Below the pieces are notes generated by a model. It had not been told where the DNA came from. It made no database searches and saw nothing but the letters and a program-made list of their open reading frames with translations. From Sodalis ligni (GTDB lineage Bacteria; Pseudomonadota; Gammaproteobacteria; Enterobacterales; Enterobacteriaceae): DNA of 64,000 nt. The translations under genes were made by a program, and so were the position numbers. This document shows, one piece after another, positions 1 through 64,000 of the stretch. The number at the start of each line of letters is the position of its first letter. Within the stretch, counting starts at the first letter, position 1. The stretch covers positions 4,030,337-4,094,336 of the forward strand of contig NZ_CP075169.1 of assembly GCF_016865525.2 (NCBI RefSeq), given 5' to 3'.

Positions 1-418
1 GATTCAGCTTTAATGGGAAATAATCGCGCCATCTTCTGGAACCGATCCCGGAAATGACGCTGAAACGTTTCAATAAAGTTTCCGACGTTGCGGAATCGAA
101 TGCAAGCATCGGCGAATTATTCCTATTGAATCTTTGAAGCCACGCACATTTTGCTGACATGATATCAATAAATACCGGTTTTTACCGCTAAAGCTGAAGT
201 GCAGCTGAAGCGCCCTGCTACGAACCGGGAGACCAATTCTCCGTTTATGCCATTAAGACCGGTAATACCTGGGATTGAATGACGGCCAAGGGGATTTTTA
301 GCAAAAAATGTCAGGAACGGGCCTTGATTGTATTATTTTTCGCCGGAGACTTTCGTTTTGGCATAACCGGCGTATGATGCCCGCGTCCTCCTCCGTTTTT
401 GATTCAGACCTCATTATC
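1..418. other. Upstream region with no intact gene, possible gene remnants
   Basis: No open gene can be supported here. Short stretches read like eroded coding sequence on the plus strand (about 50-137 and 215-280), each closed by a stop within 15-30 codons and in different frames, so this may be the remains of a decayed gene. I cannot name the parent family. In E. coli the fru operon lies upstream of setB, but these stretches do not resemble it. The last 60 bases should hold the setB promoter; I see no confident -35/-10 pair. Confidence 0.4.
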
Positions 419-1669
419 ATGCATACGCCTATCGCCCTTTCGCGGCGTCTACCGGATATGACCGCTTCGGCATTTCTGGTTATCGCTTTTCTTTCCGGTA
501 TTGCCGGCGCGCTGCAACTCCCGACGTTGAGCCTTTTTCTTTCCACCGATGTGCAGGCACGCCCGTTTATGGTGGGATTGTTTTACACCGGCAGCGCCGT
601 GATAGGCATTGCGGTCAGCCAGTTCCTGGCCGGCCGTTCCGATAAAAAGGGCGACCGCAAAATGCTGATTTTCCAATGCTGCGCCCTTGGGGCGGCGGGT
701 TGCGTGCTTTTTGCCTTCAACCGCAACTATTTTGTCCTGCTTATCTTCGGCGTACTGCTCACCAGCTTCGGTTCCACCGCCAACCCGCAATTGTTTGCCC
801 TGGCGCGGGAGCATGCGGATCACAGCGGCCGCGAGTCGGTGATGTTCAGCTCGGTGATGCGCGCGCAGGTCTCCCTGGCCTGGGTGATTGGTCCGCCGCT
901 GGCCTTTGCCCTGGCGCTGGGTTTTGGTTTCAAGGCCATGTATATGATGGCGGCGGCCACCTTTGTGGTATGCGGCGGCCTGGTGTGGATGCTGCTGCCC
1001 ACCATGCGCAAGTCGCTGCTTACAACCGAGGCGGTGATGGAAGCCCCTCGGCGCAACCGCCGGGATACGCTGCTGCTGTTTTCCGCCTGTACCCTGATGT
1101 GGACCTGCAACTGCATGTACCTTATCAACATGCCTTTATACCTGATCCATGAACTGGGGCTGCCGGAAAAAATGGCCGGGATCATGATGGGTACCGCCGC
1201 CGGCCTGGAAATCCCCACCATGCTTATTGCCGGCTATATTTCCAAGCAATATGGCAATCGTTTATTGATGCGCATCGCCGTGGCAGCCGGCCTGCTGTTC
1301 TACCTGGGGCTTATCCTGTTTACCGATGCCACGGCGCTGCTGCTGCTGCAGCTGCTCAATGCGGTTTTCATCGGTATACTGGCGGGTATCGGCATGATCT
1401 ATTTTCAGGATCTGATGCCCGGCCAGGCCGGCGCGGCCACGACGCTGTTTACCAATACCGGCCGGGTCGGCTGGATTTTCGCCGGATCGCTGGCCGGGCT
1501 GATATCTGAAATCTGGCAATTGCACGGGGTTTTTTATGTGGCATTGCTTATGATTGCCGGCGCCGGTTATTGCATGTGGCGCATCCGTGATGTAGATTCG
1601 CCGCTGCCCCGCGACACACACACTTCCCCCTTGCCTGGAACGCCCGGCAACGGTAACGTGTCGCCATAG
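419..1669 (+). CDS. setB: SetB-type sugar efflux MFS transporter
   Basis: Inner-membrane proton-driven exporter of the sugar efflux transporter family, which extrudes lactose, glucose and related glycosides. The 416-residue product follows E. coli SetB closely from the N-terminal TAFL-like helix to the end, with about 12 hydrophobic segments. It carries the MFS loop motif GRSDKKGDR at residues 72-80 and the family stretches FGSTANPQ, RAQVSLAWVIGPPLA, PRRNRRDTLLLF and YFQDLMPGQAG. I chose the ATG at 419 because it gives the MHxP N-terminus of SetB; an in-frame ATG at 308 would add 37 residues with no family resemblance. It precedes efpL by 30 bases on the same strand, as in E. coli. The gene looks intact. 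Confidence 0.93.
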   Translation: MHTPIALSRRLPDMTASAFLVIAFLSGIAGALQLPTLSLFLSTDVQARPFMVGLFYTGSAVIGIAVSQFLAGRSDKKGDRKMLIFQCCALGAAGCVLFAFNRNYFVLLIFGVLLTSFGSTANPQLFALAREHADHSGRESVMFSSVMRAQVSLAWVIGPPLAFALALGFGFKAMYMMAAATFVVCGGLVWMLLPTMRKSLLTTEAVMEAPRRNRRDTLLLFSACTLMWTCNCMYLINMPLYLIHELGLPEKMAGIMMGTAAGLEIPTMLIAGYISKQYGNRLLMRIAVAAGLLFYLGLILFTDATALLLLQLLNAVFIGILAGIGMIYFQDLMPGQAGAATTLFTNTGRVGWIFAGSLAGLISEIWQLHGVFYVALLMIAGAGYCMWRIRDVDSPLPRDTHTSPLPGTPGNGNVSP

Positions 1670-1699
1670 ATTCCGACACAATTATACAGGTCCACGTTA

Positions 1700-2272
1700 A
1701 TGGCTAGAGCAAACGAAATTAAGCGCGGTATGGCGGTGAACTACAACGGCAAACTGTTGCTGGTAAAAGATATTGATATTCAAAGCCCGAGCGCACGCGG
1801 GGCCAGTACGCTTTACAAGATGCGTTTTTCCGATGTCCGCACCGGGCTGAAAGTGGAAGAGCGTTTCAAGGGCGACGATATCCTCAACACCATTGATCTG
1901 GTCCGCCGGTCGGTGACCTTTTCTTACATCGACGGTGATGAATATATCTTTATGGACGACGAGGATTACACGCCTTATCCGTTTAAAAAAGATCAAATCG
2001 AAGACGAGCTGCTGTTTATTCCCGAAGGCGGCATCCCCGGCATGCAGGTGCTGACCATGGACGGACAGGTGCTGGCGCTGGAGCTGCCGCAGACGGTTGA
2101 TCTTGATATTGTCGAGACCACGCCGGGCATCAAGGGAGCCTCCGCCAGCGCCCGCACCAAACCGGCGCTGATGAGCACCGGCCTGACGGTATCGGTACCG
2201 GAATATCTTAACAGTGGCGAAAAAATCCGTATTCACGTGGCCGAACGCCGCTATATGAGCCGCGCCGATTGA
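1700..2272 (+). CDS. efpL: EF-P-like translation factor EfpL (YeiP)
   Basis: Paralogue of elongation factor P that binds stalled ribosomes and relieves arrest at polyproline and some other motifs. The 190-residue product has the three EF-P domains: the N-terminal KOW-like domain (about 1-65), the central OB domain (about 68-130) and a C-terminal OB domain ending in [10 protein letters not shown]. The tip of the N-terminal loop reads SPSARG, putting an arginine at residue 33. This is the EfpL hallmark, in place of the modified lysine of EF-P, so no EpmAB modification is expected. Length matches E. coli EfpL. It lies between setB and yeiR on the same strand. Confidence 0.95.
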
Positions 2273-2306
2273 TGTATCGACCCCGCCACCGGCGCAGCGC
2301 AACGCT

Positions 2307-3285
2307 ATGACCGCCAAAACGACCCTGGTAACCGGTTTTCTCGGCAGCGGGAAAACCACCACCCTGCTGCACCTGCTGGCGCACAAGCCGGCTGATGAAC
2401 GCTGGGCCGTGCTGGTGAACGAGTTCGGCGAAATAGGTATCGACGGCGCCCTGCTGGCCGATAGCGGCGCTTTTCTCAAAGAGATCCCCGGCGGCTGCAT
2501 GTGCTGTGTCAACGGCCTGCCGATGCAGGTAGGGCTTAATAGCCTGCTGCTGCGCGGCCGCCCTGACCGATTGCTTATTGAACCCACCGGCCTTGGCCAC
2601 CCGAAAGAAATCCTCCGCCTGCTCGCCTCGCCGTTTTATGAAAGCTGGATAAACCTGCAGGCGACCCTCTGCCTGCTTGACGCGCGCCAGCTCAGCGACG
2701 CGCGTTATACCGACAACGAGAATTTTCGCGATCAGCTGGCGGCGGCGGATATCATTATCGCCAATAAGCAGGATAGCTACGCCCCGCGCGATCGGGAACT
2801 CCTCGCGGCCTGGGCCCGTGACCATGGCGGAGAAAGGCCGATTATCGGCGCCACCCGCGGCGATATTTCCTCGTGCTGCTGGACAGTCCGCGGCGCAACC
2901 TGCGGGAACTGCCCGAGGAACGCACCACCACGCCGTCCCCGCCGCCAAAACCGGTCTGGCCGCCCTCAGCCTGCCCGCCAATGCCGGCTGGCGCCGTGCG
3001 TTGAACCGCGGCCAGGGGTATGAATCTTGCGGCTGGATTTTTGACGGCGAAACGGTTTTTGATACCGTCCGCCTGCTGGAATGGGCGCGGTTGGCGCCGG
3101 TAGAACGGGTCAAAGGGGTTATGCGCATTGCTGAAGGGGCATTGATGGTCAATCGCCAGGGGGATTCCCTCTTTATCGAGACCCGCCCGGCGCCGCCTCC
3201 CGACAGCCGAATCGAACTGATCAACCCTGCGCCAGCCGAATGGAATATTTTACAATCGAATTTGTTGAGGGCGCGTTTAAATTAG
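2307..3285 (+). pseudogene. yeiR: YeiR, COG0523 zinc-binding GTPase, frameshifted twice
   Basis: Metal-handling G3E/COG0523 GTPase related to E. coli YeiR, thought to act in zinc homeostasis. The intact N-terminal part has the P-loop GFLGSGKT near residue 9 and the metal-site motif GGCMCC near residue 64. The frame then breaks twice. Near 2870 it moves back by one base, giving a segment reading LLDSPRRNLRELPEE. Near 2940 it moves back one base again and continues KTGLAALSLP to the end, with the family motif GQGYESCGWIFD and the tail RIELINPAPAEW. Both changes are single missing bases. The complete protein can be rebuilt across the three frames, so it is either a very young pseudogene or a sequencing artefact. 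It follows efpL by 34 bases. Confidence 0.88.
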
Positions 3286-3332
3286 CATTATTATTATTAC
3301 ATTAATGTTAATTTCTGAATGGGTCCCGAGTC

Positions 3333-4046
3333 ATGCAACGCTTACCGGCTATCATAGCCCTCAACCTAGCGGGAGTTGTGCTCTTCTTTTCCTGGTATCT
3401 CCCGCCGGATCACGGTTTCTGGTTCACCATCGATTCATCCATTTTCCTGCATTTCAACCGTCTGATGACCCAGAACCATGCCTTTGCCCTGTTCCTGGCC
3501 GTCACCAATTACCGGGCCTTTGATGCCATTGCCCTGCTGTTCATGGGTGCAATGTATTTTTATTACTATCGCCGGTCCGGCCAGGAAGAGCGCTACCGCA
3601 TGTTAAGTATCGGTATCGTGATGCTGCTTTCCGCGGTGGTGCTCAATCAGCTGGGCCATTTGCTGCCCGTCAGCCACCCCAGTCCGACGCTGTTTTTCGA
3701 AAATGACCCTCGCGTGGCGCGCGTATCGCAGTTTGTGGATATCCCCACCAAAGACGCCTCCGCGGACAGCTTTCCCGGCGACCACGGCATGATGCTGATG
3801 ATTTTCGCCGTTTATATGTGGCGCTATTTCGGCCGGCGCGCGTTTATCGGCGGCCTGGCGATCCTGGTGGTTTTCTCGCTGCCCCGGCTGATGATCGGCG
3901 CCCACTGGTTTACCGATATCGCGGTGGGTTCGCTGTCGGTGCTCTTGGTGGGGCTGAGCTGGTGGCTGCTTACCGACGCCTGCGATAAGCTGGTGAACCG
4001 CATTAATCATCTTCTGCCGGGCGCGCGGATCAACAGGTTTCAATAG
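3333..4046 (+). CDS. lpxT: Lipid A 1-diphosphate synthase LpxT (PAP2 family)
   Basis: Inner-membrane undecaprenyl-pyrophosphate:lipid A 1-phosphate phosphotransferase. It adds a second phosphate to lipid A on the periplasmic face and recycles undecaprenyl phosphate. The 237-residue product has an N-terminal membrane segment (about 5-22), further helices, and the PAP2 signature: SFPGDH near residue 148 and RLMIGAHWFTD (R-x5-H-x3-D) near residues 187-197. It aligns with E. coli LpxT over its whole length. Same strand as the broken yeiR just upstream. In enterobacteria LpxT competes with aminoarabinose/pEtN addition at the lipid A 1-position; nothing in this sequence shows its regulation. Confidence 0.9.
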   Translation: MQRLPAIIALNLAGVVLFFSWYLPPDHGFWFTIDSSIFLHFNRLMTQNHAFALFLAVTNYRAFDAIALLFMGAMYFYYYRRSGQEERYRMLSIGIVMLLSAVVLNQLGHLLPVSHPSPTLFFENDPRVARVSQFVDIPTKDASADSFPGDHGMMLMIFAVYMWRYFGRRAFIGGLAILVVFSLPRLMIGAHWFTDIAVGSLSVLLVGLSWWLLTDACDKLVNRINHLLPGARINRFQ

Positions 4047-4450
4047 GATTTCATTATGTCGGCGTTAATGCTTTGCACGGTCTACCTTAAAAAGCGTTAA
4101 CGCCGGGCGACCCCCTTTACCCTCTCCTCCAGGGCAACATTCCCCGTCCGCCGCCCTTCTCTGTTGAGATGTTATTGTTCAGATCCATTTTTTAACTTTA
4201 TTTTCATCAAACTTTCACATCATGAAAAGTTATAAATTAGTCGATAAAAATTCTCGCTTTCCCTTATTCATTACGGTAACCTCGAATTCGCTGTACTCAT
4301 GGACTGATATTTATACCAATTAAAATGTGTGAGAGAAACCACACAATGCAGGAATAATAGTTGGTCGATTGGTATTTGCGCTTTATTCTCGATTCGTTTG
4401 GCATTTTATAGCGGCACCGTCGCTAAGGACTTTAAGGGATAACACTTATA
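4047..4450. promoter_or_regulatory. Intergenic region upstream of mepS
   Basis: About 400 bases without a supportable gene, GC-rich near lpxT and AT-rich towards mepS. An imperfect dyad of AACTTT-CA...TG-AAAGTT type lies at about 4209-4230. The last 60 bases contain the presumed mepS promoter and a ribosome site (AAGGG at about 4434). No sRNA I recognise. Confidence 0.35.
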
Positions 4451-5026
4451 ATGGTCAAATCTCAACCTATTTTGAGATATGTTCTGCGGCTCATCCCCGC
4501 AGTGGCGGTAGCGGTAGTACTTTCCGCCTGTAGTTCTCAGAGTTCCAGGCAAACCGCTGAGATGCATGCAGTTAATGATAATGATCAGTCTTCACTGCAA
4601 GCCTCTCAGGATCAATTTGAAGAAATGGTCCGTAATGTCGACATTAAAACGAAAATTATGGATCAATATGCCGTCTGGAAAGGCGTGCGTTATCGGCTAG
4701 GCGGCAGTACCAAACGCGGTATTGATTGTTCAGCATTTGTCCAAATGACCTTCAAAGAGCAGTTCGGCCTTGAATTACCCCGTTCCACCACGGAACAGCA
4801 GGGAATGGGCTCTAAAATCCAGCGCACCAAGCTGCGTCCGGGTGATTTAGTGTTGTTCCATGCCGGTTCCACCGGTCGCCACGTGGGAATTTATCTGGGT
4901 AATGATCAATTCGTTCATGCTTCAACCACCAGTGGTGTGATGATTTCCAGCATGAATGAAGATTATTGGAAAAACGCTATCGCGAAGCACGAAGGGTACT
5001 GGTCCACGGTACACAAAGCTAAATAA
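4451..5026 (+). CDS. mepS: Murein DD-endopeptidase MepS (Spr), NlpC/P60 lipoprotein
   Basis: Outer-membrane lipoprotein that cleaves D-Ala-mDAP crosslinks of peptidoglycan so that new strands can be inserted. The product has 191 residues. The signal peptide ends in the lipobox LSAC with the lipidated cysteine at residue 27. The NlpC/P60 domain covers about 65-188. The catalytic cysteine is C93 in GIDCSAF, and the histidines are H144 in GRHVGIYLG and H156 in QFVHAST. All key residues are present and length matches E. coli. It is followed by a strong terminator, so it is a single-gene unit. Confidence 0.95.
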
Positions 5027-5061
5027 TGGTTATTATTTAAACGCCCTGCATGCCGAACGAG

Positions 5062-5091
5062 AAAAAGCCGTCTTAATAAGGCGGCTTTTTA
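5062..5091 (+). terminator. Rho-independent terminator of mepS
   Basis: A GC-rich stem (AAAAGCCG paired with CGGCTTTT, loop of about 11 bases) runs into a T tract 36 bases after the mepS stop codon. Confidence 0.85.
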
Positions 5092-5527
5092 TGTTCATTC
5101 TTAAAGTTTTGTAAATCTCATAATTAGATTACTTAATTAATAATTTGCTTTAAGTTAATGGAATTAACGGCCATAGACTTTAGTTAATGAACGTTCATTA
5201 ATAAATGAGCCGCCTTTCCTGACGGCTGCATAAGGCAAAATAAGAACAATTCAGGAAACATTTTCCTTAAATATTTACCCTATTATTCGTTGCACTCGCC
5301 GATAAATTATGATAGAGCCGGCGCGGCGCACCGCTGGATTCTCACTGCCACTCCCCTCGATTTGCCTAACGCGATAAACAAAAAAAATCGCTAATAATTT
5401 TGACATTAAAATTATTTATATCGTTATTACCGCTATTATAATAAACGCAGTCATACTGCACATTGCCGGCATGATGGCCTTGTTATTCAGCTTGAGTCAG
5501 TCAGTATCTGCGCAGGAGCGTAACCTG
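5092..5527. promoter_or_regulatory. AT-rich intergenic region upstream of yejA
   Basis: About 430 bases with no gene. The central part is AT-rich (TTAATTAATAATT-like stretches), typical of an upstream control region. An AGGAG at 5514-5518 serves as the ribosome site of yejA. I see no recognisable operator. Confidence 0.35.
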
Positions 5528-7336
5528 ATGTTTTTACGTTTTTGGATAGCGCTGGTTTTCAGTATCGTTAGCTACGGTCCGCACGCCGAGGCCATTAACG
5601 AAGGTTATGCGTTTGCGCTGTTGGGAGAGCCAAAGTACAGCAGTGATTTCAATCATTTCGATTACGTCAATCCCGCCGCCCCCAAAGGCGGAGCCGTGAC
5701 GTTGGCCGCCATCGGCACCTTTGACAATTTCAACCGTTACGCTTTGCGTGGCTCCGCCGCCATGCGGACCGATCAGCTCTATGACTCGCTGTTCACCACC
5801 TCCGACGATGAAATGGGCAGTTATTACCCGCTGGTGGCGGAGTCCGCTCGCTACCCGGCGGATTTCAAATGGATTGAAATCACCATCAATCCCCGGGCCC
5901 GCTATCATAATCACCAGCCTATCACCGCGCGGGATGTCGCCTTTACCTTCAACAAATTCATGACCGAAGGGGTGCCCCAGTTCAGGCTTTATTATAAAGG
6001 CGTTACCGCCACGGCCATCGCGCCGCTGACTGTGCGTTATGAATTCCCCCAGCCCGATAAAGACAAAATGCTGGGTTTGCTGGACTTGCCCATTTTGCCG
6101 GAAAGCTTCTGGCAACATCACAAACTGAGCGACCCGCTGTCCTCGCCGCCTCCGGCCAGCGGTCCTTATCGCATCACCGCCTGGCGCACGGGCCAGTACG
6201 TCACTTACTCCCGGGTCAAGGATTACTGGGGGGAGACATTGCCGGTGAATCGCGGGCGTAATAATTTCGATACTATCCGTTATGACTATTACCTGGACGA
6301 CAATGTCGCGCTGGAGGCCTTTAAAGCCGGCGCCTACGATCTGCGGGTGGAAACTTCGCCGAAAAATTGGGCCACTCAGTACCACGGCGGTAATTTTGAC
6401 CGTGGTTACATCGTCAAACAGGAAGTGCCCAATAACGCTCCGGTCACTACGCCCTGGCTGGCGTTTAATATCCAGCGTCCGCTGTTCGCCGACAGGCGGG
6501 TGCGCGAGGCCATCGGCCTGGCATTTGATTTCGAATGGATGAACAAGGCGCTTTTCTTTAACGGCTATGAACGGGTCAACAGCTATTTTATCAATACCGA
6601 CTACGCCGCCAGAGGATATCCCGACGCCGCCGAGCTGGCCTGGCTGGGGGCGCCGAAAGGGCAGATCCCGCCGGAAGTCTTTACCGATATTTACCATCCG
6701 CCGGTCTCGGACGGCAGCGGATACGATCGGAAAAACCTGCTCAAGGCGCTCACCTTGTTAAAAGAGGCCGGTTGGGAGTTGAAAAACCAGCAATTGGTGA
6801 ACAGTAAAACCGGTAAACCCTTCCAGTTTGAAATGATGCTGATGAGCGGCAACAACAGCCAATATATCCTGCCGTTCCAGCATAATCTGCAGCGGCTGGG
6901 CATTACCCTCCAGATTCGGGAAGTGGACAGCGCACAATTCACCAACCGGCTGCGCAAGCGCGATTTTGATATGATGCCCGCCACCTACGCGCCGTTCCCC
7001 TATCCCAGTGGGGATTTGCAGATCATGTGGGGTTCGGCTTATGTGGAATCCACCTATAATCGACCGGGGGTAAAGGATCCCGCCATCGACCGACTGATCA
7101 ATGAAATCGTTCATCACCAGGGGGACGAAAAAGCCCTGCTTTCCCTTGGACGGGCCCTGGACCGGGTGCTGACCTGGAATCAATTTATGATCCCCATGTG
7201 GTTCTCCCATCAGACCCGGTTGGCCTATTGGGATAAATTCGCCATGCCGGAAATTCGTCCTACTTATGCGCTGGGTTTCGACACCTGGTGGTACGATGTC
7301 AACCGGTCGGCGAAATTGCCTGCGGAACGGCGCTAA
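5528..7336 (+). CDS. yejA: Periplasmic oligopeptide-binding protein YejA
   Basis: Substrate-binding protein of the YejABEF ABC importer, which takes up peptides and, in E. coli, the peptide-nucleotide antibiotic microcin C. The 602-residue product belongs to the DppA/OppA SBP_bac_5 family. It has a signal peptide of about 20 residues (hydrophobic, ending in HAEA), then [15 protein letters not shown] and the long family stretch [21 protein letters not shown] chose the ATG at 5528, which has an AGGAG ribosome site 9 bases upstream and matches E. coli YejA; an in-frame ATG at 5471 would add 19 residues. First gene of yejABEF. Confidence 0.95.
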
Positions 7337-7349
7337 CAGAGGGGCTTGC

Positions 7350-8447
7350 ATGACGTCATATCTATTGCGTCGATTATTACTGGTCATTCCCACGCTGTGG
7401 GCCATCATTACGCTGAATTTTTTTATCGTGCAAATTGCTCCCGGCGGCCCGGTGGATCAGGCCATTGCCGCCATTGAAACGGGTCAGCAAAGCGGTTTCT
7501 CCGGCGGCGGCCACACCGATCCCACCGCCCGCGTCCAGGCGCTGCACGGCGGACAAATCGGCGACAGCCAGTATCGCGGCGCCCGCGGACTGGATCCGGA
7601 GGTCATTGCTGAAATCACCAAGCGCTATGGCTTTGACAAGCCGCTGCACGTGCGCTATTTCACCATGCTGTGGAATTATGTGCGGTTTGATTTCGGCGAT
7701 AGCCTGTTTCGCGGATCGTCGGTCATGGAATTGATAAAAGAGAGCCTGCCGGTTTCCATTACCCTGGGACTATGGAGCACGCTGATTATTTATTTAGTGT
7801 CCATTCCGCTGGGCATCAGGAAGGCGGTCCATAACGGCAGCGGATTCGATGTCTGGAGCAGCACGCTGATTATCGTCGGTTATGCCATTCCAGCGTTTCT
7901 GTTCGCCATATTGCTGATAGTGCTGTTTGCCGGCGGCAGCTATCTGGATTGGTTTCCGCTGCGCGGTCTGGTCTCCAGCCATTTCGACAGCCTGCCGTGG
8001 TATAAAAAAATCACGGATTACCTCTGGCATATCACACTGCCGGTGCTGGCCACGGTCATCGGCGGATTCGCCACCCTGACCATGCTAACCAAAAACGCGT
8101 TTCTGGATGAAATCCGCAAGCAGTACGTCATCACCGCCCGGGCCAAGGGGCTGGATGAAAACCAGATTCTCTACCGCCACGTGTTCCGCAACGCCATGCT
8201 GCTGGTGATAGCCGGTTTTCCCGCGACGTTTATCAGCATGTTTTTCACCGGTTCGCTGCTGATTGAAGTGATGTTTTCCCTCAACGGACTAGGGCTGCTC
8301 GGTTACGATGCCACCCTGCAGCGGGATTATCCGGTGATGTTCGGCACCCTGTATATTTTTACCCTTATCGGGCTGTTGCTGAATATTCTCAGCGACATGA
8401 CCTACACATTGGTGGATCCCCGCATTGATTTCGAGGGACGGCAATGA
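7350..8447 (+). CDS. yejB: Peptide ABC importer permease YejB
   Basis: Inner-membrane permease of YejABEF (DppB/OppB type). The 365-residue product starts with TM segment 1 and has the TPLT-like periplasmic region and five further helices. The coupling EAA loop reads [20 protein letters not shown] near residue 263. The start at 7350 lies 13 bases after the yejA stop, with AGAGGGG as ribosome site, and matches E. coli YejB at the N-terminus. The end overlaps yejE by four bases (ATGA), showing translational coupling. Intact. Confidence 0.95.
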
Positions 8448-9469
8448 GCGGATTAAGCCCGGTAAACCAGGCGCGTTGGGCGCGCTTTCGCCGTAATCGC
8501 CGCGGCTACTGGTCGTTATGGCTGTTTTTGCTGTTGTTCGCCGTAAGCCTGGGATCGGAACTGGTGGCCAACGACAAGCCCCTGCTGGTTCGTTATGAAG
8601 GGCGGTTGTATTTTCCCCTGCTGTTCAACTATAACGAAACCACCTTCGGCGGCGAGCTGGCCACCGCGGCGGATTATCGCGATCCCTATGTCGCGCACCG
8701 GCTGGAATCCCACGGCTGGACGCTCTGGGCGCCCATTCGCTACGACTACCGCACTATCAACTTCGCCACCAAGGTCCCCTTCCCTTCGCCGCCCAATGCG
8801 CAAAACTGGCTGGGCACCGACAGTTCCGGCAAAGACGTGCTGGCGAATTTACTGTATGGCTTTCGACTGTCGATGCTGTTCGGACTGGCCCTGACCTTGT
8901 TCTCCAGCCTGATAGGCATTATCGCCGGCGCCACGCAGGGATACTACGGCGGCAGGCTGGACCTGTGGGGCCAGCGCTTTATCGAAGTCTGGTCGGGTAT
9001 GCCGACGCTGTTTTTGATTATTCTGCTGTCGAGCGTGGTGCCGCCGAATTTTTGGTGGTTGCTGGGCATCACCGTGCTGTTCGGCTGGATGAGCCTGGTG
9101 GGGGTGGTGCGGGCCGAATTCCTGCGCACCCGCAACTTTGACTATATCCGCGCCGCCCAGGCCATGGGGGTCAGCGACGGGATGATTATGCTGCGCCATA
9201 TGCTGCCCAACGCCATGGTGGCGACGCTGACGTTTATGCCGTTTATTCTCTGCGGCTCCATAACCACCCTGACGTCACTGGACTTCCTGGGTTTTGGTCT
9301 ACCGCTGGGTTCGCCTTCCCTGGGTAATTTGCTGCTGGAAGGCAAAAACAACCTGCAGGCGCCCTGGCTTGGCATTACCGCGTTTGTGATGCTGGCCCTG
9401 GTATTGTCGCTTTTGATTTTTATCGGCGAGGCGGTGCGCGACGCTTTCGACCCCGGCAAGGGCCATTAA
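8444..9469 (+). CDS. yejE: Peptide ABC importer permease YejE
   Basis: Second membrane subunit of YejABEF (DppC/OppC type), 341 residues. It has an N-terminal cytoplasmic segment rich in arginine, a first TM helix at about 25-43, and a long periplasmic insert typical of YejE (to about residue 135). Four to five more helices follow, with the EAA-type loop [22 protein letters not shown] near residue 227. It starts inside the yejB stop codon and ends two bases before yejF, consistent with one operon. Confidence 0.95.
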
Positions 9470-9471
9470 CC

Positions 9472-11064
9472 ATGACCGCACCTTTACTGCAGATCCAAGC
9501 GCTGAGCGTCGCCTTTCGCCAGGGGGAAACTTGCCGTCAGGTGGTGGATGAGGTATCCCTGACCGTCAACGCCGGCGAAACCCTGGCCCTGGTGGGAGAA
9601 TCCGGTTCCGGCAAGAGCGTGACCGCGTTATCGGTGCTGCGCTTACTGCCGTCCCCTCCCGCCGTTTATAGCCACGGTGATATCCTGTTCCGGGGACAAA
9701 GCCTCCTCCATGCGGATGAAACCGCGCTGCGGCGGGTGCGTGGCAACGATATCGCCATGATCTTCCAGGAACCCATGTCCTCCCTTAATCCGCTGCATAC
9801 CATTGAAAAGCAGCTGCTGGAAGTGTTGATTCTGCATCGGGGCATGAAGGGAGATTCCGCCCGCGCCGAAGTGCTCGCCAGTCTTGATCGGGTGGGGATT
9901 CGCCATGCCTCTTCGCGGCTAAGGGATTTTCCCCATCAGTTGTCCGGCGGCGAGCGGCAGCGGGTGATGATCGCCATGGCGTTACTGACCCGGCCGAAAT
10001 TACTGATAGCCGATGAGCCCACCACCGCCCTGGATGTCACGGTCCAGGCGCAAATTCTGCAATTATTGGCCGATCTGCGCCGGGAAATGGGCATGGCGCT
10101 GCTGTTTATCACGCACAATCTGAATATCGTCCGCCGGCTGGCGGATAACGTGGCGGTGATGAAGGATGGCAAATGCGTGGAAATCAGCCCCTGCGGAACG
10201 CTTTTCAGCGCTCCGCGCCATGCCTATACCCGTAAGTTGCTGGCGGCTGAACACGGCGGCTGTCCCCTGCCAGTGGACGAAGATGCCGCCCCTTTGCTCA
10301 GGGTTAACGGTTTGGGGGTGTCGTTTTCCGTACAGCGGGGACTGCTGCGGCGCTCGGTGATGGAAAAACGGGTATTGAACAACGTTACTTTCACCTTGCG
10401 GCGCGGCGAAAGCATGGGATTGGTGGGCGAATCCGGGTCGGGCAAAAGCACAACGGCGCTGGCGGTGCTGCGCCTGCTGCAATCCGACGGGGAAATCTGG
10501 TTTGAAGACCAGCCGCTGCATCAGTTTAACCGGCGGCAGATGCTTCCCGTACGGCGCCGCATCCAGGTGGTATTCCAGGACCCGAATTCAGCCCTTAACC
10601 CGCGGCTGACGGTGGCGCAAATCGTGGTGGAGGGGCTGAGGGTTCACCATCATTATTCATCGGAGGAACAGGAACGGCGGGTGATTGTCGCCTTGCAGGA
10701 GGTGGGATTGGATCCCGACACCCGCAACCGCTATCCCGATCAGTTTTCCGGCGGCCAGCGGCAGCGCATCGCCATAGCCCGAGCGCTTATTCTGCAGCCG
10801 GAGCTGGTTATCCTTGATGAACCCACCTCTTCCCTGGACCGTTCGGTTCAGGCGCAGATCCTGCAACTGCTGAAGTCGCTGCAGGAAAAACATCAGTTGA
10901 CCTATCTCTTTATCAGCCATGACTTGCAGGTTGTGAGGGCAATGTGCCATCAGGTGATTGTGTTGCGCCAGGGGGAAGTGGTGGAACAGGGAGAGTGCCG
11001 TCAAATCTTTGATTCACCGGCGGCGGACTATACTAAGCAGCTGTTGCAATCCAGCAACCAGTAG
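9472..11064 (+). CDS. yejF: Peptide ABC importer ATPase YejF (two fused nucleotide-binding domains)
   Basis: Cytoplasmic ATPase that powers YejABEF. At 530 residues it contains two complete ABC domains in tandem, as usual for YejF. In domain 1 the Walker A GESGSGKS is at residues 43-50, the signature is LSGGERQR, and the Walker B and switch read LLIADEPTTALD. Domain 2 has a second GESGSGKS near residue 320, FSGGQRQR, and VILDEPTSSLD. All catalytic motifs are present in both halves, so both sites look competent. Last gene of the operon; the convergent yejG ends 29 bases later. Confidence 0.95.
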   Translation: MTAPLLQIQALSVAFRQGETCRQVVDEVSLTVNAGETLALVGESGSGKSVTALSVLRLLPSPPAVYSHGDILFRGQSLLHADETALRRVRGNDIAMIFQEPMSSLNPLHTIEKQLLEVLILHRGMKGDSARAEVLASLDRVGIRHASSRLRDFPHQLSGGERQRVMIAMALLTRPKLLIADEPTTALDVTVQAQILQLLADLRREMGMALLFITHNLNIVRRLADNVAVMKDGKCVEISPCGTLFSAPRHAYTRKLLAAEHGGCPLPVDEDAAPLLRVNGLGVSFSVQRGLLRRSVMEKRVLNNVTFTLRRGESMGLVGESGSGKSTTALAVLRLLQSDGEIWFEDQPLHQFNRRQMLPVRRRIQVVFQDPNSALNPRLTVAQIVVEGLRVHHHYSSEEQERRVIVALQEVGLDPDTRNRYPDQFSGGQRQRIAIARALILQPELVILDEPTSSLDRSVQAQILQLLKSLQEKHQLTYLFISHDLQVVRAMCHQVIVLRQGEVVEQGECRQIFDSPAADYTKQLLQSSNQ

Positions 11065-11093
11065 AGCCCGGAGGGCCCTTCAGGCAGCCTGTT

Positions 11094-11435
11094 TCAGATG
11101 ATATGGGGTGCCGCGGCCGGTTCGGCAATGGCCACGCCGATGTTTTTCAGGCGGCATAGCGCGGTACATTCATCATCTCGGTGTAAAAAAAGGCAAGGCT
11201 GTCCTTCATATTCCAGCACGGAGCAGGAAATCTGGATTTCCATTAGTGAACCCGCCAGTTCCCGCATGGTTTGCCAAGCGGTGCCGCCCTCATGGTTCAG
11301 CAGCGTCAGGCCCACCAGTTCATTCTCCCCTTTGCCCACCGAGTCAATGGGCTCAACCTTGAGACCGCAAAATCCGTTTAAATAGCGATAAGATTGCGGC
11401 AGGCGATGTATGACGGATAATTGTAAATTATTCAC
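11094..11435 (-). CDS. yejG: YejG family protein
   Basis: Small cytoplasmic protein of unknown biochemical role; in E. coli yejG has been linked to aminoglycoside tolerance. The 113-residue product matches E. coli YejG at the N-terminus (LQLSVIHRLPQSYRY), in the centre (CSVLEYEGQPCLFLHRDDE) and at the end (CRLKNIGVAIAEP). It is convergent with yejF and lies at the same position as in E. coli. Confidence 0.9.
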   Translation of the reverse strand: MNNLQLSVIHRLPQSYRYLNGFCGLKVEPIDSVGKGENELVGLTLLNHEGGTAWQTMRELAGSLMEIQISCSVLEYEGQPCLFLHRDDECTALCRLKNIGVAIAEPAAAPHII

Positions 11436-11664
11436 TGCCTTTCCCCAAAGGTAATCAAATGGCTGGTAACAATTTTATCACAAAATAATAATGTTAGAAT
11501 GACATATAGGACTTTATTGTTTACACAAATGTCTTTTTAACCGCAAAAATGAGAGCCAGATCTCTTTTCGGCCTATATGTACCGCGTTAAATCGACAAAC
11601 ACAACAACTTTTTATGCATTTGCATAACTTATCGCCAGCTTTTGGTTTACATTTATCGAACATA

Positions 11665-12240
11665 CCCCTTGGCGCGCGCTCCCTTTAACAGGTTCTTTGT
11701 ACGTTCGATGATCGCGGGCCTAGCGTGCCATGAGGCGCTCGGTCGGCCAAAAATGGCCGATTCGACCTCATTGGCGCGCTCTCCCTTTAACAGGTTCTTC
11801 GTACGTTCGGCGATCGCGGGCCTAGCGTGCCATGAGGCGCTTGGTCGGCCAAAAATGGCCGATTCGACCTCATTGGCGCGCTCTCCCTTTAACAGGTTCT
11901 TCGTACGTTCGACGATCGCGGGCCTAGCGTGCCATGAGGCGCCCGGTCGGCCAAAAATGGCCGATTCGACCTCATTGGCGCGCTCTCCCTTTAACACGTT
12001 CGTTGCACGCTGGGCGATCGCGGGCCTAGCGTGCCATGAGGCGCCCGGTCGGCCAAAAATGGCCGATTCGACCTCATTGGCGCGCTCTCCCTTTGACACG
12101 TTCGTTAAACGTTCGGCGATCGCGGGCCTAGCGTGCCATGAGGCGCTCGGTCGGCCAAAAATGGCCGATTCGACCTCATTGGCGCGCTCTCCCTTTAACA
12201 CGTTCGTTGCACGCTGGGCGATCGCGGGCTTGGCCCGCTG
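11665..12240. repeat. Tandem repeat array A, 102-bp period, about 5.5 copies
   Basis: The word GATCGCGGGC recurs at 11710, 11812, 11914, 12016, 12118 and 12220, exactly 102 bases apart. Each unit contains GATCGCGGGCCTA, GGCGCTC, a hairpin (TCGGCCA / TGGCCGA with an AAA loop), TTCGACCTCATTGGCGCG and CTCCCTTTAACA. Copies differ at only a few bases, mostly in the segment between CCCTTTAACA and GATCGC. Because 102 is divisible by three, both strands stay open across the array and produce long artificial reading frames. It sits directly 3' of bcr (about 20 bases after its stop), between bcr and yejG, in the orientation opposite to bcr. Confidence 0.93.
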
Positions 12241-12259
12241 CGGTAAGTGGCTACCGGCG

Positions 12260-13465
12260 TTAGGCGGTGGCCTTGGCGCTACGGCGCGGGCGGCTGGCGT
12301 AAACGTAGCAGAGCATGGCGGTCAGGGTGCAGAACGCCATGGAGATGACCATTGGCCAGGCGCTGTTGAAGGTTGCCAGCGACAGAACCGCGCCGACGAC
12401 GGCGCCTACGCCGAAACGCAGGGTGCCGGCCAGGGAGGAAGCGGTACCGGCCATATGGGGGAAATCATCCAGAATCACCGCCATGCCGTTGGAGGTCACC
12501 ATCGCCACGCAGCCGACAAAGACCGCTACCCCGATGACCAGCGGCAAGAAGCCCAGGTTGAAAGCGCACACGATAACCATCCAGATGCCCATCAGCAGTT
12601 GGATAAGCAGCCCGAGCCGGAACATCCGCTGCGCGCCGAAGCGTCCTACGCTGCGGCTGTTTATCAGCGTCATGATAAACAGGAACACCACGTTCAGGGC
12701 GAAGTAGTAGCCGAAATGCTGCGGCGAAACGCCGTTGATATTGATATAGACAAAAGGGCCGGCACTGAGAAACGAGAACAGGCCGGCAAACGAGAAGCCG
12801 CTGGCCAGCATATAGCAAAAAACCCGTTTGTGACGGAACAGCGCGCCGAAATTGCCTATGGTGGTGCGCAGGTGAAATTTCTGCCGCCGCTCCCGGGGCA
12901 GGGTTTCCCGGATATACAGCAGCACCAGCACGCTAGCCACCAGCGCCGCCAGGCTCATGATCCAGAAGATGGCATGCCAGTTGAACAGCAGCAGCAGGGC
13001 GCCACCGAGTAGCGGCGCCAGCAGGGGCGCCACCGTCATCACCAGCACCACAAACGACATCATGCGGGAAAAATCGTCTTTGGTGAACATATCGCGCATC
13101 AGAGCGTTGATCACCACGCTGGCGGCGGCGGCGGATAAGCCATGCAATAACCGCATGTAAATCAGCTGATCAACCGAGTGGGATAACGCGCAGGCTGCGG
13201 CGGCCAGGGCGAAACAAAAGGTGCCGAACAAAATAACCGGCTTGCGCCCCAGACTGTCCGCCAGCGGTCCGTAAAAAAGCTGGCCGACGGCGAATCCCAG
13301 GACATAAGCGCTAAGGGTCATTTGCACGCTGCCGTCGCTGACGCCGAACTCGGCGGCAATGGTGGGCATGGCCGGTAAATACATATCGATGGCCAGGGGC
13401 ATCAGCATGGACAACAGACCGAGGATGACAATCAACCCGATATGGGATTTTTGTGACGCTTGCAC
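12260..13465 (-). CDS. bcr: Bcr/CflA drug efflux MFS transporter
   Basis: Inner-membrane proton antiporter of the DHA1 Bcr/CflA family, giving resistance to bicyclomycin and sulfonamides and exporting cysteine in E. coli. The 401-residue product has 12 hydrophobic segments, the loop motif [12 protein letters not shown], and the Bcr stretches [15 protein letters not shown] and [21 protein letters not shown] chose the GTG at 13465: an AAGGAG lies about 9 bases upstream and it aligns with the E. coli start. An upstream in-frame ATG at 13504 would place unrelated residues first. rsuA ends 42 bases upstream on the same strand, so the two may be cotranscribed. Confidence 0.92.
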
Positions 13466-13507
13466 GCTATACCACTCCTTTTGAGCCGCCCTGCCAGGCG
13501 GCAATTT

Positions 13508-14218
13508 TTACTTCTTCACCGGTGCGCCGATGCTGTCGATTTCTTCGCGGGTCAACGGGCGGTATTCTCCCGGCTGCAGGTTCTCATCCAGCACGATGGC
13601 GCCAATGCTCTCGCGATGCAGGGTCGCTACCCGGTTGCCGGTGGCGGCGAACATTCTTTTCACCTGGTGGTAGCGCCCTTCGCTGATGGTCAGCCGCACT
13701 TCCGTTTCCGACAGCGCTTCAAGCACCGCCGGACGGGTAGGCAGGGTTTCTCCATGCAGCATCACGCCCTCGGTTATCTGCCGCGCGGCGTCCCCGGAGA
13801 GAGGTTCCGCCAGCGTCACCCGGTAGGTTTTTTCGCAATGGTGCTTGGGAGAGGTAATCCGGTGGGACCATTGGCCGTCATCGGTCATCAGCACCAGTCC
13901 GGTGGTATCGATATCAAGGCGGCCGGCGGCATGCAATTTATCCGGCACCGGTTCATCCATAAAATAAAGCACGGTGGGATGATCCGGATCATCGGTGGAA
14001 CAAACATAGCCTTGGGGCTTATGCAGCATGAAATAGCGGAGCCCGATGATTTGTTGCAGCGGGTTGCCGTCAAAACGCACTTCGTGTTGCGGCAGCAGTT
14101 GAAACGACCCTTGCTTGATGATTTCGCCGTCCACCGTAACCCGCTTCCCGCGGAGTTCCCGCAGCACCAGCGCACGGCTGATGCCTAAATGTTGAGATAG
14201 AAATTTGTCCAGTCGCAT
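13508..14218 (-). CDS. rsuA: 16S rRNA pseudouridine(516) synthase RsuA
   Basis: Converts U516 of 16S rRNA to pseudouridine during 30S assembly. The 236-residue product has an N-terminal S4-like RNA-binding domain (about 1-60, [18 protein letters not shown]) and the RsuA catalytic domain. The active aspartate lies in [13 protein letters not shown] (near residue 102), and the second motif is [13 protein letters not shown]. The ATG at 14218 gives the family N-terminus; reading further upstream adds 57 residues without homology. Same-strand neighbour of bcr, as in E. coli. Confidence 0.94.
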
Positions 14219-14396
14219 TAAGTCTGTTTTGCCTGTAATCTTTAAACGCCTGCCAATCCCACGGCCGAGCGCGTCGCCGCGTCCGGTATTCACCGGGATG
14301 CCGTGGAATTGAACAGAAAGGGCCGCATGGGCTAGAGATACATGGCAGTATAACGGGGCTTGGGTTCCAAGCCTAGCGAACAACGCCATCTATCCT

Positions 14397-14545
14397 TCAT
14401 CTTTCAAGTTGAAGCGGTGTTGGCTGCGCTCGCTTATCCCAGTCACTTAGCTGTCTAAGCTCCTGGGATGATGAACCTCATCCCTGAGGTCCACCCTTCG
14501 GGCCAGCGCAAGCGCTATAACTCGAAAGCTATTAGGTACATTTAT
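14397..14545. repeat. Dispersed palindromic intergenic repeat, copy 1
   Basis: Between rsuA and radD. Contains the words CAAGTTGAAGCGGTGTTGG, GCGCTCGCT, CCCAGTCACTTA and AAGCTCCTGGGA. The same words occur in the copy at 48773-48890 in inverted orientation, and partly at 36882-36945. The internal part CCCAGTCACTTAGCTG...TAAGCTCCTGGGA is a degenerate dyad. I recall similar repeats as common in Enterobacterales intergenic regions; no transposase is associated. Confidence 0.7.
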
Positions 14546-14617
14546 TATCACCATGAAATTGATGCGCAGTCATATTGATTTCGTTATGTTTTGCCTTACC
14601 TCGGGACAGCGTTTTTG

Positions 14618-16376
14618 ATGTCGTTTACCCTTCGTCCTTATCAGCGGGAGGCGGTGGACGCCGCGGTTGATTATTTCCGCCATCATCATGAGCCGGCGGT
14701 GATTGTCCTCCCCACCGGCGCCGGCAAAAGCCTGGTCATCGCCGAACTGGCTCGATTGGCCCGCGGTCGTGTCCTGGTACTGGCCCACGTTAAAGAGTTG
14801 GTGGCGCAAAACCACGAAAAATACCGGGCGCTGGGGTTTGAGGCGGATATTTTCGCCGCCGGCTTAAAGCGGCGCGACAGCCAGGGCAAAGTGGTCTTCG
14901 GCAGCGTCCAGTCGGTTGCCCGCCACCTGCCGCTGTTCGATGGGGCCTTTTCGCTGCTGATCGTGGATGAATGCCATCGGTTAAGCGACGACGGCGACAG
15001 CCAGTACCGGCAGATTATCCAGCATCTGCGCCTGTCCCGTCCCGACCTGCGCATCCTGGGCCTGACGGCCACCCCGTTTCGCCTCGGTAAAGGCTGGATT
15101 TACCAGTACCACCACCACGGTATGGTGCGGGGTGATGAAAACTGTTTTTCCGCGAATGCATCTATGAACTGCCGCTGCACTATATGATTAAGCATGGCTT
15201 CCTGGTGCCGCCGGAACGCCTCGATATGCCGGTGCTGCAATACGATTTCAGCCGGCTCGCCCCGAGCCTGAACGGCTATTATGCCGAATCCGACCTGAAC
15301 GGGAGCTGCACCGGCAGCGCCGGGTCACGCCGTTGATAGTCAACCAGATCCGACAATACGGCGCGGATAAACGCGGTGTGATGATTTTCGCCGCCACCGT
15401 CGAGCATGCCGGCGAGATTCTCTCCCTGTTGCCGCCGGATCAGGCGGCGTTGATTAGCGCCGAAACGCCCTTTGCCGAGCGCGATAGCCTGATTAACGCC
15501 TTCCGGCAACAGGCGCTGAGGTACGTGGTGAACGTCGCGGTGCTTACTACCGGCTTCGATGCCCCTCACGTGGATATGATAGCTATCCTGCGGCCCACCG
15601 AATCCGTCGGTCTCTATCAGCAAATAGTCGGTCGCGGCCTGCGGTTATATCCGGGTAAAAGCCGCTGCGTCATTCTGGACTATGCCGGTAACGGCCATGA
15701 TCTGTTTTTTCCCGAAATCGGACAGCCCAAACCCCCCGGAGCCGGCAAACCGGTACAGGTGTTTTGCCCCCTGTGCGGCTTCGCCAACACCTTCTGGGGT
15801 AAAACCGCGCCGGACGGCGCCGTGATTGAGCACTACGGCCGGCGCTGCCAGGGTTGGCAGGAAAATGACGGCGGCGAACGGCGGCAGTGCGATTTCCGCT
15901 TCCGATTCAAAATTTGTCCCGAATGCGGCGCCGAAAACGACATTGCCGCCCGCCGCTGCCACCAGTGCGATCATCTGATGGTGGATCCCGATGATATGCT
16001 CAAAGCCGCCCTGCGGTTAAAAGATGCCATGGTGCTGCGCTGCAGCGGCATGTCGCTGGCGGTTGGCGGCGATGAGCACGGCGAATGGCTGCGGGTGACC
16101 TATCATGATGAAGACGGCGCCGAAGTGGACGAACGTTTTCGCCTCCCCCCCCCGCCGCAGCGGCGGCTGTTCGATTACCGGTTTTTGCGGCCGCACCAGA
16201 GGGCGCCGGGCGTTCCGCTGCCCTGGCGCACCGCGGCGGATATCTGCGCCGCCGCGCCGCTGCTACGCCACCCGGATTTTGTCGTCGCCCGCCGGCAGGG
16301 CCGTTTCTGGCGGATACGGGAAAAACTTTTTGACTACCAGGGCCGCTACCGACTGGCCCATGAGTTGCGTCCGTGA
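14618..16376 (+). pseudogene. radD: RadD (YejH) superfamily 2 helicase-like protein, frameshifted twice
   Basis: SF2 ATPase involved in repair of double-strand breaks and crossover intermediates, interacting with SSB in E. coli. The first frame gives [12 protein letters not shown], Walker A PTGAGKS, Walker B DECH and the motif [14 protein letters not shown]. At about 15141 one base is missing and reading continues in the next frame ([19 protein letters not shown]). At about 15290 another base is missing, and the rest, from [11 protein letters not shown], continues to the normal end. It has motif VI (QIVGRGLRL) and the cysteine clusters CPLCG and CPECG...CHQC. The full protein is recoverable across frames, so this is recent damage or a sequence error. 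The start at 14618 (MSFTLRP) follows the E. coli N-terminus. Confidence 0.9.
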
Positions 16377-16502
16377 CCGGGTTTTATTTGCCCCCGGGCG
16401 CATAATCCGGTAGAATTCCGCCCGCTTTACTCTAAAGCAAGACTATCCAGCCCGCTGCTGGGTCGCCTGTAGCGGGAATACTTGTCAGTATCGAGAATAT
16501 AA

Positions 16503-16787
16503 ATGCTAATTATTAATGCAGAAACGCGTAAAGAGCAGGGTAAGGGTGCGAGCCGCCGCCTGCGTATCGCCAACAAATTCCCCGCCATCGTGTATGGTGG
16601 CCCGGAAGCGCCGGTTGCCATTGAAATGGAACACGAAGTTGTCCTGAATACCCAGACCAAACCGGGTTTTTACAGCGATGTCCTATCGCTGGTCATCGAC
16701 GGTAAAGAAACCCAGGTCAAGGTCCAGGCAGTGCAGCGTCATCCGTTCAAACCCAAGCTGACGCATATCGACTTTGTTCGCGTTTAA
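16503..16787 (+). CDS. rplY: 50S ribosomal protein bL25
   Basis: 5S rRNA-binding protein of the large subunit. The 94-residue short form, as in E. coli, lacks the CTC C-terminal extension. Recognised by [13 protein letters not shown] near the N-terminus, PAIVYGG, and the end HIDFVRV. Single gene with its own terminator. The 120-base leader between radD and the start could hold the autoregulatory site known for this protein, but I cannot define one. Confidence 0.96.
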
Positions 16788-16811
16788 TCGCGTGTAAGTG
16801 ATACTACGTGC

Positions 16812-16844
16812 AAAAACGCCGCTGAATGAAGCGGCGTTTTTTTT
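16812..16844 (+). terminator. Rho-independent terminator of rplY
   Basis: Perfect stem AACGCCGC / GCGGCGTT with an eight-base loop, followed by eight T residues, 25 bases after the stop codon. The A-rich left side could also serve the convergent yejK transcript. Confidence 0.92.
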
Positions 16845-16936
16845 GCTTTTGCGAAAATCACTCCGGCCGGTACCGGATAACAGATGCCCCCTTCCCTTGG
16901 CATCATGCTTAACCTAAACATGATGCCTAAACTCAA

Positions 16937-17942
16937 TTAATTGCCGCCGCCCAGCCGACGCTGCAACTGATCGCGCAGATTCGGCGGCGTGCCCTTGATG
17001 GTCAGGGTATCGGTGGCGGGATCCCAGAAAATCCGTTCGCCCATCAGCGGCGCGTCAAAACTCAGGGTGATACCGCCGCCGCTGCCGGCATACTTGGTCA
17101 GCTGACGCAGCGTGCCGCGAGCGGCGGGAAAGCTCCCCCCCAGGGCATAACCCTCGCCGCTGGAGAACGCCTGGAAGGACTTATCACCCCCCGGCGGCAG
17201 GGCCTCGGATAATTCCACCAGCGCAATCTCTTCACCGGATTGCAACTGCTCTTTGCAGTAGCTGTATACCTGCTCGCGAACGGTTTGCCGCTCCTGTTTA
17301 TCCAGTTGACCTTCGGCGCAGTATTCATCCACCGCCTGCAACAGGCCGCGATTTTGCGCCTTGGTATCCAGCCCTTCGGCGGCGCCCAGGAAATCCATGA
17401 AAAGTCCGACACCTTCCGCCCTACCCGCCCTTTCAAAAGGTCAGATAGCGGGTAGATGAGGGATTGGCCTCCCATTCGGTAAGATCAATGCGCGCCACTA
17501 TATCCGCATGATTGATATCAAGATAATGGGTACTGCTGATATCCAGCTGTTCATTGACCCGCATACTGCTGCAACTGGAGAGAACCGCAATCAGCAGATA
17601 TTCCACCGCCAGATAGCGGTATTGGCAAAACAGGACAATACCGCCCTCGGCAAACGGATACTTAGCCAGCTCATCACGCAGCCGGCCGGTGGCGGCCCGG
17701 GTGAAGGCCAGAAAGTCCTCATCGCCCCGGCGGCAATGGCGCAACGCCTCGGCCAGTTCGCTGCCGGCGTTGAACAGACCGTAGGCTTTGGTCTTGGCGC
17801 TGTAGACCCGATGCAGCTCCGCCATCATCTCATCCACCGCCGCGTTCGGCTGCAGCAGCGAATCCCGCAATATCAGCTCCAGCGTTTGCTCATCGCGTTT
17901 AATGAGTTGATGTAACGCAATCTGGTCAATATCCAGACTCAT
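16937..17942 (-). pseudogene. yejK: Nucleoid-associated protein YejK (NdpA), frameshifted twice
   Basis: Nucleoid protein of the NdpA/37-kDa family that binds topoisomerase IV and gyrase in E. coli. The N-terminal half ([19 protein letters not shown] to SSTRYLTF) ends at a premature stop near 17433. One missing base in the T run there restores [12 protein letters not shown] in the next frame. A second missing base near 17400, again in a T run, restores [11 protein letters not shown], and that frame runs to the normal C-terminus ([20 protein letters not shown]). The rebuilt protein is close to the 335 residues of E. coli YejK. Divergent from yejL, as in E. coli. Confidence 0.9.
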
Positions 17943-18165
17943 GATTTATTCTCCTTTTGGTGAGAGGCGTATTCAAACACCGAATTGCCTTCGGCCGCAA
18001 CCGGTGTTGCAAAGGGCGACGGCACTCCGCGGGCTTAAGGCAGAAAAATGGGACCTAATTCCAGGCGCAAAGGTCGAGGTTTTACGGCACGGTGGATAAA
18101 AATGCGGAAAAAGAGGAGTTGATACGGTAAGATAGCGGGTTTTAAGAGCTTATGAAGATTATATT

Positions 18166-18393
18166 ATGCCGCAAGCATCCCGTTACAGCGACGAGCAGAT
18201 TGAGACATTATTAAACGAACTCTCGGCGGTGCTGGCAAAGCATCATACGCCGACGGATTTATCATTGATGGTTTTGGGTAATATGATTACCCATGTAATC
18301 AATACCAGCGTATCGCCGGAGCAACGGAAAACCCTGGCCCGCTCGTTTAGCGAGGCCTTGCTGTCTTCCATACGCGAACCCGACACGCATTAA
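18166..18393 (+). CDS. yejL: YejL family protein (UPF0352)
   Basis: 75-residue cytoplasmic protein of unknown function, mostly helical. It matches E. coli YejL throughout ([42 protein letters not shown]). Lies 19 bases before yejM on the same strand, the conserved yejLM arrangement. Confidence 0.9.
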
Positions 18394-18412
18394 ACAGCTG
18401 CCTAAACTTCAT

Positions 18413-20188
18413 ATGGTGACAAATAGCCAGCGCTACCGTGACAAAGTTTCCCAAATGATCGGTTGGGGTCACTGGTTCGCACTCTTCAATATTCTGCTCA
18501 GCCTCGGGCTGGGCAGCCGCTATTTGCTTGTCGCCGACTGGCCGGGGTCGCTCGCCGGCCGCACCTATGCGTTTGTCAGCTGGCTCGGCCATTTCAGCTT
18601 CATCGGCTTCACGCTGTATTTGCTGGTAATCTTCCCGCTAACCTTTGTGGTTATGTCCCAGCGTCTGCTGCGGTTTTTATCGGCGATTATCGCCACCGCC
18701 GGCTTAACGCTACTGCTGGTGGATACGGAGGTCTTTACCCGCTTCCACCTGCATCTTAATCCGGTGGTCTGGGAATTGGTGGTCAACCCGGACGAAGGGG
18801 AACTGGCGCGTGACTGGCAGCTGATGTTTATCGGCATCCCGGTGATATTTCTTATGGAAATGCTGTACGCCACCTGGAGCTGGCAGAAATTACGCAGCCT
18901 CAACCGGCATAAAATCGGCAAGCCCATCGCCATCCTGCTGATCTGCGCTTTTTTCGCTTCCCATATCCTTTATATCTGGGCGGATGCCAACTTTTACCGC
19001 CCCATCACCATGCAGCGTTCCAATCTGCCCTTATCCTACCCCATGACCGCCCGCCGTTTCCTGGAACGCCATGGTTTGCTGGACGCGCAGGAGTATGAAC
19101 GCCGCCTGGTGCGACAAGGAAATCCCGAAGCGGTGGCGGTGGAGTATCCGCTCAGTCCCTTAAAATTCCAAAAGACCGGCAGCGGCTTCAACCTGCTGAT
19201 CATCACCACCGGCGCATTGCGCGACGATACCCTGGCGCAGCGGATGCCGGCGCTAAAGCAGTTTGCCGATGAAAACGCATTTTTCGCCAACCATTTCAGC
19301 ACCGGCAATCGTTCCGATACCGGACTGTTCGGCCTGTTCTACGGTATATCCTCTTCTTATCTTGACGGGATTCTGGCATCGCGCAAAACCTCGGTATTGC
19401 TGGATGCCCTTGGCAAACAGGGCTATCAGTTAAGCCTGTTCTCGTCCAACGGTTTCAGCAGTCCGTTAGACCGGCAGGCGCTGCTTACCGATTTCAGCCT
19501 GCCGGAGCCGGTAGGACAGTCCGACGGGCAGACCGCCCAGCAATGGCAGAAATGGCGTTCGGCCTATACCGGCGCGGCGCCCTGGTTCTCCTTTGTCGAG
19601 TTCAACGGTACCGATATCAACGCCGGCCAAGATAATACGCCGGCCCTGGCCCGCCAATACCAGCAGAGCGCGCAGCGCCTTGACGGCTACATTGGACAAA
19701 TCCTCGCAACGCTGCGGGAGAAAGGCGACCTGGAGCATACCGTAGTTATCATCACCGCCACCAACGGCCTGGAGCTGAACGATGCCGGTAACGGGCATTG
19801 GGAGGCCGGTACCCGGCTTAACCGCGTCCAGCTGCAGGTTCCCCTGGTTGTCCACTGGCCGGGCACCCCGCCGCAGCGCATCGAGAAACTGACCAATCAT
19901 AATGACGTCACCGCAACCTTGATGCAGCGTTTACTGCACAGCACCACCGATCCCAGCGATTACACCCAGGGCGAAGACCTGTTCGCCCCGCAGCGGCATA
20001 ACGATTGGGTGGCCAGCGGTGATAACGGTACGCTGGTCATCAACACGCCGACCCAGACCATTGTGTTGCAAAGCGACGGCGATTACCGCACCTATGACCT
20101 GAAAGGTGAACGGATCCGCCATGCGAAACCACAGTTAGCGCTGCTGTTGCAGGTGCTGACAGACGAAAAACGCTTTATTGCCAACTAA
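18413..20188 (+). CDS. yejM: LPS-regulating inner-membrane protein PbgA/YejM (LapC)
   Basis: Inner-membrane protein that senses periplasmic LPS and controls LpxC turnover through LapB (YciM) and FtsH. The 591-residue product has five N-terminal TM helices in about 1-190, then the basic linker and a periplasmic alkaline-phosphatase-like domain. Conserved stretches are TEVFTRFHLHLNPVVWELV, YIWADANFYRPITMQR, LFYGISSSYLDGIL and LLLQVLTDEKRFIAN at the end, identical to E. coli. The usual hydrolase motif region (E. coli TVDGLNY) is replaced by TTGALRDD, and the part before QVPLVVHWPG has a longer loop than in E. coli. The soluble domain is regarded as non-enzymatic, so this divergence is tolerable. 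Confidence 0.93.
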   Translation: MVTNSQRYRDKVSQMIGWGHWFALFNILLSLGLGSRYLLVADWPGSLAGRTYAFVSWLGHFSFIGFTLYLLVIFPLTFVVMSQRLLRFLSAIIATAGLTLLLVDTEVFTRFHLHLNPVVWELVVNPDEGELARDWQLMFIGIPVIFLMEMLYATWSWQKLRSLNRHKIGKPIAILLICAFFASHILYIWADANFYRPITMQRSNLPLSYPMTARRFLERHGLLDAQEYERRLVRQGNPEAVAVEYPLSPLKFQKTGSGFNLLIITTGALRDDTLAQRMPALKQFADENAFFANHFSTGNRSDTGLFGLFYGISSSYLDGILASRKTSVLLDALGKQGYQLSLFSSNGFSSPLDRQALLTDFSLPEPVGQSDGQTAQQWQKWRSAYTGAAPWFSFVEFNGTDINAGQDNTPALARQYQQSAQRLDGYIGQILATLREKGDLEHTVVIITATNGLELNDAGNGHWEAGTRLNRVQLQVPLVVHWPGTPPQRIEKLTNHNDVTATLMQRLLHSTTDPSDYTQGEDLFAPQRHNDWVASGDNGTLVINTPTQTIVLQSDGDYRTYDLKGERIRHAKPQLALLLQVLTDEKRFIAN

Positions 20189-20266
20189 CCGCTTAAATCT
20201 AACGCAGTCAATTCAATGGGCTATTGCAATCGACGCAGGAAAAGGTAGTATAGGCCCCCATGAAGT

Positions 20267-20343
20267 CGGCATGTAGCGCAGCATGGTAGCGCACCGTCAT
20301 GGGGTGTCGGGGGTCGGAGGTTCGAATCCTCTCATGCCGACCA
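20267..20343 (+). tRNA. proL: tRNA-Pro (anticodon GGG)
   Basis: 77 bases including the encoded CCA. The acceptor arms CGGCATG / CATGCCG pair, the T loop reads GGTTCGAATCC, and the anticodon GGG is at 20301-20303. It is almost identical to E. coli proL, at the same position downstream of yejM. Backbone synteny stops here: the next 16 kb is accessory sequence, so this tRNA marks the edge of the island. Confidence 0.97.
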
Positions 20344-20357
20344 ATCCATCCCAAGAA

Positions 20358-20384
20358 AACCAACCTGTTAGGGTTGGTTTTTTT
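20358..20384 (+). terminator. Rho-independent terminator of proL
   Basis: Stem AACCAACC / GGTTGGTT with a short loop followed by a T tract, 14 bases after the tRNA CCA end. Confidence 0.9.
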
Positions 20385-20610
20385 ATGTTTGAATTTAGGC
20401 AGTAAGAGCATTCAACCTTAGTAATTTAGCTCCAAAATAAATTATGTTAATGATTCCTAACAATATAAACAATCAACAATATGTGATCGATTTTCGCATT
20501 GTAAAACAAGGTTTCATCTTTTTGGATCGAGTCTTACAGCAGAATGGAGTGATTTGGTTAAGTACTTGCCCACAATAGCCCCATCTAAAAAATAAAAAAA
20601 AACAAACATA
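20385..20610. other. AT-rich start of the tRNA-adjacent island
   Basis: Composition changes abruptly after the tRNA terminator to AT-rich DNA, indicating transferred sequence. No open gene, integrase remnant or second copy of the tRNA 3' end could be found here. Confidence 0.4.
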
Positions 20611-20850
20611 ATGCATGTGCATGCCCTCCGCTATATAGCATGGGATACTCAACTAGATTTTGATAAAAATATTTGTTCGCATTCGGAAAAGGCATATATT
20701 GAATCGCTTGCAATGATGAAACTCTATACCAGTGAGCAAAATCTGTGCAGGTTATGGGTTCCATTCGAATTTAAGGAAACTCTCCCCAAACGCAGAGATA
20801 TTATATATGATAATCGGGTCGTCACAAAATTGGTCGGCATTTCTCATTAG
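20611..20850 (+). CDS. Small hypothetical ORF in AT-rich island
   Basis: A 79-residue reading frame (MHVHALRYIAWDTQLDFD...) with no family I recognise. No convincing ribosome site lies upstream (an A-rich run precedes the ATG). It could be a fragment of a larger decayed gene. The following 250 bases up to the acyltransferase remnant contain no gene; TATAAT at 21069-21074 is a possible -10 element. Confidence 0.25.
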   Translation: MHVHALRYIAWDTQLDFDKNICSHSEKAYIESLAMMKLYTSEQNLCRLWVPFEFKETLPKRRDIIYDNRVVTKLVGISH

Positions 20851-21104
20851 CAACAAATATAAGTCAGAGCCGTTACACATTCGTTGAAAGCTTTATTTAT
20901 ATTAGCGGGTAAATACGCGTCATTTTAGGACGCAAGCCAACTCTCACCAAAATGATAGGAAAGGATTATTAGCAGGACTTTATTCATTTTTCGACCACAT
21001 TATGTCTTAAGAGGAATTAAAAGCATGGAAAATCCCTATTGACCTCTAGATATTTATTGCGTGATTGTATATAATGGAACTACTTTTAAAAAGTGACAAA
21101 AGTT

Positions 21105-22163
21105 ATGCAACCCACTAAAAAGCAAGGATAGATGGTCCTGACATTCTAAGAGGATTTGCAGCAATATCAGTTATTGTTGTGCATCTCATAGCATCGTCTG
21201 GAATAAATTATGGTCATTTTATTACATTAATTGGACAAAAATTCACCGCGAGCGTGACTCTTTTTGCAATCAGCGCATTTTCAATCGCCTATTCATACAA
21301 TGAGAATTTGATAAATAAGGTGGATTTCAAAATTTCTTTATAAAAGATTTTTAGACTTGCTCCGCTTTTTATGTTGCCCTTATTGTAGAAGGCATCATAA
21401 TTTTTCATGCTTTTAACCACCTTCCTACATTATTTGAAGTATTAATGTCCGGTACTTTTTATTTAACCTGGTGCCAAAATGCAAAATGGCATAGTATGGG
21501 CAGGTTGGTCGTTAAGTATTGAATGGATATTTTATTTACTCTACCCGATAATATTCATAATTTGCAACAATAAAAGACAGTCTTATTTATCTGGATAATT
21601 TGTATTTTCATTTCAACCAGCACCGCAAAGGTTAGTGCTGAACCCATTGAAATTTATATGAATATACTCAATCATATGGTCTTCTTTGTTTCAGGAATAG
21701 CTGTTTATCTTTTCCTCCCGAAATCAAAAGTTAAAAGAGTTGCTGCGTAAATATGCAAGCACTGTTTCAGGATTGATCCTCGCTTCTTCATTTGTACTTC
21801 TCATCTATTGCTTTAGCCAGAATGGCTATCCAATAAATATTTATTTTTTATTCTTTGCTATGGATATTCATGATCTCTGCCTCAATTTTAGGTATTCCTT
21901 CAATAATTAACACTAAATTTACACGATTCCTGGGTAAGGCTAGTTATAGTATATATCTCATGCACAGTATAGTTTTATACCTATTAGAAGCGTCAAGATT
22001 TTATAAGATAATTGATAATTTAAATATTATATCACCTGTGAAATTTATTATTTCACTGCTTATAACAGCAGGCGTGACGGTTATGGTCTCTTATACCACC
22101 TACAAATTCATTGAGGAGCCAGGTATAAATTTTGGCAGAAAATTCTTAATCAGAAAAACTTGA
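21105..22163 (+). pseudogene. Acyltransferase family 3 (OafA/YrhL type) membrane protein, degraded
   Basis: Integral-membrane O-acyltransferases of this family add acetyl or other acyl groups to O-antigen or other surface sugars. Pieces of the family are clear but spread over several frames. Near 21126 the N-terminal motif reads IDGPDILRGFAAISVIVVH. Then come SAFSIAYSY, FRLAPLF, and AGWSLSIEWIFYLLYP near 21500. The last 102 codons (21855-22163) are open, with FLGKASYSIYLMHSIV and YTTYKFIEEPGI. At least five frame changes or stops interrupt it, many at T or A runs. The AT-rich composition differs from the backbone, indicating transfer. Confidence 0.8.
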
Positions 22164-22567
22164 ACGATGGCTCTTTAAGCCGAAGTCCGACATAAATCAA
22201 GTCCCGACTACGGAGTTTCGCTTGTTTACCTTTAGATATTTTGACGCTAATACTTTATTATCGTCATGAAAATAGTTGCATTCAAGGCAATTGACATTTA
22301 ATAAATATAGAAATAAATAAGGAGTACGATGATATTACGTGGAAAGCCGTGGCTTATGGAAGAACCAGCTCCCAAAGTTATGCTGCGTATCCACTGAACC
22401 CAAAATGCATTAGTTCTTTTAAATTTCCAAGTAATTAATGAAAATTTATTCTAAAATAATGAGAGATCTATCACTGCAAATTGAGCTAAAAGTGCATACT
22501 TTAAATAAATAACGAAATTTTAAAATAACGCTACCTTTTGCTTTTATTTCCTTGCAAAGGCTCTTTT
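22164..22567. other. AT-rich intergenic stretch
   Basis: About 400 bases with no supportable gene. A short stretch at 22325-22400 is less AT-rich and may be a residual gene fragment, but I cannot assign it. The last 30 bases contain AAGG about 10 bases before the next start. Confidence 0.3.
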
Positions 22568-23466
22568 ATGACTAGAACAACCAAACCCTTTTCTCCACTA
22601 CCGCGGAAATGGTCTGTCTGCTGCGGGCTAAATCCTTTAATGAAAAAAGAGAATTCTATAAAAGCGATGACTATATCTCTGTTTTGATAAGCCATCAGCT
22701 CAACTCTTTTTTATCAATACTGCATAAATCTTTTGTATTGGGATTTGACGATTTCAACCCCATGCTGCCGGCCGGGATTTACGAATATATCGTCGCCAGA
22801 ACCCGTTTTATTGACGATTTATTCGCTACACTGCCGCCAGAGACCACTCATGTCTTTATTTTAGGGGCAGGCTATGATTCCAGGGCGTTTCGTTTTCAAG
22901 CGCAATTAAAACACTGCCTGGTGTATGAGTGCGATCATCCCGATATGCAGGCCAGCAAACGGCATCTGTTGGAAAAAAGTGATATCGACTATCCGCCGAA
23001 CGCCAGCTTCGTTCCCCTGGATTTTTCCGACGGCTCTTTTGCCAAGTGGATACAGCATCTCGATCTGTCGTCGAAAGACCGCTGTTTTTTTCTGTTGGAG
23101 GGGTTGCTGATGTATCTTGCCCCGCCACAAGTGGATCACATTTTCAACGCCATCGGCCAGCTTAAGGCCGGGCAATGCCGGGTATTTTTCGATTATGCTT
23201 ATGCAGCGCTTACCAGAGAAGAATCCGGAGGTTATCATGAGGCCCAATGCATCGCCGAGGTAAAGACCGTAGGAGAACCCTGGAAATTCGGTATTGAACA
23301 AGGCGCGCTGGCTGAATTTTTACAGACATACCGATTAACCGTATTGGAAGAACTGACATCAAGGGAAATTGAGCGTAGCAAGTTCACCGATGAAAACGGC
23401 AAATGCCATGGCGCCGTTATGGACTCCATGGCCTGGGTGCTTGCCGAAGGCATAAAAAGAACATAA
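22568..23466 (+). pseudogene. Class I SAM-dependent methyltransferase (Ppm/Tcmp-like), N-terminal frameshift
   Basis: Member of the leucine carboxyl methyltransferase-like family (LCMT/Tcmp), enzymes that O-methylate small molecules or polyketides. The open part (from 22609, 285 codons) has the SAM motif FILGAGYDSRAFRF, the acidic motif VYECDHPD, LDFSDGSF and LLEGLLMYL. The natural start is probably the ATG at 22568. It reads MTRTTKPF and then loses one base in a TTTT run, after which FSTTAEMVCLLRAKSF continues in the 22609 frame, matching the usual N-terminus of the family. So it is a one-base lesion, or the protein starts internally at 22609. GC content is higher than in the flanking island DNA. 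Substrate unknown. Confidence 0.75.
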
Positions 23467-23667
23467 TGCCCCCCTGGCCCGCTTACCCTGTCACGCTAAG
23501 TCCAGTGGCGGGACGCTCCAACGGACCCTGAATAATGCCTGCCGCTCTTCACTTCCCAGGGGGCCAGCCAAAGCGTGATTATCAGCACTTATTGACAAAA
23601 TGCCTTCGCCGTCACAGCCTAAATCGTGAATCCACGCCATGATTAAAGCAGGGAACGGAGGTGACAT

Positions 23668-23748
23668 ATGCTGCGAACCAACGACATCGCCTTTCTGGCC
23701 GCACTGGTTTTGGTCATTATCGGCTTTGTGACATTTATGTACGCATGA
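23668..23748 (+). CDS. Predicted 26-residue single-pass membrane peptide
   Basis: A tiny frame encodes MLRTNDIAF followed by about 15 hydrophobic residues (LAALVLVIIGFV) and a short tail ending MYA. It is preceded by an almost ideal ribosome site, GGAGGTGA, five bases before the ATG, which is the main reason to believe it. Size and character resemble stress-induced membrane peptides and type I toxins, but I do not recognise the family. A hairpin (TCGGTGCG / CGCACCGA) lies 36 bases downstream at 23785-23812, and an opposite-strand terminator lies at 23871-23898. Confidence 0.5.
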   Translation: MLRTNDIAFLAALVLVIIGFVTFMYA

Positions 23749-23870
23749 CCGAAAGACATGCCGCACGACGGTAGGCTAACCTTTTCGGTGCGATGACAGA
23801 GAAGCGCACCGACAACCTTTGCTGTACTCCCTCTTTCGAGGAGGTAAGTAGCCGATGCGCTTTTCTGAGG

Positions 23871-23898
23871 AAAAAAGCCCCATCAATGAACGGGGCTT
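23871..23898 (-). terminator. Orphan intrinsic terminator for leftward transcription
   Basis: Read leftwards, the stem AAGCCCC / GGGGCTT with a ten-base loop is followed by six T residues. No leftward gene lies upstream of it (up to about 24300), so it may end an unannotated small RNA. Confidence 0.65.
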
Positions 23899-24315
23899 AA
23901 GTAAAGGGATTATCCTTTCCGGCGCTTATCTCCGGCGCTCTTGATTGCGTTCAAGGCGGTAGCTCTGTGAAGGATGGAATCATATTAAGATTATTCTGAA
24001 TAAAAGTCAGTGATAATTATCACACTTCCGCATTGCCTTTCATCGGGATGCTTTAGCGCATTATGTCCATTAGGGAAATCACTTTCGTACTCAAGGTACC
24101 GTTGTTGCGATAGCCCCTTTGATTAGGCTTTTATTGCGATCCTAATGCTATTGCGCGTTACCGCATTGACGCCAGACCGCTTTTTCTCATACTTGTTATC
24201 CTAATATTTATCTTTTTTGCCTGATTATCTACGTAAATGTAACATTTGTGTACGTCATTCTTTATAGATAGCGTAACGACCAAAGCGTTTTATGACGTCC
24301 TAGACCTTCACTAAA
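23899..24315. promoter_or_regulatory. Intergenic region with palindrome, possible sRNA and promoter
   Basis: No protein gene. GTGATAATTATCAC at 24010-24023 is a perfect 14-base palindrome that could be an operator. The part next to the orphan terminator (23900-23960) contains, read leftwards, two CGCCGGA words. The AT-rich 24200-24310 probably contains the promoter of the next ORF. Confidence 0.35.
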
Positions 24316-24711
24316 ATGGTATATATGCGTATGAACAACTCCTCTTCCATTCACTCAGGCACCTTTTGCGATCGGCGCCACAGCGCTCGTCAACCCACCC
24401 CTATCAACGCCCCGCATGCGTTCAGCTCGGCAACCAATTCATCGATACCCCTGTCCGGCGCTTCGCAGACATCCATTAACTCTTCGCATATGCCTTCCCC
24501 ACCGCCTGCCGGCGATGAGCAAGCACGCCCCCTCACAACCCAGCCGGTTAGGCATTTCTTCCAGCTGTATAAAGCGGCTCCATCGATGAACCTGGCGTCG
24601 GATTCCCAACCCGCCGCAGATCAACCGGATCGCCAGGCATTGTCAAAAGGTCCGACTGCCCCTAAATGGCCCCGGTCCGGCACCACTTCGCAACAGGCTG
24701 AAAAACGGTAA
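24316..24711 (+). CDS. Hypothetical Ser/Pro-rich protein, possible secreted effector-like ORF
   Basis: A 131-residue reading frame of strongly biased composition: rich in Ser, Pro, Thr, Gln and Ala, poor in hydrophobic residues, no signal peptide, no TM segment and largely disordered. The first 50 residues (MRMNNSSSIHSGTF..., many Ser/Asn/Thr) resemble type III secretion N-termini. There are in-frame ATGs at 24316, 24325 and 24331, so the start is uncertain, and no clear Shine-Dalgarno is seen. I do not recognise a family. It could be a truncated effector or a chance frame. Confidence 0.35.
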   Translation: MVYMRMNNSSSIHSGTFCDRRHSARQPTPINAPHAFSSATNSSIPLSGASQTSINSSHMPSPPPAGDEQARPLTTQPVRHFFQLYKAAPSMNLASDSQPAADQPDRQALSKGPTAPKWPRSGTTSQQAEKR

Positions 24712-24855
24712 CGGGTCTCGCGAAGGCAATCATGTCAATGGGTAAAAATGCCTCGCCACGCAGGCCCGCAGCTGAGGTGGCCGGTTGCAACTCCTGTCGG
24801 CTTAATACACTATGCTTTACCGTTATTATTATCTTGAGCGACCTGGAGAACGAAA

Positions 24856-25704
24856 ATGACACAACAAAAACCAGTATGGTTCATTACCGGCTGTTCAACC
24901 GGATTCGGCCGCGAGCTGGCGGATCTTACCCTGTCGTTGGGCTATCCCACCGTGGTGACGGCGCGTAATCCCGATCAGGTGCAGGATGTGGTCGCCGGCC
25001 ATGAGGAAAGTGCCCTGGTGCTGAAGCTGGACGTGACGCAGCAGGATCAGATTGACGAAGCCGTCAGCGCCGCGCTGAAACATTTTGGCCGGATCGACGT
25101 CTTGGTGAATAACGCCGGCATCGGCTATTTCGGTTCGTTTGAAGAGAGCCGGATGGAAGACGTACACCGGATGTTCGATATCAACGTCTGGGGCCTGACC
25201 GCCATGAGCCGGGCGGTATTGCCGACCCTGCGCAAGCAGCGCGGCGGGACGATAGTGAATATCTCCTCCATCGGCGGCATCACCACTTTCCCGTCGCTGA
25301 GTTTTTACCACGCCACCAAATTCGCGGTGGAAGCGCTTTCCGAATCGCTGTCGCAGGAAGTGGCGCCGCTGGGCATCCATGTTCTGATCGTCGAGCCCGG
25401 TCCTTTCCGGACCGATTGGGCCGGCCGGTCGGCCAGCGAAGCGCCGCAAACCATTGCCGATTATGCCGAGACCGCCCATAGCAGGGCGCGGGCAAGCCGC
25501 GGCGGCAGCGGTAAGCAGATGGGGGATCCGAAACGCGCCGCGAAAGCCATTGTGAAGGCGGTGGAAGCCAAACAACCGCCGCTGCGGTTGCTGCTGGGTA
25601 AACCGGCTTTAGAGAACGCCTATAAAAAAATCCAGCTGCTGCAGCGGGATTTTGACGGCTGGGCCGAGGTCACCAAAGGCGCGGATTTTCCGCCGGAAGC
25701 ATAA
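24856..25704 (+). CDS. Short-chain dehydrogenase/reductase (SDR)
   Basis: NAD(P)-dependent oxidoreductase of the classical SDR family, 282 residues; substrate unknown. The cofactor motif TGCSTGFG is at residues 11-18, NNAG at 85-88, and the catalytic triad is S138 (NISS), Y151 and K155 (YHATK). The TVVTARNP segment after the second strand suggests NADP binding. GGAGAACGAAA just before the ATG is the ribosome site. The stop is followed by a stem GGCCCG / CGGGCC at 25716-25735 without a T tract. It precedes the M20 peptidase gene by about 140 bases and may be independent. Confidence 0.85.
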   Translation: MTQQKPVWFITGCSTGFGRELADLTLSLGYPTVVTARNPDQVQDVVAGHEESALVLKLDVTQQDQIDEAVSAALKHFGRIDVLVNNAGIGYFGSFEESRMEDVHRMFDINVWGLTAMSRAVLPTLRKQRGGTIVNISSIGGITTFPSLSFYHATKFAVEALSESLSQEVAPLGIHVLIVEPGPFRTDWAGRSASEAPQTIADYAETAHSRARASRGGSGKQMGDPKRAAKAIVKAVEAKQPPLRLLLGKPALENAYKKIQLLQRDFDGWAEVTKGADFPPEA

Positions 25705-25846
25705 GCTAAATCTCCGGCCCGTCCCGCAGCGGGCCGATCCTTAAGAGTCATACCCGATGGCTATGTAATATAACCGAACAGTATTTACCGCCTTTTGATA
25801 TTACCCGCTAAGATAAATTCTCATTCTGATAAAACGGTCCTGGCCC

Positions 25847-27019
25847 ATGTCTGGCGAACTTGCTGAAAAACTCATCTATTGTCGACGCGAACTGCATACC
25901 CATCCTGAGCTCTCAAACCAGGAATTCGCCACCACGGAAAAAATTACCCGCTGGTTACAGGAGGCGGGGATCCGTATATTGCCGCTGGGACTGACCACCG
26001 GGGTCGTGGCGGAAATCGGGCCGACAACCGGCCCCATTATCGCGTTGCGGGCCGATATCGATGCGTTGCCGATCCAGGAGATTTCCGGCGTGCCGTTCAG
26101 CTCGCGCCATGACGGGGTGATGCATGCCTGCGGCCATGATGTTCATACCTCGGTGATGCTCGGCGCGGCGTTGCTGCTAAAAGAGCGGGAGGCGACATTG
26201 CCCGGTACGGTGCGGATTTTCTTCCAGCCGGCGGAGGAGAACTTCAACGGCGCCTGCCATTTGATTGAGGCCGGAGCATTGGCCAACGTCTCAGCGGTAT
26301 TCGGTATGCACAACGCCCCGGAATTGCCGGTGGGCACCTTTGCCACCCGCAGCGGCGCTTTTTATGCGCATATCGACCGTTTTCAAATCACGGTGACCGG
26401 CAAAGGCGCCCATGCGGCCAAACCCGAGCAGGGTATCGACACCATCGTCACCGCCAGTCAAATTGTCAATGCGCTGCAAACCCTGCCCAGCCGCAATTTC
26501 AGCTCACTTGAATCCCTGGTGGTCAGCGTGACGCGAATCCAGGGCGGCAACACGTGGAATGTTTTGCCGCAAACGGTGGAGCTGGAGGGCACGGTCCGCA
26601 CCCATAATACGAAAATTCGCGAGCGGGTGCCGGATATCCTCAACCGGGTCATCGGCGGCGTCGCCAGCTCCATGGGCGCCGAAGCGGTCCTCAACTGGTT
26701 CCCCGGACCGCCGGCGGTGGTCAATACCGCCTATTGGGCGCAGTTCAGCCAGCAGGTGGCCGCCGAGGCGGGCTATCAGGTGCAGGAAGCGGAATTGCAG
26801 ATGGGCGGCGAAGATTTCTCACTGTATTTGCAGCAGGTGCCGGGCACCTTTGTCAGCATAGGGTCGGCCAGTGAATTCGGTCTGCACCATCCCCGTTTCA
26901 ATCCTTCCGAACAGTTGATTTATCCGGCGGCGGCCTATTTCGCCCGCCTGGCGGATCGGGCGCTGACGGCGTTGATATCGCAGCCGGCCGCCCATCAGCA
27001 GGCCGCACCGGTGGCGTAA
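25847..27019 (+). CDS. M20D family amidohydrolase/peptidase
   Basis: Dinuclear metal hydrolase of the HipO/AbgB/ILR1 type, which cleaves N-acyl amino acids or amino-acid conjugates in the cytoplasm. 390 residues. Metal-binding motifs in order: RADIDALP (68-75), HACGHDVHTS (93-102), QPAEEN (127-132), GMHNAPELPVG, and the C-terminal MGGEDFS and LHHPRFNP. The dimerisation domain carries GKGAHAAKPEQGID. Substrate cannot be read from the sequence. Some relatives act on N-acetyl-cysteine conjugates, which would fit the neighbouring Cbl-like sulfur regulator, but this is speculation. Convergent with that regulator, 38 bases apart. Confidence 0.88.
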   Translation: MSGELAEKLIYCRRELHTHPELSNQEFATTEKITRWLQEAGIRILPLGLTTGVVAEIGPTTGPIIALRADIDALPIQEISGVPFSSRHDGVMHACGHDVHTSVMLGAALLLKEREATLPGTVRIFFQPAEENFNGACHLIEAGALANVSAVFGMHNAPELPVGTFATRSGAFYAHIDRFQITVTGKGAHAAKPEQGIDTIVTASQIVNALQTLPSRNFSSLESLVVSVTRIQGGNTWNVLPQTVELEGTVRTHNTKIRERVPDILNRVIGGVASSMGAEAVLNWFPGPPAVVNTAYWAQFSQQVAAEAGYQVQEAELQMGGEDFSLYLQQVPGTFVSIGSASEFGLHHPRFNPSEQLIYPAAAYFARLADRALTALISQPAAHQQAAPVA

Positions 27020-27030
27020 GCAAACCGCAG

Positions 27031-27047
27031 GCCCGGCAACGCCGGGC
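27031..27047. terminator. Hairpin between convergent genes
   Basis: Perfect stem GCCCGGC / GCCGGGC with a three-base AAC loop between the stops of the M20 gene and the cbl-like gene, followed by ATCTTT. Likely a weak bidirectional terminator. Confidence 0.45.
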
Positions 27048-27057
27048 ATCTTTAACC

Positions 27058-28014
27058 TCAGATTTGATAGTCCAACGCCGGCTCGCTGCTATAGGGCGCC
27101 AGGATCTGTTCTTCTATTTCGGTCAGGGTCAGCTGCGGATTGCACAGCTGGATAAAGCGCCAGGCGTATTTACGCTGCAACTGGCCGCGTTTGACGCCCA
27201 GCCAGACGGTATTGGCTTCAAACAGGTGTTCGGCATTAAGACTTACCAGTCCGGTATCACGTTCGCGGTTGTAGGACATATCCGCCAGCAGGCCCACCCC
27301 CAAACCCAGCTCGACGTAGGTTTTAATCACATCGGAATCCTGGGCGCTCAATACCACTTCCGGCTTGAGTCCGGCGGCCTGGAAGGCGATATCCAGCCGG
27401 GAACGACCGGTAATACCGCGCCGGTAGGTGACCAACGGGAATTGGCTCAAGGTTTCCAGCGTAATGTCCGCTTCTTTGGTCAGGGGATGCCCCTCAGGCA
27501 CCAGGATCGTATGATGCCAGCGATAATAAGGAAACGCCGCCAATTGCTCCTCGCTCATCAGCTTTTCACTGGCAATGCCCACATCCGCTTCACCGGATTG
27601 CAGCATGGCGACAATCTCCTCCGGACTGCCTTGGTTCAGCACCAGCCGGACCCGGGGATAAAGCTCGCGGAATTCTTTAATAACCGCCGGCAAGCTATAA
27701 CGCGCCTGGGTATGAGTCGTCACGATGGATAATTCGCCGGAGTCTTTATTGGCGAAAACATCCGCAATGCGGCGAATATTATTGGCATCGCTAAGGATGC
27801 GTTCCGCCACCGTCAACAAGGCTTTGCCCGGCTCGGTCATACCGATTAAGCGCTTACCGCGGCGGATAAAAATTTCCACCCCCAGCTCTTCTTCCAACTC
27901 GCGAATATGACGGCTGACACCGGATTGGGAGGTAAATAACATACTGGCCACATCGGTCAGATTATAATTGCACCGGGCCGATTCCCGAATTATGCGTAGC
28001 TGTTGAAAGTTCAC
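27058..28014 (-). CDS. cbl: Cbl/CysB-family LysR transcriptional regulator
   Basis: LysR-type activator closely resembling E. coli Cbl, the adenosine-phosphosulfate-responsive activator of taurine and alkanesulfonate genes. 318 residues. The N-terminal winged HTH reads NFQQLRIIRESARCNYNLTDVASMLFTSQSGVSRHI (split over residues 2-37). Family-specific stretches follow: RGKRLIGMTEPGKAL, TTHTQARYSLP, AQDSDVIKTYVELGLG and NTVWLGVKRGQLQR, and the C-terminus LDYQI matches Cbl. I chose the GTG at 28014, with GGAGG about 8 bases upstream, because it gives the exact Cbl/CysB N-terminus. It sits beside a cluster for sulfur-containing or organosulfonate substrates and is the obvious candidate regulator. 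Confidence 0.85.
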   Translation of the reverse strand: MNFQQLRIIRESARCNYNLTDVASMLFTSQSGVSRHIRELEEELGVEIFIRRGKRLIGMTEPGKALLTVAERILSDANNIRRIADVFANKDSGELSIVTTHTQARYSLPAVIKEFRELYPRVRLVLNQGSPEEIVAMLQSGEADVGIASEKLMSEEQLAAFPYYRWHHTILVPEGHPLTKEADITLETLSQFPLVTYRRGITGRSRLDIAFQAAGLKPEVVLSAQDSDVIKTYVELGLGVGLLADMSYNRERDTGLVSLNAEHLFEANTVWLGVKRGQLQRKYAWRFIQLCNPQLTLTEIEEQILAPYSSEPALDYQI

Positions 28015-28317
28015 CCGCCGCCCCTCCGTTATCTTAAATTTAACTATATTCATACCGGGGAAGCGATAAAGGGACAAATAAGAAAAATAGGTAACTTATA
28101 GTTTTTTATACTAAGGGAAAATTAAAATTTCCATTAGGGAGCTATTTAATTAAAACATGCTATATTTCAAGCAATTAAAATCCGCATCAGCAGGAAAGAA
28201 AAAAGAATTTCATCCGCCAGCGTTTAACCCTAAAGAATAAGCCAAAACTTATCTAAGCTTTTGCCAATTTTGTCTTAACACCGAATACTCAAACCCTGTT
28301 AAACAAAACCACTGAAG

Positions 28318-28760
28318 CCCGCGATCGTTATGACATAAACCGTCCATGCCAAAGGGAACGCGTGTTAAAGGGAAACCGTGCTGATGGGGCCGAAGCGGGC
28401 GTGCTTTTCCCGCCCGCCGGAGCGCCCCACAGCGCGGTAAGCCCGCTATCACCGTAGCATGAACCGTCCATACGAAAGGGAATGCGTGTTAAAGGGAAAC
28501 CGCGCTGATGGGGCCGAAGCGGGCGTGCTTTTCCCGCCCGCCGGAGCGCCCCACAGCGCGGTAAGCCCGCTATCACCGTAGCATGAACCGTCCATACGAA
28601 AGGGAATGCGTGTTAAAGGGAAATCGTGCTGATGGGGCCGAAGCGGGCGTGGTTTTCCCGCCCGCCGGAGCGCCCCACAGCGCGGTAAGCCCGCTATCAC
28701 CGTAACATGAACCGTCCATACAAAAGGGAATGCGTGTTAAAGGGAAACCGCGCCGGCACC
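28318..28760. repeat. Tandem repeat array B, 124-bp period, about 3.5 copies
   Basis: The word CGTCCAT recurs at 28341, 28465, 28589 and 28713 (spacing 124). Read on the minus strand each unit contains GATAGCGGGCTTA, GGGGCGCTC, the stem GCGGGCG / CGCCCGC, TTCGGCCCCATCAGCACG and TTTCCCTTTAACACG. It shares its frame with arrays A, C and D but not its stem sequence. The right end runs into the 3' end of the racemase gene, whose stop codon is the TAA of CCCTTTAACACG. Between the cbl-like gene and the array (28015-28317) the DNA is AT-rich with no gene. Confidence 0.92.
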
Positions 28761-29462
28761 ATCCCGGTAGGCCACCCACAAACGCACCGCGGCTTGGGCC
28801 AGAGCGCGGGTAGGATCAATACTGAGCTGTTGCAAAGGGGAACCAATAGCCGCCAGCGCCGGCGGCACCTCGGTACAGGCCAAAACCAATCGCTCGGCCC
28901 CCCGCGCTATCAGCGCCTGCGCCAGCAAGGACAACAACTCGCCGCCCCGCCGCAATTCACCACGCTTCACCGCATAACAGCCGGGTACGAACCAATCGGT
29001 CATCTCCTGCGGCAGCGGCTCCAGCGTAGCAATCCCCATATCCGCAAATCTCTGCTGGAACAAACCGGCATCAAGGGTGCCCTGAGTGGCAATCAACCCC
29101 ACCCGCGCCACCGCCCCCTGCGTCAGGCTCGCCACCGTGGCGTCGGCAATATGCACTATGGGCGCCGCGCTGGCCTCGGCCAACTGCGGATACCAGAAAT
29201 GAGCGGTATTACAAGGTATCAGGATATGGCTGGCGCCCGCCCGGTTAAGCTGCGCCAGCGCCGGCAGCAAATCCGGCAGCGGCGACGGCCCGGTTCCGGC
29301 CAACGCCCGCTGTCGGTCCGCGATTTGCGGCACGCTCCAGGCCACCCCCGGCGCGTGCTCCTGATCCCGCCGCGCCGGGGTCTCCTCGATGATTTTCTGC
29401 AACAGATCGACGGTAGCCAAAGGCCCCATACCGCCCAGCACACCCAACAGGAATCCGCTCAT
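28737..29462 (-). CDS. Aspartate/glutamate racemase family protein
   Basis: PLP-independent amino-acid racemase of the Asp/Glu/hydantoin racemase superfamily, YgeA-like, using two cysteines as acid and base. 241 residues. N-terminal LGGMGPLATVDLLQKI, first cysteine C84 in IPCNTAHFW, second cysteine C196 in ACTEVP. All catalytic elements are present. Third gene of the leftward operon after the dehydrogenase and the PLP lyase (6-base gap to the lyase). In this setting it could interconvert D- and L-forms of the lyase substrate (inference). Its stop codon and last residues (AVSL) lie inside the first unit of repeat array B, so the array has invaded or replaced the gene's 3' end. Confidence 0.85.
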   Translation of the reverse strand: MSGFLLGVLGGMGPLATVDLLQKIIEETPARRDQEHAPGVAWSVPQIADRQRALAGTGPSPLPDLLPALAQLNRAGASHILIPCNTAHFWYPQLAEASAAPIVHIADATVASLTQGAVARVGLIATQGTLDAGLFQQRFADMGIATLEPLPQEMTDWFVPGCYAVKRGELRRGGELLSLLAQALIARGAERLVLACTEVPPALAAIGSPLQQLSIDPTRALAQAAVRLWVAYRDGAGAVSL

Positions 29463-29468
29463 ATCAGC

Positions 29469-30470
29469 CTATTGTTCCAGTACCTGGCGATAGCCGAACA
29501 GCCCGGCCGAACCGCCGGTATGGATAAACACCACGTTTTCATCTTTGCCGAATTGACCTTTGCGGATCAAATCGATAAGACCGGCCATGCCTTTACCGGT
29601 ATAAACCGGATCGAGCAAAATGCCTTCCAGCTGCGCCAACAAGCGCAGGGCTTCCAGGGTGCCTTCGGTGGGCAATCCGTAGCCTTCCCCCACGTAGTCG
29701 CTATTGACGCTGACCTGTTCGCGGGGCAATTCACCGCGGGCGCCGAGCAGTTGCCAGGTGGCCCGTGCCAGCGCATAAACATTCTCTTCCTGCTTGGCCT
29801 TAGGCGCACGGACGCTGATGCCCAATACCGGTATGCCGCTGTTGCTGGCGTTCAAACCCGCCACCAGACCGGCCTGGGTCCCGGTGCTGCCGGTGGCGTG
29901 CACCACCCGATCGATGCGCAGCCGCTGCTGGCTGGACTGATACAGCAGCTCTTCGGCACAGGCCACATAACCCAGGGCGCCGATGGGGTTGGAACCGCCG
30001 CCCGGGATAACATAAGGGGTATGGCCCTGTTCACGCAGGGTTGACGCCAACCGTTCCATGGCCTGCTGCATATCGGTGCCGGCCGGCAGGTGATCAACGA
30101 TAACGCCGCCCAGCAGGTTATCCAGCAGCACGTTGCCGGAGCGTTGATAGTCCTCACCGAACCGCTCTACCCGTTTTTCCAGCAGTATCTGGGTTTTCAG
30201 GCCGATTTTCGCCGCGCCGGCAATAGTCTGGCGCACATGGTTGGATTGGGTGGCGCCCTGGGTTATTACCACATCGGCGCCTTGCTGCAGCGCATCGGCC
30301 AGCAGGAACTCCAGTTTGCGCGTTTTGTTGCCGCCGGTGGCAAGGCCGGTGCTGTCGTCACGTTTGATATACAGGTTGGGGCCGCCGAGATAGCGGCTCA
30401 GATTGGGCAACGCCTCCAAAGGCGTCGGGAACTGTCCAAGGGAAAGTCGGGGAAAACGGGCCAGATGCAT
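29469..30470 (-). CDS. PLP-dependent lyase of the L-cysteate sulfo-lyase (CuyA) / D-cysteine desulfhydrase family
   Basis: Fold type II PLP enzyme, 333 residues, that eliminates sulfite or sulfide from a C3 amino acid to give pyruvate and ammonia. The PLP lysine is K49 in [10 protein letters not shown], followed by [13 protein letters not shown] and the phosphate-binding loop [15 protein letters not shown]. Several stretches (MHLARFPR start, [57 protein letters not shown]) look to me more like CuyA (L-cysteate sulfo-lyase, EC 4.4.1.25) than E. coli DcyD; this is from memory and needs an alignment. Operon partners (a ComC/HcxB-type dehydrogenase and a racemase) and a sulfonate-type importer support a cysteate role. 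D-cysteine desulfhydrase remains the alternative. Confidence 0.8.
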
Positions 30471-30523
30471 AATCTTATTGTCCTGATAAAGGGGTGAAAT
30501 AAATTCTCATTCGTCGGTTGGGA

Positions 30524-31555
30524 TTAATGGCCGGCCGGTATGTCCGCCAGCGCCGCCAATTGTCGCCAACTGGTGTCGTCGACCTCAATCCCCAGCGCCA
30601 GCCGCTGTTGATATTTTTCATGTTCCGCATCGCCGGGCAGCAAAAGCGAGGCATCATCGCGGGAACTGCGGACCCAGTCCAGCAATTCGGCGATCTCCTG
30701 TTGATAATTCGCCGCCCCGCCCAGCTTGTGGGGATCGATCAAAATCGACAGCATACTATTCAGTATACGTTGCGTATCGCGGTTATCATGCCTCTCGGTC
30801 AGGCCGCCGGTCAAGGCCGCTCCCAGCAATGAGCACACGACCGACAGGCCGGAACCTTTATGCTTGCCGAACGGCAGCAATGCGCCGAAAGGTTCTTCCA
30901 TCAGCCAGCGCGGATCAACGGCGGGCCGGCCCTGGTCATCCACAATACAACCGGGCGCCAACTCCTGACCGGCGTTCCAGGCGATGCGGGCTTTATTGCC
31001 GGCGATAATACTGGTGGCGAAATCCAGGACCAACGGATGACTGGCCCCGTCCACCGGTATGCCGACGCAGAACGGGTTGGTTCCCAGCCGCGGCTTCTGC
31101 CCTTGCCACGGCATCACCGGCGAGCGGCTGTTGACGTTGGCGAAATGAATGGAGACCAGCCCGGCTTTGGCCGCTTGCTCCGCCCAGGCGCCGATCCGGC
31201 CGAGATGATGGGCGTTGGCCAGCCCCACTACAGCTACGCCGTACTGTTTAGCCCGTTCGATGCCCTGCGCCATGGCCTGGCGGCCTACCACCTGTCCAAA
31301 ACCCTGCCCACCGTCAAAGGAGAGCAATGCCCCGGCGTCAAGGGTGAGCACAGCGTCGGCATGGGGATGCAATCCCCCTTCCCTAATGGCGGCGATATAG
31401 CGCGGCAGCATGCTGACACCGTGGGAATCATGTCCTTTTAAACAGGCTTCCACCAAATTATCCGCCACCTGAGTGGCGATGTCGTGATCCACCTGAATAT
31501 CCGTCAGGCGGGCGGTCAGAAACTCCCGCAAAAATTGGTGCTGAAAAATGGGCAC
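30524..31555 (-). CDS. Ldh2/MDH2-family 2-hydroxyacid dehydrogenase (HcxB/ComC-like)
   Basis: NAD(P)-dependent oxidoreductase of the malate/L-lactate (COG2055) family, 343 residues. It resembles E. coli YbiC/HcxB (hydroxycarboxylate dehydrogenase B); the same family contains ComC, the (R)-sulfolactate dehydrogenase. Motifs: CLKGHDSHGVSMLPRY near residue 38, NAHHLGRIGAWAEQAA with the catalytic histidine, PRLGTNPFCVGIP, LDFATSIIAGNKARIAW and PFGKHKGSGLSVVC. First gene of the leftward operon from the divergent promoter region; 53 bases to the next gene. The proposed role, interconversion of sulfolactate and sulfopyruvate, is inferred from context; other 2-hydroxyacids are possible. Confidence 0.82.
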   Translation of the reverse strand: MPIFQHQFLREFLTARLTDIQVDHDIATQVADNLVEACLKGHDSHGVSMLPRYIAAIREGGLHPHADAVLTLDAGALLSFDGGQGFGQVVGRQAMAQGIERAKQYGVAVVGLANAHHLGRIGAWAEQAAKAGLVSIHFANVNSRSPVMPWQGQKPRLGTNPFCVGIPVDGASHPLVLDFATSIIAGNKARIAWNAGQELAPGCIVDDQGRPAVDPRWLMEEPFGALLPFGKHKGSGLSVVCSLLGAALTGGLTERHDNRDTQRILNSMLSILIDPHKLGGAANYQQEIAELLDWVRSSRDDASLLLPGDAEHEKYQQRLALGIEVDDTSWRQLAALADIPAGH

Positions 31556-31645
31556 AAGTTTTACTCCGATGATTAAGGCTAATTAGGCCATATCTAATAA
31601 CCGAAGAACTTTAATGCCGAAGAACTTTCCGCCAAAAGACAATAA

Positions 31646-31679
31646 GCTGCTAAGGATAGTTAAATTAATGCTAAGCAGC
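31646..31679. promoter_or_regulatory. Candidate operator in divergent promoter region of the sulfonate cluster
   Basis: Interrupted dyad GCTGCTAAG ... CTTAGCAGC written on the two strands (31646-31654 and 31671-31679, one mismatch), 25 bases between arm starts. It lies in the 285-base region between the two divergent arms. Several more CTAAG/CTTAG words follow (31704-31745). The layout suits a LysR-type regulator such as the Cbl-like protein at 27058-28014, but binding is inferred. Confidence 0.45.
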
Positions 31680-31840
31680 GATCGCTTTCGCACAAATTAC
31701 CCTTAGCTAAAATATCGCTAAGTAAATCCAAATATTATCTAAGAATTTACTTCTAATTTATTCCAAAAAACACTTTAGGAAGAAGTACCATTGGACTTTA
31801 TGATGGGCCAAACAGATCTTCTTTATCTTAGGAAAAATCG

Positions 31841-32844
31841 ATGAATTCACTTTTTAAACGAGCCGGCCTTGTCGTCGCGCTCGGTTTATCATTGGGTACG
31901 ATAAATGCCCACGCTGAAGGGACCATTAGCATTGCGCAGCAGTTCGGTATCGGTTATCTGATTTTGGATGTGGTGCAGGATCAGCATCTGATTGAAAAAT
32001 ACGGTAAGCAGGAAGGGCTGGATATCAAGGTGGACTGGCACAGCATTTCCGGCGCCACCGCCATGAACGAGGCGCTGCTGACCGGTTCGCTGGATGTGGT
32101 GAGCGCCGGGGTACCGCCGGCCCTGACGGTATGGGATCGAACCCGCGGTAAGCAAAATGTCAAAGCTATCGCCTCTCTCGGTTCCATGCCCAACTATTTG
32201 CTCAGCAATAATCCGGCGGTGAAAAGCATCAAGGACTTGACCGATAAGGATCGTATCGCCGTACCGGCGGCGGGCGTGGGTTTTCAATCGCGGACCCTGC
32301 AAATTGAAACCGCCCGTATTTATGGGAACGCGGATTATAAACGCTTTGATAATATCACGCTCAGTCTGCCTCATCCGGATGCCACCGCCGCCCTTATCTC
32401 CGGCGGCTCCGAAATCACCGCGCATTTTTCCAGTCCCCCGTTCCAATATCAGGCGCTGGAGCATCCCAATATTCATAAGATCCTGAGCTCTTATGATGTT
32501 CTGGGCGGTAAAGGCACCTTCAATCTGCTTTATACCACTGAAAAATTCCATGACGCCAACCCGAAGACATACAAAGCCTTTTTGATGCGTTGGCGGAAGC
32601 CGCAGAATTTATCAAGGCAAATAAACATGAGGCGGCCGAAACCTATATTCGGGTAGAGAAATCCCATTTGCCGCTGGAGCTTATTGAGAAAATCATCAGC
32701 GACCCGGAAAATGACTTCACTATCACGCCGCAAAAGACTTTTGTTTACGCTGATAAATTACATGAATTAGGCGTTCTGAAAAATCAGGCCGGTTCCTGGA
32801 AGGATTACTTTTTCCCTGAAGCCTACGCGCTGCCCGGCAGCTGA
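31841..32844 (+). pseudogene. Sulfonate/nitrate-type ABC periplasmic binding protein (SsuA-like), one-base frameshift
   Basis: Periplasmic solute-binding protein of the SsuA/TauA/NrtA family. The N-terminus has a Sec signal peptide (LVVALGLSLGTINAHA). The mature domain starts with GTISIAQQFGIGYLILDVVQ and includes SLGSMPNYLLSNNP and DLTDKDRIAVPAAGVGFQS. At 32581-32585 one T is missing from a T run. Reading then leaves the frame after YKAF; the restored frame gives DALAEAAEFIKANKHEAAETYI and runs to the natural stop at 32844. With the base restored the protein is about 334 residues. First gene of the rightward arm; its ATPase and permease follow and are intact. Confidence 0.85.
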
Positions 32845-32877
32845 TTTTTCGCTTTTAACGGTTACAGGACCTGCATA

Positions 32878-33726
32878 ATGGCACATAACGTTCAGCACAT
32901 CCCGGCGGCGCCGTTGCTTCGGGTCGACGCATTGAATCTTGAATACCATACCCATCAGCGGGTAATTCGCGCCACGCATAATGTCGGCTTTGAGGTGTTT
33001 GCCGCAGACAGGTTTGTGCTGCTGGGCCCTTCCGGCTGCGGCAAATCCAGCCTGCTGAAAGCCATAGGCGGCTTTCTACCGGCGGTAAGCGGGCGAATCG
33101 AACTGGAGGGCCAGAGCGTTACCCAGCCCGGACCGGACCGTTTAATGGTATTTCAGGAGTTCGATCAGTTGCCCCCCTGGAAAACCGTGCTGGAGAACGT
33201 GATGTTCCCGCTGTTGGCCAGCGGCAAGGCGCACCGTGCCGAAGCCCGGGAACATGCGCGCTATTTTCTGGATAAAGTCGGCCTGTCGGCTTTCGCCGAT
33301 GCCTATCCCCATACCTTATCCGGCGGCATGAAACAGCGGGTGGCCATTGCGCGCGCGTTGGCGATGCAGCCGAAGGTGCTGCTGATGGATGAGCCTTTCG
33401 CCGCGCTGGACGCACTGACCCGGCGCAAAATGCAGGAAGAGCTGCTGGCTCTGTGGGAAGAGGTGCGTTTTACCCTGCTGTTCGTTACTCATTCCATTGA
33501 AGAGGCCTTGGTGGTGGGCAGCCGGATTTTGTTGCTGTCCCCCCATCCCGGCCGGGTCAGAGCGGAAATCAACAGCCATCAGTATGGCATTAATGATTTC
33601 GGCAGCAGCGACTTCCAGCAGACAGCGCAGCGGATCCATGAGCTGTTGTTCAGCGATCCGGAAAGCGGCCCCGCAACGGCCCCTGCCGAGACGGCCAAAC
33701 CCCGTTTCAAGGTCGTGGGTAAATGA
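32878..33726 (+). CDS. Sulfonate/nitrate/taurine-type ABC transporter ATPase
   Basis: Cytoplasmic ATPase of an SsuB/TauB/NrtD-type importer, 282 residues. Walker A GPSGCGKS is at 50-57, the Q-loop is in FQEFDQLPPW, the signature LSGGMKQR near residue 145, the Walker B and D-loop read LLMDEPFAALD, and the switch histidine is in VTHSIEEAL. The FQEFDQLPPWKTV Q-loop is typical of the nitrate/sulfonate subfamily. A C-terminal extension of about 50 residues is rich in Pro, Ala and Lys. It follows the binding-protein gene by 33 bases and precedes the permease by 24 bases. Confidence 0.9.
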   Translation: MAHNVQHIPAAPLLRVDALNLEYHTHQRVIRATHNVGFEVFAADRFVLLGPSGCGKSSLLKAIGGFLPAVSGRIELEGQSVTQPGPDRLMVFQEFDQLPPWKTVLENVMFPLLASGKAHRAEAREHARYFLDKVGLSAFADAYPHTLSGGMKQRVAIARALAMQPKVLLMDEPFAALDALTRRKMQEELLALWEEVRFTLLFVTHSIEEALVVGSRILLLSPHPGRVRAEINSHQYGINDFGSSDFQQTAQRIHELLFSDPESGPATAPAETAKPRFKVVGK

Positions 33727-33750
33727 CCGGACCGCATGGGAGAAAATAGT

Positions 33751-34617
33751 ATGAGTATTCAGCCGCCGGTCCGTCCGGAATATATTTATGATCTGCCTCC
33801 CCTGTGGAAAATGACCCTGGTAAAACCCTTGCCGTTGATGACGCGTCTGTGGAACCAGGCCTGGCTGCGCAAGTCGGTGATCATCCTGGTGTTGATACTG
33901 CTCTGGGAAGGGGCGGCGCGTTGGCAAAACAACGACCTGTTATTGCCGGGATTCATCCAGACCCTGAAGGCCTTTATGCAGGACATGGCCAGCGGGGAAC
34001 TGCCGACCAAAATAGGCTTTTCACTGGGCACGCTTATCAAGGGCTATATCATCGGTACCGTGCTGGCGCTGGTGCTGAGCTCGCTGGCGGTATCGACCCG
34101 CATCGGCCGCGATCTGCTGAGCACCCTGACCTCAATGTTCAATCCGCTGCCCGCCATTGCCCTGCTGCCGTTATCGCTATTGTGGTTCGGCCTGGGGGAA
34201 AATAGTCTGATTTTTGTGCTGGTGCATTCGGTGATGTGGCCCATGGCGCTGAATACCTATGCCGGTTTCCTCGGGGTGTCCGATACGCTGCGCATGACCG
34301 GCAGAAATTACGGGCTGCGCGGGTTGCGCTACGTTTGGTACATTCTGATCCCCGCCGCCCTGCCTTCTATTCTCTCCGGCCTGAAAATCGGCTGGGCATT
34401 CGCCTGGCGGACCCTTATCGCCGCTGAACTGGTATTCGGCGCCTCCAGCGGTAAAGGGGGATTGGGCTGGTATATCTTCCAAAACCGCAACGAACTTTTT
34501 ACCGACCGGGTATTTGCCGGTCTGATATCGGTCATCATTATCGGGCTGTTGGTGGAAGGACTGATATTTACCACCCTCGAACGGGTGACGGTAAAACGCT
34601 GGGGTATGCAGAAATAA
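33751..34617 (+). CDS. Sulfonate/nitrate/taurine-type ABC transporter permease
   Basis: Inner-membrane permease of the SsuC/TauC family, 288 residues, with about six hydrophobic helices. The EAA loop reads TLRMTGRNYGLRGLRYVWYILIP near residue 170-192. I prefer the ATG at 33751 (GGGAGA eight bases upstream) to the in-frame ATG at 33736, which adds five residues. The N-terminus before the first helix is unusually long (about 45 residues). Operon: binding protein, ATPase, permease, dehydrogenase, with 18 bases to the last gene. Confidence 0.88.
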   Translation: MSIQPPVRPEYIYDLPPLWKMTLVKPLPLMTRLWNQAWLRKSVIILVLILLWEGAARWQNNDLLLPGFIQTLKAFMQDMASGELPTKIGFSLGTLIKGYIIGTVLALVLSSLAVSTRIGRDLLSTLTSMFNPLPAIALLPLSLLWFGLGENSLIFVLVHSVMWPMALNTYAGFLGVSDTLRMTGRNYGLRGLRYVWYILIPAALPSILSGLKIGWAFAWRTLIAAELVFGASSGKGGLGWYIFQNRNELFTDRVFAGLISVIIIGLLVEGLIFTTLERVTVKRWGMQK

Positions 34618-34635
34618 TTTTAAGAGAGGCAAAGC

Positions 34636-35814
34636 GTGATTGTCGTTAAAGCACCGCAAAATTACCTGAACGAGCCGGGGCTTATCGCCCGTATCGGCGA
34701 TTATGTCGCGCCTATCAGCCGCGACAAGGTCATGATTATCACCAGCCCCAAGGCGTGGCTGGCGACGCAACGGGCCGTGGAGGCAAGCTTCGCCCCCCAT
34801 GGTATCCAGTATCAGCGCTACTTCCTGCAGGGCGAATGTACCGCGGCGACTATCGCCGCCTTTACTGAACAGGCGGCGGCCGAGGATATCAGGCTTATCA
34901 TCGGCATCGGCGGCGGGAAAGTGCTGGACACGGCAAAAGGAATAGCGGAATCCGGCGGACGTTTGCCGCTGATTACCGTGCCTACCGTTGCCGCTACTTG
35001 CGCCGCCTGGTCGCCGATTTCGGTACTTTATACCGAGGCCGGCGCGCACCTGAACTCCATGCCGCTGCAACGCACCCCTGAATGGGTGCTGGTAGACAGT
35101 CAAATCATCGCCCAAACGCCGGTTCGTTATCTGAAAGCCGGCATCGTGGATGCCCTGGCGAAATGGTATGAGTTCGAACCCTATCTGCGCCAGGATGACA
35201 GCAGTCTTTCCTTGATATTAAAGGCCCAGGCCGCGAAGCTGGCGCTGGACATATTCGAACAGCTTGGCGAACAGGCCGTCGCCGACAACCAGGCCCGCCA
35301 GGTTACACCGGCATTAATAAAAGTGGTGGATGCCGTTATTGCCCTGGCCGGCATGGCCAATAGCATGCGTGATGAAATCACGCGTATCGGCGTCGCACAT
35401 GGGATTCACAACAGCATCACCCGTCAGCCCGACCTGCATGGATTCCTGCATGGCGAACTGGTGGGCTTTGGATTAGTAATACAATCCTTGCTGGATACCA
35501 CCGGCTCGCCGTCGCGGGCGCGGTTATTAAATTTACTGAAAGCGTTTTCAACGCCGTTAACGCTGCGCGAGCTGGGCGTTACCGAATCGGTGGCGCGCCG
35601 CGCCGCGCAAATCGCCCAGGGCGTGCAGATTGCCCCGGCCATTGCCGCCCGCCTGCCCTTCGCGCTGAACGCCGAACGAATAGAGCAGGCGTTGCTTAGT
35701 GCTGCCGGGGATGACTCAGCGGATGAGAGCCCGGCCTGTGACAAGGAAAACGTCGTCCCGGCGTTGACTGAAAGACCATTGCAACCGCAAGCCGCTTACT
35801 CCAGTGGCAAATAA
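34636..35814 (+). CDS. Iron-containing alcohol dehydrogenase family, HcxA (YbdH)/GldA-like
   Basis: Metal-dependent NAD(P) dehydrogenase of the GldA/HcxA group, 392 residues, related to E. coli YbdH/HcxA (hydroxycarboxylate dehydrogenase A). It has the nucleotide motif IGIGGGKVLDTAKG, the family signature TVPTVAATCAAWSPISVLY, GIVDALAKWYE with the metal aspartate, and the metal histidines in VAHGIHNS and FLHGELV. The last 40 residues are a low-complexity tail not usual in the family. It starts with GTG after AGAGAGG. With the HcxB-like enzyme of the opposite arm, the cluster carries two structurally unrelated 2-hydroxyacid dehydrogenases, which could handle opposite enantiomers. Its end overlaps the convergent next gene by 19 bases. 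Confidence 0.82.
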   Translation: MIVVKAPQNYLNEPGLIARIGDYVAPISRDKVMIITSPKAWLATQRAVEASFAPHGIQYQRYFLQGECTAATIAAFTEQAAAEDIRLIIGIGGGKVLDTAKGIAESGGRLPLITVPTVAATCAAWSPISVLYTEAGAHLNSMPLQRTPEWVLVDSQIIAQTPVRYLKAGIVDALAKWYEFEPYLRQDDSSLSLILKAQAAKLALDIFEQLGEQAVADNQARQVTPALIKVVDAVIALAGMANSMRDEITRIGVAHGIHNSITRQPDLHGFLHGELVGFGLVIQSLLDTTGSPSRARLLNLLKAFSTPLTLRELGVTESVARRAAQIAQGVQIAPAIAARLPFALNAERIEQALLSAAGDDSADESPACDKENVVPALTERPLQPQAAYSSGK

Positions 35815-36797
35815 TCGTTAGTGTAATACTGTGCGGGCGGTAACGCCTGCTTCACGATGCCCAGCCCGGTAATCGCAGTGATGAGTTCGCTCCAGGCGCG
35901 ATCGTTAAGTTTTAGCTGCTCGCTGTCCGGTTTACCCAGCACCGCCATGGTATCCTGCCATTGCCGTTTAACAAAATCGGCATCGAAGGACTTGCTGTAT
36001 TGCGCGGCAAACGCGGCGACGGCCTCATCCGGATGGGCGATGGCATAACGTATGCTCCTGCTGGTGGCACGCATGAACGCCTTGGCCAGGGCCGGATTCT
36101 TATCCAGCCACTGCTGGTTGCCGGCGAACATAAAGATGGGAGTATCGGGCACGCCGTAGGCGGTGGCGGGCATAAAGACCGGCGTCTGCTTTCCAGTCAC
36201 CGCCAGTTCGGTGCCCTCGGCGTTGGTAATGCCGGTGGTGGCGTCAACGCGGTTTTGCAGCAGCAGCGGTACGGTATCATCCGCGGCCGCCACCATCTGC
36301 ACATCGTCCAGCGTCATGCCGGCGCTTTTCAAGACCAGTGAGAGCTGCGCTTTCGTCCAGGCATCGTTGTAGATGCCGATCTTTTTGCCCTTCAATTCGC
36401 TAACGGTAAGCGGATGCCCTTCCTGAGTGAAAATACCCCAGTTGTTGCCGATGCCATAACGTCCGATGGCAATAACCGGCGCACCCTGCTCCTTGGCGAA
36501 GATGATATCCATTACCGTGGTGAAGGCTACTTCAGCCCGGCCGGTGCCGAGAAATTTCATGGTATCGGCCACGGTGGGCGGCGCGACGATATTCAGATCA
36601 ATACCCTCGTCAAGATAGAAACCCTTCGCTTTGCCCAGTGTCCAGGGTATCCAGAAACCATCCGCCACCGGCCACTCTTGCACAAAGGTGACTTTTACCG
36701 GTGCGGGTGCGCCCTGCGCCGACAGGGTAATAAACATTGAACTCAGCATTGCGCAGGCAGCAAAAGCCGCACCGGTAAACCATGCTCGTTTTTTCAT
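35796..36797 (-). CDS. NMT1/THI5-like ABC periplasmic binding protein
   Basis: Periplasmic solute-binding protein of the NMT1/THI5/SsuA superfamily, 333 residues, with a signal peptide of about 29 residues ending in SAQG-A. Family stretches: FVQEWPVADGFWIPWTLGKAKGFY, GTGRAEVAFTTVMDIIFAKEQG, LKGKKIGIYNDAWTKAQL and AADDTVPLLLQNRVDATTGITN. No permease or ATPase is next to it on its strand. It may therefore be an alternative receptor for the neighbouring permease and ATPase, whose own binding protein is frameshifted (inference). It is convergent with the HcxA-like gene and overlaps it by 19 bases. Confidence 0.85.
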   Translation of the reverse strand: MKKRAWFTGAAFAACAMLSSMFITLSAQGAPAPVKVTFVQEWPVADGFWIPWTLGKAKGFYLDEGIDLNIVAPPTVADTMKFLGTGRAEVAFTTVMDIIFAKEQGAPVIAIGRYGIGNNWGIFTQEGHPLTVSELKGKKIGIYNDAWTKAQLSLVLKSAGMTLDDVQMVAAADDTVPLLLQNRVDATTGITNAEGTELAVTGKQTPVFMPATAYGVPDTPIFMFAGNQQWLDKNPALAKAFMRATSRSIRYAIAHPDEAVAAFAAQYSKSFDADFVKRQWQDTMAVLGKPDSEQLKLNDRAWSELITAITGLGIVKQALPPAQYYTNDYLPLE

Positions 36798-36881
36798 GAG
36801 ACGTTGCCTTGTACCGTTTTGGGGATTTTAATCATACCCAATTAAAGCTGGTATTCCTGAACAATGCGAGTGCTTATCCCC

Positions 36882-36945
36882 GCCATACTTCAAGTCTCAT
36901 GTGTGTTGGCTTTATTACTCGGCTCATCCATGAGTCGCGCCCCGC
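36882..36945. repeat. Dispersed palindromic intergenic repeat, truncated copy 2
   Basis: Between the binding-protein gene and the porin gene. Contains ATACTTCAAGT, CATGTGTGTTGGCT and ACTCGGCTCAT, matching one half of the repeats at 14397 and 48773. The other half is missing. Confidence 0.55.
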
Positions 36946-36962
36946 GTCGGACGACCCGTTCC

Positions 36963-38066
36963 TCAGAACTGGTAGGTCATGCCCACGGCAACGATATTAT
37001 CGTGGTGTATTCCGGCGGCACGGGAAAACGTATTCTCTCTCAACAGATTAATTTGATAATCGACATAGGCCAGCATGTTTTTGTTAAAGTTGTAGGAAGT
37101 GCTGATATCAATATATTTCCGCAGATCCCGGCTGCCGTAACCTTCGATGTCGTCTCCACGGGCCTGCACATAGGCCAGAGAGGGCTTTAAGCCTAAATCA
37201 AACGTATATTGCGCTACCAGTTCAATGTTTCGCGCTTTATTGGCAAATCCATGCACCGTTTTCTTGGTGTCGCCAAAACGCATCAGGTTATAACTCTGGG
37301 TATACATGGCCGCCAGATAAATCGCATCTTTTTCGAATTTCAACGCGCCGGAATAGGCATTGGCCCTGTCGCCACCGTGGCCATAGGCCAGATTCCGCTG
37401 TCCCAGGGTGCGATGGGCACTGCTAAAGGCACCGGCGGCGCTGATGCCCGCGCCGAAATCATAGGACAGCGACATGCCGTAACCGTCTCCGTTTGCCGCC
37501 ATAACTTCGCGGCCCTCGCCTGCCTTACTGCTCTCCGGGTTCTTGCCCTGGTATTGGAGCGCGAAGTGAAGCCCCTCCGCAAGGCCGAAAAAATGCCGGT
37601 TGCGATAGGTGAGCATGCCGTTGCCGCGGTTGGACATCATATCGTCGACGCCGTAGGTATCGCCGCCGAGCTCCGGCAATACATCCGTCCAGGCAAGAAC
37701 GTCGTACAGGACGCCAAAGTTACGGCCGTAGTCAAGGGAGCCGAATTTGCCGTATTTTAATCCGGCATAACCCAGCAGGGTCGAGCCTTGCTGGTCTTTT
37801 TCCTCTTCGGACTTATTCAGGTCCCCTTGGTACTTCCAGTGGCCATAGCCGGTCAGCTCGTCGCTTATTTGGGTTTCGCCGCGAAAACCCAAGCGCATGT
37901 AGGAGAGATCGCCATTCGCTTTCTCATTAGAGGAAAAATAATGCACGCCGACAACCGAACCGAAAAGATCTAATTTATTGCCATCACAATTGTATATTTC
38001 AGCGGCAGCGGCCACCCCTGAAATAAGCGCTGCCGGCGCCATGATTGAAATAAGTCGTAGTTTCAT
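36963..38066 (-). CDS. General outer-membrane porin (OmpC/OmpF family)
   Basis: Trimeric 16-stranded beta-barrel porin for small hydrophilic solutes. 367 residues with a signal peptide of about 22 residues ending in AAA, mature start AEIYNCDGNKLDLFGSV. The constriction loop 3 keeps a classical LPELGGDTYG motif; strands include [13 protein letters not shown], and the protein ends in the BAM signal MTYQF. The mature N-terminus has an unusual cysteine (YNCDGN; usually YNKDGN). The message start region reads GAGAGGTAATAATGA, complementary to the MicF sRNA encoded at 40283, so this porin is the likely OmpF-like MicF target. Downstream gene of a pair of porins on the same strand. Confidence 0.9.
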   Translation of the reverse strand: MKLRLISIMAPAALISGVAAAAEIYNCDGNKLDLFGSVVGVHYFSSNEKANGDLSYMRLGFRGETQISDELTGYGHWKYQGDLNKSEEEKDQQGSTLLGYAGLKYGKFGSLDYGRNFGVLYDVLAWTDVLPELGGDTYGVDDMMSNRGNGMLTYRNRHFFGLAEGLHFALQYQGKNPESSKAGEGREVMAANGDGYGMSLSYDFGAGISAAGAFSSAHRTLGQRNLAYGHGGDRANAYSGALKFEKDAIYLAAMYTQSYNLMRFGDTKKTVHGFANKARNIELVAQYTFDLGLKPSLAYVQARGDDIEGYGSRDLRKYIDISTSYNFNKNMLAYVDYQINLLRENTFSRAAGIHHDNIVAVGMTYQF

Positions 38067-38799
38067 TATTACCTCTCTATAAATATTTTTGCCATTGCTT
38101 TAATAAACAGGTATTCCCCGGCATTATTTACCTGATTAAACCGGCCTCTGCGCACTGGTGCAAAGACTTGGCATCCTATTTATTAGTAGTAGATCTTCCT
38201 TTTGTCGACCAATCATAAAGATGAATTAAAGTGTTGATAAATAATAACTATTTATTTATCTTACACTTCGTTTTTATGGATAGCATATTTTTATATCAAC
38301 TCAATATTATTGATCATTATGCTTTTTATTGGCTTAATCAGACGACAAAAAGGAGAATATTCTTTGAGGGATAGTAAACGGTCAAACCTAAACGCACAGG
38401 CAATGAGTTATTCATTTTGACGCCGGACATATTTAACTCGCCGGGCTGAGATTGTCTAACGTTCATCAGCACGCTCATAAATATTCATGGCGGCTCTATT
38501 TAAAGAGGGTATGGCTATTGGCGGGGAGATCTCGTTCTATAAAGGTTAATAAATGTTATGGCATTATTTAATATGATACAGATAAATTTTGCAGTGAGTT
38601 TCATTGGACGATAACGAGGTATTGCGGTACCCGCATGCCATAATGCAGAAGGATAGGGGATAAGGATTGTCAGGACAGAGAGAAAAACTGGAGTTTGTCA
38701 GGATAGCTTGAAACGAAGAGGGTGGAGGACAACGCGAAATACCGGCCATCCGGCCTGAACGGGCAACCTCCCTGTTGCCCATAGTATCTGATATGCTGA
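38067..38799. promoter_or_regulatory. Intergenic region between the two porin genes
   Basis: About 730 bases, AT-rich, with no gene I can support. The part next to the porin start (38067-38080) is its ribosome site and the MicF target. A near-perfect AT dyad GATAAATAATA ... TATTTATTTATC lies at 38236-38260, in the expected promoter and activator zone. Nothing recognisable at 38300-38790. Confidence 0.4.
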
Positions 38800-39936
38800 T
38801 CAGAACTGGTAAACCAAACCGAGGGCAACGATGTCGTCGGTATTGATACCGGTTGCATCGGTAAACTGGCTGCTATCGATCAGGTTGATTCTGTAGTCAA
38901 CATAGGTCGATATATTTTTGTTGAAGTAGTAAGTCGCACCCACGTCAACAAATTTCACCAGATCCTGGTTATCATAGGTATTACCGTCGCCGGCAGCGCC
39001 GATGTTTTTGCCGCGAGTCTGGTTATACCCGACGAACGGAACCAGACCGAAGTCGAAAGTATAGCCTGCGTAAGCTTCAAAGCCCTGGGCCTTGTTGGCA
39101 TAACCGTATACGTCCGAATCGCTGGAACCGAACGGAGCAGCATTATAAGACTGGGTAAATTCCGTCGCTACATAAAAACCGTTGGCGTTATATTTCAAGC
39201 CGCCGGTATAAGCTTCGGCTCTGTCGCCACGACCGGAGATGCCCGGTTGACCAACGCCATTTTGTTCGTCGGTACGTTTGGAGCTCATGAACGCGCCGCC
39301 GACGGAGAAGCCCAGGCCGAGATCGTAACTCAACGACATACCGTAACCGTCGCCATTTTGACCCAGTACATCACGCCCGTTGGCGGTTTCACCGGGAGCG
39401 CCATTCTCACCTTGATATTGCACAGCGAACTTCAGGCCGTCGACCAGGCCGAAGAAGTTATTATTGCGGTAGGTGGCGACGCCGGTAGAACGACCAAACA
39501 TAAACTGGTCGGCGCTATAGGTGGAGCCGTCGAATTCAGGCTGCACATCGGTCCATGCGGTGATATCGTAAAGGATACCGTCATTACGACCGTAATCGAT
39601 TGAACCGTAGTCGCCGAATTTCAAGCCGGCAAAAGCATAACGGGTAAAGTTGCCGCCGTCAGAGGTACCGGACGCTTCAGTCACATGGCCGTTTATCTGG
39701 TATTCCCAGTCGCCATAACCGGTCAATTGATCGTTGATCTGCGTTTGACCTTTGAAACCGATACGGGTGTAGGTCTGATCGCCGTTAGCACTATCGTTGT
39801 TAGAAAAATAGTGCAATCCATGAAGGGATCCAAACAAATCAAGCTGATTACCGTCTTTATTATATACTTCTGCAGCACCAGCCGTACCAGCCGCTAACAT
39901 CGCTGGAATCAACAGGGCAAGAACCTGTAGTTTCAT
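38800..39936 (-). CDS. ompC: Outer-membrane porin OmpC
   Basis: Major general porin, at the position of ompC (divergent from micF, next to rcsD). 378 residues. The signal peptide of about 21 residues ends in AGA-AEVYN and the mature start is [15 protein letters not shown]. It has the sequence [17 protein letters not shown] and the C-terminal phenylalanine in GLVYQF. I chose the ATG at 39936, behind CGAGGAAAAG, rather than an upstream ATG at 39972. Loop 3 reads [14 protein letters not shown] where E. coli has PEFGGDTY, so the acidic and glycine positions of the constriction loop differ. Expected control is by OmpR through the box at 40076-40095. Confidence 0.9.
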
Positions 39937-40075
39937 TTTCTTTTCCTCGGTATATTTATTATCTTTGGCCACTATTTTACTTTGTGTGCTGTATCAATGC
40001 TGTCTATCTGACACGCAATCTTATTCTGCAATAAATGCAGCTTTATACTAGCGTTAAAATGATACGAATTGGCTT

Positions 40076-40095
40076 ACAATGTTTCAAAATGAAAA
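40076..40095 (-). promoter_or_regulatory. OmpR-binding box upstream of ompC
   Basis: Read on the ompC strand the site is TTTTCATTTTGAAACATTGT, differing from the known E. coli ompC C1 box TTTACATTTTGAAACATCTA at only a few positions. It lies about 140 bases upstream of the ompC start codon and 190 bases upstream of micF, so it could serve both divergent transcripts. Confidence 0.75.
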
Positions 40096-40282
40096 TTTTA
40101 TATTCGATTATGTTTCCGTCATGGAACTAACCTGATAATCACCATACATAGACAATTAAAACTTTGAGGTGAGTCTTGTTTTTGACATTATTAAAAATAA
40201 TCAATAAAAACAATTAGTTAAAATAAAATTATAAAATAGCACGATGTGCTAAAAAGACCTTTTTTCCTCTATCATTTTAAGC

Positions 40283-40360
40283 GCTATCATCATTAAATTG
40301 TCATTATTACTCTCATTTGGTTTAACGTCTTTATTAGCCGGCCTCGTGCCGGCTTTTTTA
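40283..40360 (+). ncRNA. micF: MicF small regulatory RNA
   Basis: The RNA starts with GCTATCATCATTAA, identical to the E. coli MicF 5' end. It lies at the conserved place divergent from ompC and ends with a terminator (AGCCGGC / GCCGGCT plus T6) at 40336-40360. Length is about 78 bases, shorter than the 93 of E. coli because the middle part is reduced. Positions 40301-40314 (TCATTATTACTCTC) are the exact complement, apart from one bulged G, of the ribosome site and start codon of the porin at 36963-38066. Hfq-dependent repression of that porin is therefore predicted. The AT-rich DNA from 40361 to 40580 holds no gene. Confidence 0.9.
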
Positions 40361-40859
40361 TGCATTAATTTTAAATATGAAAAAAGAGAGGATTATATAT
40401 TAACAAATGTTAATATTATATACGAGATATTGCCATATTAATGCTTTAACTTACTTTCACATTTAAATTATAAATATCTGTCTTGATTTTTCGCACTATG
40501 AAACATTGGTTTCATTTATCTTTTATTTAAATGTAAATATAAGGCATACATCACATTAATTAATCAAAATTCATATATTATTTTTGTGCGAAATTTGTCC
40601 AAACCTATGGCTTCCTGGGTATTCAAACGTTTTTCTCGTTTCAATTCCTATTCAAAACCCAGATTTGCGCCTGTCCCCTGGTCTTGTCCGTGCGGCCGGC
40701 TCAGCCCGGCATGCCACCCTAATCTCCCTTTCCATCTGCACGGCGGCCTTCGTTCTGGCCCTCGGGTCGTGTTACACTTTGCGGCACTATTCGCCGGAAA
40801 ACAGGTCGCCGGAAAACTGGCCGTGAGAAGCTCGCTGTTCCTACGGAAACCTTAATGCC

Positions 40860-41234
40860 ATGCAGCAATATCAGAATTTGGAAGACATCTGGAGCCGTTT
40901 GCAGCAATCGGCATTCCGTTCAAAATTTCGACTTAACCAGAAAGATCTGGCCTATCTGCGCAGCAAAGGTATGCCGGTCATACTTTCCCATGCCCGCGAC
41001 TTCATCTCAGGGAGGCTGGCGCCCGCCTTGCCCGCCAAGGACGGTAAGCAAACCCCTTGGCGGGGACATCCGGTATTTGTGGCTCAGCATGCCACCGCGA
41101 CCTGCTGCCGGGGCTGTCTGGAGAAATGGCATGGCATCGCCAAAGGTCAACCCCTAACCGATGTCCAGCAGGAATATATAGTGCAGATGATTGCGTTATG
41201 GCTCAGCCGACAGGAGATGCCGAGAGTTTTATGA
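40860..41234 (+). CDS. DUF4186 family protein
   Basis: 124-residue protein of unknown function. Recognised by the family core GHPVFVAQHATATCCRGCLEKWHGI, with paired cysteines and histidines that may bind a metal, and by a preceding VILSHARDFISGRLAPA. It starts with ATG at 40860. The stop overlaps the start of the following MFS gene (ATGA), so the two are translationally coupled. Confidence 0.75.
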   Translation: MQQYQNLEDIWSRLQQSAFRSKFRLNQKDLAYLRSKGMPVILSHARDFISGRLAPALPAKDGKQTPWRGHPVFVAQHATATCCRGCLEKWHGIAKGQPLTDVQQEYIVQMIALWLSRQEMPRVL

Positions 41235-42382
41235 CTGAAACGCTGAGTACGGAGCAGCACGCCGCCTTACCGGTACGCATAGCCACCCGCATTGTCTTTT
41301 TTATCGCCGGTTTCGGGATGTCGTCCTGGGCACCGTTGGTTCCCTTCGCCAGACAGCGGCTGGGCATCAATGATGCATCTTTGGGAATGCTGTTGCTTTG
41401 CCTGGGCATCGGATCGCTGCTGGCAATGCCGCTGGCGGCGCCCATGGCCGCCCGGCTGGGCTGCAGGCCGCTGATTATCGCATCGGCCGTCATGCTGGGG
41501 CTGGCGCTTCCCGCGCTGGCCGTTGCCGGCGGCACCTTTACCCTGGCCCTCTCATTATTGCTATTCGGCATGGGGCTCGGCGCGATGGACATTACCATGA
41601 ACATCCAGGCAGTGGTGGTGGAAAGAGCCAGCGGCCGGGCCATGATGTCGGGCTTCCATGGTTTTTTCAGCATCGGCGGCATCATCGGGGCGGGATTGGT
41701 GAGCCTGCTGCTCTGGCTGGGTTTGAATCCGCTGTGGTCGGTCGTCGTCGTCGTCCTGATTATCCTGGCCTTGATGCTGTACGCCGCCGAGAATTTATTA
41801 TCCGATCGCCCCGAAGACGATGCCGGCCCTCTCTTTGTCAGGCCACGCGGCAAGGTTCTGTTCATCGGAGCGCTCTGTTTTATTCTCTTTTTAACCGAAG
41901 GCGCTATGCTGGACTGGAGCGCGCTTTTCCTCACGCTGGAACGCGGCCTTGACAGCGCCATGGGCGGACTGGGTTATGCACTGTTCTCCATTGCCATGAC
42001 CGCAGGACGCTTGAACGGCGATCGATTGATCAATGCCATCGGCCGTTACCACACCCTGCTGGCGGGCAGTTTATGCGCCTCGGCGGGGATCGGACTGGCG
42101 ATAACGGTAAACCAGCCCTATGTCACCCTGCTGGGTTTTTTGCTGGTGGGGCTAGGAGCATCGAATCTGGTTCCGTTGCTGTTCAGCGTCGTCGGCAATC
42201 TGAAGGATATGCCGCCTAACCTGGCGCTGGCGGCGATTTCCGGCGTAGGGTATGCCGGCATATTGGCCGGCCCGGCACTAATTGGCTTTATTGCCCATTT
42301 GACCAGTCTGTTTGTCGCGTTCGGCTGTGTCGCAATACTTCTTTTGGTTGTAAGCTTGAGCGCACGCCGTGCGACTCAATAA
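41231..42382 (+). CDS. MFS transporter, YbjJ-like
   Basis: Inner-membrane transporter of the major facilitator superfamily, 383 residues with 12 hydrophobic segments, resembling E. coli YbjJ. Motifs: FFIAGFGMSSWAPLVPFARQRLG at the N-terminus, MAARLGCRPLI (loop 2-3), GAMDITMNIQAVVVERASGR, GFHGFFSIGGIIGAG, and LTEGAMLDWSALFL. The substrate is unknown. The start at 41231 overlaps the DUF4186 stop codon. rcsD begins 24 bases after its end, so transcripts may continue into the Rcs genes. Confidence 0.82.
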   Translation: MTETLSTEQHAALPVRIATRIVFFIAGFGMSSWAPLVPFARQRLGINDASLGMLLLCLGIGSLLAMPLAAPMAARLGCRPLIIASAVMLGLALPALAVAGGTFTLALSLLLFGMGLGAMDITMNIQAVVVERASGRAMMSGFHGFFSIGGIIGAGLVSLLLWLGLNPLWSVVVVVLIILALMLYAAENLLSDRPEDDAGPLFVRPRGKVLFIGALCFILFLTEGAMLDWSALFLTLERGLDSAMGGLGYALFSIAMTAGRLNGDRLINAIGRYHTLLAGSLCASAGIGLAITVNQPYVTLLGFLLVGLGASNLVPLLFSVVGNLKDMPPNLALAAISGVGYAGILAGPALIGFIAHLTSLFVAFGCVAILLLVVSLSARRATQ

Positions 42383-42406
42383 ACAACGATTGGCGAAACC
42401 CGCTTT

Positions 42407-45142
42407 ATGCAAATTAAGAACCTGAAGTTAACCTCGGCGGCGTTAACCCGCAGCCTGATACTGTTTATCCTGCTGCTGCTGCTGTCGTTATGGCTGTTTG
42501 GTTTTCATGCCTTCAATGCTTATCTCATCGAAAAGAAGCACAGCATGTCCACCCTCACCGCCGGGCTGCAAAAACGGATCGACACGTACCGCTTTGTGAC
42601 GGATCAGCTGTACGATCTGTCGTTGGCGACGAACGGCGGCCCCAAGGATAACGACGGCACAAGCCTGAAAGAAACGCGCCTGCGCCCGGATGTGTTTTAT
42701 GTCGATAAACCCCATAAAAAAACCGATGCCCTGATCTTTGGCGTTCATGACGCCGCTACTTTGTCCATTGCTGCCGATATGTCGGCTTATCTTGATATCC
42801 TTTGGGGCTCGGAAGGCAACACCTACTCCTTATATTACCTGAACGGCGCCGACAACAGCCTGACGCTGATTTCCACCCAGCCGCTTCGGGATACCGCCAC
42901 TCGCTTTGAAGACAGCTACATCAGCGCCCTGATAAAATCGCGCCGCACCGAAATGCTCCAGCAGGCCAATATCCTGGATCAACGGGAGAGCTTCTCGCCG
43001 CTGCGCAAGCTCCGCCTGCAGAATGATTACTATTTTACCCAGCGGTTCATCTTCAACCAGCCCGGTCATCTGGCCACCATTATGGCGGTTGATTTGCCCA
43101 TCGGCGATCTCATCCCGCTGAATATGGCGCGGGCCAACTTCTCACTGGTAGCCTCCGACGATGCCGATATGGATACGGACAGCGCTGAGGCCGGCAACGG
43201 CGATGCCGATCGGGACAATACGCAAAGAGTGACCAGCCATATCAAGGGATCAACCCTTGAAATCGGCACGCGCCTTGTTGATGCGCCGTTAAAGCTGTTG
43301 TATCTGGTGCCGCTGACCAGTTTAACGGTGGATTTACTGCGCAATAATCTGTGGCCCGTCGTGATACCTCTTCTGCTGATCGCCTTGTCCATTTTTGGTA
43401 TTTACCTTATCCGGCAGCATTTTTTGCGACCCAGGGAGAATATGGCCCTGGCCTTGCGATCCCGTCAGATACTCAGTGAGGAAGTGATAGCCAACCTGCC
43501 GCTGGGTTTGCTGGTGTATGATTTCAGCAGCAATAACCTGGTGGCCAGTAATAAAATAGCCGATCATCTGCTGCCTCACCTGAGCCTGCAAAAAATAGCC
43601 AACCTCGCGCAGGCCCATCAGGGAATTATCCAGGCCACGGTGAATAATGAAGTCTATGAAATCAGGATGTTTAAAAGCCGCCTTTCGCCGGACACCTACC
43701 TGTTCCAATTACTGGATCATGATAAGGAAGTTCTGGTTAATAAAAAGCTGCAGCAGGCGCAGCAGGAACTGAACAAAAACCATCAGGCCCGGCGGACAAT
43801 CCTCACCAATTTTCAGCATGAGCTGAATCAGCCGCTCATGGAGATCACCACACTGCTTGACGGGTTGCTGCATGCCGAAGCCGAGGAGAAACGCCTGCGC
43901 CTGATGTTCAACCTTAAAACCGAAGTAGGCCGTCTGGGGGCGCTGTTCGACAACCTGCGCCTGCTGACTCAGCTGGAGCTGCAAGACTGGCGGCCGAAGC
44001 AAGAGGCCTTTTCCCTGTCCGCTCTGGTGGATGAACTGCTGGCGGAACGCATGCCCGCCCTGAACCAAAAGGGCCTTAGCCTGTTCAATCACTACCGGCT
44101 GCCCTTTAATCAGCAGCATACCGGCGATAGGGAGGCGGTGAAAAAAATCCTTTCGCTGCTGCTGGATTACAGCATTATCAGCACCCAGTATGGCAAAATT
44201 GTTCTTTCCGTGGACCAGGATCCCTCCCGTCCGGATACGGTCATATTAAGCCTTAGCGATACGGGTAACGGCATTGACGCCAAAGAATTGGCCAATCTGC
44301 AGCAGCCCTTTGTCACCCAGGCGCAAAAAGATCATTATCAGCGCGGCTCCGGCCTTTCCTGGTTCCTGTGCAACCAGTTGGCAAGGAAAATGGGCGGCAA
44401 CCTGGATATTCACAGCAAGATCGATATCGGCACCCGTTATCGGGTACGTTTGACGTTGCCTTATGTGGATATCACGCAACAGGATGATAATGAAAAAATT
44501 CTTGGAGGAACGGTGGCTATGCTGGATATCGCCAATGAAGAAATACAGGAGATAATCAGCGATATGCTGCAGCAGTGGGGGGTGGAGTGTATCCATCCCG
44601 AAGAACATACCCTGGTGCAGGAACACGATCTCCTGCTGACGGACGATCCGTCTCATCTGGAGGATTTCGCTATCCTGGTTCAATCGAATGAGAGCGGAAT
44701 AACGCCTTTGACGCCCTGCCGTTTAAAGGTGAATTATAATCTTGCCGCTTCTTTGCTCGACGCGATGCTACAATTGATGGAACTGAGACTGGCGCAAACG
44801 GACATTATACCGCCGGATGAGAGTGAAGCCGCCGGCGCAGCGGACGATCCCGCCGCCCTGCTGAGCGGGGACTATCTTCCGCTCTTTGTCGAGACAGTAC
44901 CCGTTGACATCAAGAGGCTGTATACTGAAGCCGAGAGCGGCGATTTACCCGCTTTGGCCCAGACTGCGCACCGCCTGAAAGGTGTTTTTGCCATGCTGAA
45001 TCTACTTCCCGGCAAGCTGTTATGTGAAACGCTGGAACAACATATCAAACAAGCTATTATAGACAATGATAATTCTAAAATCGGCAACGATATCCGCCAA
45101 ATTGATGTTTTTGTCATTAAACTGCTACAGCATGCAAGGTAG
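42407..45142 (+). CDS. rcsD: Phosphotransfer intermediate protein RcsD
   Basis: Inner-membrane histidine phosphotransferase that passes phosphate from RcsC to RcsB in envelope-stress and capsule signalling. 911 residues (E. coli 890). TM1 is at about 15-37, then a periplasmic domain to about 305, TM2 at about 306-328, and a degenerate kinase-like region (HELNQPLMEITTLLDG; GSGLSWFLCNQLARKMGG). Next comes the ABL domain that contacts RcsB, and a C-terminal HPt domain. The phosphorylated histidine is H855 in AHRLKGVF. A low-complexity acidic insert (residues about 250-268) lies in the periplasmic domain. rcsB follows after eight bases. Confidence 0.94.
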   Translation: MQIKNLKLTSAALTRSLILFILLLLLSLWLFGFHAFNAYLIEKKHSMSTLTAGLQKRIDTYRFVTDQLYDLSLATNGGPKDNDGTSLKETRLRPDVFYVDKPHKKTDALIFGVHDAATLSIAADMSAYLDILWGSEGNTYSLYYLNGADNSLTLISTQPLRDTATRFEDSYISALIKSRRTEMLQQANILDQRESFSPLRKLRLQNDYYFTQRFIFNQPGHLATIMAVDLPIGDLIPLNMARANFSLVASDDADMDTDSAEAGNGDADRDNTQRVTSHIKGSTLEIGTRLVDAPLKLLYLVPLTSLTVDLLRNNLWPVVIPLLLIALSIFGIYLIRQHFLRPRENMALALRSRQILSEEVIANLPLGLLVYDFSSNNLVASNKIADHLLPHLSLQKIANLAQAHQGIIQATVNNEVYEIRMFKSRLSPDTYLFQLLDHDKEVLVNKKLQQAQQELNKNHQARRTILTNFQHELNQPLMEITTLLDGLLHAEAEEKRLRLMFNLKTEVGRLGALFDNLRLLTQLELQDWRPKQEAFSLSALVDELLAERMPALNQKGLSLFNHYRLPFNQQHTGDREAVKKILSLLLDYSIISTQYGKIVLSVDQDPSRPDTVILSLSDTGNGIDAKELANLQQPFVTQAQKDHYQRGSGLSWFLCNQLARKMGGNLDIHSKIDIGTRYRVRLTLPYVDITQQDDNEKILGGTVAMLDIANEEIQEIISDMLQQWGVECIHPEEHTLVQEHDLLLTDDPSHLEDFAILVQSNESGITPLTPCRLKVNYNLAASLLDAMLQLMELRLAQTDIIPPDESEAAGAADDPAALLSGDYLPLFVETVPVDIKRLYTEAESGDLPALAQTAHRLKGVFAMLNLLPGKLLCETLEQHIKQAIIDNDNSKIGNDIRQIDVFVIKLLQHAR

Positions 45143-45150
45143 TCAACTTT

Positions 45151-45801
45151 ATGAATAATCTCAACGTCATCATTGCAGATGACCATCCTATCGTCCTGTT
45201 CGGTATTCGAAAATCTTTTGAACAAATCGAATGGGTAAAAGTGGTCGGTGAATTCGAAGACTCCACGTCGCTCATCAATAGCCTCGGCAAGCTGGATGCA
45301 AATGTACTCGTGACCGATCTTTCGATGCCCGGCGAAAAGTATGGCGACGGCATTACTCTTATCAAATACATCAAGCGCCATTATCCCCAGTTGGCGATTA
45401 TCGTATTAACCATGAATAACAACCCGGCAATCCTCAGCGCCGTGTTGGAATTGGATATCGACGGTATTGTCCTTAAACAAGGCGCACCCACCGATTTACC
45501 CAAGGCATTGGCCTCGCTGCAAAAAGGCAAAAAATACACGCCGGACAGCGTGGCTAAACTGCTGGAGAGAATAAGCGCCGGCGGTTACGGCGATAAACGC
45601 CTGTCGCCGAAAGAGAGTGAAGTGCTGCGTTTATTCGCGGAGGGCTTTCTGGTGACGGAAATCGCCAAAAAGCTGAATCGCAGTATTAAAACCATCAGCA
45701 GCCAGAAAAAATCCGCCATGCTGAAGCTTGGTGTGGAAAATGATATTGCTCTGCTGAATTATCTGTCGTCGGTAAGTATGGCGCCGGTAGATAAAGAGTA
45801 A
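45151..45801 (+). CDS. rcsB: Response regulator RcsB
   Basis: DNA-binding response regulator of the Rcs phosphorelay, acting as homodimer or with RcsA, GadE or BglJ on capsule, motility and acid genes. 216 residues, the E. coli length. The receiver domain has D10 and D11 (IADDHP), the phosphorylation site D56 (VTDLSMPG) and the conserved lysine in VLKQGAP. The C-terminal LuxR-type HTH reads LSPKESEVLRLFAEGFLVTEIAKKLNRS. Cotranscribed with rcsD. Confidence 0.97.
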   Translation: MNNLNVIIADDHPIVLFGIRKSFEQIEWVKVVGEFEDSTSLINSLGKLDANVLVTDLSMPGEKYGDGITLIKYIKRHYPQLAIIVLTMNNNPAILSAVLELDIDGIVLKQGAPTDLPKALASLQKGKKYTPDSVAKLLERISAGGYGDKRLSPKESEVLRLFAEGFLVTEIAKKLNRSIKTISSQKKSAMLKLGVENDIALLNYLSSVSMAPVDKE

Positions 45802-45854
45802 TGCTCCGATTTCGATAATAAAGCCTGGCGCCGGTGGAAACACGCGGTTATCCC

Positions 45855-45887
45855 ATACCTGAGCGGTTAACCAGGCCGCTCAGGTAT
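45855..45887. terminator. Hairpin between convergent rcsB and rcsC
   Basis: A perfect 12-base stem ATACCTGAGCGG / CCGCTCAGGTAT with a nine-base loop abuts the rcsC stop codon directly. No T tract on either side, so it is probably a bidirectional barrier or a 3'-end protecting structure rather than a classical intrinsic terminator. Confidence 0.6.
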
Positions 45888-48758
45888 TCAGGAGTGTTCC
45901 TCAAGCTCGCCGCGTTGCGCTCTGGCCCTGCGACTGAACAGGGCCAGAGCGGGTTGCAATACACTCACTGTAACCGGCTTGGACAGGCAGCTGTCCATCC
46001 CCGCATCAAGACAGCGTTGCTTCTCTTCCGCCAGCGCGTTGGCGGTCACCCCGATAACCGGCAATACCCTGCCCTGTTGCCGTAAACGGCGGGTCAGTTC
46101 ATACCCATCCATCTTCGGCATATTCACATCGCTCAGGATGATATCCACCGACTGCTTGTTAAGAAAGCTCAGCGCATCCACGCCGTCGTTCGCCGTCATG
46201 ACCTGATATCCCAAGGAACCCAGTTGATCCGCCAACAGCCGGCGGTTAATGGGATGATCATCCACCACCAGGATTCTGATGTCATTGTTTTCGCCATTCG
46301 CCGTCGGCGACGGCTGAGGCAGCAGCGGCGCCGATGAAGCCGTGGATTCACCACGATAGATTTTCAACAGTAACAGCGGCAGTTCTTCAGTAAAGGCCGG
46401 GCTGAGCAACCAGTGGCCGGGGTTGATTTCCAGTGCCGGGCCGATATGCGCGATGCAAAAGCGGATCCAGGCACGATAACAGCCACCGGGGGGAATATCA
46501 TCGTCACTGATAAATACCTCGTCGCCGCCGATGACCTGATCGGTATGCCGCTTGGCCATGAGGCCGTTTTCTTTCAGCAGGCGGGTCAGATAGTGTTCAA
46601 GGGCGGTGTTGCGCAACGCCAGCCAGCACACCCGCCCGTACAAATCGCTGTTAAGCACCGTATAGGAGCGGGACGCCTCATACAGCGGCAGCCGGATAGT
46701 GAACTGGCTACCCAACCCGCTCTCCGATTCAACGGCGATGTCGCCGTCCATCAGATTGACCAGCTTCTCGCAAATCGCCAATCCCAGCCCGGTTCCCTGG
46801 AACTGCTGGTGACCGTCACTGCCCAACTGCACGAAGGGATCAAACAGTTTGATTAATTCCCGCTGCTGAATGCCGACCCCCGTATCCCTGATGCATAACT
46901 GCAGGTAGCCGTCATGGCAAAAGACATAAATGGAGATACAGCCGCTATGGGTAAATTTAATGGCGTTATTTAATATGTTCGATAACACCTGTTGCAGCCG
47001 CACCGGATCCCCACGCATGCTGTTCGGCACGCCGGGATCGACGAAGCAGTAGAGGCCCAGGCGTTTTTTCACTACCAGCGACAGGTAATTGCCGGCGATG
47101 TGGCTCACCACTTCGCGGGGAGAATAGCTGCGCGGCTCAATTTTCAACTGCTCGGATTCGATTTTGGAAAAATCCAGGATATCGCTGATAATGTTGAGCA
47201 ATAACGCCGACGAGTTATTCATTGCCATCACCAGCCGGTCGACGCCTTCCGGCAAATCCTGGGTTTTAAGCAGATCCAGGTTGCCGATAATGCCGTATAA
47301 CGGCGTTCGTAATTCATGGCTGACGGTGGCCAGAAACATGGATTTCGCCTGGCTGGCCTGCTCGGCCGCCGTCGCCATTTCCTGTAAAGACTCTTCCATC
47401 CGCACCCGGGCGCTGATATCCACCAGCACGCAGATGGCGACGTTTTCATTGAGGTAGCGCGAATGGACAAAGCTTATTTGCAGATTATTGTTATTGCTGG
47501 TCATGACATCGACAAAATTCACCTGCTGCCCGCAGATGATATGGATGATGCGTTCCCGGTCTTCAAAGGTCAGCAGGCTCAGATAATTATGGGCCAGCTC
47601 GTTGCTGATGAGGTTGGCGCCGTCGCTGATGCGCAGGATGCAAATGCCCACCGGTGCGGAAGCGACGATTTTGCGGTTGAACTGTTCGTTTTCCTCCAGC
47701 TGCAACGCGTTTTTTTCCGCCGGGGCAAACATTTTGCGCTCAAACAGCCAGGTCAGGATAAACAGCAGCAATGCCGTGAGTACATTCAGCAAAAGAGCAT
47801 TGATGAAGACTGCTTTAAAATTCTCGATAATAGTGGATAAAGACAGCGAATAGACAATGCTCAGGGACGTGGGCGCCAGGCTCCTTTTCATCACCAGATT
47901 CTTGTAGCCTTCCGTATAACCGTAAAATCCGGCCGCTTCGGGATAGGAGCTCAGTTCGGAGGCCCGCCGTACCCCGCCGGACAGTGACATCATCGGAGCG
48001 TTATTCTGATCCAGCAGCGTGATGCCGATGGGCAAAGTACTGTTGGTGATGAAATCCTCCAGCCGGATATTGAGCTCGATGCCCAGCAGGGCTTCCAGCT
48101 TATTGGCCGCGTAAATCGGCGTTAACATATACAAATAGCCGCGGTCGCCCCGCTGGCCGGGAGCCACCCAATAAATGTCATCCTCCCGATCGTTTTGCCG
48201 GGCGTTGCGGTATTTGACCACTTGCTGCTGCAGGCTTTTCGGCAGCGTGTTGTCAACGCCGTTATCAGCGCGCAGATTGAAGTTCGCCATACACAGGCTT
48301 TCACCGCTGATATAAAAAACCCGATTCAAATCGTAGGTTTCGGTGAAACTGTCTTTCCAGTAGCTGAGAAAATAGCTCAGCGAATCCACGGAGTGGCGGT
48401 ATTCGGTTTCCACGCGGCCGCAGTCGGGATTGGGGGAAAGGGGCGTATATTCCGGTCGGCTCACCTTGCCGGCCAACAGGCCGGTCATCATATCCGGGCC
48501 GGGCAAACTGGTGTTGAGGCGGTTTTCCGCCACGTATTTGATTTCCCGCATCATATCGGCAGAGCGGGTGAAATAGCTTTGGGCTTGGGCGAAGCTGGTA
48601 TTGTATTCCTGACGGAGATCGGATTCGCGCTGATGCAGGAGGCTGATAATGTTAAAAGTGGATAACAGCGCCCCCAGCGCCCAGAGCAATAGGGCCAGCG
48701 TCCGAAACAGGTAGCGGGATATTTTGACCGTTGTGCGAAAGGATGAGAAGTATTTCAA
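45888..48758 (-). CDS. rcsC: Hybrid sensor histidine kinase RcsC
   Basis: Inner-membrane hybrid kinase/phosphatase that starts the Rcs phosphorelay after input from RcsF/IgaA and RcsD. 956 residues (E. coli 949). TM1 is at about 20-42, then a periplasmic domain to about 312, TM2, a PAS-like linker and a coiled coil. The kinase core has the phosphorylated histidine in TVSHELRTPLYG (about residue 480) and the N and G boxes NILNNAIKFT, DTGVG and GTGLGLAIC. The RcsC-specific ABL domain follows, then a C-terminal receiver with D877 in ILSDVNMPKMDGYEL. Convergent with rcsB, as in E. coli. Confidence 0.95.
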   Translation of the reverse strand: MKYFSSFRTTVKISRYLFRTLALLLWALGALLSTFNIISLLHQRESDLRQEYNTSFAQAQSYFTRSADMMREIKYVAENRLNTSLPGPDMMTGLLAGKVSRPEYTPLSPNPDCGRVETEYRHSVDSLSYFLSYWKDSFTETYDLNRVFYISGESLCMANFNLRADNGVDNTLPKSLQQQVVKYRNARQNDREDDIYWVAPGQRGDRGYLYMLTPIYAANKLEALLGIELNIRLEDFITNSTLPIGITLLDQNNAPMMSLSGGVRRASELSSYPEAAGFYGYTEGYKNLVMKRSLAPTSLSIVYSLSLSTIIENFKAVFINALLLNVLTALLLFILTWLFERKMFAPAEKNALQLEENEQFNRKIVASAPVGICILRISDGANLISNELAHNYLSLLTFEDRERIIHIICGQQVNFVDVMTSNNNNLQISFVHSRYLNENVAICVLVDISARVRMEESLQEMATAAEQASQAKSMFLATVSHELRTPLYGIIGNLDLLKTQDLPEGVDRLVMAMNNSSALLLNIISDILDFSKIESEQLKIEPRSYSPREVVSHIAGNYLSLVVKKRLGLYCFVDPGVPNSMRGDPVRLQQVLSNILNNAIKFTHSGCISIYVFCHDGYLQLCIRDTGVGIQQRELIKLFDPFVQLGSDGHQQFQGTGLGLAICEKLVNLMDGDIAVESESGLGSQFTIRLPLYEASRSYTVLNSDLYGRVCWLALRNTALEHYLTRLLKENGLMAKRHTDQVIGGDEVFISDDDIPPGGCYRAWIRFCIAHIGPALEINPGHWLLSPAFTEELPLLLLKIYRGESTASSAPLLPQPSPTANGENNDIRILVVDDHPINRRLLADQLGSLGYQVMTANDGVDALSFLNKQSVDIILSDVNMPKMDGYELTRRLRQQGRVLPVIGVTANALAEEKQRCLDAGMDSCLSKPVTVSVLQPALALFSRRARAQRGELEEHS

Positions 48759-48772
48759 AACTATACCTTAAA

Positions 48773-48890
48773 TAATTTGAGTTGCAGGAAGGCGGCAACG
48801 CAGCGAATCCCCAGGAGCTTACACGAGTAAGTGACTGGGGTGAGCGAGGAAAGCCAACGCACCTGTAACTCGAATTATGACAGGTATATA
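48773..48890. repeat. Dispersed palindromic intergenic repeat, copy 3 (full length)
   Basis: Just upstream of rcsC. The ends are inverted: TATACCTTAAATAATTTGAG on the left and, on the other strand, ATACCTGTCATAATTCGAG from the right. Inside are TTGCAGGAAGGCGGCAACGC, CCCCAGGAGCTTACAC, GTAAGTGACTGGGG and GCCAACGCACCTGTAACTCG. It is the inverse of the copy at 14397. The shape is that of a non-autonomous palindromic element of about 118 bases. Confidence 0.75.
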
Positions 48891-48951
48891 CCGTTCCGGT
48901 GCAAGAACTGATGATGCGGCCTGCCCAGCCGATACACTACCGACCCAGTAA

Positions 48952-48983
48952 AAAGCCAGCGCAACGCGCTGGCCGGGTTTGTT
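48952..48983 (-). terminator. Intrinsic terminator, leftward, likely of gyrA
   Basis: Read leftwards, stem GCCAGCGC / GCGCTGGC with a four-base loop followed by TTTTTA. It lies about 370 bases after the gyrA stop, beyond two repeat elements, so the gyrA 3' UTR would include them. Confidence 0.7.
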
Positions 48984-49004
48984 GACACATTGCAACCGCC
49001 ATCA

Positions 49005-49142
49005 GCGACGACATAGCCACTATGTCAAAGTGAACGCGTGTTAAAGGGAGACCCTGTTTGCCAAGGCCGGGTCGAAGCAGGCGTGGTTTTCCACCTGCCC
49101 GAGCGCTCCATGGCTCGGCCCGCCAGCACCGGACCTTAAACC
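49005..49142 (-). repeat. Single-copy member C of the A/B/D repeat family
   Basis: Read on the minus strand it contains GCTGGCGGGCCGAG, GGAGCGCTC, the stem GCAGGTGG / CCACgcCTGC with an AAAA loop, TTCGACCCGGCC and GGTCTCCCTTTAACACGCG. These are the same ordered blocks as in arrays A, B and D. It is in the same orientation as gyrA and within its 3' region. Confidence 0.8.
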
Positions 49143-49144
49143 GT

Positions 49145-49260
49145 GCCCGGTCGGAACAGGACGATAGATCGTAAACACGCCGTGAATCCATCCATGGAGG
49201 CTCGATCCGCGCCGTCCCTGGCGCGGACGGTTTACTCCTCTATCATCCTGTCCCGCCTTA
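49145..49260. repeat. Probable further dispersed intergenic repeat next to gyrA
   Basis: The stretch with GTAAACACGCCGTGAATCC, ATCCATGGAGGCTCGATCC and GCGCCGTCCCTGGCGCGGAC looks like a type of intergenic repeat I recall from other Enterobacterales genomes (words ACGCCGTGAATCCATCC). Only one copy is in the window, so this rests on memory. CCGTCC...GGACGG forms a hairpin at its right side. Confidence 0.4.
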
Positions 49261-49350
49261 CTGACTCCGAGTACGTTTGTCAGCGCCTTTCGGCAGATTA
49301 TGCCCGCCAACACCGTACCTTGAGCTGTGCCGGCCTGGACAGGAAGCGGA

Positions 49351-52068
49351 TCAGCTGTTCGGGTAGTCTTCACCCTCATCTTCGCCGTCTTCGTCATCCG
49401 CATCGTCGGCATCATCTGCGTCGTCGGCGTCATCAAGGGCGATATCGTCCCCAGCGTCGTCGTCGATATCGGCGTCGTCTCCCGCGTCATTCACTTCGCC
49501 TTCCGCCAGCCCTTCGACGGTGTCGAGATCTTCATCGTCCACCGGTTCCACCACGCGCTGCAGGCCGACCACATGTTCGCCTTCAGCGGTCCGGATCAGG
49601 GTAACACCCTGGGTGTTGCGCCCGACGATGCTGACTTCGGACACACGGGTGCGCACCAGGGTGCCGGCATCGGTGATCATCATGATCTGATCGCTGTCTT
49701 CCACCTGCACGGCGCCCACCACTTCGCCATTGCGTTCGCTCACTTTTATCGATATCACGCCGAGAGTGGCGCGGGATTTGGTGGGATATTCAGCCTGGGC
49801 GGTACGCTTGCCGTAACCGTGCTGCGTCACGGTCAGGATCGGACCGTCGCCGCGCGGAATGATCAGGGAAACCACCCGATCCTTGTCGGCCAGATTGATG
49901 CCGCGCACGCCGGTGGCGGTACGGCCCATGGAACGCACCTGGCTTTCAGGGAAACGCACTACCTTGCCGTAGGCGGAGAACAGCATAACCTCGTTCTGCC
50001 CGTCGGTAAGATCGACGCCGATAAGTTCATCCCCGTCATTCAGATTGACGGCGATAATGCCGGCGCTGCGCGGACGGCTGAACTCGGTCAGCGCGGTCTT
50101 TTTCACCGTGCCGCTGGCGGTGGCCATGAAGACATGGCGTCCTTCTTCGTATTCACGCACCGGCAGGATGGCGGTGATACGCTCGTTCGGTTCAAGGGGC
50201 AGCAGATTGACGATAGGCCGGCCGCGGGCGCCGCGGCTGGCTTCCGGCAGTTGGTAAACCTTCATCCAGTACAGGCGCCCCCGGCTGGAGAACAGCAGGA
50301 TGGTGTCATGGGTGTTGGCCACCAGCAGGCGGTCGATAAAGTCCTCTTCCTTGATCCTGGCCGCTGATTTGCCTTTTCCGCCGCGGCGCTGGGCTTCATA
50401 GTCGGTGAGCGGCTGGTATTTCACATACCCTTCATGGGACAGGGTCACCACCACGTCTTCCTGATTAATCAGGTCCTCGATATTGATATCGGAGGTATTG
50501 GCGGTGATCTCGGTGCGGCGGGCATCGTTGTACTGCTCTTTCATCGCGTTGAGTTCTTCGCGAATCACTTCCATCAGCCGATCCGGGTTTTCCAGGATGA
50601 TGATGAGTTCGGCGATTTGGGTCAGCAGTTCTTTATATTCGTCCAGCAGCTTTTCATGTTCCAGCCCGGTCAGTTTCTGCAAGCGCAGATCCAGGATGGC
50701 TTGCGCCTGCTGTTCGGTGAGATAATAACGTCCGTCGCGGATGCCGTATTGCTCTTCCAGCCATTCCGGCCGGGCGGCGTTGTCGCCGGCGCGTTCCAGC
50801 ATGGCCGCTACCGTGCCCAGTTCCCAGGAACGGGCGATAAGTCCGCTTTTCGCTTCGGCCGGGCTCGGCGCATGGCGGATTAATTCGATAATGGGTTCGA
50901 TATTGGCCAGCGCCACTGCCAGGGCTTCAAGGATGTGGGCGCGATCCCGCGCTTTGCGCAGTTCGAAAATCGTGCGGCGGGTGACCACTTCACGACGGTG
51001 GCGCACGAAGGCGGAGAGAATATCCTTCAGCGACATGATCTTGGGCTGGCCCTGATGCAGCGCCACCATATTGATGCCGAAGGAGACCTGCAGCTGCGTT
51101 TGGGAGTAGAGGTTGTTGAGCACCACTTCCCCTACCGCGTCGCGCTTGATCTCGATGACGATGCGCATGCCGTCTTTGTCGGATTCATCGCGCAGGGCGC
51201 TGATACCTTCAATGCGCTTGTCTTTCACCAGCTCGGCGATTTTTTCTATCAAACGCGCTTTGTTCACCTGATAAGGGATTTCATGCACGATGATGGTTTC
51301 ACGACCGCTTTTGGCATCCGCTTCCACTTCCGCGCGGGCGCGGATCAGGATTTTACCGCGTCCGGTGCGGTAGGCCTCTTCGATACCGCGCCGGCCGTTG
51401 ATGATGGCGGCGGTGGGAAAGTCAGGGCCGGGAATATGTTCCATCAGGCCTTCGACGCTGATATTCTCGTCGTCGATATAGGCCAGGCAACCGTTGATCA
51501 CTTCCGTCAGGTTATGCGGCGGAATGTTGGTGGCCATACCTACGGCAATGCCGGAAGAGCCATTGATCAACAGGTTGGGGATCTTGGTGGGCATGACGTC
51601 GGGGATCTGTTCGGTGCCGTCGTAGTTCGGCACATAATCCACGGTGTCTTTTTCGAGGTCCGCCAGCAATTCATGGGCGATTTTCGACATGCGGACTTCG
51701 GTGTAACGCATTGCCGCGGCGGAGTCGCCGTCGACGGAACCGAAATTACCCTGGCCATCCACCAGCATATAGCGCAGCGAGAACGGCTGGGCCATACGCA
51801 CGATGGTGTCGTAGACCGCGGTATCACCATGGGGGTGATATTTACCGATGACGTCCCCGACCACACGGGCCGATTTTTTGTAAGGTTTATTCCAGTCATT
51901 ACCGAGTACGCTCATCGCAAACAATACGCGGCGGTGTACCGGTTTCAACCCATCCCGTACATCCGGCAGCGCACGTCCGACAATAACGGACATGGCGTAA
52001 TCCAGATAAGAGCTTTTTAACTCTTCTTCGATGTTGACCGGTGTTATTTCTCTGGCAAGGTCACTCAT
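49351..52068 (-). CDS. gyrA: DNA gyrase subunit A
   Basis: Breakage-reunion subunit of gyrase, introducing negative supercoils. 905 residues. The winged-helix/tower core has the catalytic tyrosine Y122 (AMRYTEVRM) and the quinolone region [13 protein letters not shown] with threonine at position 83 (serine in E. coli) and aspartate at 87. The C-terminal beta-pinwheel carries the GyrA box [10 protein letters not shown]. After the pinwheel the acidic tail is about 30 residues longer than in E. coli (875) and ends in a [15 protein letters not shown] repeat followed by [13 protein letters not shown]. It is divergent from ubiG across about 200 bases that contain both promoters. Confidence 0.97.
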
Positions 52069-52269
52069 TGAGCCGCTATCCCTCTACTAATTGAAGCATC
52101 CACCCGGATTTAAAGGTGCCAAAGTATACCATAGATAGGTGATTCTGGGAAAATTGTCGGCGACGAAAAGCCGTGGTTATAGTTGTTTCCGCTACCGAAT
52201 CACTGACCGGACGGCCGGTTGCAGGTATACTGGCTTCAATTCGCTATGCAAATACTCAGGAAGGCCGTT

Positions 52270-53001
52270 ATGAATCGGGAATCTCAGACCGCTGCCGCCG
52301 GCGATAATGTGGATCGGCGGGAAATCGCCAAATTCGACGCGGTGGCCTCCCGCTGGTGGGATAAGGAAGGGGAATTCAAACCCCTGCACCGCATTAACCC
52401 CCTGCGCCTGGACTATATTCTGCGCCATGCCGACGGCCTGTTCGGCAAAACGGTGCTGGACGTGGGCTGCGGCGGGGGAATATTGACTGAAAGCATGGCC
52501 CTGGAAGGGGCGACGGCCACCGGGCTGGACATGGGCGCCGAACCGTTGGCGGTGGCGCGGCTGCACGCGCTGGAAAGCCGGCTGAATATTGATTATATCC
52601 AGCAGACGGTGGAAGAGCACGCGGCGGAAAACCCGGAGCGCTATGATGTAGTGACCTGTATGGAAATGCTGGAACACGTCCCGGATCCCGCGTCCATCGT
52701 CCGCGCCTGCGCACGTCTGGTGAAACCCGGCGGCGACGTGTTTTTCTCCACCCTGAACCGCAATCCCAAGGCGTGGCTGATGGCCATCGTGGGGGCCGAG
52801 TACCTGCTGCGTCTGGTGCCTCGTGGCACCCATAGCATTACTAAATTCATCAAGCCGGCGGAGCTGCTGCACTGGCTCGACGACACCCCGCTGCAGGAGC
52901 GGCATATCACCGGCCTGCATTATACCCCGCTGAGAGATCGTTTTAGCCTGGGGGGCAATGTTGACGTTAATTACAGGCTGCATCCCCGCCACCGCCTGTA
53001 A
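52270..53001 (+). CDS. ubiG: Ubiquinone O-methyltransferase UbiG
   Basis: SAM-dependent methyltransferase performing both O-methylations in ubiquinone synthesis. 243 residues (E. coli 240). Motif [36 protein letters not shown] and [16 protein letters not shown]; membrane-binding region [22 protein letters not shown] chose the ATG at 52270 (AGGAAGG upstream), giving the family N-terminus; in-frame codons further upstream are less likely. A GC-rich hairpin CGCCGGCC / GGCCGGCG follows the gene at 53020-53041. Confidence 0.95.
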
Positions 53002-53163
53002 CCCTGACGGGTGTAATCTCGCCGGCCGGCCCTGGCCGGCGTGATCAACGTTTAATAATTCGACAAATAATATCTTTTTGAATTTTTTATCTACAGCAGT
53101 TGACATCCTTTAAGGGCAGAGGGAATAGCGCTTTAGTCGGCCTGTTAACATTTTGCCCCCAAG

Positions 53164-53172
53164 TTATCCACA
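53164..53172 (+). promoter_or_regulatory. DnaA box upstream of nrdA
   Basis: Perfect consensus TTATCCACA, 163 bases before the nrdA start codon. E. coli nrdAB is also controlled by DnaA at upstream boxes. A weaker TTATCCCAT follows at about 53257. Confidence 0.65.
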
Positions 53173-53240
53173 AAAAGCTTTATTTTCGTCCCTTGCAATA
53201 ACGACGTTAAGTCACTATCTTGTTATCAAATTAACAAAAA

Positions 53241-53288
53241 ACCCTATATGTAGTGTTTATCCCATAGATCAGACACTAATTTCGCTTA
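53241..53288. promoter_or_regulatory. Tandem NrdR boxes in the nrdA promoter
   Basis: ACCCTATATGTAGTGT at 53241-53256 fits the NrdR consensus (ACACWATATATWGTGT) at 13 or more positions. A second, weaker site ACACTAATTTCGCTTA at 53273-53288 starts 32 bases later, the usual three-turn spacing of paired NrdR boxes. Repression of nrdAB by NrdR-dATP is therefore expected. Confidence 0.65.
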
Positions 53289-53334
53289 TGTCCGACATAA
53301 GGCATAGGGATCACTCAGACAGGTATTAAGCCCC

Positions 53335-55620
53335 ATGAACCAGAGTCTGCTTGTTACAAAACGCGACGGCAGTAAAGAAAAAATCAATCTGGACAAGATC
53401 CACCGCGTCATCGACTGGGCGGCGGAAGGTCTCGAGAATGTTTCGGTCTCACAGGTTGAACTGCGCTCGCATATCCAATTTTATGAAGGCATTAAAACCG
53501 CCGACATCCATGAAACCATTATCAAGGCCGCGGCGGATCTGATTTCCCGCGACGCGCCGGATTATCAATATCTGGCAGCACGCCTGGCGGTTTTTCATTT
53601 GCGTAAAAAAGCCTATGGCCAGTTCGAGCCGCCCAAGCTTTATGACCACGTGTCGCGGCTGGTGGCCATGGGCAAATACGACAAGCATTTGCTGGACGAT
53701 TATAGCGCCGAAGAATTCGCGCTGATGGACGGCTTTATCGATCACTGGCGGGATATGAACTTTTCCTACGCCGCGGTGAAGCAGCTGGAAGGCAAGTATC
53801 TGGCGCAGAACCGGGTCACCGGGGAAATTTACGAAAGCGCGCAGTTCCTTTATATCCTGGTGGCGGCCTGCCTGTTCTCCGGTTATCCGCGGGAAACCCG
53901 GCTGGGTTATGTCAAGCGTTTCTATGACGCCGTTTCCACCTTCAAGATTTCCCTGCCCACGCCCATTATGTCCGGGGTGCGTACCCCCACGCGCCAGTTC
54001 AGTTCCTGCGTGCTGATTGAATGCGGCGACAGTCTCGATTCCATTAACGCCACCTCCAGCGCCATCGTCAAATATGTATCGCAGCGGGCCGGTATCGGCA
54101 TCAACGCCGGCCGTATCCGGGCCCTGGGCAGCCCGATCCGCGGCGGCGAGGCTTTTCATACCGGCTGCATTCCCTTTTACAAGCATTTCCAGACCGCGGT
54201 GAAATCCTGTTCCCAGGGCGGCGTGCGCGGCGGCGCGGCCACCCTGTTCTACCCGCTTTGGCATCTTGAAGTGGAAAGCCTGCTGGTGCTGAAAAACAAC
54301 CGCGGCGTAGAGGGCAACCGCGTCCGCCATATGGATTACGGCGTACAGATCAACAAACTGATGTATCAGCGCCTGGTGAAGGGAGAAGAGATTACGCTGT
54401 TCAGCCCGTCTGATGTGCCGGGGCTGTATGATGCGTTCTTCGCCGACCAGGATGAGTTCGAGCGGCTGTATACCCGTTATGAACAGGACGCCTCTATTCG
54501 TAAAAGCCGGGTCAAGGCGGTGGAGCTGTTCTCCCTGATGATGCAGGAGCGCGCATCCACCGGGCGTATTTATATCCAGCATGTGGACCATTGCAACACC
54601 CATAGTCCATTCGATCCGGCCGTAGCGCCTATCCGCCAGTCCAATCTGTGCCTGGAAGTGGCTCTGCCCACCAAACCGCTGGAAGACGTGAACGACGAAA
54701 ACGGCGAAATCGCCTTGTGTACGCTTTCGGCCTTTAATCTTGGAGCGCTGGAGAGCCTGGACGATCTGCAGGAACTGGCGACCCTGGCGGTACGTGCGCT
54801 GGACGCGCTGCTGGATTACCAGGACTACCCGATCCCGGCGGCGAAACGCGGCGCCATGGGACGGCGGACCCTTGGCGTGGGTGTGATAAATTATGCTTAT
54901 TATCTGGCTAAAAACGGCGTACGGTACTCCGACGGCAGCGCCAACAACCTGACGCATCGGACGTTCGAGGCCATTCAGTACTATTTATTAAAAGCTTCCA
55001 ACGAGCTGGCCAAAGAACGGGGCGCCTGCCCGTGGTTCAATGAAACCACCTATGCCAAGGGCATCCTGCCCATTGATACTTATAAAAAGGATCTGGACGG
55101 GATTTGCAATGAGCCGCTGCATTACGATTGGGAGGCTCTGCGCGCAGACATCAAACGGCACGGCCTGCGTAATTCAACCCTGTCGGCGCTGATGCCGTCG
55201 GAAACGTCGTCGCAAATCTCCAATGCCACCAACGGTATCGAGCCGCCCCGGGGCTACGTCAGTATCAAGGCGTCTAAAGACGGCATTCTGCGCCAGGTGG
55301 TGCCGGAATCCCATCGGCTGAAAGGCGCCTATGAGCTCTTGTGGGAAATGCCGAACAACGACGGTTATCTGCAGTTGGTGGGGCTGATGCAGAAATTCGT
55401 CGATCAGGCCATTTCGTCCAATACCAATTACGATCCGACCCGTTTCCCGGCCGGCAAGGTGCCGATGAAGCAGTTGCTGAAGGACTTGCTCACCGCCTAC
55501 AAGTTCGGGGTCAAGACGCTGTATTATCAGAATACCCGCGACGGCGCGGAAGATGCCCAGGAAGATATGGAAGCCGCCGCCGAGACAGATGATTGCGAGA
55601 GCGGAGCCTGCAAGATTTAA
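53335..55620 (+). CDS. nrdA: Class Ia ribonucleoside-diphosphate reductase alpha subunit
   Basis: Catalytic subunit reducing NDPs to dNDPs; 761 residues, E. coli length. The ATP-cone allosteric domain lies in about 5-95 (VTKRDGSKEKINLDKIHRVI). The barrel domain has active-site segments SSCVLIECGDS (Cys 225 region) and NLCLEVALPT (Cys 462 region), and the radical-transfer tyrosines are near the end. The C-terminal redox cysteines are in CESGACKI, the same as E. coli. Intact, with a 48-base gap to nrdB. Upstream NrdR and DnaA boxes suggest cell-cycle and dATP control. Confidence 0.97.
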   Translation: MNQSLLVTKRDGSKEKINLDKIHRVIDWAAEGLENVSVSQVELRSHIQFYEGIKTADIHETIIKAAADLISRDAPDYQYLAARLAVFHLRKKAYGQFEPPKLYDHVSRLVAMGKYDKHLLDDYSAEEFALMDGFIDHWRDMNFSYAAVKQLEGKYLAQNRVTGEIYESAQFLYILVAACLFSGYPRETRLGYVKRFYDAVSTFKISLPTPIMSGVRTPTRQFSSCVLIECGDSLDSINATSSAIVKYVSQRAGIGINAGRIRALGSPIRGGEAFHTGCIPFYKHFQTAVKSCSQGGVRGGAATLFYPLWHLEVESLLVLKNNRGVEGNRVRHMDYGVQINKLMYQRLVKGEEITLFSPSDVPGLYDAFFADQDEFERLYTRYEQDASIRKSRVKAVELFSLMMQERASTGRIYIQHVDHCNTHSPFDPAVAPIRQSNLCLEVALPTKPLEDVNDENGEIALCTLSAFNLGALESLDDLQELATLAVRALDALLDYQDYPIPAAKRGAMGRRTLGVGVINYAYYLAKNGVRYSDGSANNLTHRTFEAIQYYLLKASNELAKERGACPWFNETTYAKGILPIDTYKKDLDGICNEPLHYDWEALRADIKRHGLRNSTLSALMPSETSSQISNATNGIEPPRGYVSIKASKDGILRQVVPESHRLKGAYELLWEMPNNDGYLQLVGLMQKFVDQAISSNTNYDPTRFPAGKVPMKQLLKDLLTAYKFGVKTLYYQNTRDGAEDAQEDMEAAAETDDCESGACKI

Positions 55621-55668
55621 CATGGCCGCGGGCGGCGCCATTGCCGTCCGCGTGTAACGGGAGAGACC

Positions 55669-56798
55669 ATGGCCTATACCACATTTTCACAGAATAAAAA
55701 CAACCAATTGCTGGAGCCGATGTTTTTCGGCCAGTCGGTGAACGTTGCGCGCTACGATCAGCAAAAATACGATATCTTTGAAAAATTAATCGAAAAACAG
55801 CTCTCTTTTTTCTGGCGGCCGGAAGAAGTGGACGTGTCGCGTGACCGCATTGATTTCCAGGCGCTGCCGGAACACGAGAAGCATATTTTCCTCAGCAACC
55901 TGAAGTACCAGACCCTGCTGGACTCCATCCAGGGCCGTAGCCCCAATATCGCCCTGTTGCCGCTGATTTCCATTCCGGAGCTGGAAACCTGGGTAGAAAC
56001 CTGGGCTTTTTCGGAAACCATTCATTCCCGGTCTTATACCCATATCATCCGCAATATCGTTAACGACCCTCGCTGGTATTCGACGATATCGTTACCAATG
56101 AAGAGATTCTGAAGCGGGCCAAGGATATTTCGGGCTATTACGACAAGCTTATCGAACTGACCGGCTACTACCATTTGCTCGGCGTTGGTACCCATCAGGT
56201 GAAGGGCGCCCAGGTAGTGGTGAGTCTGCATGAGCTGAAAAAATGCCTCTACCTTTGTCTGATGAGCGTTAATGCCCTGGAAGCCATCCGTTTTTATGTC
56301 AGCTTCGCCTGCTCGTTCGCATTCGCCGAGCGCGAACTGATGGAGGGCAACGCTAAAATCATCCGCCTGATCGCCCGCGACGAGGCGCTGCATCTTACCG
56401 GCACCCAGCATATGCTGAATTTGATGCGTTCCGGCGAGGACGATCCGGAAATGGCCGAGATTGCCAAAGAGTGCGAGCGGGAGTGTTATGACCTGTTCGT
56501 GCTGGCGGCGGAGCAGGAAAAAGAGTGGGCAAGTTATCTGTTCCGCGACGGTTCCATGATTGGCCTGAATAAAGATATTCTGTGCCAGTATGTGGATTAT
56601 ATTACCAATATCCGCATGCAGGCGGTGGGTCTGGATTTGCCTTTTGCCGCCCGCTCCAATCCTATTCCGTGGATTAATACCTGGCTGGTGTCGGACAATG
56701 TTCAGGTGGCGCCGCAGGAGGTGGAGGTGAGTTCCTACCTGGTAGGCCAAATCGACTCCGAGATGAATTCGGGCGATTTGAGCGATTTCGAGCTGTAA
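55669..56798 (+). pseudogene. nrdB: Class Ia ribonucleotide reductase beta subunit NrdB, one-base frameshift
   Basis: Diiron-tyrosyl radical subunit of NrdAB. The first frame gives normal NrdB up to [11 protein letters not shown]. It includes the iron ligand segments [12 protein letters not shown] and [16 protein letters not shown] with the radical tyrosine (Y122 in E. coli numbering), and then ends early at 56112. One missing base at about 56068-56071 (GACCCTCGC where a further base is needed after CCC) explains this. The next frame continues [14 protein letters not shown] and runs to the natural end GDLSDFEL, with the remaining ligands in [10 protein letters not shown] and RDEALHLTG. As nrdAB is normally needed for aerobic growth and nrdA and yfaE are intact, a sequence error is at least as likely as true loss. 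Confidence 0.9.
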
Positions 56799-56801
56799 GC
56801 C

Positions 56802-57065
56802 ATGGATCCATCGGCCAAGGTCACGCTGCGCCATATCGGGGCGCAGCTTCAGTGCGAATCCGGCCACCGCTCCCTGCTGGATGCCCTGGAAGCCAATCAT
56901 ATCGACGTCGAATTCCAGTGCCGGTCCGGCTATTGCGGCGCCTGCCGTATGCGGCTGCTGCGGGGCCGGGTCGCTTATACACAGTCCCCCCTGGCCTGTA
57001 TCCGGCCGGGCGATATTCTGCCCTGTTGCTGCCTGCCGGCGGGGGATATCGAGCTGGAGCTATAG
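56802..57065 (+). CDS. yfaE: 2Fe-2S ferredoxin YfaE (NrdB maintenance)
   Basis: Small [2Fe-2S] ferredoxin that reduces the diferric NrdB to allow regeneration of its radical cofactor. 87 residues. Three cluster cysteines are in FQCRSGYCGACRMRLL and the fourth is in the C-terminal DILPCCCLPAGD region. It begins three bases after nrdB, as in E. coli. Its presence argues that NrdB is, or was until recently, used. Confidence 0.93.
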   Translation: MDPSAKVTLRHIGAQLQCESGHRSLLDALEANHIDVEFQCRSGYCGACRMRLLRGRVAYTQSPLACIRPGDILPCCCLPAGDIELEL

Positions 57066-57096
57066 CCGAGTAGTATCCGGTCGTGGCGGAAAAAAT

Positions 57097-57957
57097 CGCT
57101 TTCACCGGCTCGTTGTACGTTAGGTGATCGCGGGCCTACCCCGGCATGGGGCGCTCCGGCCGCCGCCAGACGGCGACTTCGACCCCATTGCCGCGGTCTC
57201 CCTTCAACACGCGCCCGCTTTCACCGGAGTGTCATTACCGGCTCGTTGCACGTCATGTGATCGCGGGCCTACCCCGGCATGGGGCGCTCCGGCCGCCGCC
57301 AGACGGCGACTTCGACCCCATTGCCGCGGTCTCCCTTCAACACGCGCCCGCTTTCATTGGAGTGTCATTACCGGCTCGTTGCACGTCATGTGATCGCGGG
57401 CCTACCCCGGCATGGGGCGCTCCGGCCGCCGCCAGACGGCGGCTTTGACCCCATTGCCGCGGTCTCCCTTCAACACGCGCCCGCTTTCACCGGAGTGTCA
57501 TTACCGGCTCGTTGCGCGTCACGTGATCGCGGGCCTACCCCGGCATGGGGCGCTCCGGCCGCCGCCAGACGGCGGCTTTGACCCCATTGCCGCGGTCTCC
57601 CTTCAACACGCGCCCGCTTTCACCGGAGTGTCATTACCGGTTCGTTGCACGTCATGTGATCGCGGGCCTACCCCGGCATGGGGCGCTCCGGCCGCCGCCA
57701 GACGGCGGCTTCGACCCCATTGCCGCGGTCTCCCTTCAACACGCGCCCGCTTTCACCGGAGTGTCATTACCGGCTCGTTGCGCGTCACGTGATCGCGGGC
57801 CTACCCCGGCATGGGGCGCTCCGGCCGCCGCCAGACGGCGGCTTCGACCCCATTGCCGCGGTCTCCCTTCAACACGCGCCCGCTTTCACCGGAGTGTCAT
57901 TACCGGCTCGTTGCGCGTCACGTGATCGCGGGCCTACCCCGGCATGGGGCGCTCTGA
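57097..57957 (+). repeat. Tandem repeat array D, 133-bp period, about 6.3 copies
   Basis: GATCGCGGGCCTACCCC recurs at 57127, 57260, 57393, 57526, 57659, 57792 and 57925, exactly 133 bases apart; the last copy breaks off at 57956. Unit blocks: GATCGCGGGCCTA, CATGGGGCGCTC, the stem GCCGCCG / CGGCGGC (CGGCGAC in the first two units), TTCGACCCCATTGCCGCG, GGTCTCCCTTCAACACGCG, then a unit-specific CCCGCTTTCACCGGAGTG and GGCTCGTTGCACGTCA. Copies are over 95 percent alike. As 133 is not a multiple of three, reading frames change phase in each unit, so the overlapping frames seen here are artefacts. It fills the gap after yfaE, in the yfaE orientation. Confidence 0.94.
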
Positions 57958-58059
57958 TCTTTTAGTTGTAAGTTATAGCGATTCGGAATTGGTTTTCATG
58001 GCCCTGCCCGGTATGCTCATGTTACCTAGATCACACTTTTTATAAGCCTGCTTAATACC

Positions 58060-59550
58060 ATGTCCGAACTCCTCAAAATGGCGCATGTCGCCGCTCTTGA
58101 CCGAGACAAGCCGTACGAGAGCGAAACCGTTTTTATCCGTAGCGCCGCCGATGTATCCCATTTAGTGAATTCCGGTGGGGAAAAGCGCAGTCATGCCGGT
58201 ATTATCATCGGCATCGCACTGGGGGGCGTTTTCCTGGATGCCTATGACCTGGGAGCCTTGGCGTTCGGGGTGAAGGATATTACCCGCGAGTTCAACCTTA
58301 CCCCGGCGGGCACCGGCATGGTGGCCTCCGCCATTACCTTCGGCGCTATTGTCGGCGCGTTTTTCGGCGGCTACCTCACCGACAAGATTGGCCGCTATCG
58401 CGTTTTCATGGCCGATATGTTTTTCTTCGTCTTCGCCGCCATCGCCTGCGCATTCGCCCCTAACGAATGGGTGCTGGCCGGTGCGCGTTTTGTCATGGGA
58501 TTGGGGGTCGGTATCGATTTGCCGGTGGCAATGGCCTTTCTGGCGGAGTTCTCGCGGCTGAAGGGACGCGGCAATAAAGCGGCCAGCGTCGCCATGTGGT
58601 GTCCCACCTGGTATGCCGCCATCAGTATCTCCTATTTGCTGGTGCTGTTGCTGTATGCCGTATTGCCCGCTGAACAAACCCACTGGCTATGGCGTTTAAT
58701 CCTGGGCTTCGGCGCGGTGCCGGCGCTGGCGATTATCGCCATCCGTAGCCGGTATATCAGCGAGTCGCCGGTCTGGGCGGCTAATCAGGGCGATTTAACC
58801 GGCGCGGCGCAAATTCTGCGGCGCTCCTACGGTATCAATGCCCAGGCGGCGCCGGTGGCGGAACAACAGCCCGCGCCCAAGGCGCTGCGCGCCCGCTGGA
58901 GTAATTACGGCCGGTTATTGCAGGGGGTTTATCTGCGACGTACCGTGCTGGCGACGGTTATCGCCGTGGCGTCGTCCTTTGCCTATAACGCCGTGGCATT
59001 CGGTTTGCCGGTGATTATCAGCAGTTTTCTGGCGCAGTCCATGCTGACCACTATTTTGGCCTCCCTGGGGCTTAACCTGTTATTTGCCTTTGTGGGCGGC
59101 CTGATAGGCGTCCGCTGGGTACCCCGCTTCGGTGCCTGGCGGATGACGGTGCTGGGTTATGCCTGCCAACTGGTCGCCTTGATCGGACTGGCGCTCATCG
59201 GCCGGCCGGCGGACGGCGCCCATGCCGCCCTGGCCATCGCCATGCTGGCGTTGTTCCTGTTCGGCCAGGGTTTCGGCCCGGGTTCCCACAGCATGACCTT
59301 TGCCTCGCTGAGCTATCCCACCTCGCTGCGCGGAGTGGGCGTCGGATTTAACCAGACGCTGATGCGCGCCAGCTCCACGCTTTCGCTGTTTCTGTTTCCG
59401 GTGCTGGTGGCTTGGCTTAAGACCGGCGTGTTTTGGGTGATTGCCGCAGCACCCGTGGCGGGGTTGCTGGCGCTGCTGCTGATTCGCTGGGAGCCGTCGG
59501 GCTATGATGTGGATGCGGAGGATTTTGGCGCTGCGGCCCCTGAGCGCTGA
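58060..59550 (+). CDS. MFS transporter, sugar porter/aromatic acid type
   Basis: Inner-membrane proton symporter or antiporter of the sugar-porter-like MFS, 496 residues with 12 hydrophobic segments and an N-terminal cytoplasmic stretch of about 45 residues. Motifs: GVFLDAYDLGALAFG in helix 1, the loop GGYLTDKIGRYRVF, GLGVGIDLPVAMAFLAEFSRLKGRG in helices 4-5, and QGFGPGSHSMTFASLSYPTSLRGVGVGF in helix 10. The substrate cannot be read from the sequence. A 43-base piece of this gene (59289-59331) is repeated at 61776-61818, beyond the Septu-like genes. Confidence 0.85.
   Translation: MSELLKMAHVAALDRDKPYESETVFIRSAADVSHLVNSGGEKRSHAGIIIGIALGGVFLDAYDLGALAFGVKDITREFNLTPAGTGMVASAITFGAIVGAFFGGYLTDKIGRYRVFMADMFFFVFAAIACAFAPNEWVLAGARFVMGLGVGIDLPVAMAFLAEFSRLKGRGNKAASVAMWCPTWYAAISISYLLVLLLYAVLPAEQTHWLWRLILGFGAVPALAIIAIRSRYISESPVWAANQGDLTGAAQILRRSYGINAQAAPVAEQQPAPKALRARWSNYGRLLQGVYLRRTVLATVIAVASSFAYNAVAFGLPVIISSFLAQSMLTTILASLGLNLLFAFVGGLIGVRWVPRFGAWRMTVLGYACQLVALIGLALIGRPADGAHAALAIAMLALFLFGQGFGPGSHSMTFASLSYPTSLRGVGVGFNQTLMRASSTLSLFLFPVLVAWLKTGVFWVIAAAPVAGLLALLLIRWEPSGYDVDAEDFGAAAPER
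59289..59331 (+). repeat. 43-bp direct repeat, copy inside the MFS gene
   Basis: This stretch, starting CAGCATGACCTTTGCC and ending ACCTCGCTGCGC, is identical to 61776-61818, in the same orientation, 2487 bases apart. The two copies bracket the end of the MFS gene and the whole Septu-like operon. Confidence 0.92.
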
Positions 59551-59619
59551 AAGATGATATACAGGCTCCGGGTGCGGCGGGTATGGCCTGCCAGGAGTTT
59601 TCATGGCCGATCCACTACT

Positions 59620-60342
59620 TCATAGCGGATCGGCCTGGCCCTGATTGCGGGGCAGCGGCGCAAGGGCGGCGCTGAACCAGGCAGTCCGGTTCTGGCAAAA
59701 CGGTCTGGCATCCAGCAATGCCTCTACCACTTCCCGATAATCGCTGAAGATAGCCATCCACAGGCTGAAAAATCCCCTGCTGACCGCCAGGTCAACGATG
59801 GCTGCCGCCGTCGCACGATTGTCGGCATACTCTTCCAGGCGTTCAAGGGCCATGCTGATGGTTAGCTGGCGCTCAAGATAGCGCCGGTCGCTGTCCCCGG
59901 TTACCGTCGTGGTCTTGTCCAGCGCATAAAGTTTTATGGTGGCATCGGCTTTTTGCTTCTGCGACGGCGATAGCGATGGATGAGCGTTGACCACCATGGC
60001 ATTGTCTCCGGCCAGCGGCGTATGGAAGGTCAGCAGAGTGTTATTTATATGGGGCCAGTAATAATGGTGCCGGTAAGGAACGGCAAGGAGCGATTTGCTC
60101 TTGCGGGAATTGCACGGGGTGCAGATCAGTAAAAAATTGGTCCAGCAGGCGGAAAGGCGCGGATAGCTGTCCTTGGGTTTGATATGCTCGACGGCCAGGG
60201 CATTATTCACCCGCATTTCACACAAATGGCAATAGCAGCCGGTACGCTCCTCAAGATACTGTTTAGCGTTTCGCCAATGATTGAAACAGGCTTTGGCGCC
60301 CTTTTTGTTTAGCGGCCATGTTCCCTTATCTATGGGCCTCAT
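59620..60342 (-). CDS. ptuB: HNH endonuclease, PtuB-like (Septu antiphage system)
   Basis: Candidate nuclease effector of a two-gene Septu-type defence module; 240 residues. The HNH/zinc motif is CYCHLCEMRVNNALAVEHIKP, then WTNFLLICTPCNSRKS: two CxxC pairs, the catalytic histidine in VEHIKP, and the N in CNSRK. This order (CxxC, EHIKP, W-N, CxxCN) is that of the HNH proteins paired with PtuA-type ATPases, including retron-associated ones. The start codon overlaps the stop of the ATPase gene by four bases, so the two are cotranslated. Intact. Confidence 0.72.
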   Translation of the reverse strand: MRPIDKGTWPLNKKGAKACFNHWRNAKQYLEERTGCYCHLCEMRVNNALAVEHIKPKDSYPRLSACWTNFLLICTPCNSRKSKSLLAVPYRHHYYWPHINNTLLTFHTPLAGDNAMVVNAHPSLSPSQKQKADATIKLYALDKTTTVTGDSDRRYLERQLTISMALERLEEYADNRATAAAIVDLAVSRGFFSLWMAIFSDYREVVEALLDARPFCQNRTAWFSAALAPLPRNQGQADPL

Positions 60343-61640
60343 TTATCAGTTCCTTGATCTTTGGCTAACAGGTAGGCTTTATATTCCGGATCGTCGGTTT
60401 CATTAATCAGCGACGAATTCACTACCCGGCGTATGTTTAAATAGTCATCAAGCGTTAATTTCCCACCTTGGGTTTTTATCTGTGCCAGTTGTTCCCGGGC
60501 TGATTTGACGCGCCGCTCAAAATTATCGCTGCGGATATTTTCAACGCCCATGATCTGCGTCGCCACTTTGCCAAGGGGCAGTTCATTGGGCACCGACTCA
60601 TTACCCGGCCGGTCGACATTGATGAGCTCACCCACCCCCAGGCTCTGCACGATAAAGGGGGAATGGGTGGTGGCGATAAACTGCAGCTTGGGAAAGGCGT
60701 CTTTGAAATCCTGTATAATGCTCTTTTGCCAGATGGGGTGCAGATGCAGGTCGATTTCATCAATAAGCACCACGCCGGGGGTCTCCACAACGGCATTGAT
60801 GCCCAGATGCGGATTGAGCTGAATACATCGGTAGGCCATATCCGCCGCGATGCCGATAATATTGCGCAAACCGTCGCTCAGCTGGTTGAAGGCCAGGCGG
60901 TGATTGTGGCCGCGCCCATCGCTATAAGTCCCCACCAATGTATTGAGCTTATAGTCAAATTCCGTATCGACCCAGCGTTTATCGGGGATCAGCTTGAGAA
61001 CCGCGGCCTTGAGCGCTTTCAGATGGATGATATCCAAAGGATCGCCGAATTTCTTGATGCTGTCGTCCTGGGTCTTGTACCAGGAAAGAAAATCCCGGCT
61101 TGAGGATTTGGCGGATAGGCAATGCGTATAGGCCTTCGTTATCCCTTCCGCCTGCTTCTGGTAGCCAATCTCTTCATTTTCCGCCCACAGTCGTCCGGTG
61201 CCGTGGTAGGCGATAAGCGGGAAGATCACCTCTTTGTTATTGCGTTCGGATTTGGGTCTGCGGCTTTGCTCAAGCTTGCGGGCGGCGATATTGCTTAAGG
61301 CTCTCGCGCCCTTGACAGTGGTTTTCTGTCGGATGATTTCTCTTGACCAGGCAACATGCCGTTGGCCGTCAATCATGCCCTTAGCCTCTATGGATACGGG
61401 AAACTGCGGCCTGGGCTGTCCGTCAACGGTGACCGTCCGGATTTCGTCGGCACGTATCGGTCTTGAGCTGATAGTGTCAAGTCCGAGGAAAAAGCTTCCC
61501 AGCGCCACCGCCAGGGCATCCAGGATGGTGGTTTTACCGGTGGCGTTATCACCGATGAATACGGTGAACCGCGAACGGAAGGAGAAGGTCTCATGTCGGA
61601 TACCTTTGAAATTCTTGATTGAAATTTCTCGGATATTCAA
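60339..61640 (-). CDS. ptuA: AAA/OLD-like ATPase, PtuA-like (Septu antiphage system)
   Basis: ATP-binding sensor and regulator partner of the HNH nuclease. The conserved part begins LNIREISIKNFKGIRHETFSF. Walker A is FIGDNATGKT, there is a long insertion domain, the ABC-type signature region is LSDGLRNIIGIAADMAY, Walker B VVLIDEIDLHLHP, and a switch histidine in TTHSPFIVQSLG. I propose the TTG at 61640 (AGGA 9 bases upstream), which puts the family N-terminus first (434 residues). In-frame ATGs at 61748 and 61781 would add 36 or 47 residues, the longer one starting inside the 43-bp repeat. Leftward operon with ptuB. SMC-like or other AAA ATPase roles are alternatives. Confidence 0.72.
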   Translation of the reverse strand: MNIREISIKNFKGIRHETFSFRSRFTVFIGDNATGKTTILDALAVALGSFFLGLDTISSRPIRADEIRTVTVDGQPRPQFPVSIEAKGMIDGQRHVAWSREIIRQKTTVKGARALSNIAARKLEQSRRPKSERNNKEVIFPLIAYHGTGRLWAENEEIGYQKQAEGITKAYTHCLSAKSSSRDFLSWYKTQDDSIKKFGDPLDIIHLKALKAAVLKLIPDKRWVDTEFDYKLNTLVGTYSDGRGHNHRLAFNQLSDGLRNIIGIAADMAYRCIQLNPHLGINAVVETPGVVLIDEIDLHLHPIWQKSIIQDFKDAFPKLQFIATTHSPFIVQSLGVGELINVDRPGNESVPNELPLGKVATQIMGVENIRSDNFERRVKSAREQLAQIKTQGGKLTLDDYLNIRRVVNSSLINETDDPEYKAYLLAKDQGTDK

Positions 61641-61747
61641 TGGGCTGCTTCCTGTCCTGGGCAAGATAGAGTAGGCATTTTGTCGCGAAGATCGGGGCTC
61701 GTAAAGGATAGATATCGGTTTGTTTAGCCTTGGGATAGGCACGCTCA

Positions 61748-61777
61748 TGAAGTGGTCAAGTAAAATTGGCCACTTCA
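61748..61777. mobile_element. 30-bp head-to-head inverted repeat, possible IS-end scar
   Basis: TGAAGTGGTCAA and its inverse TTGGCCACTTCA (one mismatch in 12) are separated by six bases (GTAAAA). This is the pattern of two insertion-sequence ends joined together, as in a circle junction or after deletion of the element's body. Its right edge overlaps the start of the 43-bp repeat by two bases. I cannot assign an IS family. Confidence 0.45.
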
Positions 61778-61818
61778 GCATGACCTTTGCCTCGCTGAGC
61801 TATCCCACCTCGCTGCGC
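61776..61818 (+). repeat. 43-bp direct repeat, second copy upstream of ptuA
   Basis: Identical to 59289-59331 of the MFS gene. Sequence after it (61819 on) does not continue the MFS gene, so only this piece was copied or left behind. Confidence 0.92.
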
Positions 61819-62330
61819 CGTCCCTTCTGCTGATCGCCCTTTCTGCGGATAGCCCTTTCTGCTGAATAGATAACTCATCTGCCCAGGGCGCGCAGGCCGC
61901 TCCGACGCCGTTCGGGGATTGGCCTGTTCCTGTTTATGGTCAGGGCGGCGGACCCGCCGAAAGTCGAAGTTAATATATTAATCAGTTCTACATTATACCT
62001 TCAGGTCACGTTTGAATGGGAAATTTGAATGTGATAGCAGAAAGAGTACATTACATACTTAAATGATATTTATTAATATAAGTAATAATAGCAATTAATT
62101 TCATTTTATAAAATGGCGGCCAAATTGTTAGCCTAGCGTGAAAATGCAAAATGACATTGACACCACCCGTGAGGTATTTTATAAGTATCACGGACGTTGT
62201 TCGAGGTGTGCTAATAAAAGAATGATTAACATTAACGATTAAGGTATAGCTAAAAAATCGGAACTTAAATATTTCTGCCGTTGAATTTAAAACGGCGTAC
62301 TCAAGTCAATTTTTGATTCATCTTTAAACT
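61819..62330. other. Intergenic region before the LPS genes
   Basis: The first 150 bases are GC-rich, with CCCTTTCTGC repeated twice. The rest is strongly AT-rich. No open gene can be supported. I looked for an RfaH ops/JUMPstart motif (GGCGGTAGCGT) and found only a poor match (GGCGGCCAAAT near 62115). The promoter of the glycosyltransferase gene is presumably within 62200-62320. Confidence 0.35.
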
Positions 62331-63241
62331 ATGCCACTACAAAATGTAATTCTTAGCATTATTATTGCCGCCCATAACAGCGATGAGTATCTTCAAGACA
62401 CACTGCAAAGCCTGCTTGCGGCATTGGGCGCCGACATCGGACGCTGTGAAATCCTCTTGGTCAACGATGCCTCAAGTGATGGCACCGCTTCAATTCTCAG
62501 GGCTTTCGCCCAGTCAACGCCGCAAGCACATTATTATGCGGTTGAATTCACCAACCTTGGCAAGGTGCGTAACTTTGCCTTGGCTCACAGCCAGGGTGAA
62601 TACGTCACTATGTTTGACAGTGATGACCTCTTGAAAAGCGGCTCTCTTGGGGAGATCCTCACTTTCCTGGCCCAGAAAAGCCCAGCTTGCTATTGACCAA
62701 GCTACAGGAGGTGCGTGATCTCGATACCGCCGATAAAACCTGGAAGGGTTGAAAATCAAGACCCTGCTCGCGGATGAAGCGATAACGCGTTTCCTGATTC
62801 ACAAAGATTTCCAGGCGCACTTGATTGGACAATTCATCCATCGGGACCTGCTGTTGTCATCCCTATGCCGGATTTTACCTGCTATGAAGATTTTATATCT
62901 TTCCGGAAATTCTGACCAAGGCCACAACCATCGTGTTTTCATCTGAGAGCCATTATCTTTATATAAAACGCTCTGACAGCCTGTCGAACTCCCCATCGGA
63001 AAAAAATGCATAATCTCTTCGTATGCACGGAAAAAATGGATGCGCTTTTTGGCAAAAAGTTTCATGATTTAGTCTTGTGTCATTGGCTGGATATTCAGCT
63101 GAAAAGAAAAAAATGGATTACGGATAGAGAGCAATTAAATACGCTGCAGGAGAAAGTGCAGGAGACGCGCCGCATCCGTTTTTTTATAAACCCGTCGGTG
63201 CGATTCAGTTATAAAAAAAAGGCAGCAGTATCGCTTTATAG
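62331..63241 (+). pseudogene. Family 2 glycosyltransferase, several frameshifts
   Basis: GT-A fold sugar transferase of the LPS/polysaccharide type. The open N-terminal part has LSIIIAAHNSDEYLQDTLQSLL, LLVNDASSDGT and the DXD-type motif MFDSDDLL. At about 62668 a base is missing in an A run and the frame is lost. Further shifts near 62745 and 62865 lead through KIKTLLADEAITRFLIHKDF and a C-terminal segment reading MDALFGKKFHDLVLCHWLD. The final frame continues into the O-antigen ligase without a stop. If one A is restored to the run of eight at 63212-63219, this gene would end at the TAG at 63239-63241. All inferred lesions are single missing bases. Confidence 0.75.
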
Positions 63242-63260
63242 GGACAAAATAGGACAAGGG

Positions 63261-64000
63261 TTGTATTTAGCCAGTTTTTTATTGGCTATTTTATCGGTTG
63301 TATTTACCTTGATTTCAACGAGTATACAGCGGGAATTATTCTATTTCTCTGGTTACGCTGCCCTGTTAGGGCTGTTCGCCGAGCGAAAAAACCTCAAATG
63401 GCCCAAAAAGGATCTTTCGTATGCCATCATGTTAATTGGCGTGGTCAAAATTATCTGGACACTGATCCTGTATCGCCATGAACACACCTACGCCTTGGGA
63501 TTTATACAGCTGAATTCGGGTAAGAAACTCATTTTCGGCGGCGCGCTGATTTTTTATATCACCCAGTTTTCCCACTATCTGGCAAGTTTCAATTACCGTA
63601 AATACCTGTTGTCCGGATTTGCGTTAGCCTTTGTGCTGGCTACCGGTTATGGTCTTTATCAGATTCATCACGGTATGGACCGCATTGCCCTAAGCACCAA
63701 TCGCGCAACCATTGCGGCCTATATTTACTCTGCATTGTCTATTCTTCTTATTTATCTGCTTCTGATATTCAAGAAAACCGTCAATCACCATATGACATTA
63801 ATGGCGGTGATCACCATCTCCTTCCTGGTTATCATCATGATGGGCACCCGCGCCGCAATACTTGCGCACCTGTTAATGATTTCGCTGATGATGTTGTTCC
63901 ATTTCCGCAAGATTTACCTCAAACCCCTGCTGATCGTCATGGTGCTGCTGGGGTTTGGCGTGGGTATGTCTTATGGCAAATACATCAAGCCGAAGATTGA
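63261..64000 (+). CDS. waaL: O-antigen ligase family protein (WaaL-like), 3' end outside window
   Basis: Polytopic inner-membrane enzyme that transfers undecaprenyl-linked O-antigen to lipid A-core. The window holds about 246 codons with at least seven hydrophobic helices. The family region MGTRAAILAHLLMISLMMLFHF (arginine after a helix) and STNRATIAAYIYSALSILL resemble RfaL/WaaL. The frame is open upstream into the glycosyltransferase, so the start is uncertain. I propose TTG at 63261 with AGGA nearby; GTG at 63198 is an alternative. The gene continues past the right edge. Context with a glycosyltransferase supports an LPS core/O-antigen role. Confidence 0.7.
   Translation, partial: MYLASFLLAILSVVFTLISTSIQRELFYFSGYAALLGLFAERKNLKWPKKDLSYAIMLIGVVKIIWTLILYRHEHTYALGFIQLNSGKKLIFGGALIFYITQFSHYLASFNYRKYLLSGFALAFVLATGYGLYQIHHGMDRIALSTNRATIAAYIYSALSILLIYLLLIFKKTVNHHMTLMAVITISFLVIIMMGTRAAILAHLLMISLMMLFHFRKIYLKPLLIVMVLLGFGVGMSYGKYIKPKI

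Follow-up and report, generated by a model that had tools for sequence, protein, structure and literature searches.

The locus at positions 27058–36797 of the window (the whole 64,000-nucleotide stretch of Sodalis ligni DNA that was analysed) raises the question from which compound its genes draw sulfur and by which route. The locus supplies, in tractable genera, candidate genes by which enterobacteria outside the dissimilatory specialists might draw sulfur from sulfolactate. According to the consulted part of PMC9594981, the breakdown of sulfoquinovose yields sulfolactate and DHPS. The gene set that the sequence-only reading had described here is confirmed by reading frames and profile matches: all genes were found where it had placed them, in uninterrupted frames with the exception of one binding-protein gene. 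On the minus strand the HcxB-type dehydrogenase is followed by CuyA, CuyB, a gap and Cbl; on the plus strand the binding protein SBP1 is followed by an ATPase, a permease and the HcxA/GldA-type dehydrogenase. This arrangement is not due to chance, since it recurs across CuyA loci: 29 of 80 harbor the SBP1 gene and in 27 of these a divergent HcxB-type match starts within 700 bases (in L014 the HcxB-type match is seen just as a fragment). Very probably the locus takes sulfur from small sulfonates via cysteate.

The lyase gene (29469–30470, minus strand) encodes a putative PLP-dependent D-cysteate sulfo-lyase, and its assignment to CuyA has good support from curated cut-offs, tree and controls. 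The protein matches the CuyA model NF052482 over the full length (model positions 1–331 of 332) with 556 bits against a cut-off of 450; on the same model Ruegeria pomeroyi CuyA, with which it shares 61% identity, scores 553 and the genome's own DcyD 372. It stays below three PRK03910 D-cysteine desulfhydrase cut-offs (322 vs 429, 309 vs 610 and 306 vs 469), and a separate DcyD elsewhere in the genome lies above its own (618 vs 469). The sequence-only reading had put the lyase nearer to CuyA than to DcyD, and the phylogeny agrees with the profiles: the lyase groups with R. pomeroyi CuyA apart from DcyD (SH-aLRT 95 for the CuyA side and 99 for the DcyD group) in a tree of 66 of 102 rows, with enteric CuyA rows thinned and long-branch warnings at deep joins. 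In the comparison with R. pomeroyi CuyA the motif reads TQGATQSNH vs TAGAIQSNH. Across 44 genomes CuyA matches (at least 77% identity) and DcyD-type matches (46–51%) form distinct groups, both being present in 20 genomes. As the family of the lyase, D-cysteine desulfhydrase was ruled out by cut-offs, tree and controls, and ACC deaminase by profile scores, tree and controls.

The adjoining gene (28737–29462, minus strand) encodes a member of the Asp/Glu racemase family, and its assignment to the cysteate racemase CuyB is well supported by the curated cut-off (NF052483, 244 bits vs 190). A CuyB-cluster ORF is found in 72 of the 80 CuyA loci, mostly adjoining cuyA; some of these ORFs are merely 36–38% identical and a few genes off. 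CuyB is described in PMC11382572, citing Liu et al., JBC 2024, and CuyA prefers D-cysteate according to the part of PMC11382572 that was consulted. Because of this preference, racemization would be a core step. The Asp/Glu-type racemase had thus been recognized correctly, but not as a core step: it had been taken for a widening of the substrate range. In the same way the putative sulfite-releasing cysteate lyase stands, but with D-cysteate and not L-cysteate as the preferred enantiomer of CuyA.

The HcxB-type enzyme (30524–31555, minus strand), a 2-hydroxyacid dehydrogenase of the Ldh_2 fold, lies above the PRK10098 cut-off (413 vs 336) and fails the L/(R)-sulfolactate dehydrogenase (ComC) model NF040650 (196 vs 500); the earlier label was HcxB/ComC family. 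Since it is just 43% identical to E. coli HcxB, its substrate may differ from that of the latter. Residue 49 of the enzyme is Met; its counterpart in AllD is the substrate-binding Arg48, and ComC likewise has Arg. Lys40 and Asn187 are clade-specific, and no clear sulfonate-binding residue was found in the HcxB-clade comparison. We infer that it may be an (R)/L-sulfolactate dehydrogenase, both in substrate and in stereochemistry.

For the opposite enantiomer, an (S)/D-sulfolactate dehydrogenase is proposed in the HcxA-type enzyme (34636–35814, plus strand), again with putative substrate and stereochemistry. It belongs to the metal-dependent Fe-ADH family and is 37% identical to E. coli HcxA, with the AATCAAW motif common to both; a closer HcxA relative (79%) is found elsewhere in the same genome. 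The PRK10586 (HcxA) cut-off is not reached (216 vs 429). D172, H255 and H272 are invariant in the alignment of 15 rows and presumably have a metal role. Glycerol dehydrogenase GldA was rejected for this gene (PRK09423, 241 vs 336; Cys122 where glycerol dehydrogenase has Asp). The enzyme is 51% identical to the one encoded divergently from cuyAB on Zymomonas pZZM402. Two dehydrogenases that could fit sulfolactate had been suggested before, and both are retained as candidates for this role.

The importer is formed by SBP1, the ATPase (32878–33726, plus strand; TauB/SsuB type, PRK11248 210 bits, below the cut-off of 357) and the permease (33736–34617, plus strand; SsuC/TauC type, NF040733 116 and PRK11365 100 bits, neither reaching its cut-off, with a BPD_transp_1 match). 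The SBP1 gene encodes the N-terminal three quarters of a putative sulfonate-binding protein in frame (31841–32656, plus strand) and shifts frame near 32580; the remaining C-terminus lies at about 32581–32844 in another frame, its translation matching the C-terminus of the Sodalis sp. dw_96 protein. At all 29 loci with the gene among the 80 CuyA loci the frame is longer (318–374 aa), the two shortest being L016, cut by the contig end, and L021. On the SsuA model TIGR01728 (SsuA_fam, cut-off 163.5) SBP1 scores 55 and the second binding protein, SBP2, 86, neither being above. The predicted structure of the uninterrupted dw_96 SBP1 (mean pLDDT 75) has TauA and SsuA as its nearest folds. The sulfonate-type importer of the sequence-only reading is supported. 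Its substrate would be sulfolactate and perhaps cysteate; it may also be taurine or broad, since binding proteins 72–77% identical to dw_96 SBP1 stand beside a TauD-like dioxygenase in other genomes.

That the importer and the HcxB-type gene probably belong to the CuyA pathway is supported by genome comparison, in which the gene set was found across many enterobacteria. The importer binding protein is present in 44 of 392 genomes of the family, CuyA in 53 and both in 36 (Fisher p 3e-30, ignoring kinship). With HcxB beside the importer CuyA is found in 34 of 35 genomes, and without HcxB in 2 of 9; genomes G639 and G568 have the importer and CuyA without HcxB by the importer. The kinship-aware test gives five independent pairs, of which three or four agree and none disagrees (p 0.125, not significant with so few pairs). 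The split of 34/1/2/7 includes G413, whose genes are decayed, and counts G490 as HcxB-positive on a fragment; with G490 as HcxB-less it becomes 33/1/3/7. For 11 of the 44 genomes the adjacency of HcxB was judged from 4-kb loci and for the other 33 from longer stretches, and the binding protein is merely about 53% identical to the query in G410 and G627 and 56% in G413. The HcxB–importer block and cuyA are unlinked in eight genomes, so that physical linkage by itself does not account for the co-occurrence; G655 stands outside these eight, its importer and cuyA lying on separate contigs, yet close to the ends of these. Seven of the 44 genomes carry a TauD-like gene within the importer operon, and six of these seven lack CuyA; two of the seven copies were compared with family models. 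Of the 8 importer genomes that have no intact CuyA, 6 carry this gene, and no HcxB-type match was found near these six operons.

In our best model, to which we give a probability of about one half, the locus is a sulfur-scavenging system for C3 sulfonates leading from sulfolactate through sulfopyruvate and cysteate to sulfite. Under sulfur starvation Cbl would turn the locus on and the SsuABC/TauABC-type importer would bring in sulfolactate and perhaps cysteate. Oxidation of (R)/L-sulfolactate by the HcxB-type enzyme and of (S)/D-sulfolactate by the HcxA-type enzyme would give sulfopyruvate, from which a presumed housekeeping aminotransferase would form L-cysteate. CuyB would turn this into D-cysteate and CuyA would cleave the latter to pyruvate, ammonia and sulfite, the sulfite then being reduced by CysI. 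CysI is present, and Xsc gave no match over cut-off. A UxaA-family pair elsewhere (L182, 108 and 395 aa) could be SuyAB, though no SuyB model matched. Against the model stand this pair, Met49 and the NF040650 failure of the HcxB-type enzyme, the frameshift of SBP1 in the window and the absence of an aminotransferase gene from the locus. The TauD-like partner of closely similar binding proteins, the cases of importer plus CuyA that lack an adjoining HcxB (Corticibacter L073, G639 and G568) and the non-significant kinship-aware test also count against it.

A wider proposal is held with more doubt than the model itself: some enterobacteria may assimilate both sulfolactate enantiomers via D-cysteate cleavage with two unreported types of sulfolactate dehydrogenase, an HcxB-clade (R) enzyme and a metal-dependent HcxA-clade (S) enzyme with Cys122 in place of aspartate, the importer being modular and serving either this route or a TauD-like dioxygenase. 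If this is true, the dioxygenase partner would desulfonate the same importer substrate in one step.

It is rather unlikely that the locus serves imported cysteate alone, the dehydrogenases acting on other 2-hydroxy/2-oxo acids as passengers of the importer. CuyAB with another, TauA-like importer and no HcxB/HcxA-type match in the 10-kb flanks is common among the 80 loci (e.g. L023–L040) and Corticibacter (L073) has importer and cuyA without an HcxB match, as such a use would have it; however, the near-constant company of CuyA and importer-linked HcxB, eight times unlinked, speaks against it, and on Zymomonas pZZM402 the HcxA-type gene stands with cuyAB, with no copy of this importer in the stretch inspected. 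Less probable still is an importer for taurine or general sulfonates that is independent of CuyA, its co-occurrence reflecting a shared sulfur-scavenging lifestyle. The TauD-like genes in importer operons, mostly in genomes without CuyA, fit this explanation, as does the predicted SBP1 fold, closest to TauA; but it is the TauD operons that lack a nearby HcxB-type match, whereas CuyA genomes have HcxB, and in many genera the two arms lie side by side in divergent orientation. Very improbable is a cluster for D-cysteine with the lyase as its desulfhydrase. PDB entries 7ysk/7ysl, whose sequence marks them as the same enzyme type (626 bits, aligned along all 333 residues), were deposited under that different substrate name, and of 34 plasmid records that gave a match 33 carry the same annotation; the separate DcyD, the missed desulfhydrase cut-offs and the context of Cbl and a sulfonate importer argue against it. 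The locus rather makes the common "D-cysteine desulfhydrase" annotation of CuyA genes doubtful.

The regulator gene (27058–28077, minus strand) encodes the LysR-type sulfur regulator Cbl (NF009324, 552 bits vs 491), in line with the Cbl-like regulator seen earlier; the genome has two CysB-family matches at E<=1e-60, of which this is one. The model match begins at residue 22, which places the probable true start near 28014. In E. coli ssuEADCB and tauABCD are under Cbl control, and Cbl may control the present locus as well. The divergent control region (31556–31840) contains a conserved 20-mer (31758–31777). At least 16 of its 20 positions match in 24 of the 28 control regions in which HcxB and SBP1 diverge with fewer than 700 bases between them, many of these being from close relatives; 16 is reached by 1 of 1000 random sequences. 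The element is not assigned to Cbl because its scores are low upstream of cuyA (only L054, with 18.1, exceeds the background 99th percentile of 13.5 among 31 regions), at E. coli tauA (6.1, below the 95th percentile) and at ssuE (13.5, just under the 99th).

The importer is of the same type as those of E. coli ssuEADCB and tauABCD; the locus is without SsuD or TauD, and in relatives the importer has a TauD-like gene where HcxB and CuyA are absent. The interconversion of sulfolactate by SlcC and ComC was reportedly described by Denger and Cook in 2010. The locus resembles it in having two dehydrogenases for opposite enantiomers that would meet at sulfopyruvate, and differs in their kind: HcxB-type, below the NF040650 cut-off, and metal-dependent Fe-ADH-family HcxA-type. 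These are of the same families as E. coli HcxB and HcxA but distinct in sequence and CuyA-linked, so that such enzymes become testable as sulfonate enzymes. Enantiomer interconversion by SlcC and ComC is described in the consulted parts of PMC10507020, PMC9594981 and PMC11382572, and the CuyA–CuyB route from sulfolactate has been described as well. The core of CuyA and CuyB, from L- to D-cysteate and then sulfite, is already published; what looks new is the setting, in which they are joined by Cbl, this importer and HcxA/HcxB-type enzymes, in so far as no described operon with this combination was found in a limited search of partly consulted literature, a weak negative. The R. pomeroyi DSS-3 pathway has the same lyase and racemase families, both over curated cut-offs here. 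There a TRAP transporter and a sulfate exporter adjoin cuyA, as for dissimilation, whereas Cbl and an ABC importer stand in the Sodalis locus and suggest sulfur assimilation.

Genes for a HisD-family dehydrogenase and for an aminotransferase adjoin cuyA in an uncultured Burkholderiales (L078) and in Pseudomonas sp. MPC6. This would support the best model, as another version of the same scheme, if the HisD-family enzymes are HpsN-like, a point that the models leave undecided. The last gene of the Sodalis locus (35796–36797, minus strand) encodes SBP2, an orphan NMT1/SsuA-like binding protein (NMT1, 150 bits) and possibly an accessory receptor, which is present in 6 of the 80 CuyA loci (L001–L004, L014 and L019).

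The window comprises bases 4030337-4094336 of a 6.44-Mb genome consisting of one contig. The two-arm gene cluster described in the sequence-only reading is confirmed by family models, which place its genes in two divergent arms. The minus-strand arm consists of the HcxB-type dehydrogenase (30524-31555), the lyase CuyA (29469-30470), the racemase CuyB (28737-29462) and then the regulator Cbl (27058-28077). The plus-strand arm is formed by the importer binding protein SBP1, ATPase, permease and the HcxA/GldA-type dehydrogenase (34636-35814). It is followed by the orphan SsuA/NMT1-like binding protein SBP2 (35796-36797), an additional OmpC-type porin (36963-38066) and, according to curated family matches, the ordinary ompC, rcsD, rcsB, rcsC neighbourhood (38800-48758). 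The cluster is a variant, itself new, of the known CuyA-CuyB sulfonate pathway. No aminotransferase gene was found within the cluster, CysI is present in the genome for use of sulfite, and a putative sulfolactate lyase may be encoded elsewhere in the genome (L182).

The lyase is CuyA rather than DcyD, as had been proposed: it scores 556 bits on the D-cysteate sulfo-lyase model (cut-off 450) and stays under three D-cysteine desulfhydrase cut-offs in the family-model scoring, and the controls split in the same way. The Ruegeria pomeroyi megaplasmid gene SPO_RS20630, which we take to be the purified CuyA of this organism, scores 553 on the CuyA model; the window genome has a paralog, located ahead of an ABC ATPase gene (presumably that of TcyN), which reaches 618 on a DcyD model (cut-off 469) but 372 on the CuyA model. 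CuyB reaches 244 bits on the cysteate racemase model (cut-off 190). The phylogeny suggested earlier as a check separates the CuyA and DcyD groups, with a long-branch warning on some of the deep joins. Across 44 genomes, CuyA matches have at least 77% identity versus 46-51% for DcyD-type matches, both kinds being present in 20 genomes; the remaining matches have 38-44%, and G413 has a single decayed match at 65% identity with an internal stop. The window CuyA and its counterpart in Sodalis sp. dw_96 share 97% identity. PMC11382572, which cites Liu et al., JBC 2024, describes CuyB as interconverting L- and D-cysteate and gives D-cysteate as the preferred substrate of CuyA. Against the cysteate-lyase reading, PDB entries 7ysk and 7ysl, the same enzyme type by sequence, were deposited as D-cysteine desulfhydrase, and according to PMC10507020 CuyA can also use D-cysteine. 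Of 34 plasmid records with a CuyA-like match, 33 label it D-cysteine desulfhydrase, the Ruegeria pomeroyi record included.

The interpretation of the cluster as a sulfonate system is supported in part: the lyase and the racemase exceed the respective cut-offs, but the HcxB-type enzyme lies under the cut-off of the L-sulfolactate dehydrogenase model. This enzyme scores above the PRK10098 (HcxB) cut-off and shares 43% identity with E. coli HcxB. Lys40 is found in all 67 rows of the HcxB-type enzyme at ≥55% identity (the window included, several loci being present twice via overlapping fetches), while Ala or Ser occupies this position in the five other rows of the alignment, two of which are E. 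coli HcxB. M. jannaschii ComC, like the HcxB-type rows, has Lys at the equivalent site; ComC is described in PMC5695019 as an (R)-sulfolactate dehydrogenase. Position 49, in contrast, is Met or Leu in the HcxB-type rows and Arg in ComC, which counts against a ComC-like function; at this site AllD has Arg48, to which PMC3527362 assigns substrate binding. By analogy with ComC, L/(R)-sulfolactate is a reasonable guess for the substrate.

The plus-strand dehydrogenase is under both the GldA and HcxA cut-offs and shares the TCAAW motif with HcxA. Its predicted structure (pLDDT 88) is nearest to glycerol dehydrogenases, and Cys122, invariant in 15 rows, occupies the site of the glycerol dehydrogenase Asp. 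The structure matches include 6csj, titled as a polyol dehydrogenase double mutant with acquired D-lactate dehydrogenase activity, in which this Asp is reportedly one of the changed sites. Because of this gain of activity, a D-hydroxyacid, hence (S)-sulfolactate, is a reasonable guess for the substrate.

Among the best 80 of 467 confirmed CuyA relatives, an ORF of the CuyB cluster is present at 72 loci and the importer's binding protein accompanies CuyA at 29, in Sodalis and relatives, Pectobacterium, Brenneria, Samsonia, Edaphovirga, Yersinia alsatica, Rouxiella, Rahnella, Lonsdalea, Klebsiella michiganensis and indica, a Serratia and others. Many other Enterobacteriaceae loci combine cuyA-cuyB with a different importer, whose binding protein is TauA-like in the one copy scored (182 bits, under the cut-off of 304), and their flanks hold no HcxB- or HcxA-type match. 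Both importer kinds occur in Pectobacterium polonicum (L005) and K. michiganensis (L063). On Zymomonas mobilis plasmid pZZM402 (L112), an HcxA-type gene (51% to that of the window) is divergent to cuyAB; CuyA of this plasmid is 79% identical to the window CuyA and falls within enterobacterial CuyA in the tree, and its cuyAB is likely a transfer from enterobacteria. The uncultured Burkholderiales locus L078 has the order ABC importer, HisD-family dehydrogenase, DegT-family aminotransferase, CuyA, CuyB; an HpsN function of the HisD-family protein is a guess, since it passes the histidinol dehydrogenase model as well. In Pseudomonas sp. MPC6, CuyA is accompanied by a HisD-family gene and an aminotransferase. 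These arrangements are consistent with cysteate being an intermediate that derives from an oxidised C3 sulfonate.

Among 392 genomes of the family, the binding protein (E≤1e-60) is present in 44 and CuyA (E≤1e-110) in 53, 36 of the 44 binding-protein genomes having CuyA. HcxB adjoins the importer in 35 of the 44, and CuyA is found in 34 of these 35 versus 2 of the 9 without HcxB. Eight genomes (G423, G446, G558, G627, G631, G633, G636, G693) carry the HcxB-importer block and cuyA unlinked, either on separate contigs or at a distance of megabases, which argues for a functional bond between them. A kinship-aware test points in the same direction without reaching significance (3 or 4 of 5 pairs in favour and none opposed, p 0.125). 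Eight importer genomes lack intact CuyA, and six of them have a TauD-like gene situated between those for the binding protein and the ATPase, with no HcxB match near these six operons; a seventh such operon (L134; all seven: L122, L134-L136, L140-L142) has CuyA, CuyB and HcxB as well. The two TauD-like copies scored, from L134 and L135, are under the taurine dioxygenase cut-off. The importer therefore seems to be one for sulfonates, combined with a desulfonation module that can be exchanged.

The genome encodes two CysB-family regulators, Cbl and a second one that is presumably CysB. Upstream of the importer, a highly conserved 20-base element (31758-31777) is matched at 16 or more of its 20 bases by 24 of the 28 divergent regions and is missing in L021, L056, L058 and L063. 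The element is common to CuyA-type and some TauD-type operons: among the six TauD-type operons that lack CuyA, four have it (18/20) upstream of the binding-protein gene. There is no match to it in the E. coli tauA region, and ssuE is borderline.

The SBP1 gene (31841-32844) shifts frame near 32580. A longer frame is present at 29 of 29 loci with the binding-protein gene, interrupted copies occurring also in a few other genomes (G413, G713); the shift may be an assembly error or a real loss, and SBP1 might be substituted by the orphan SBP2. A genome sharing the binding protein of dw_96 was rated as the same genus. SBP2 and the additional porin, possibly the route of outer-membrane entry, lie beside the cluster in Sodalis-like loci, and a porin also adjoins the importer in L137 and L139.
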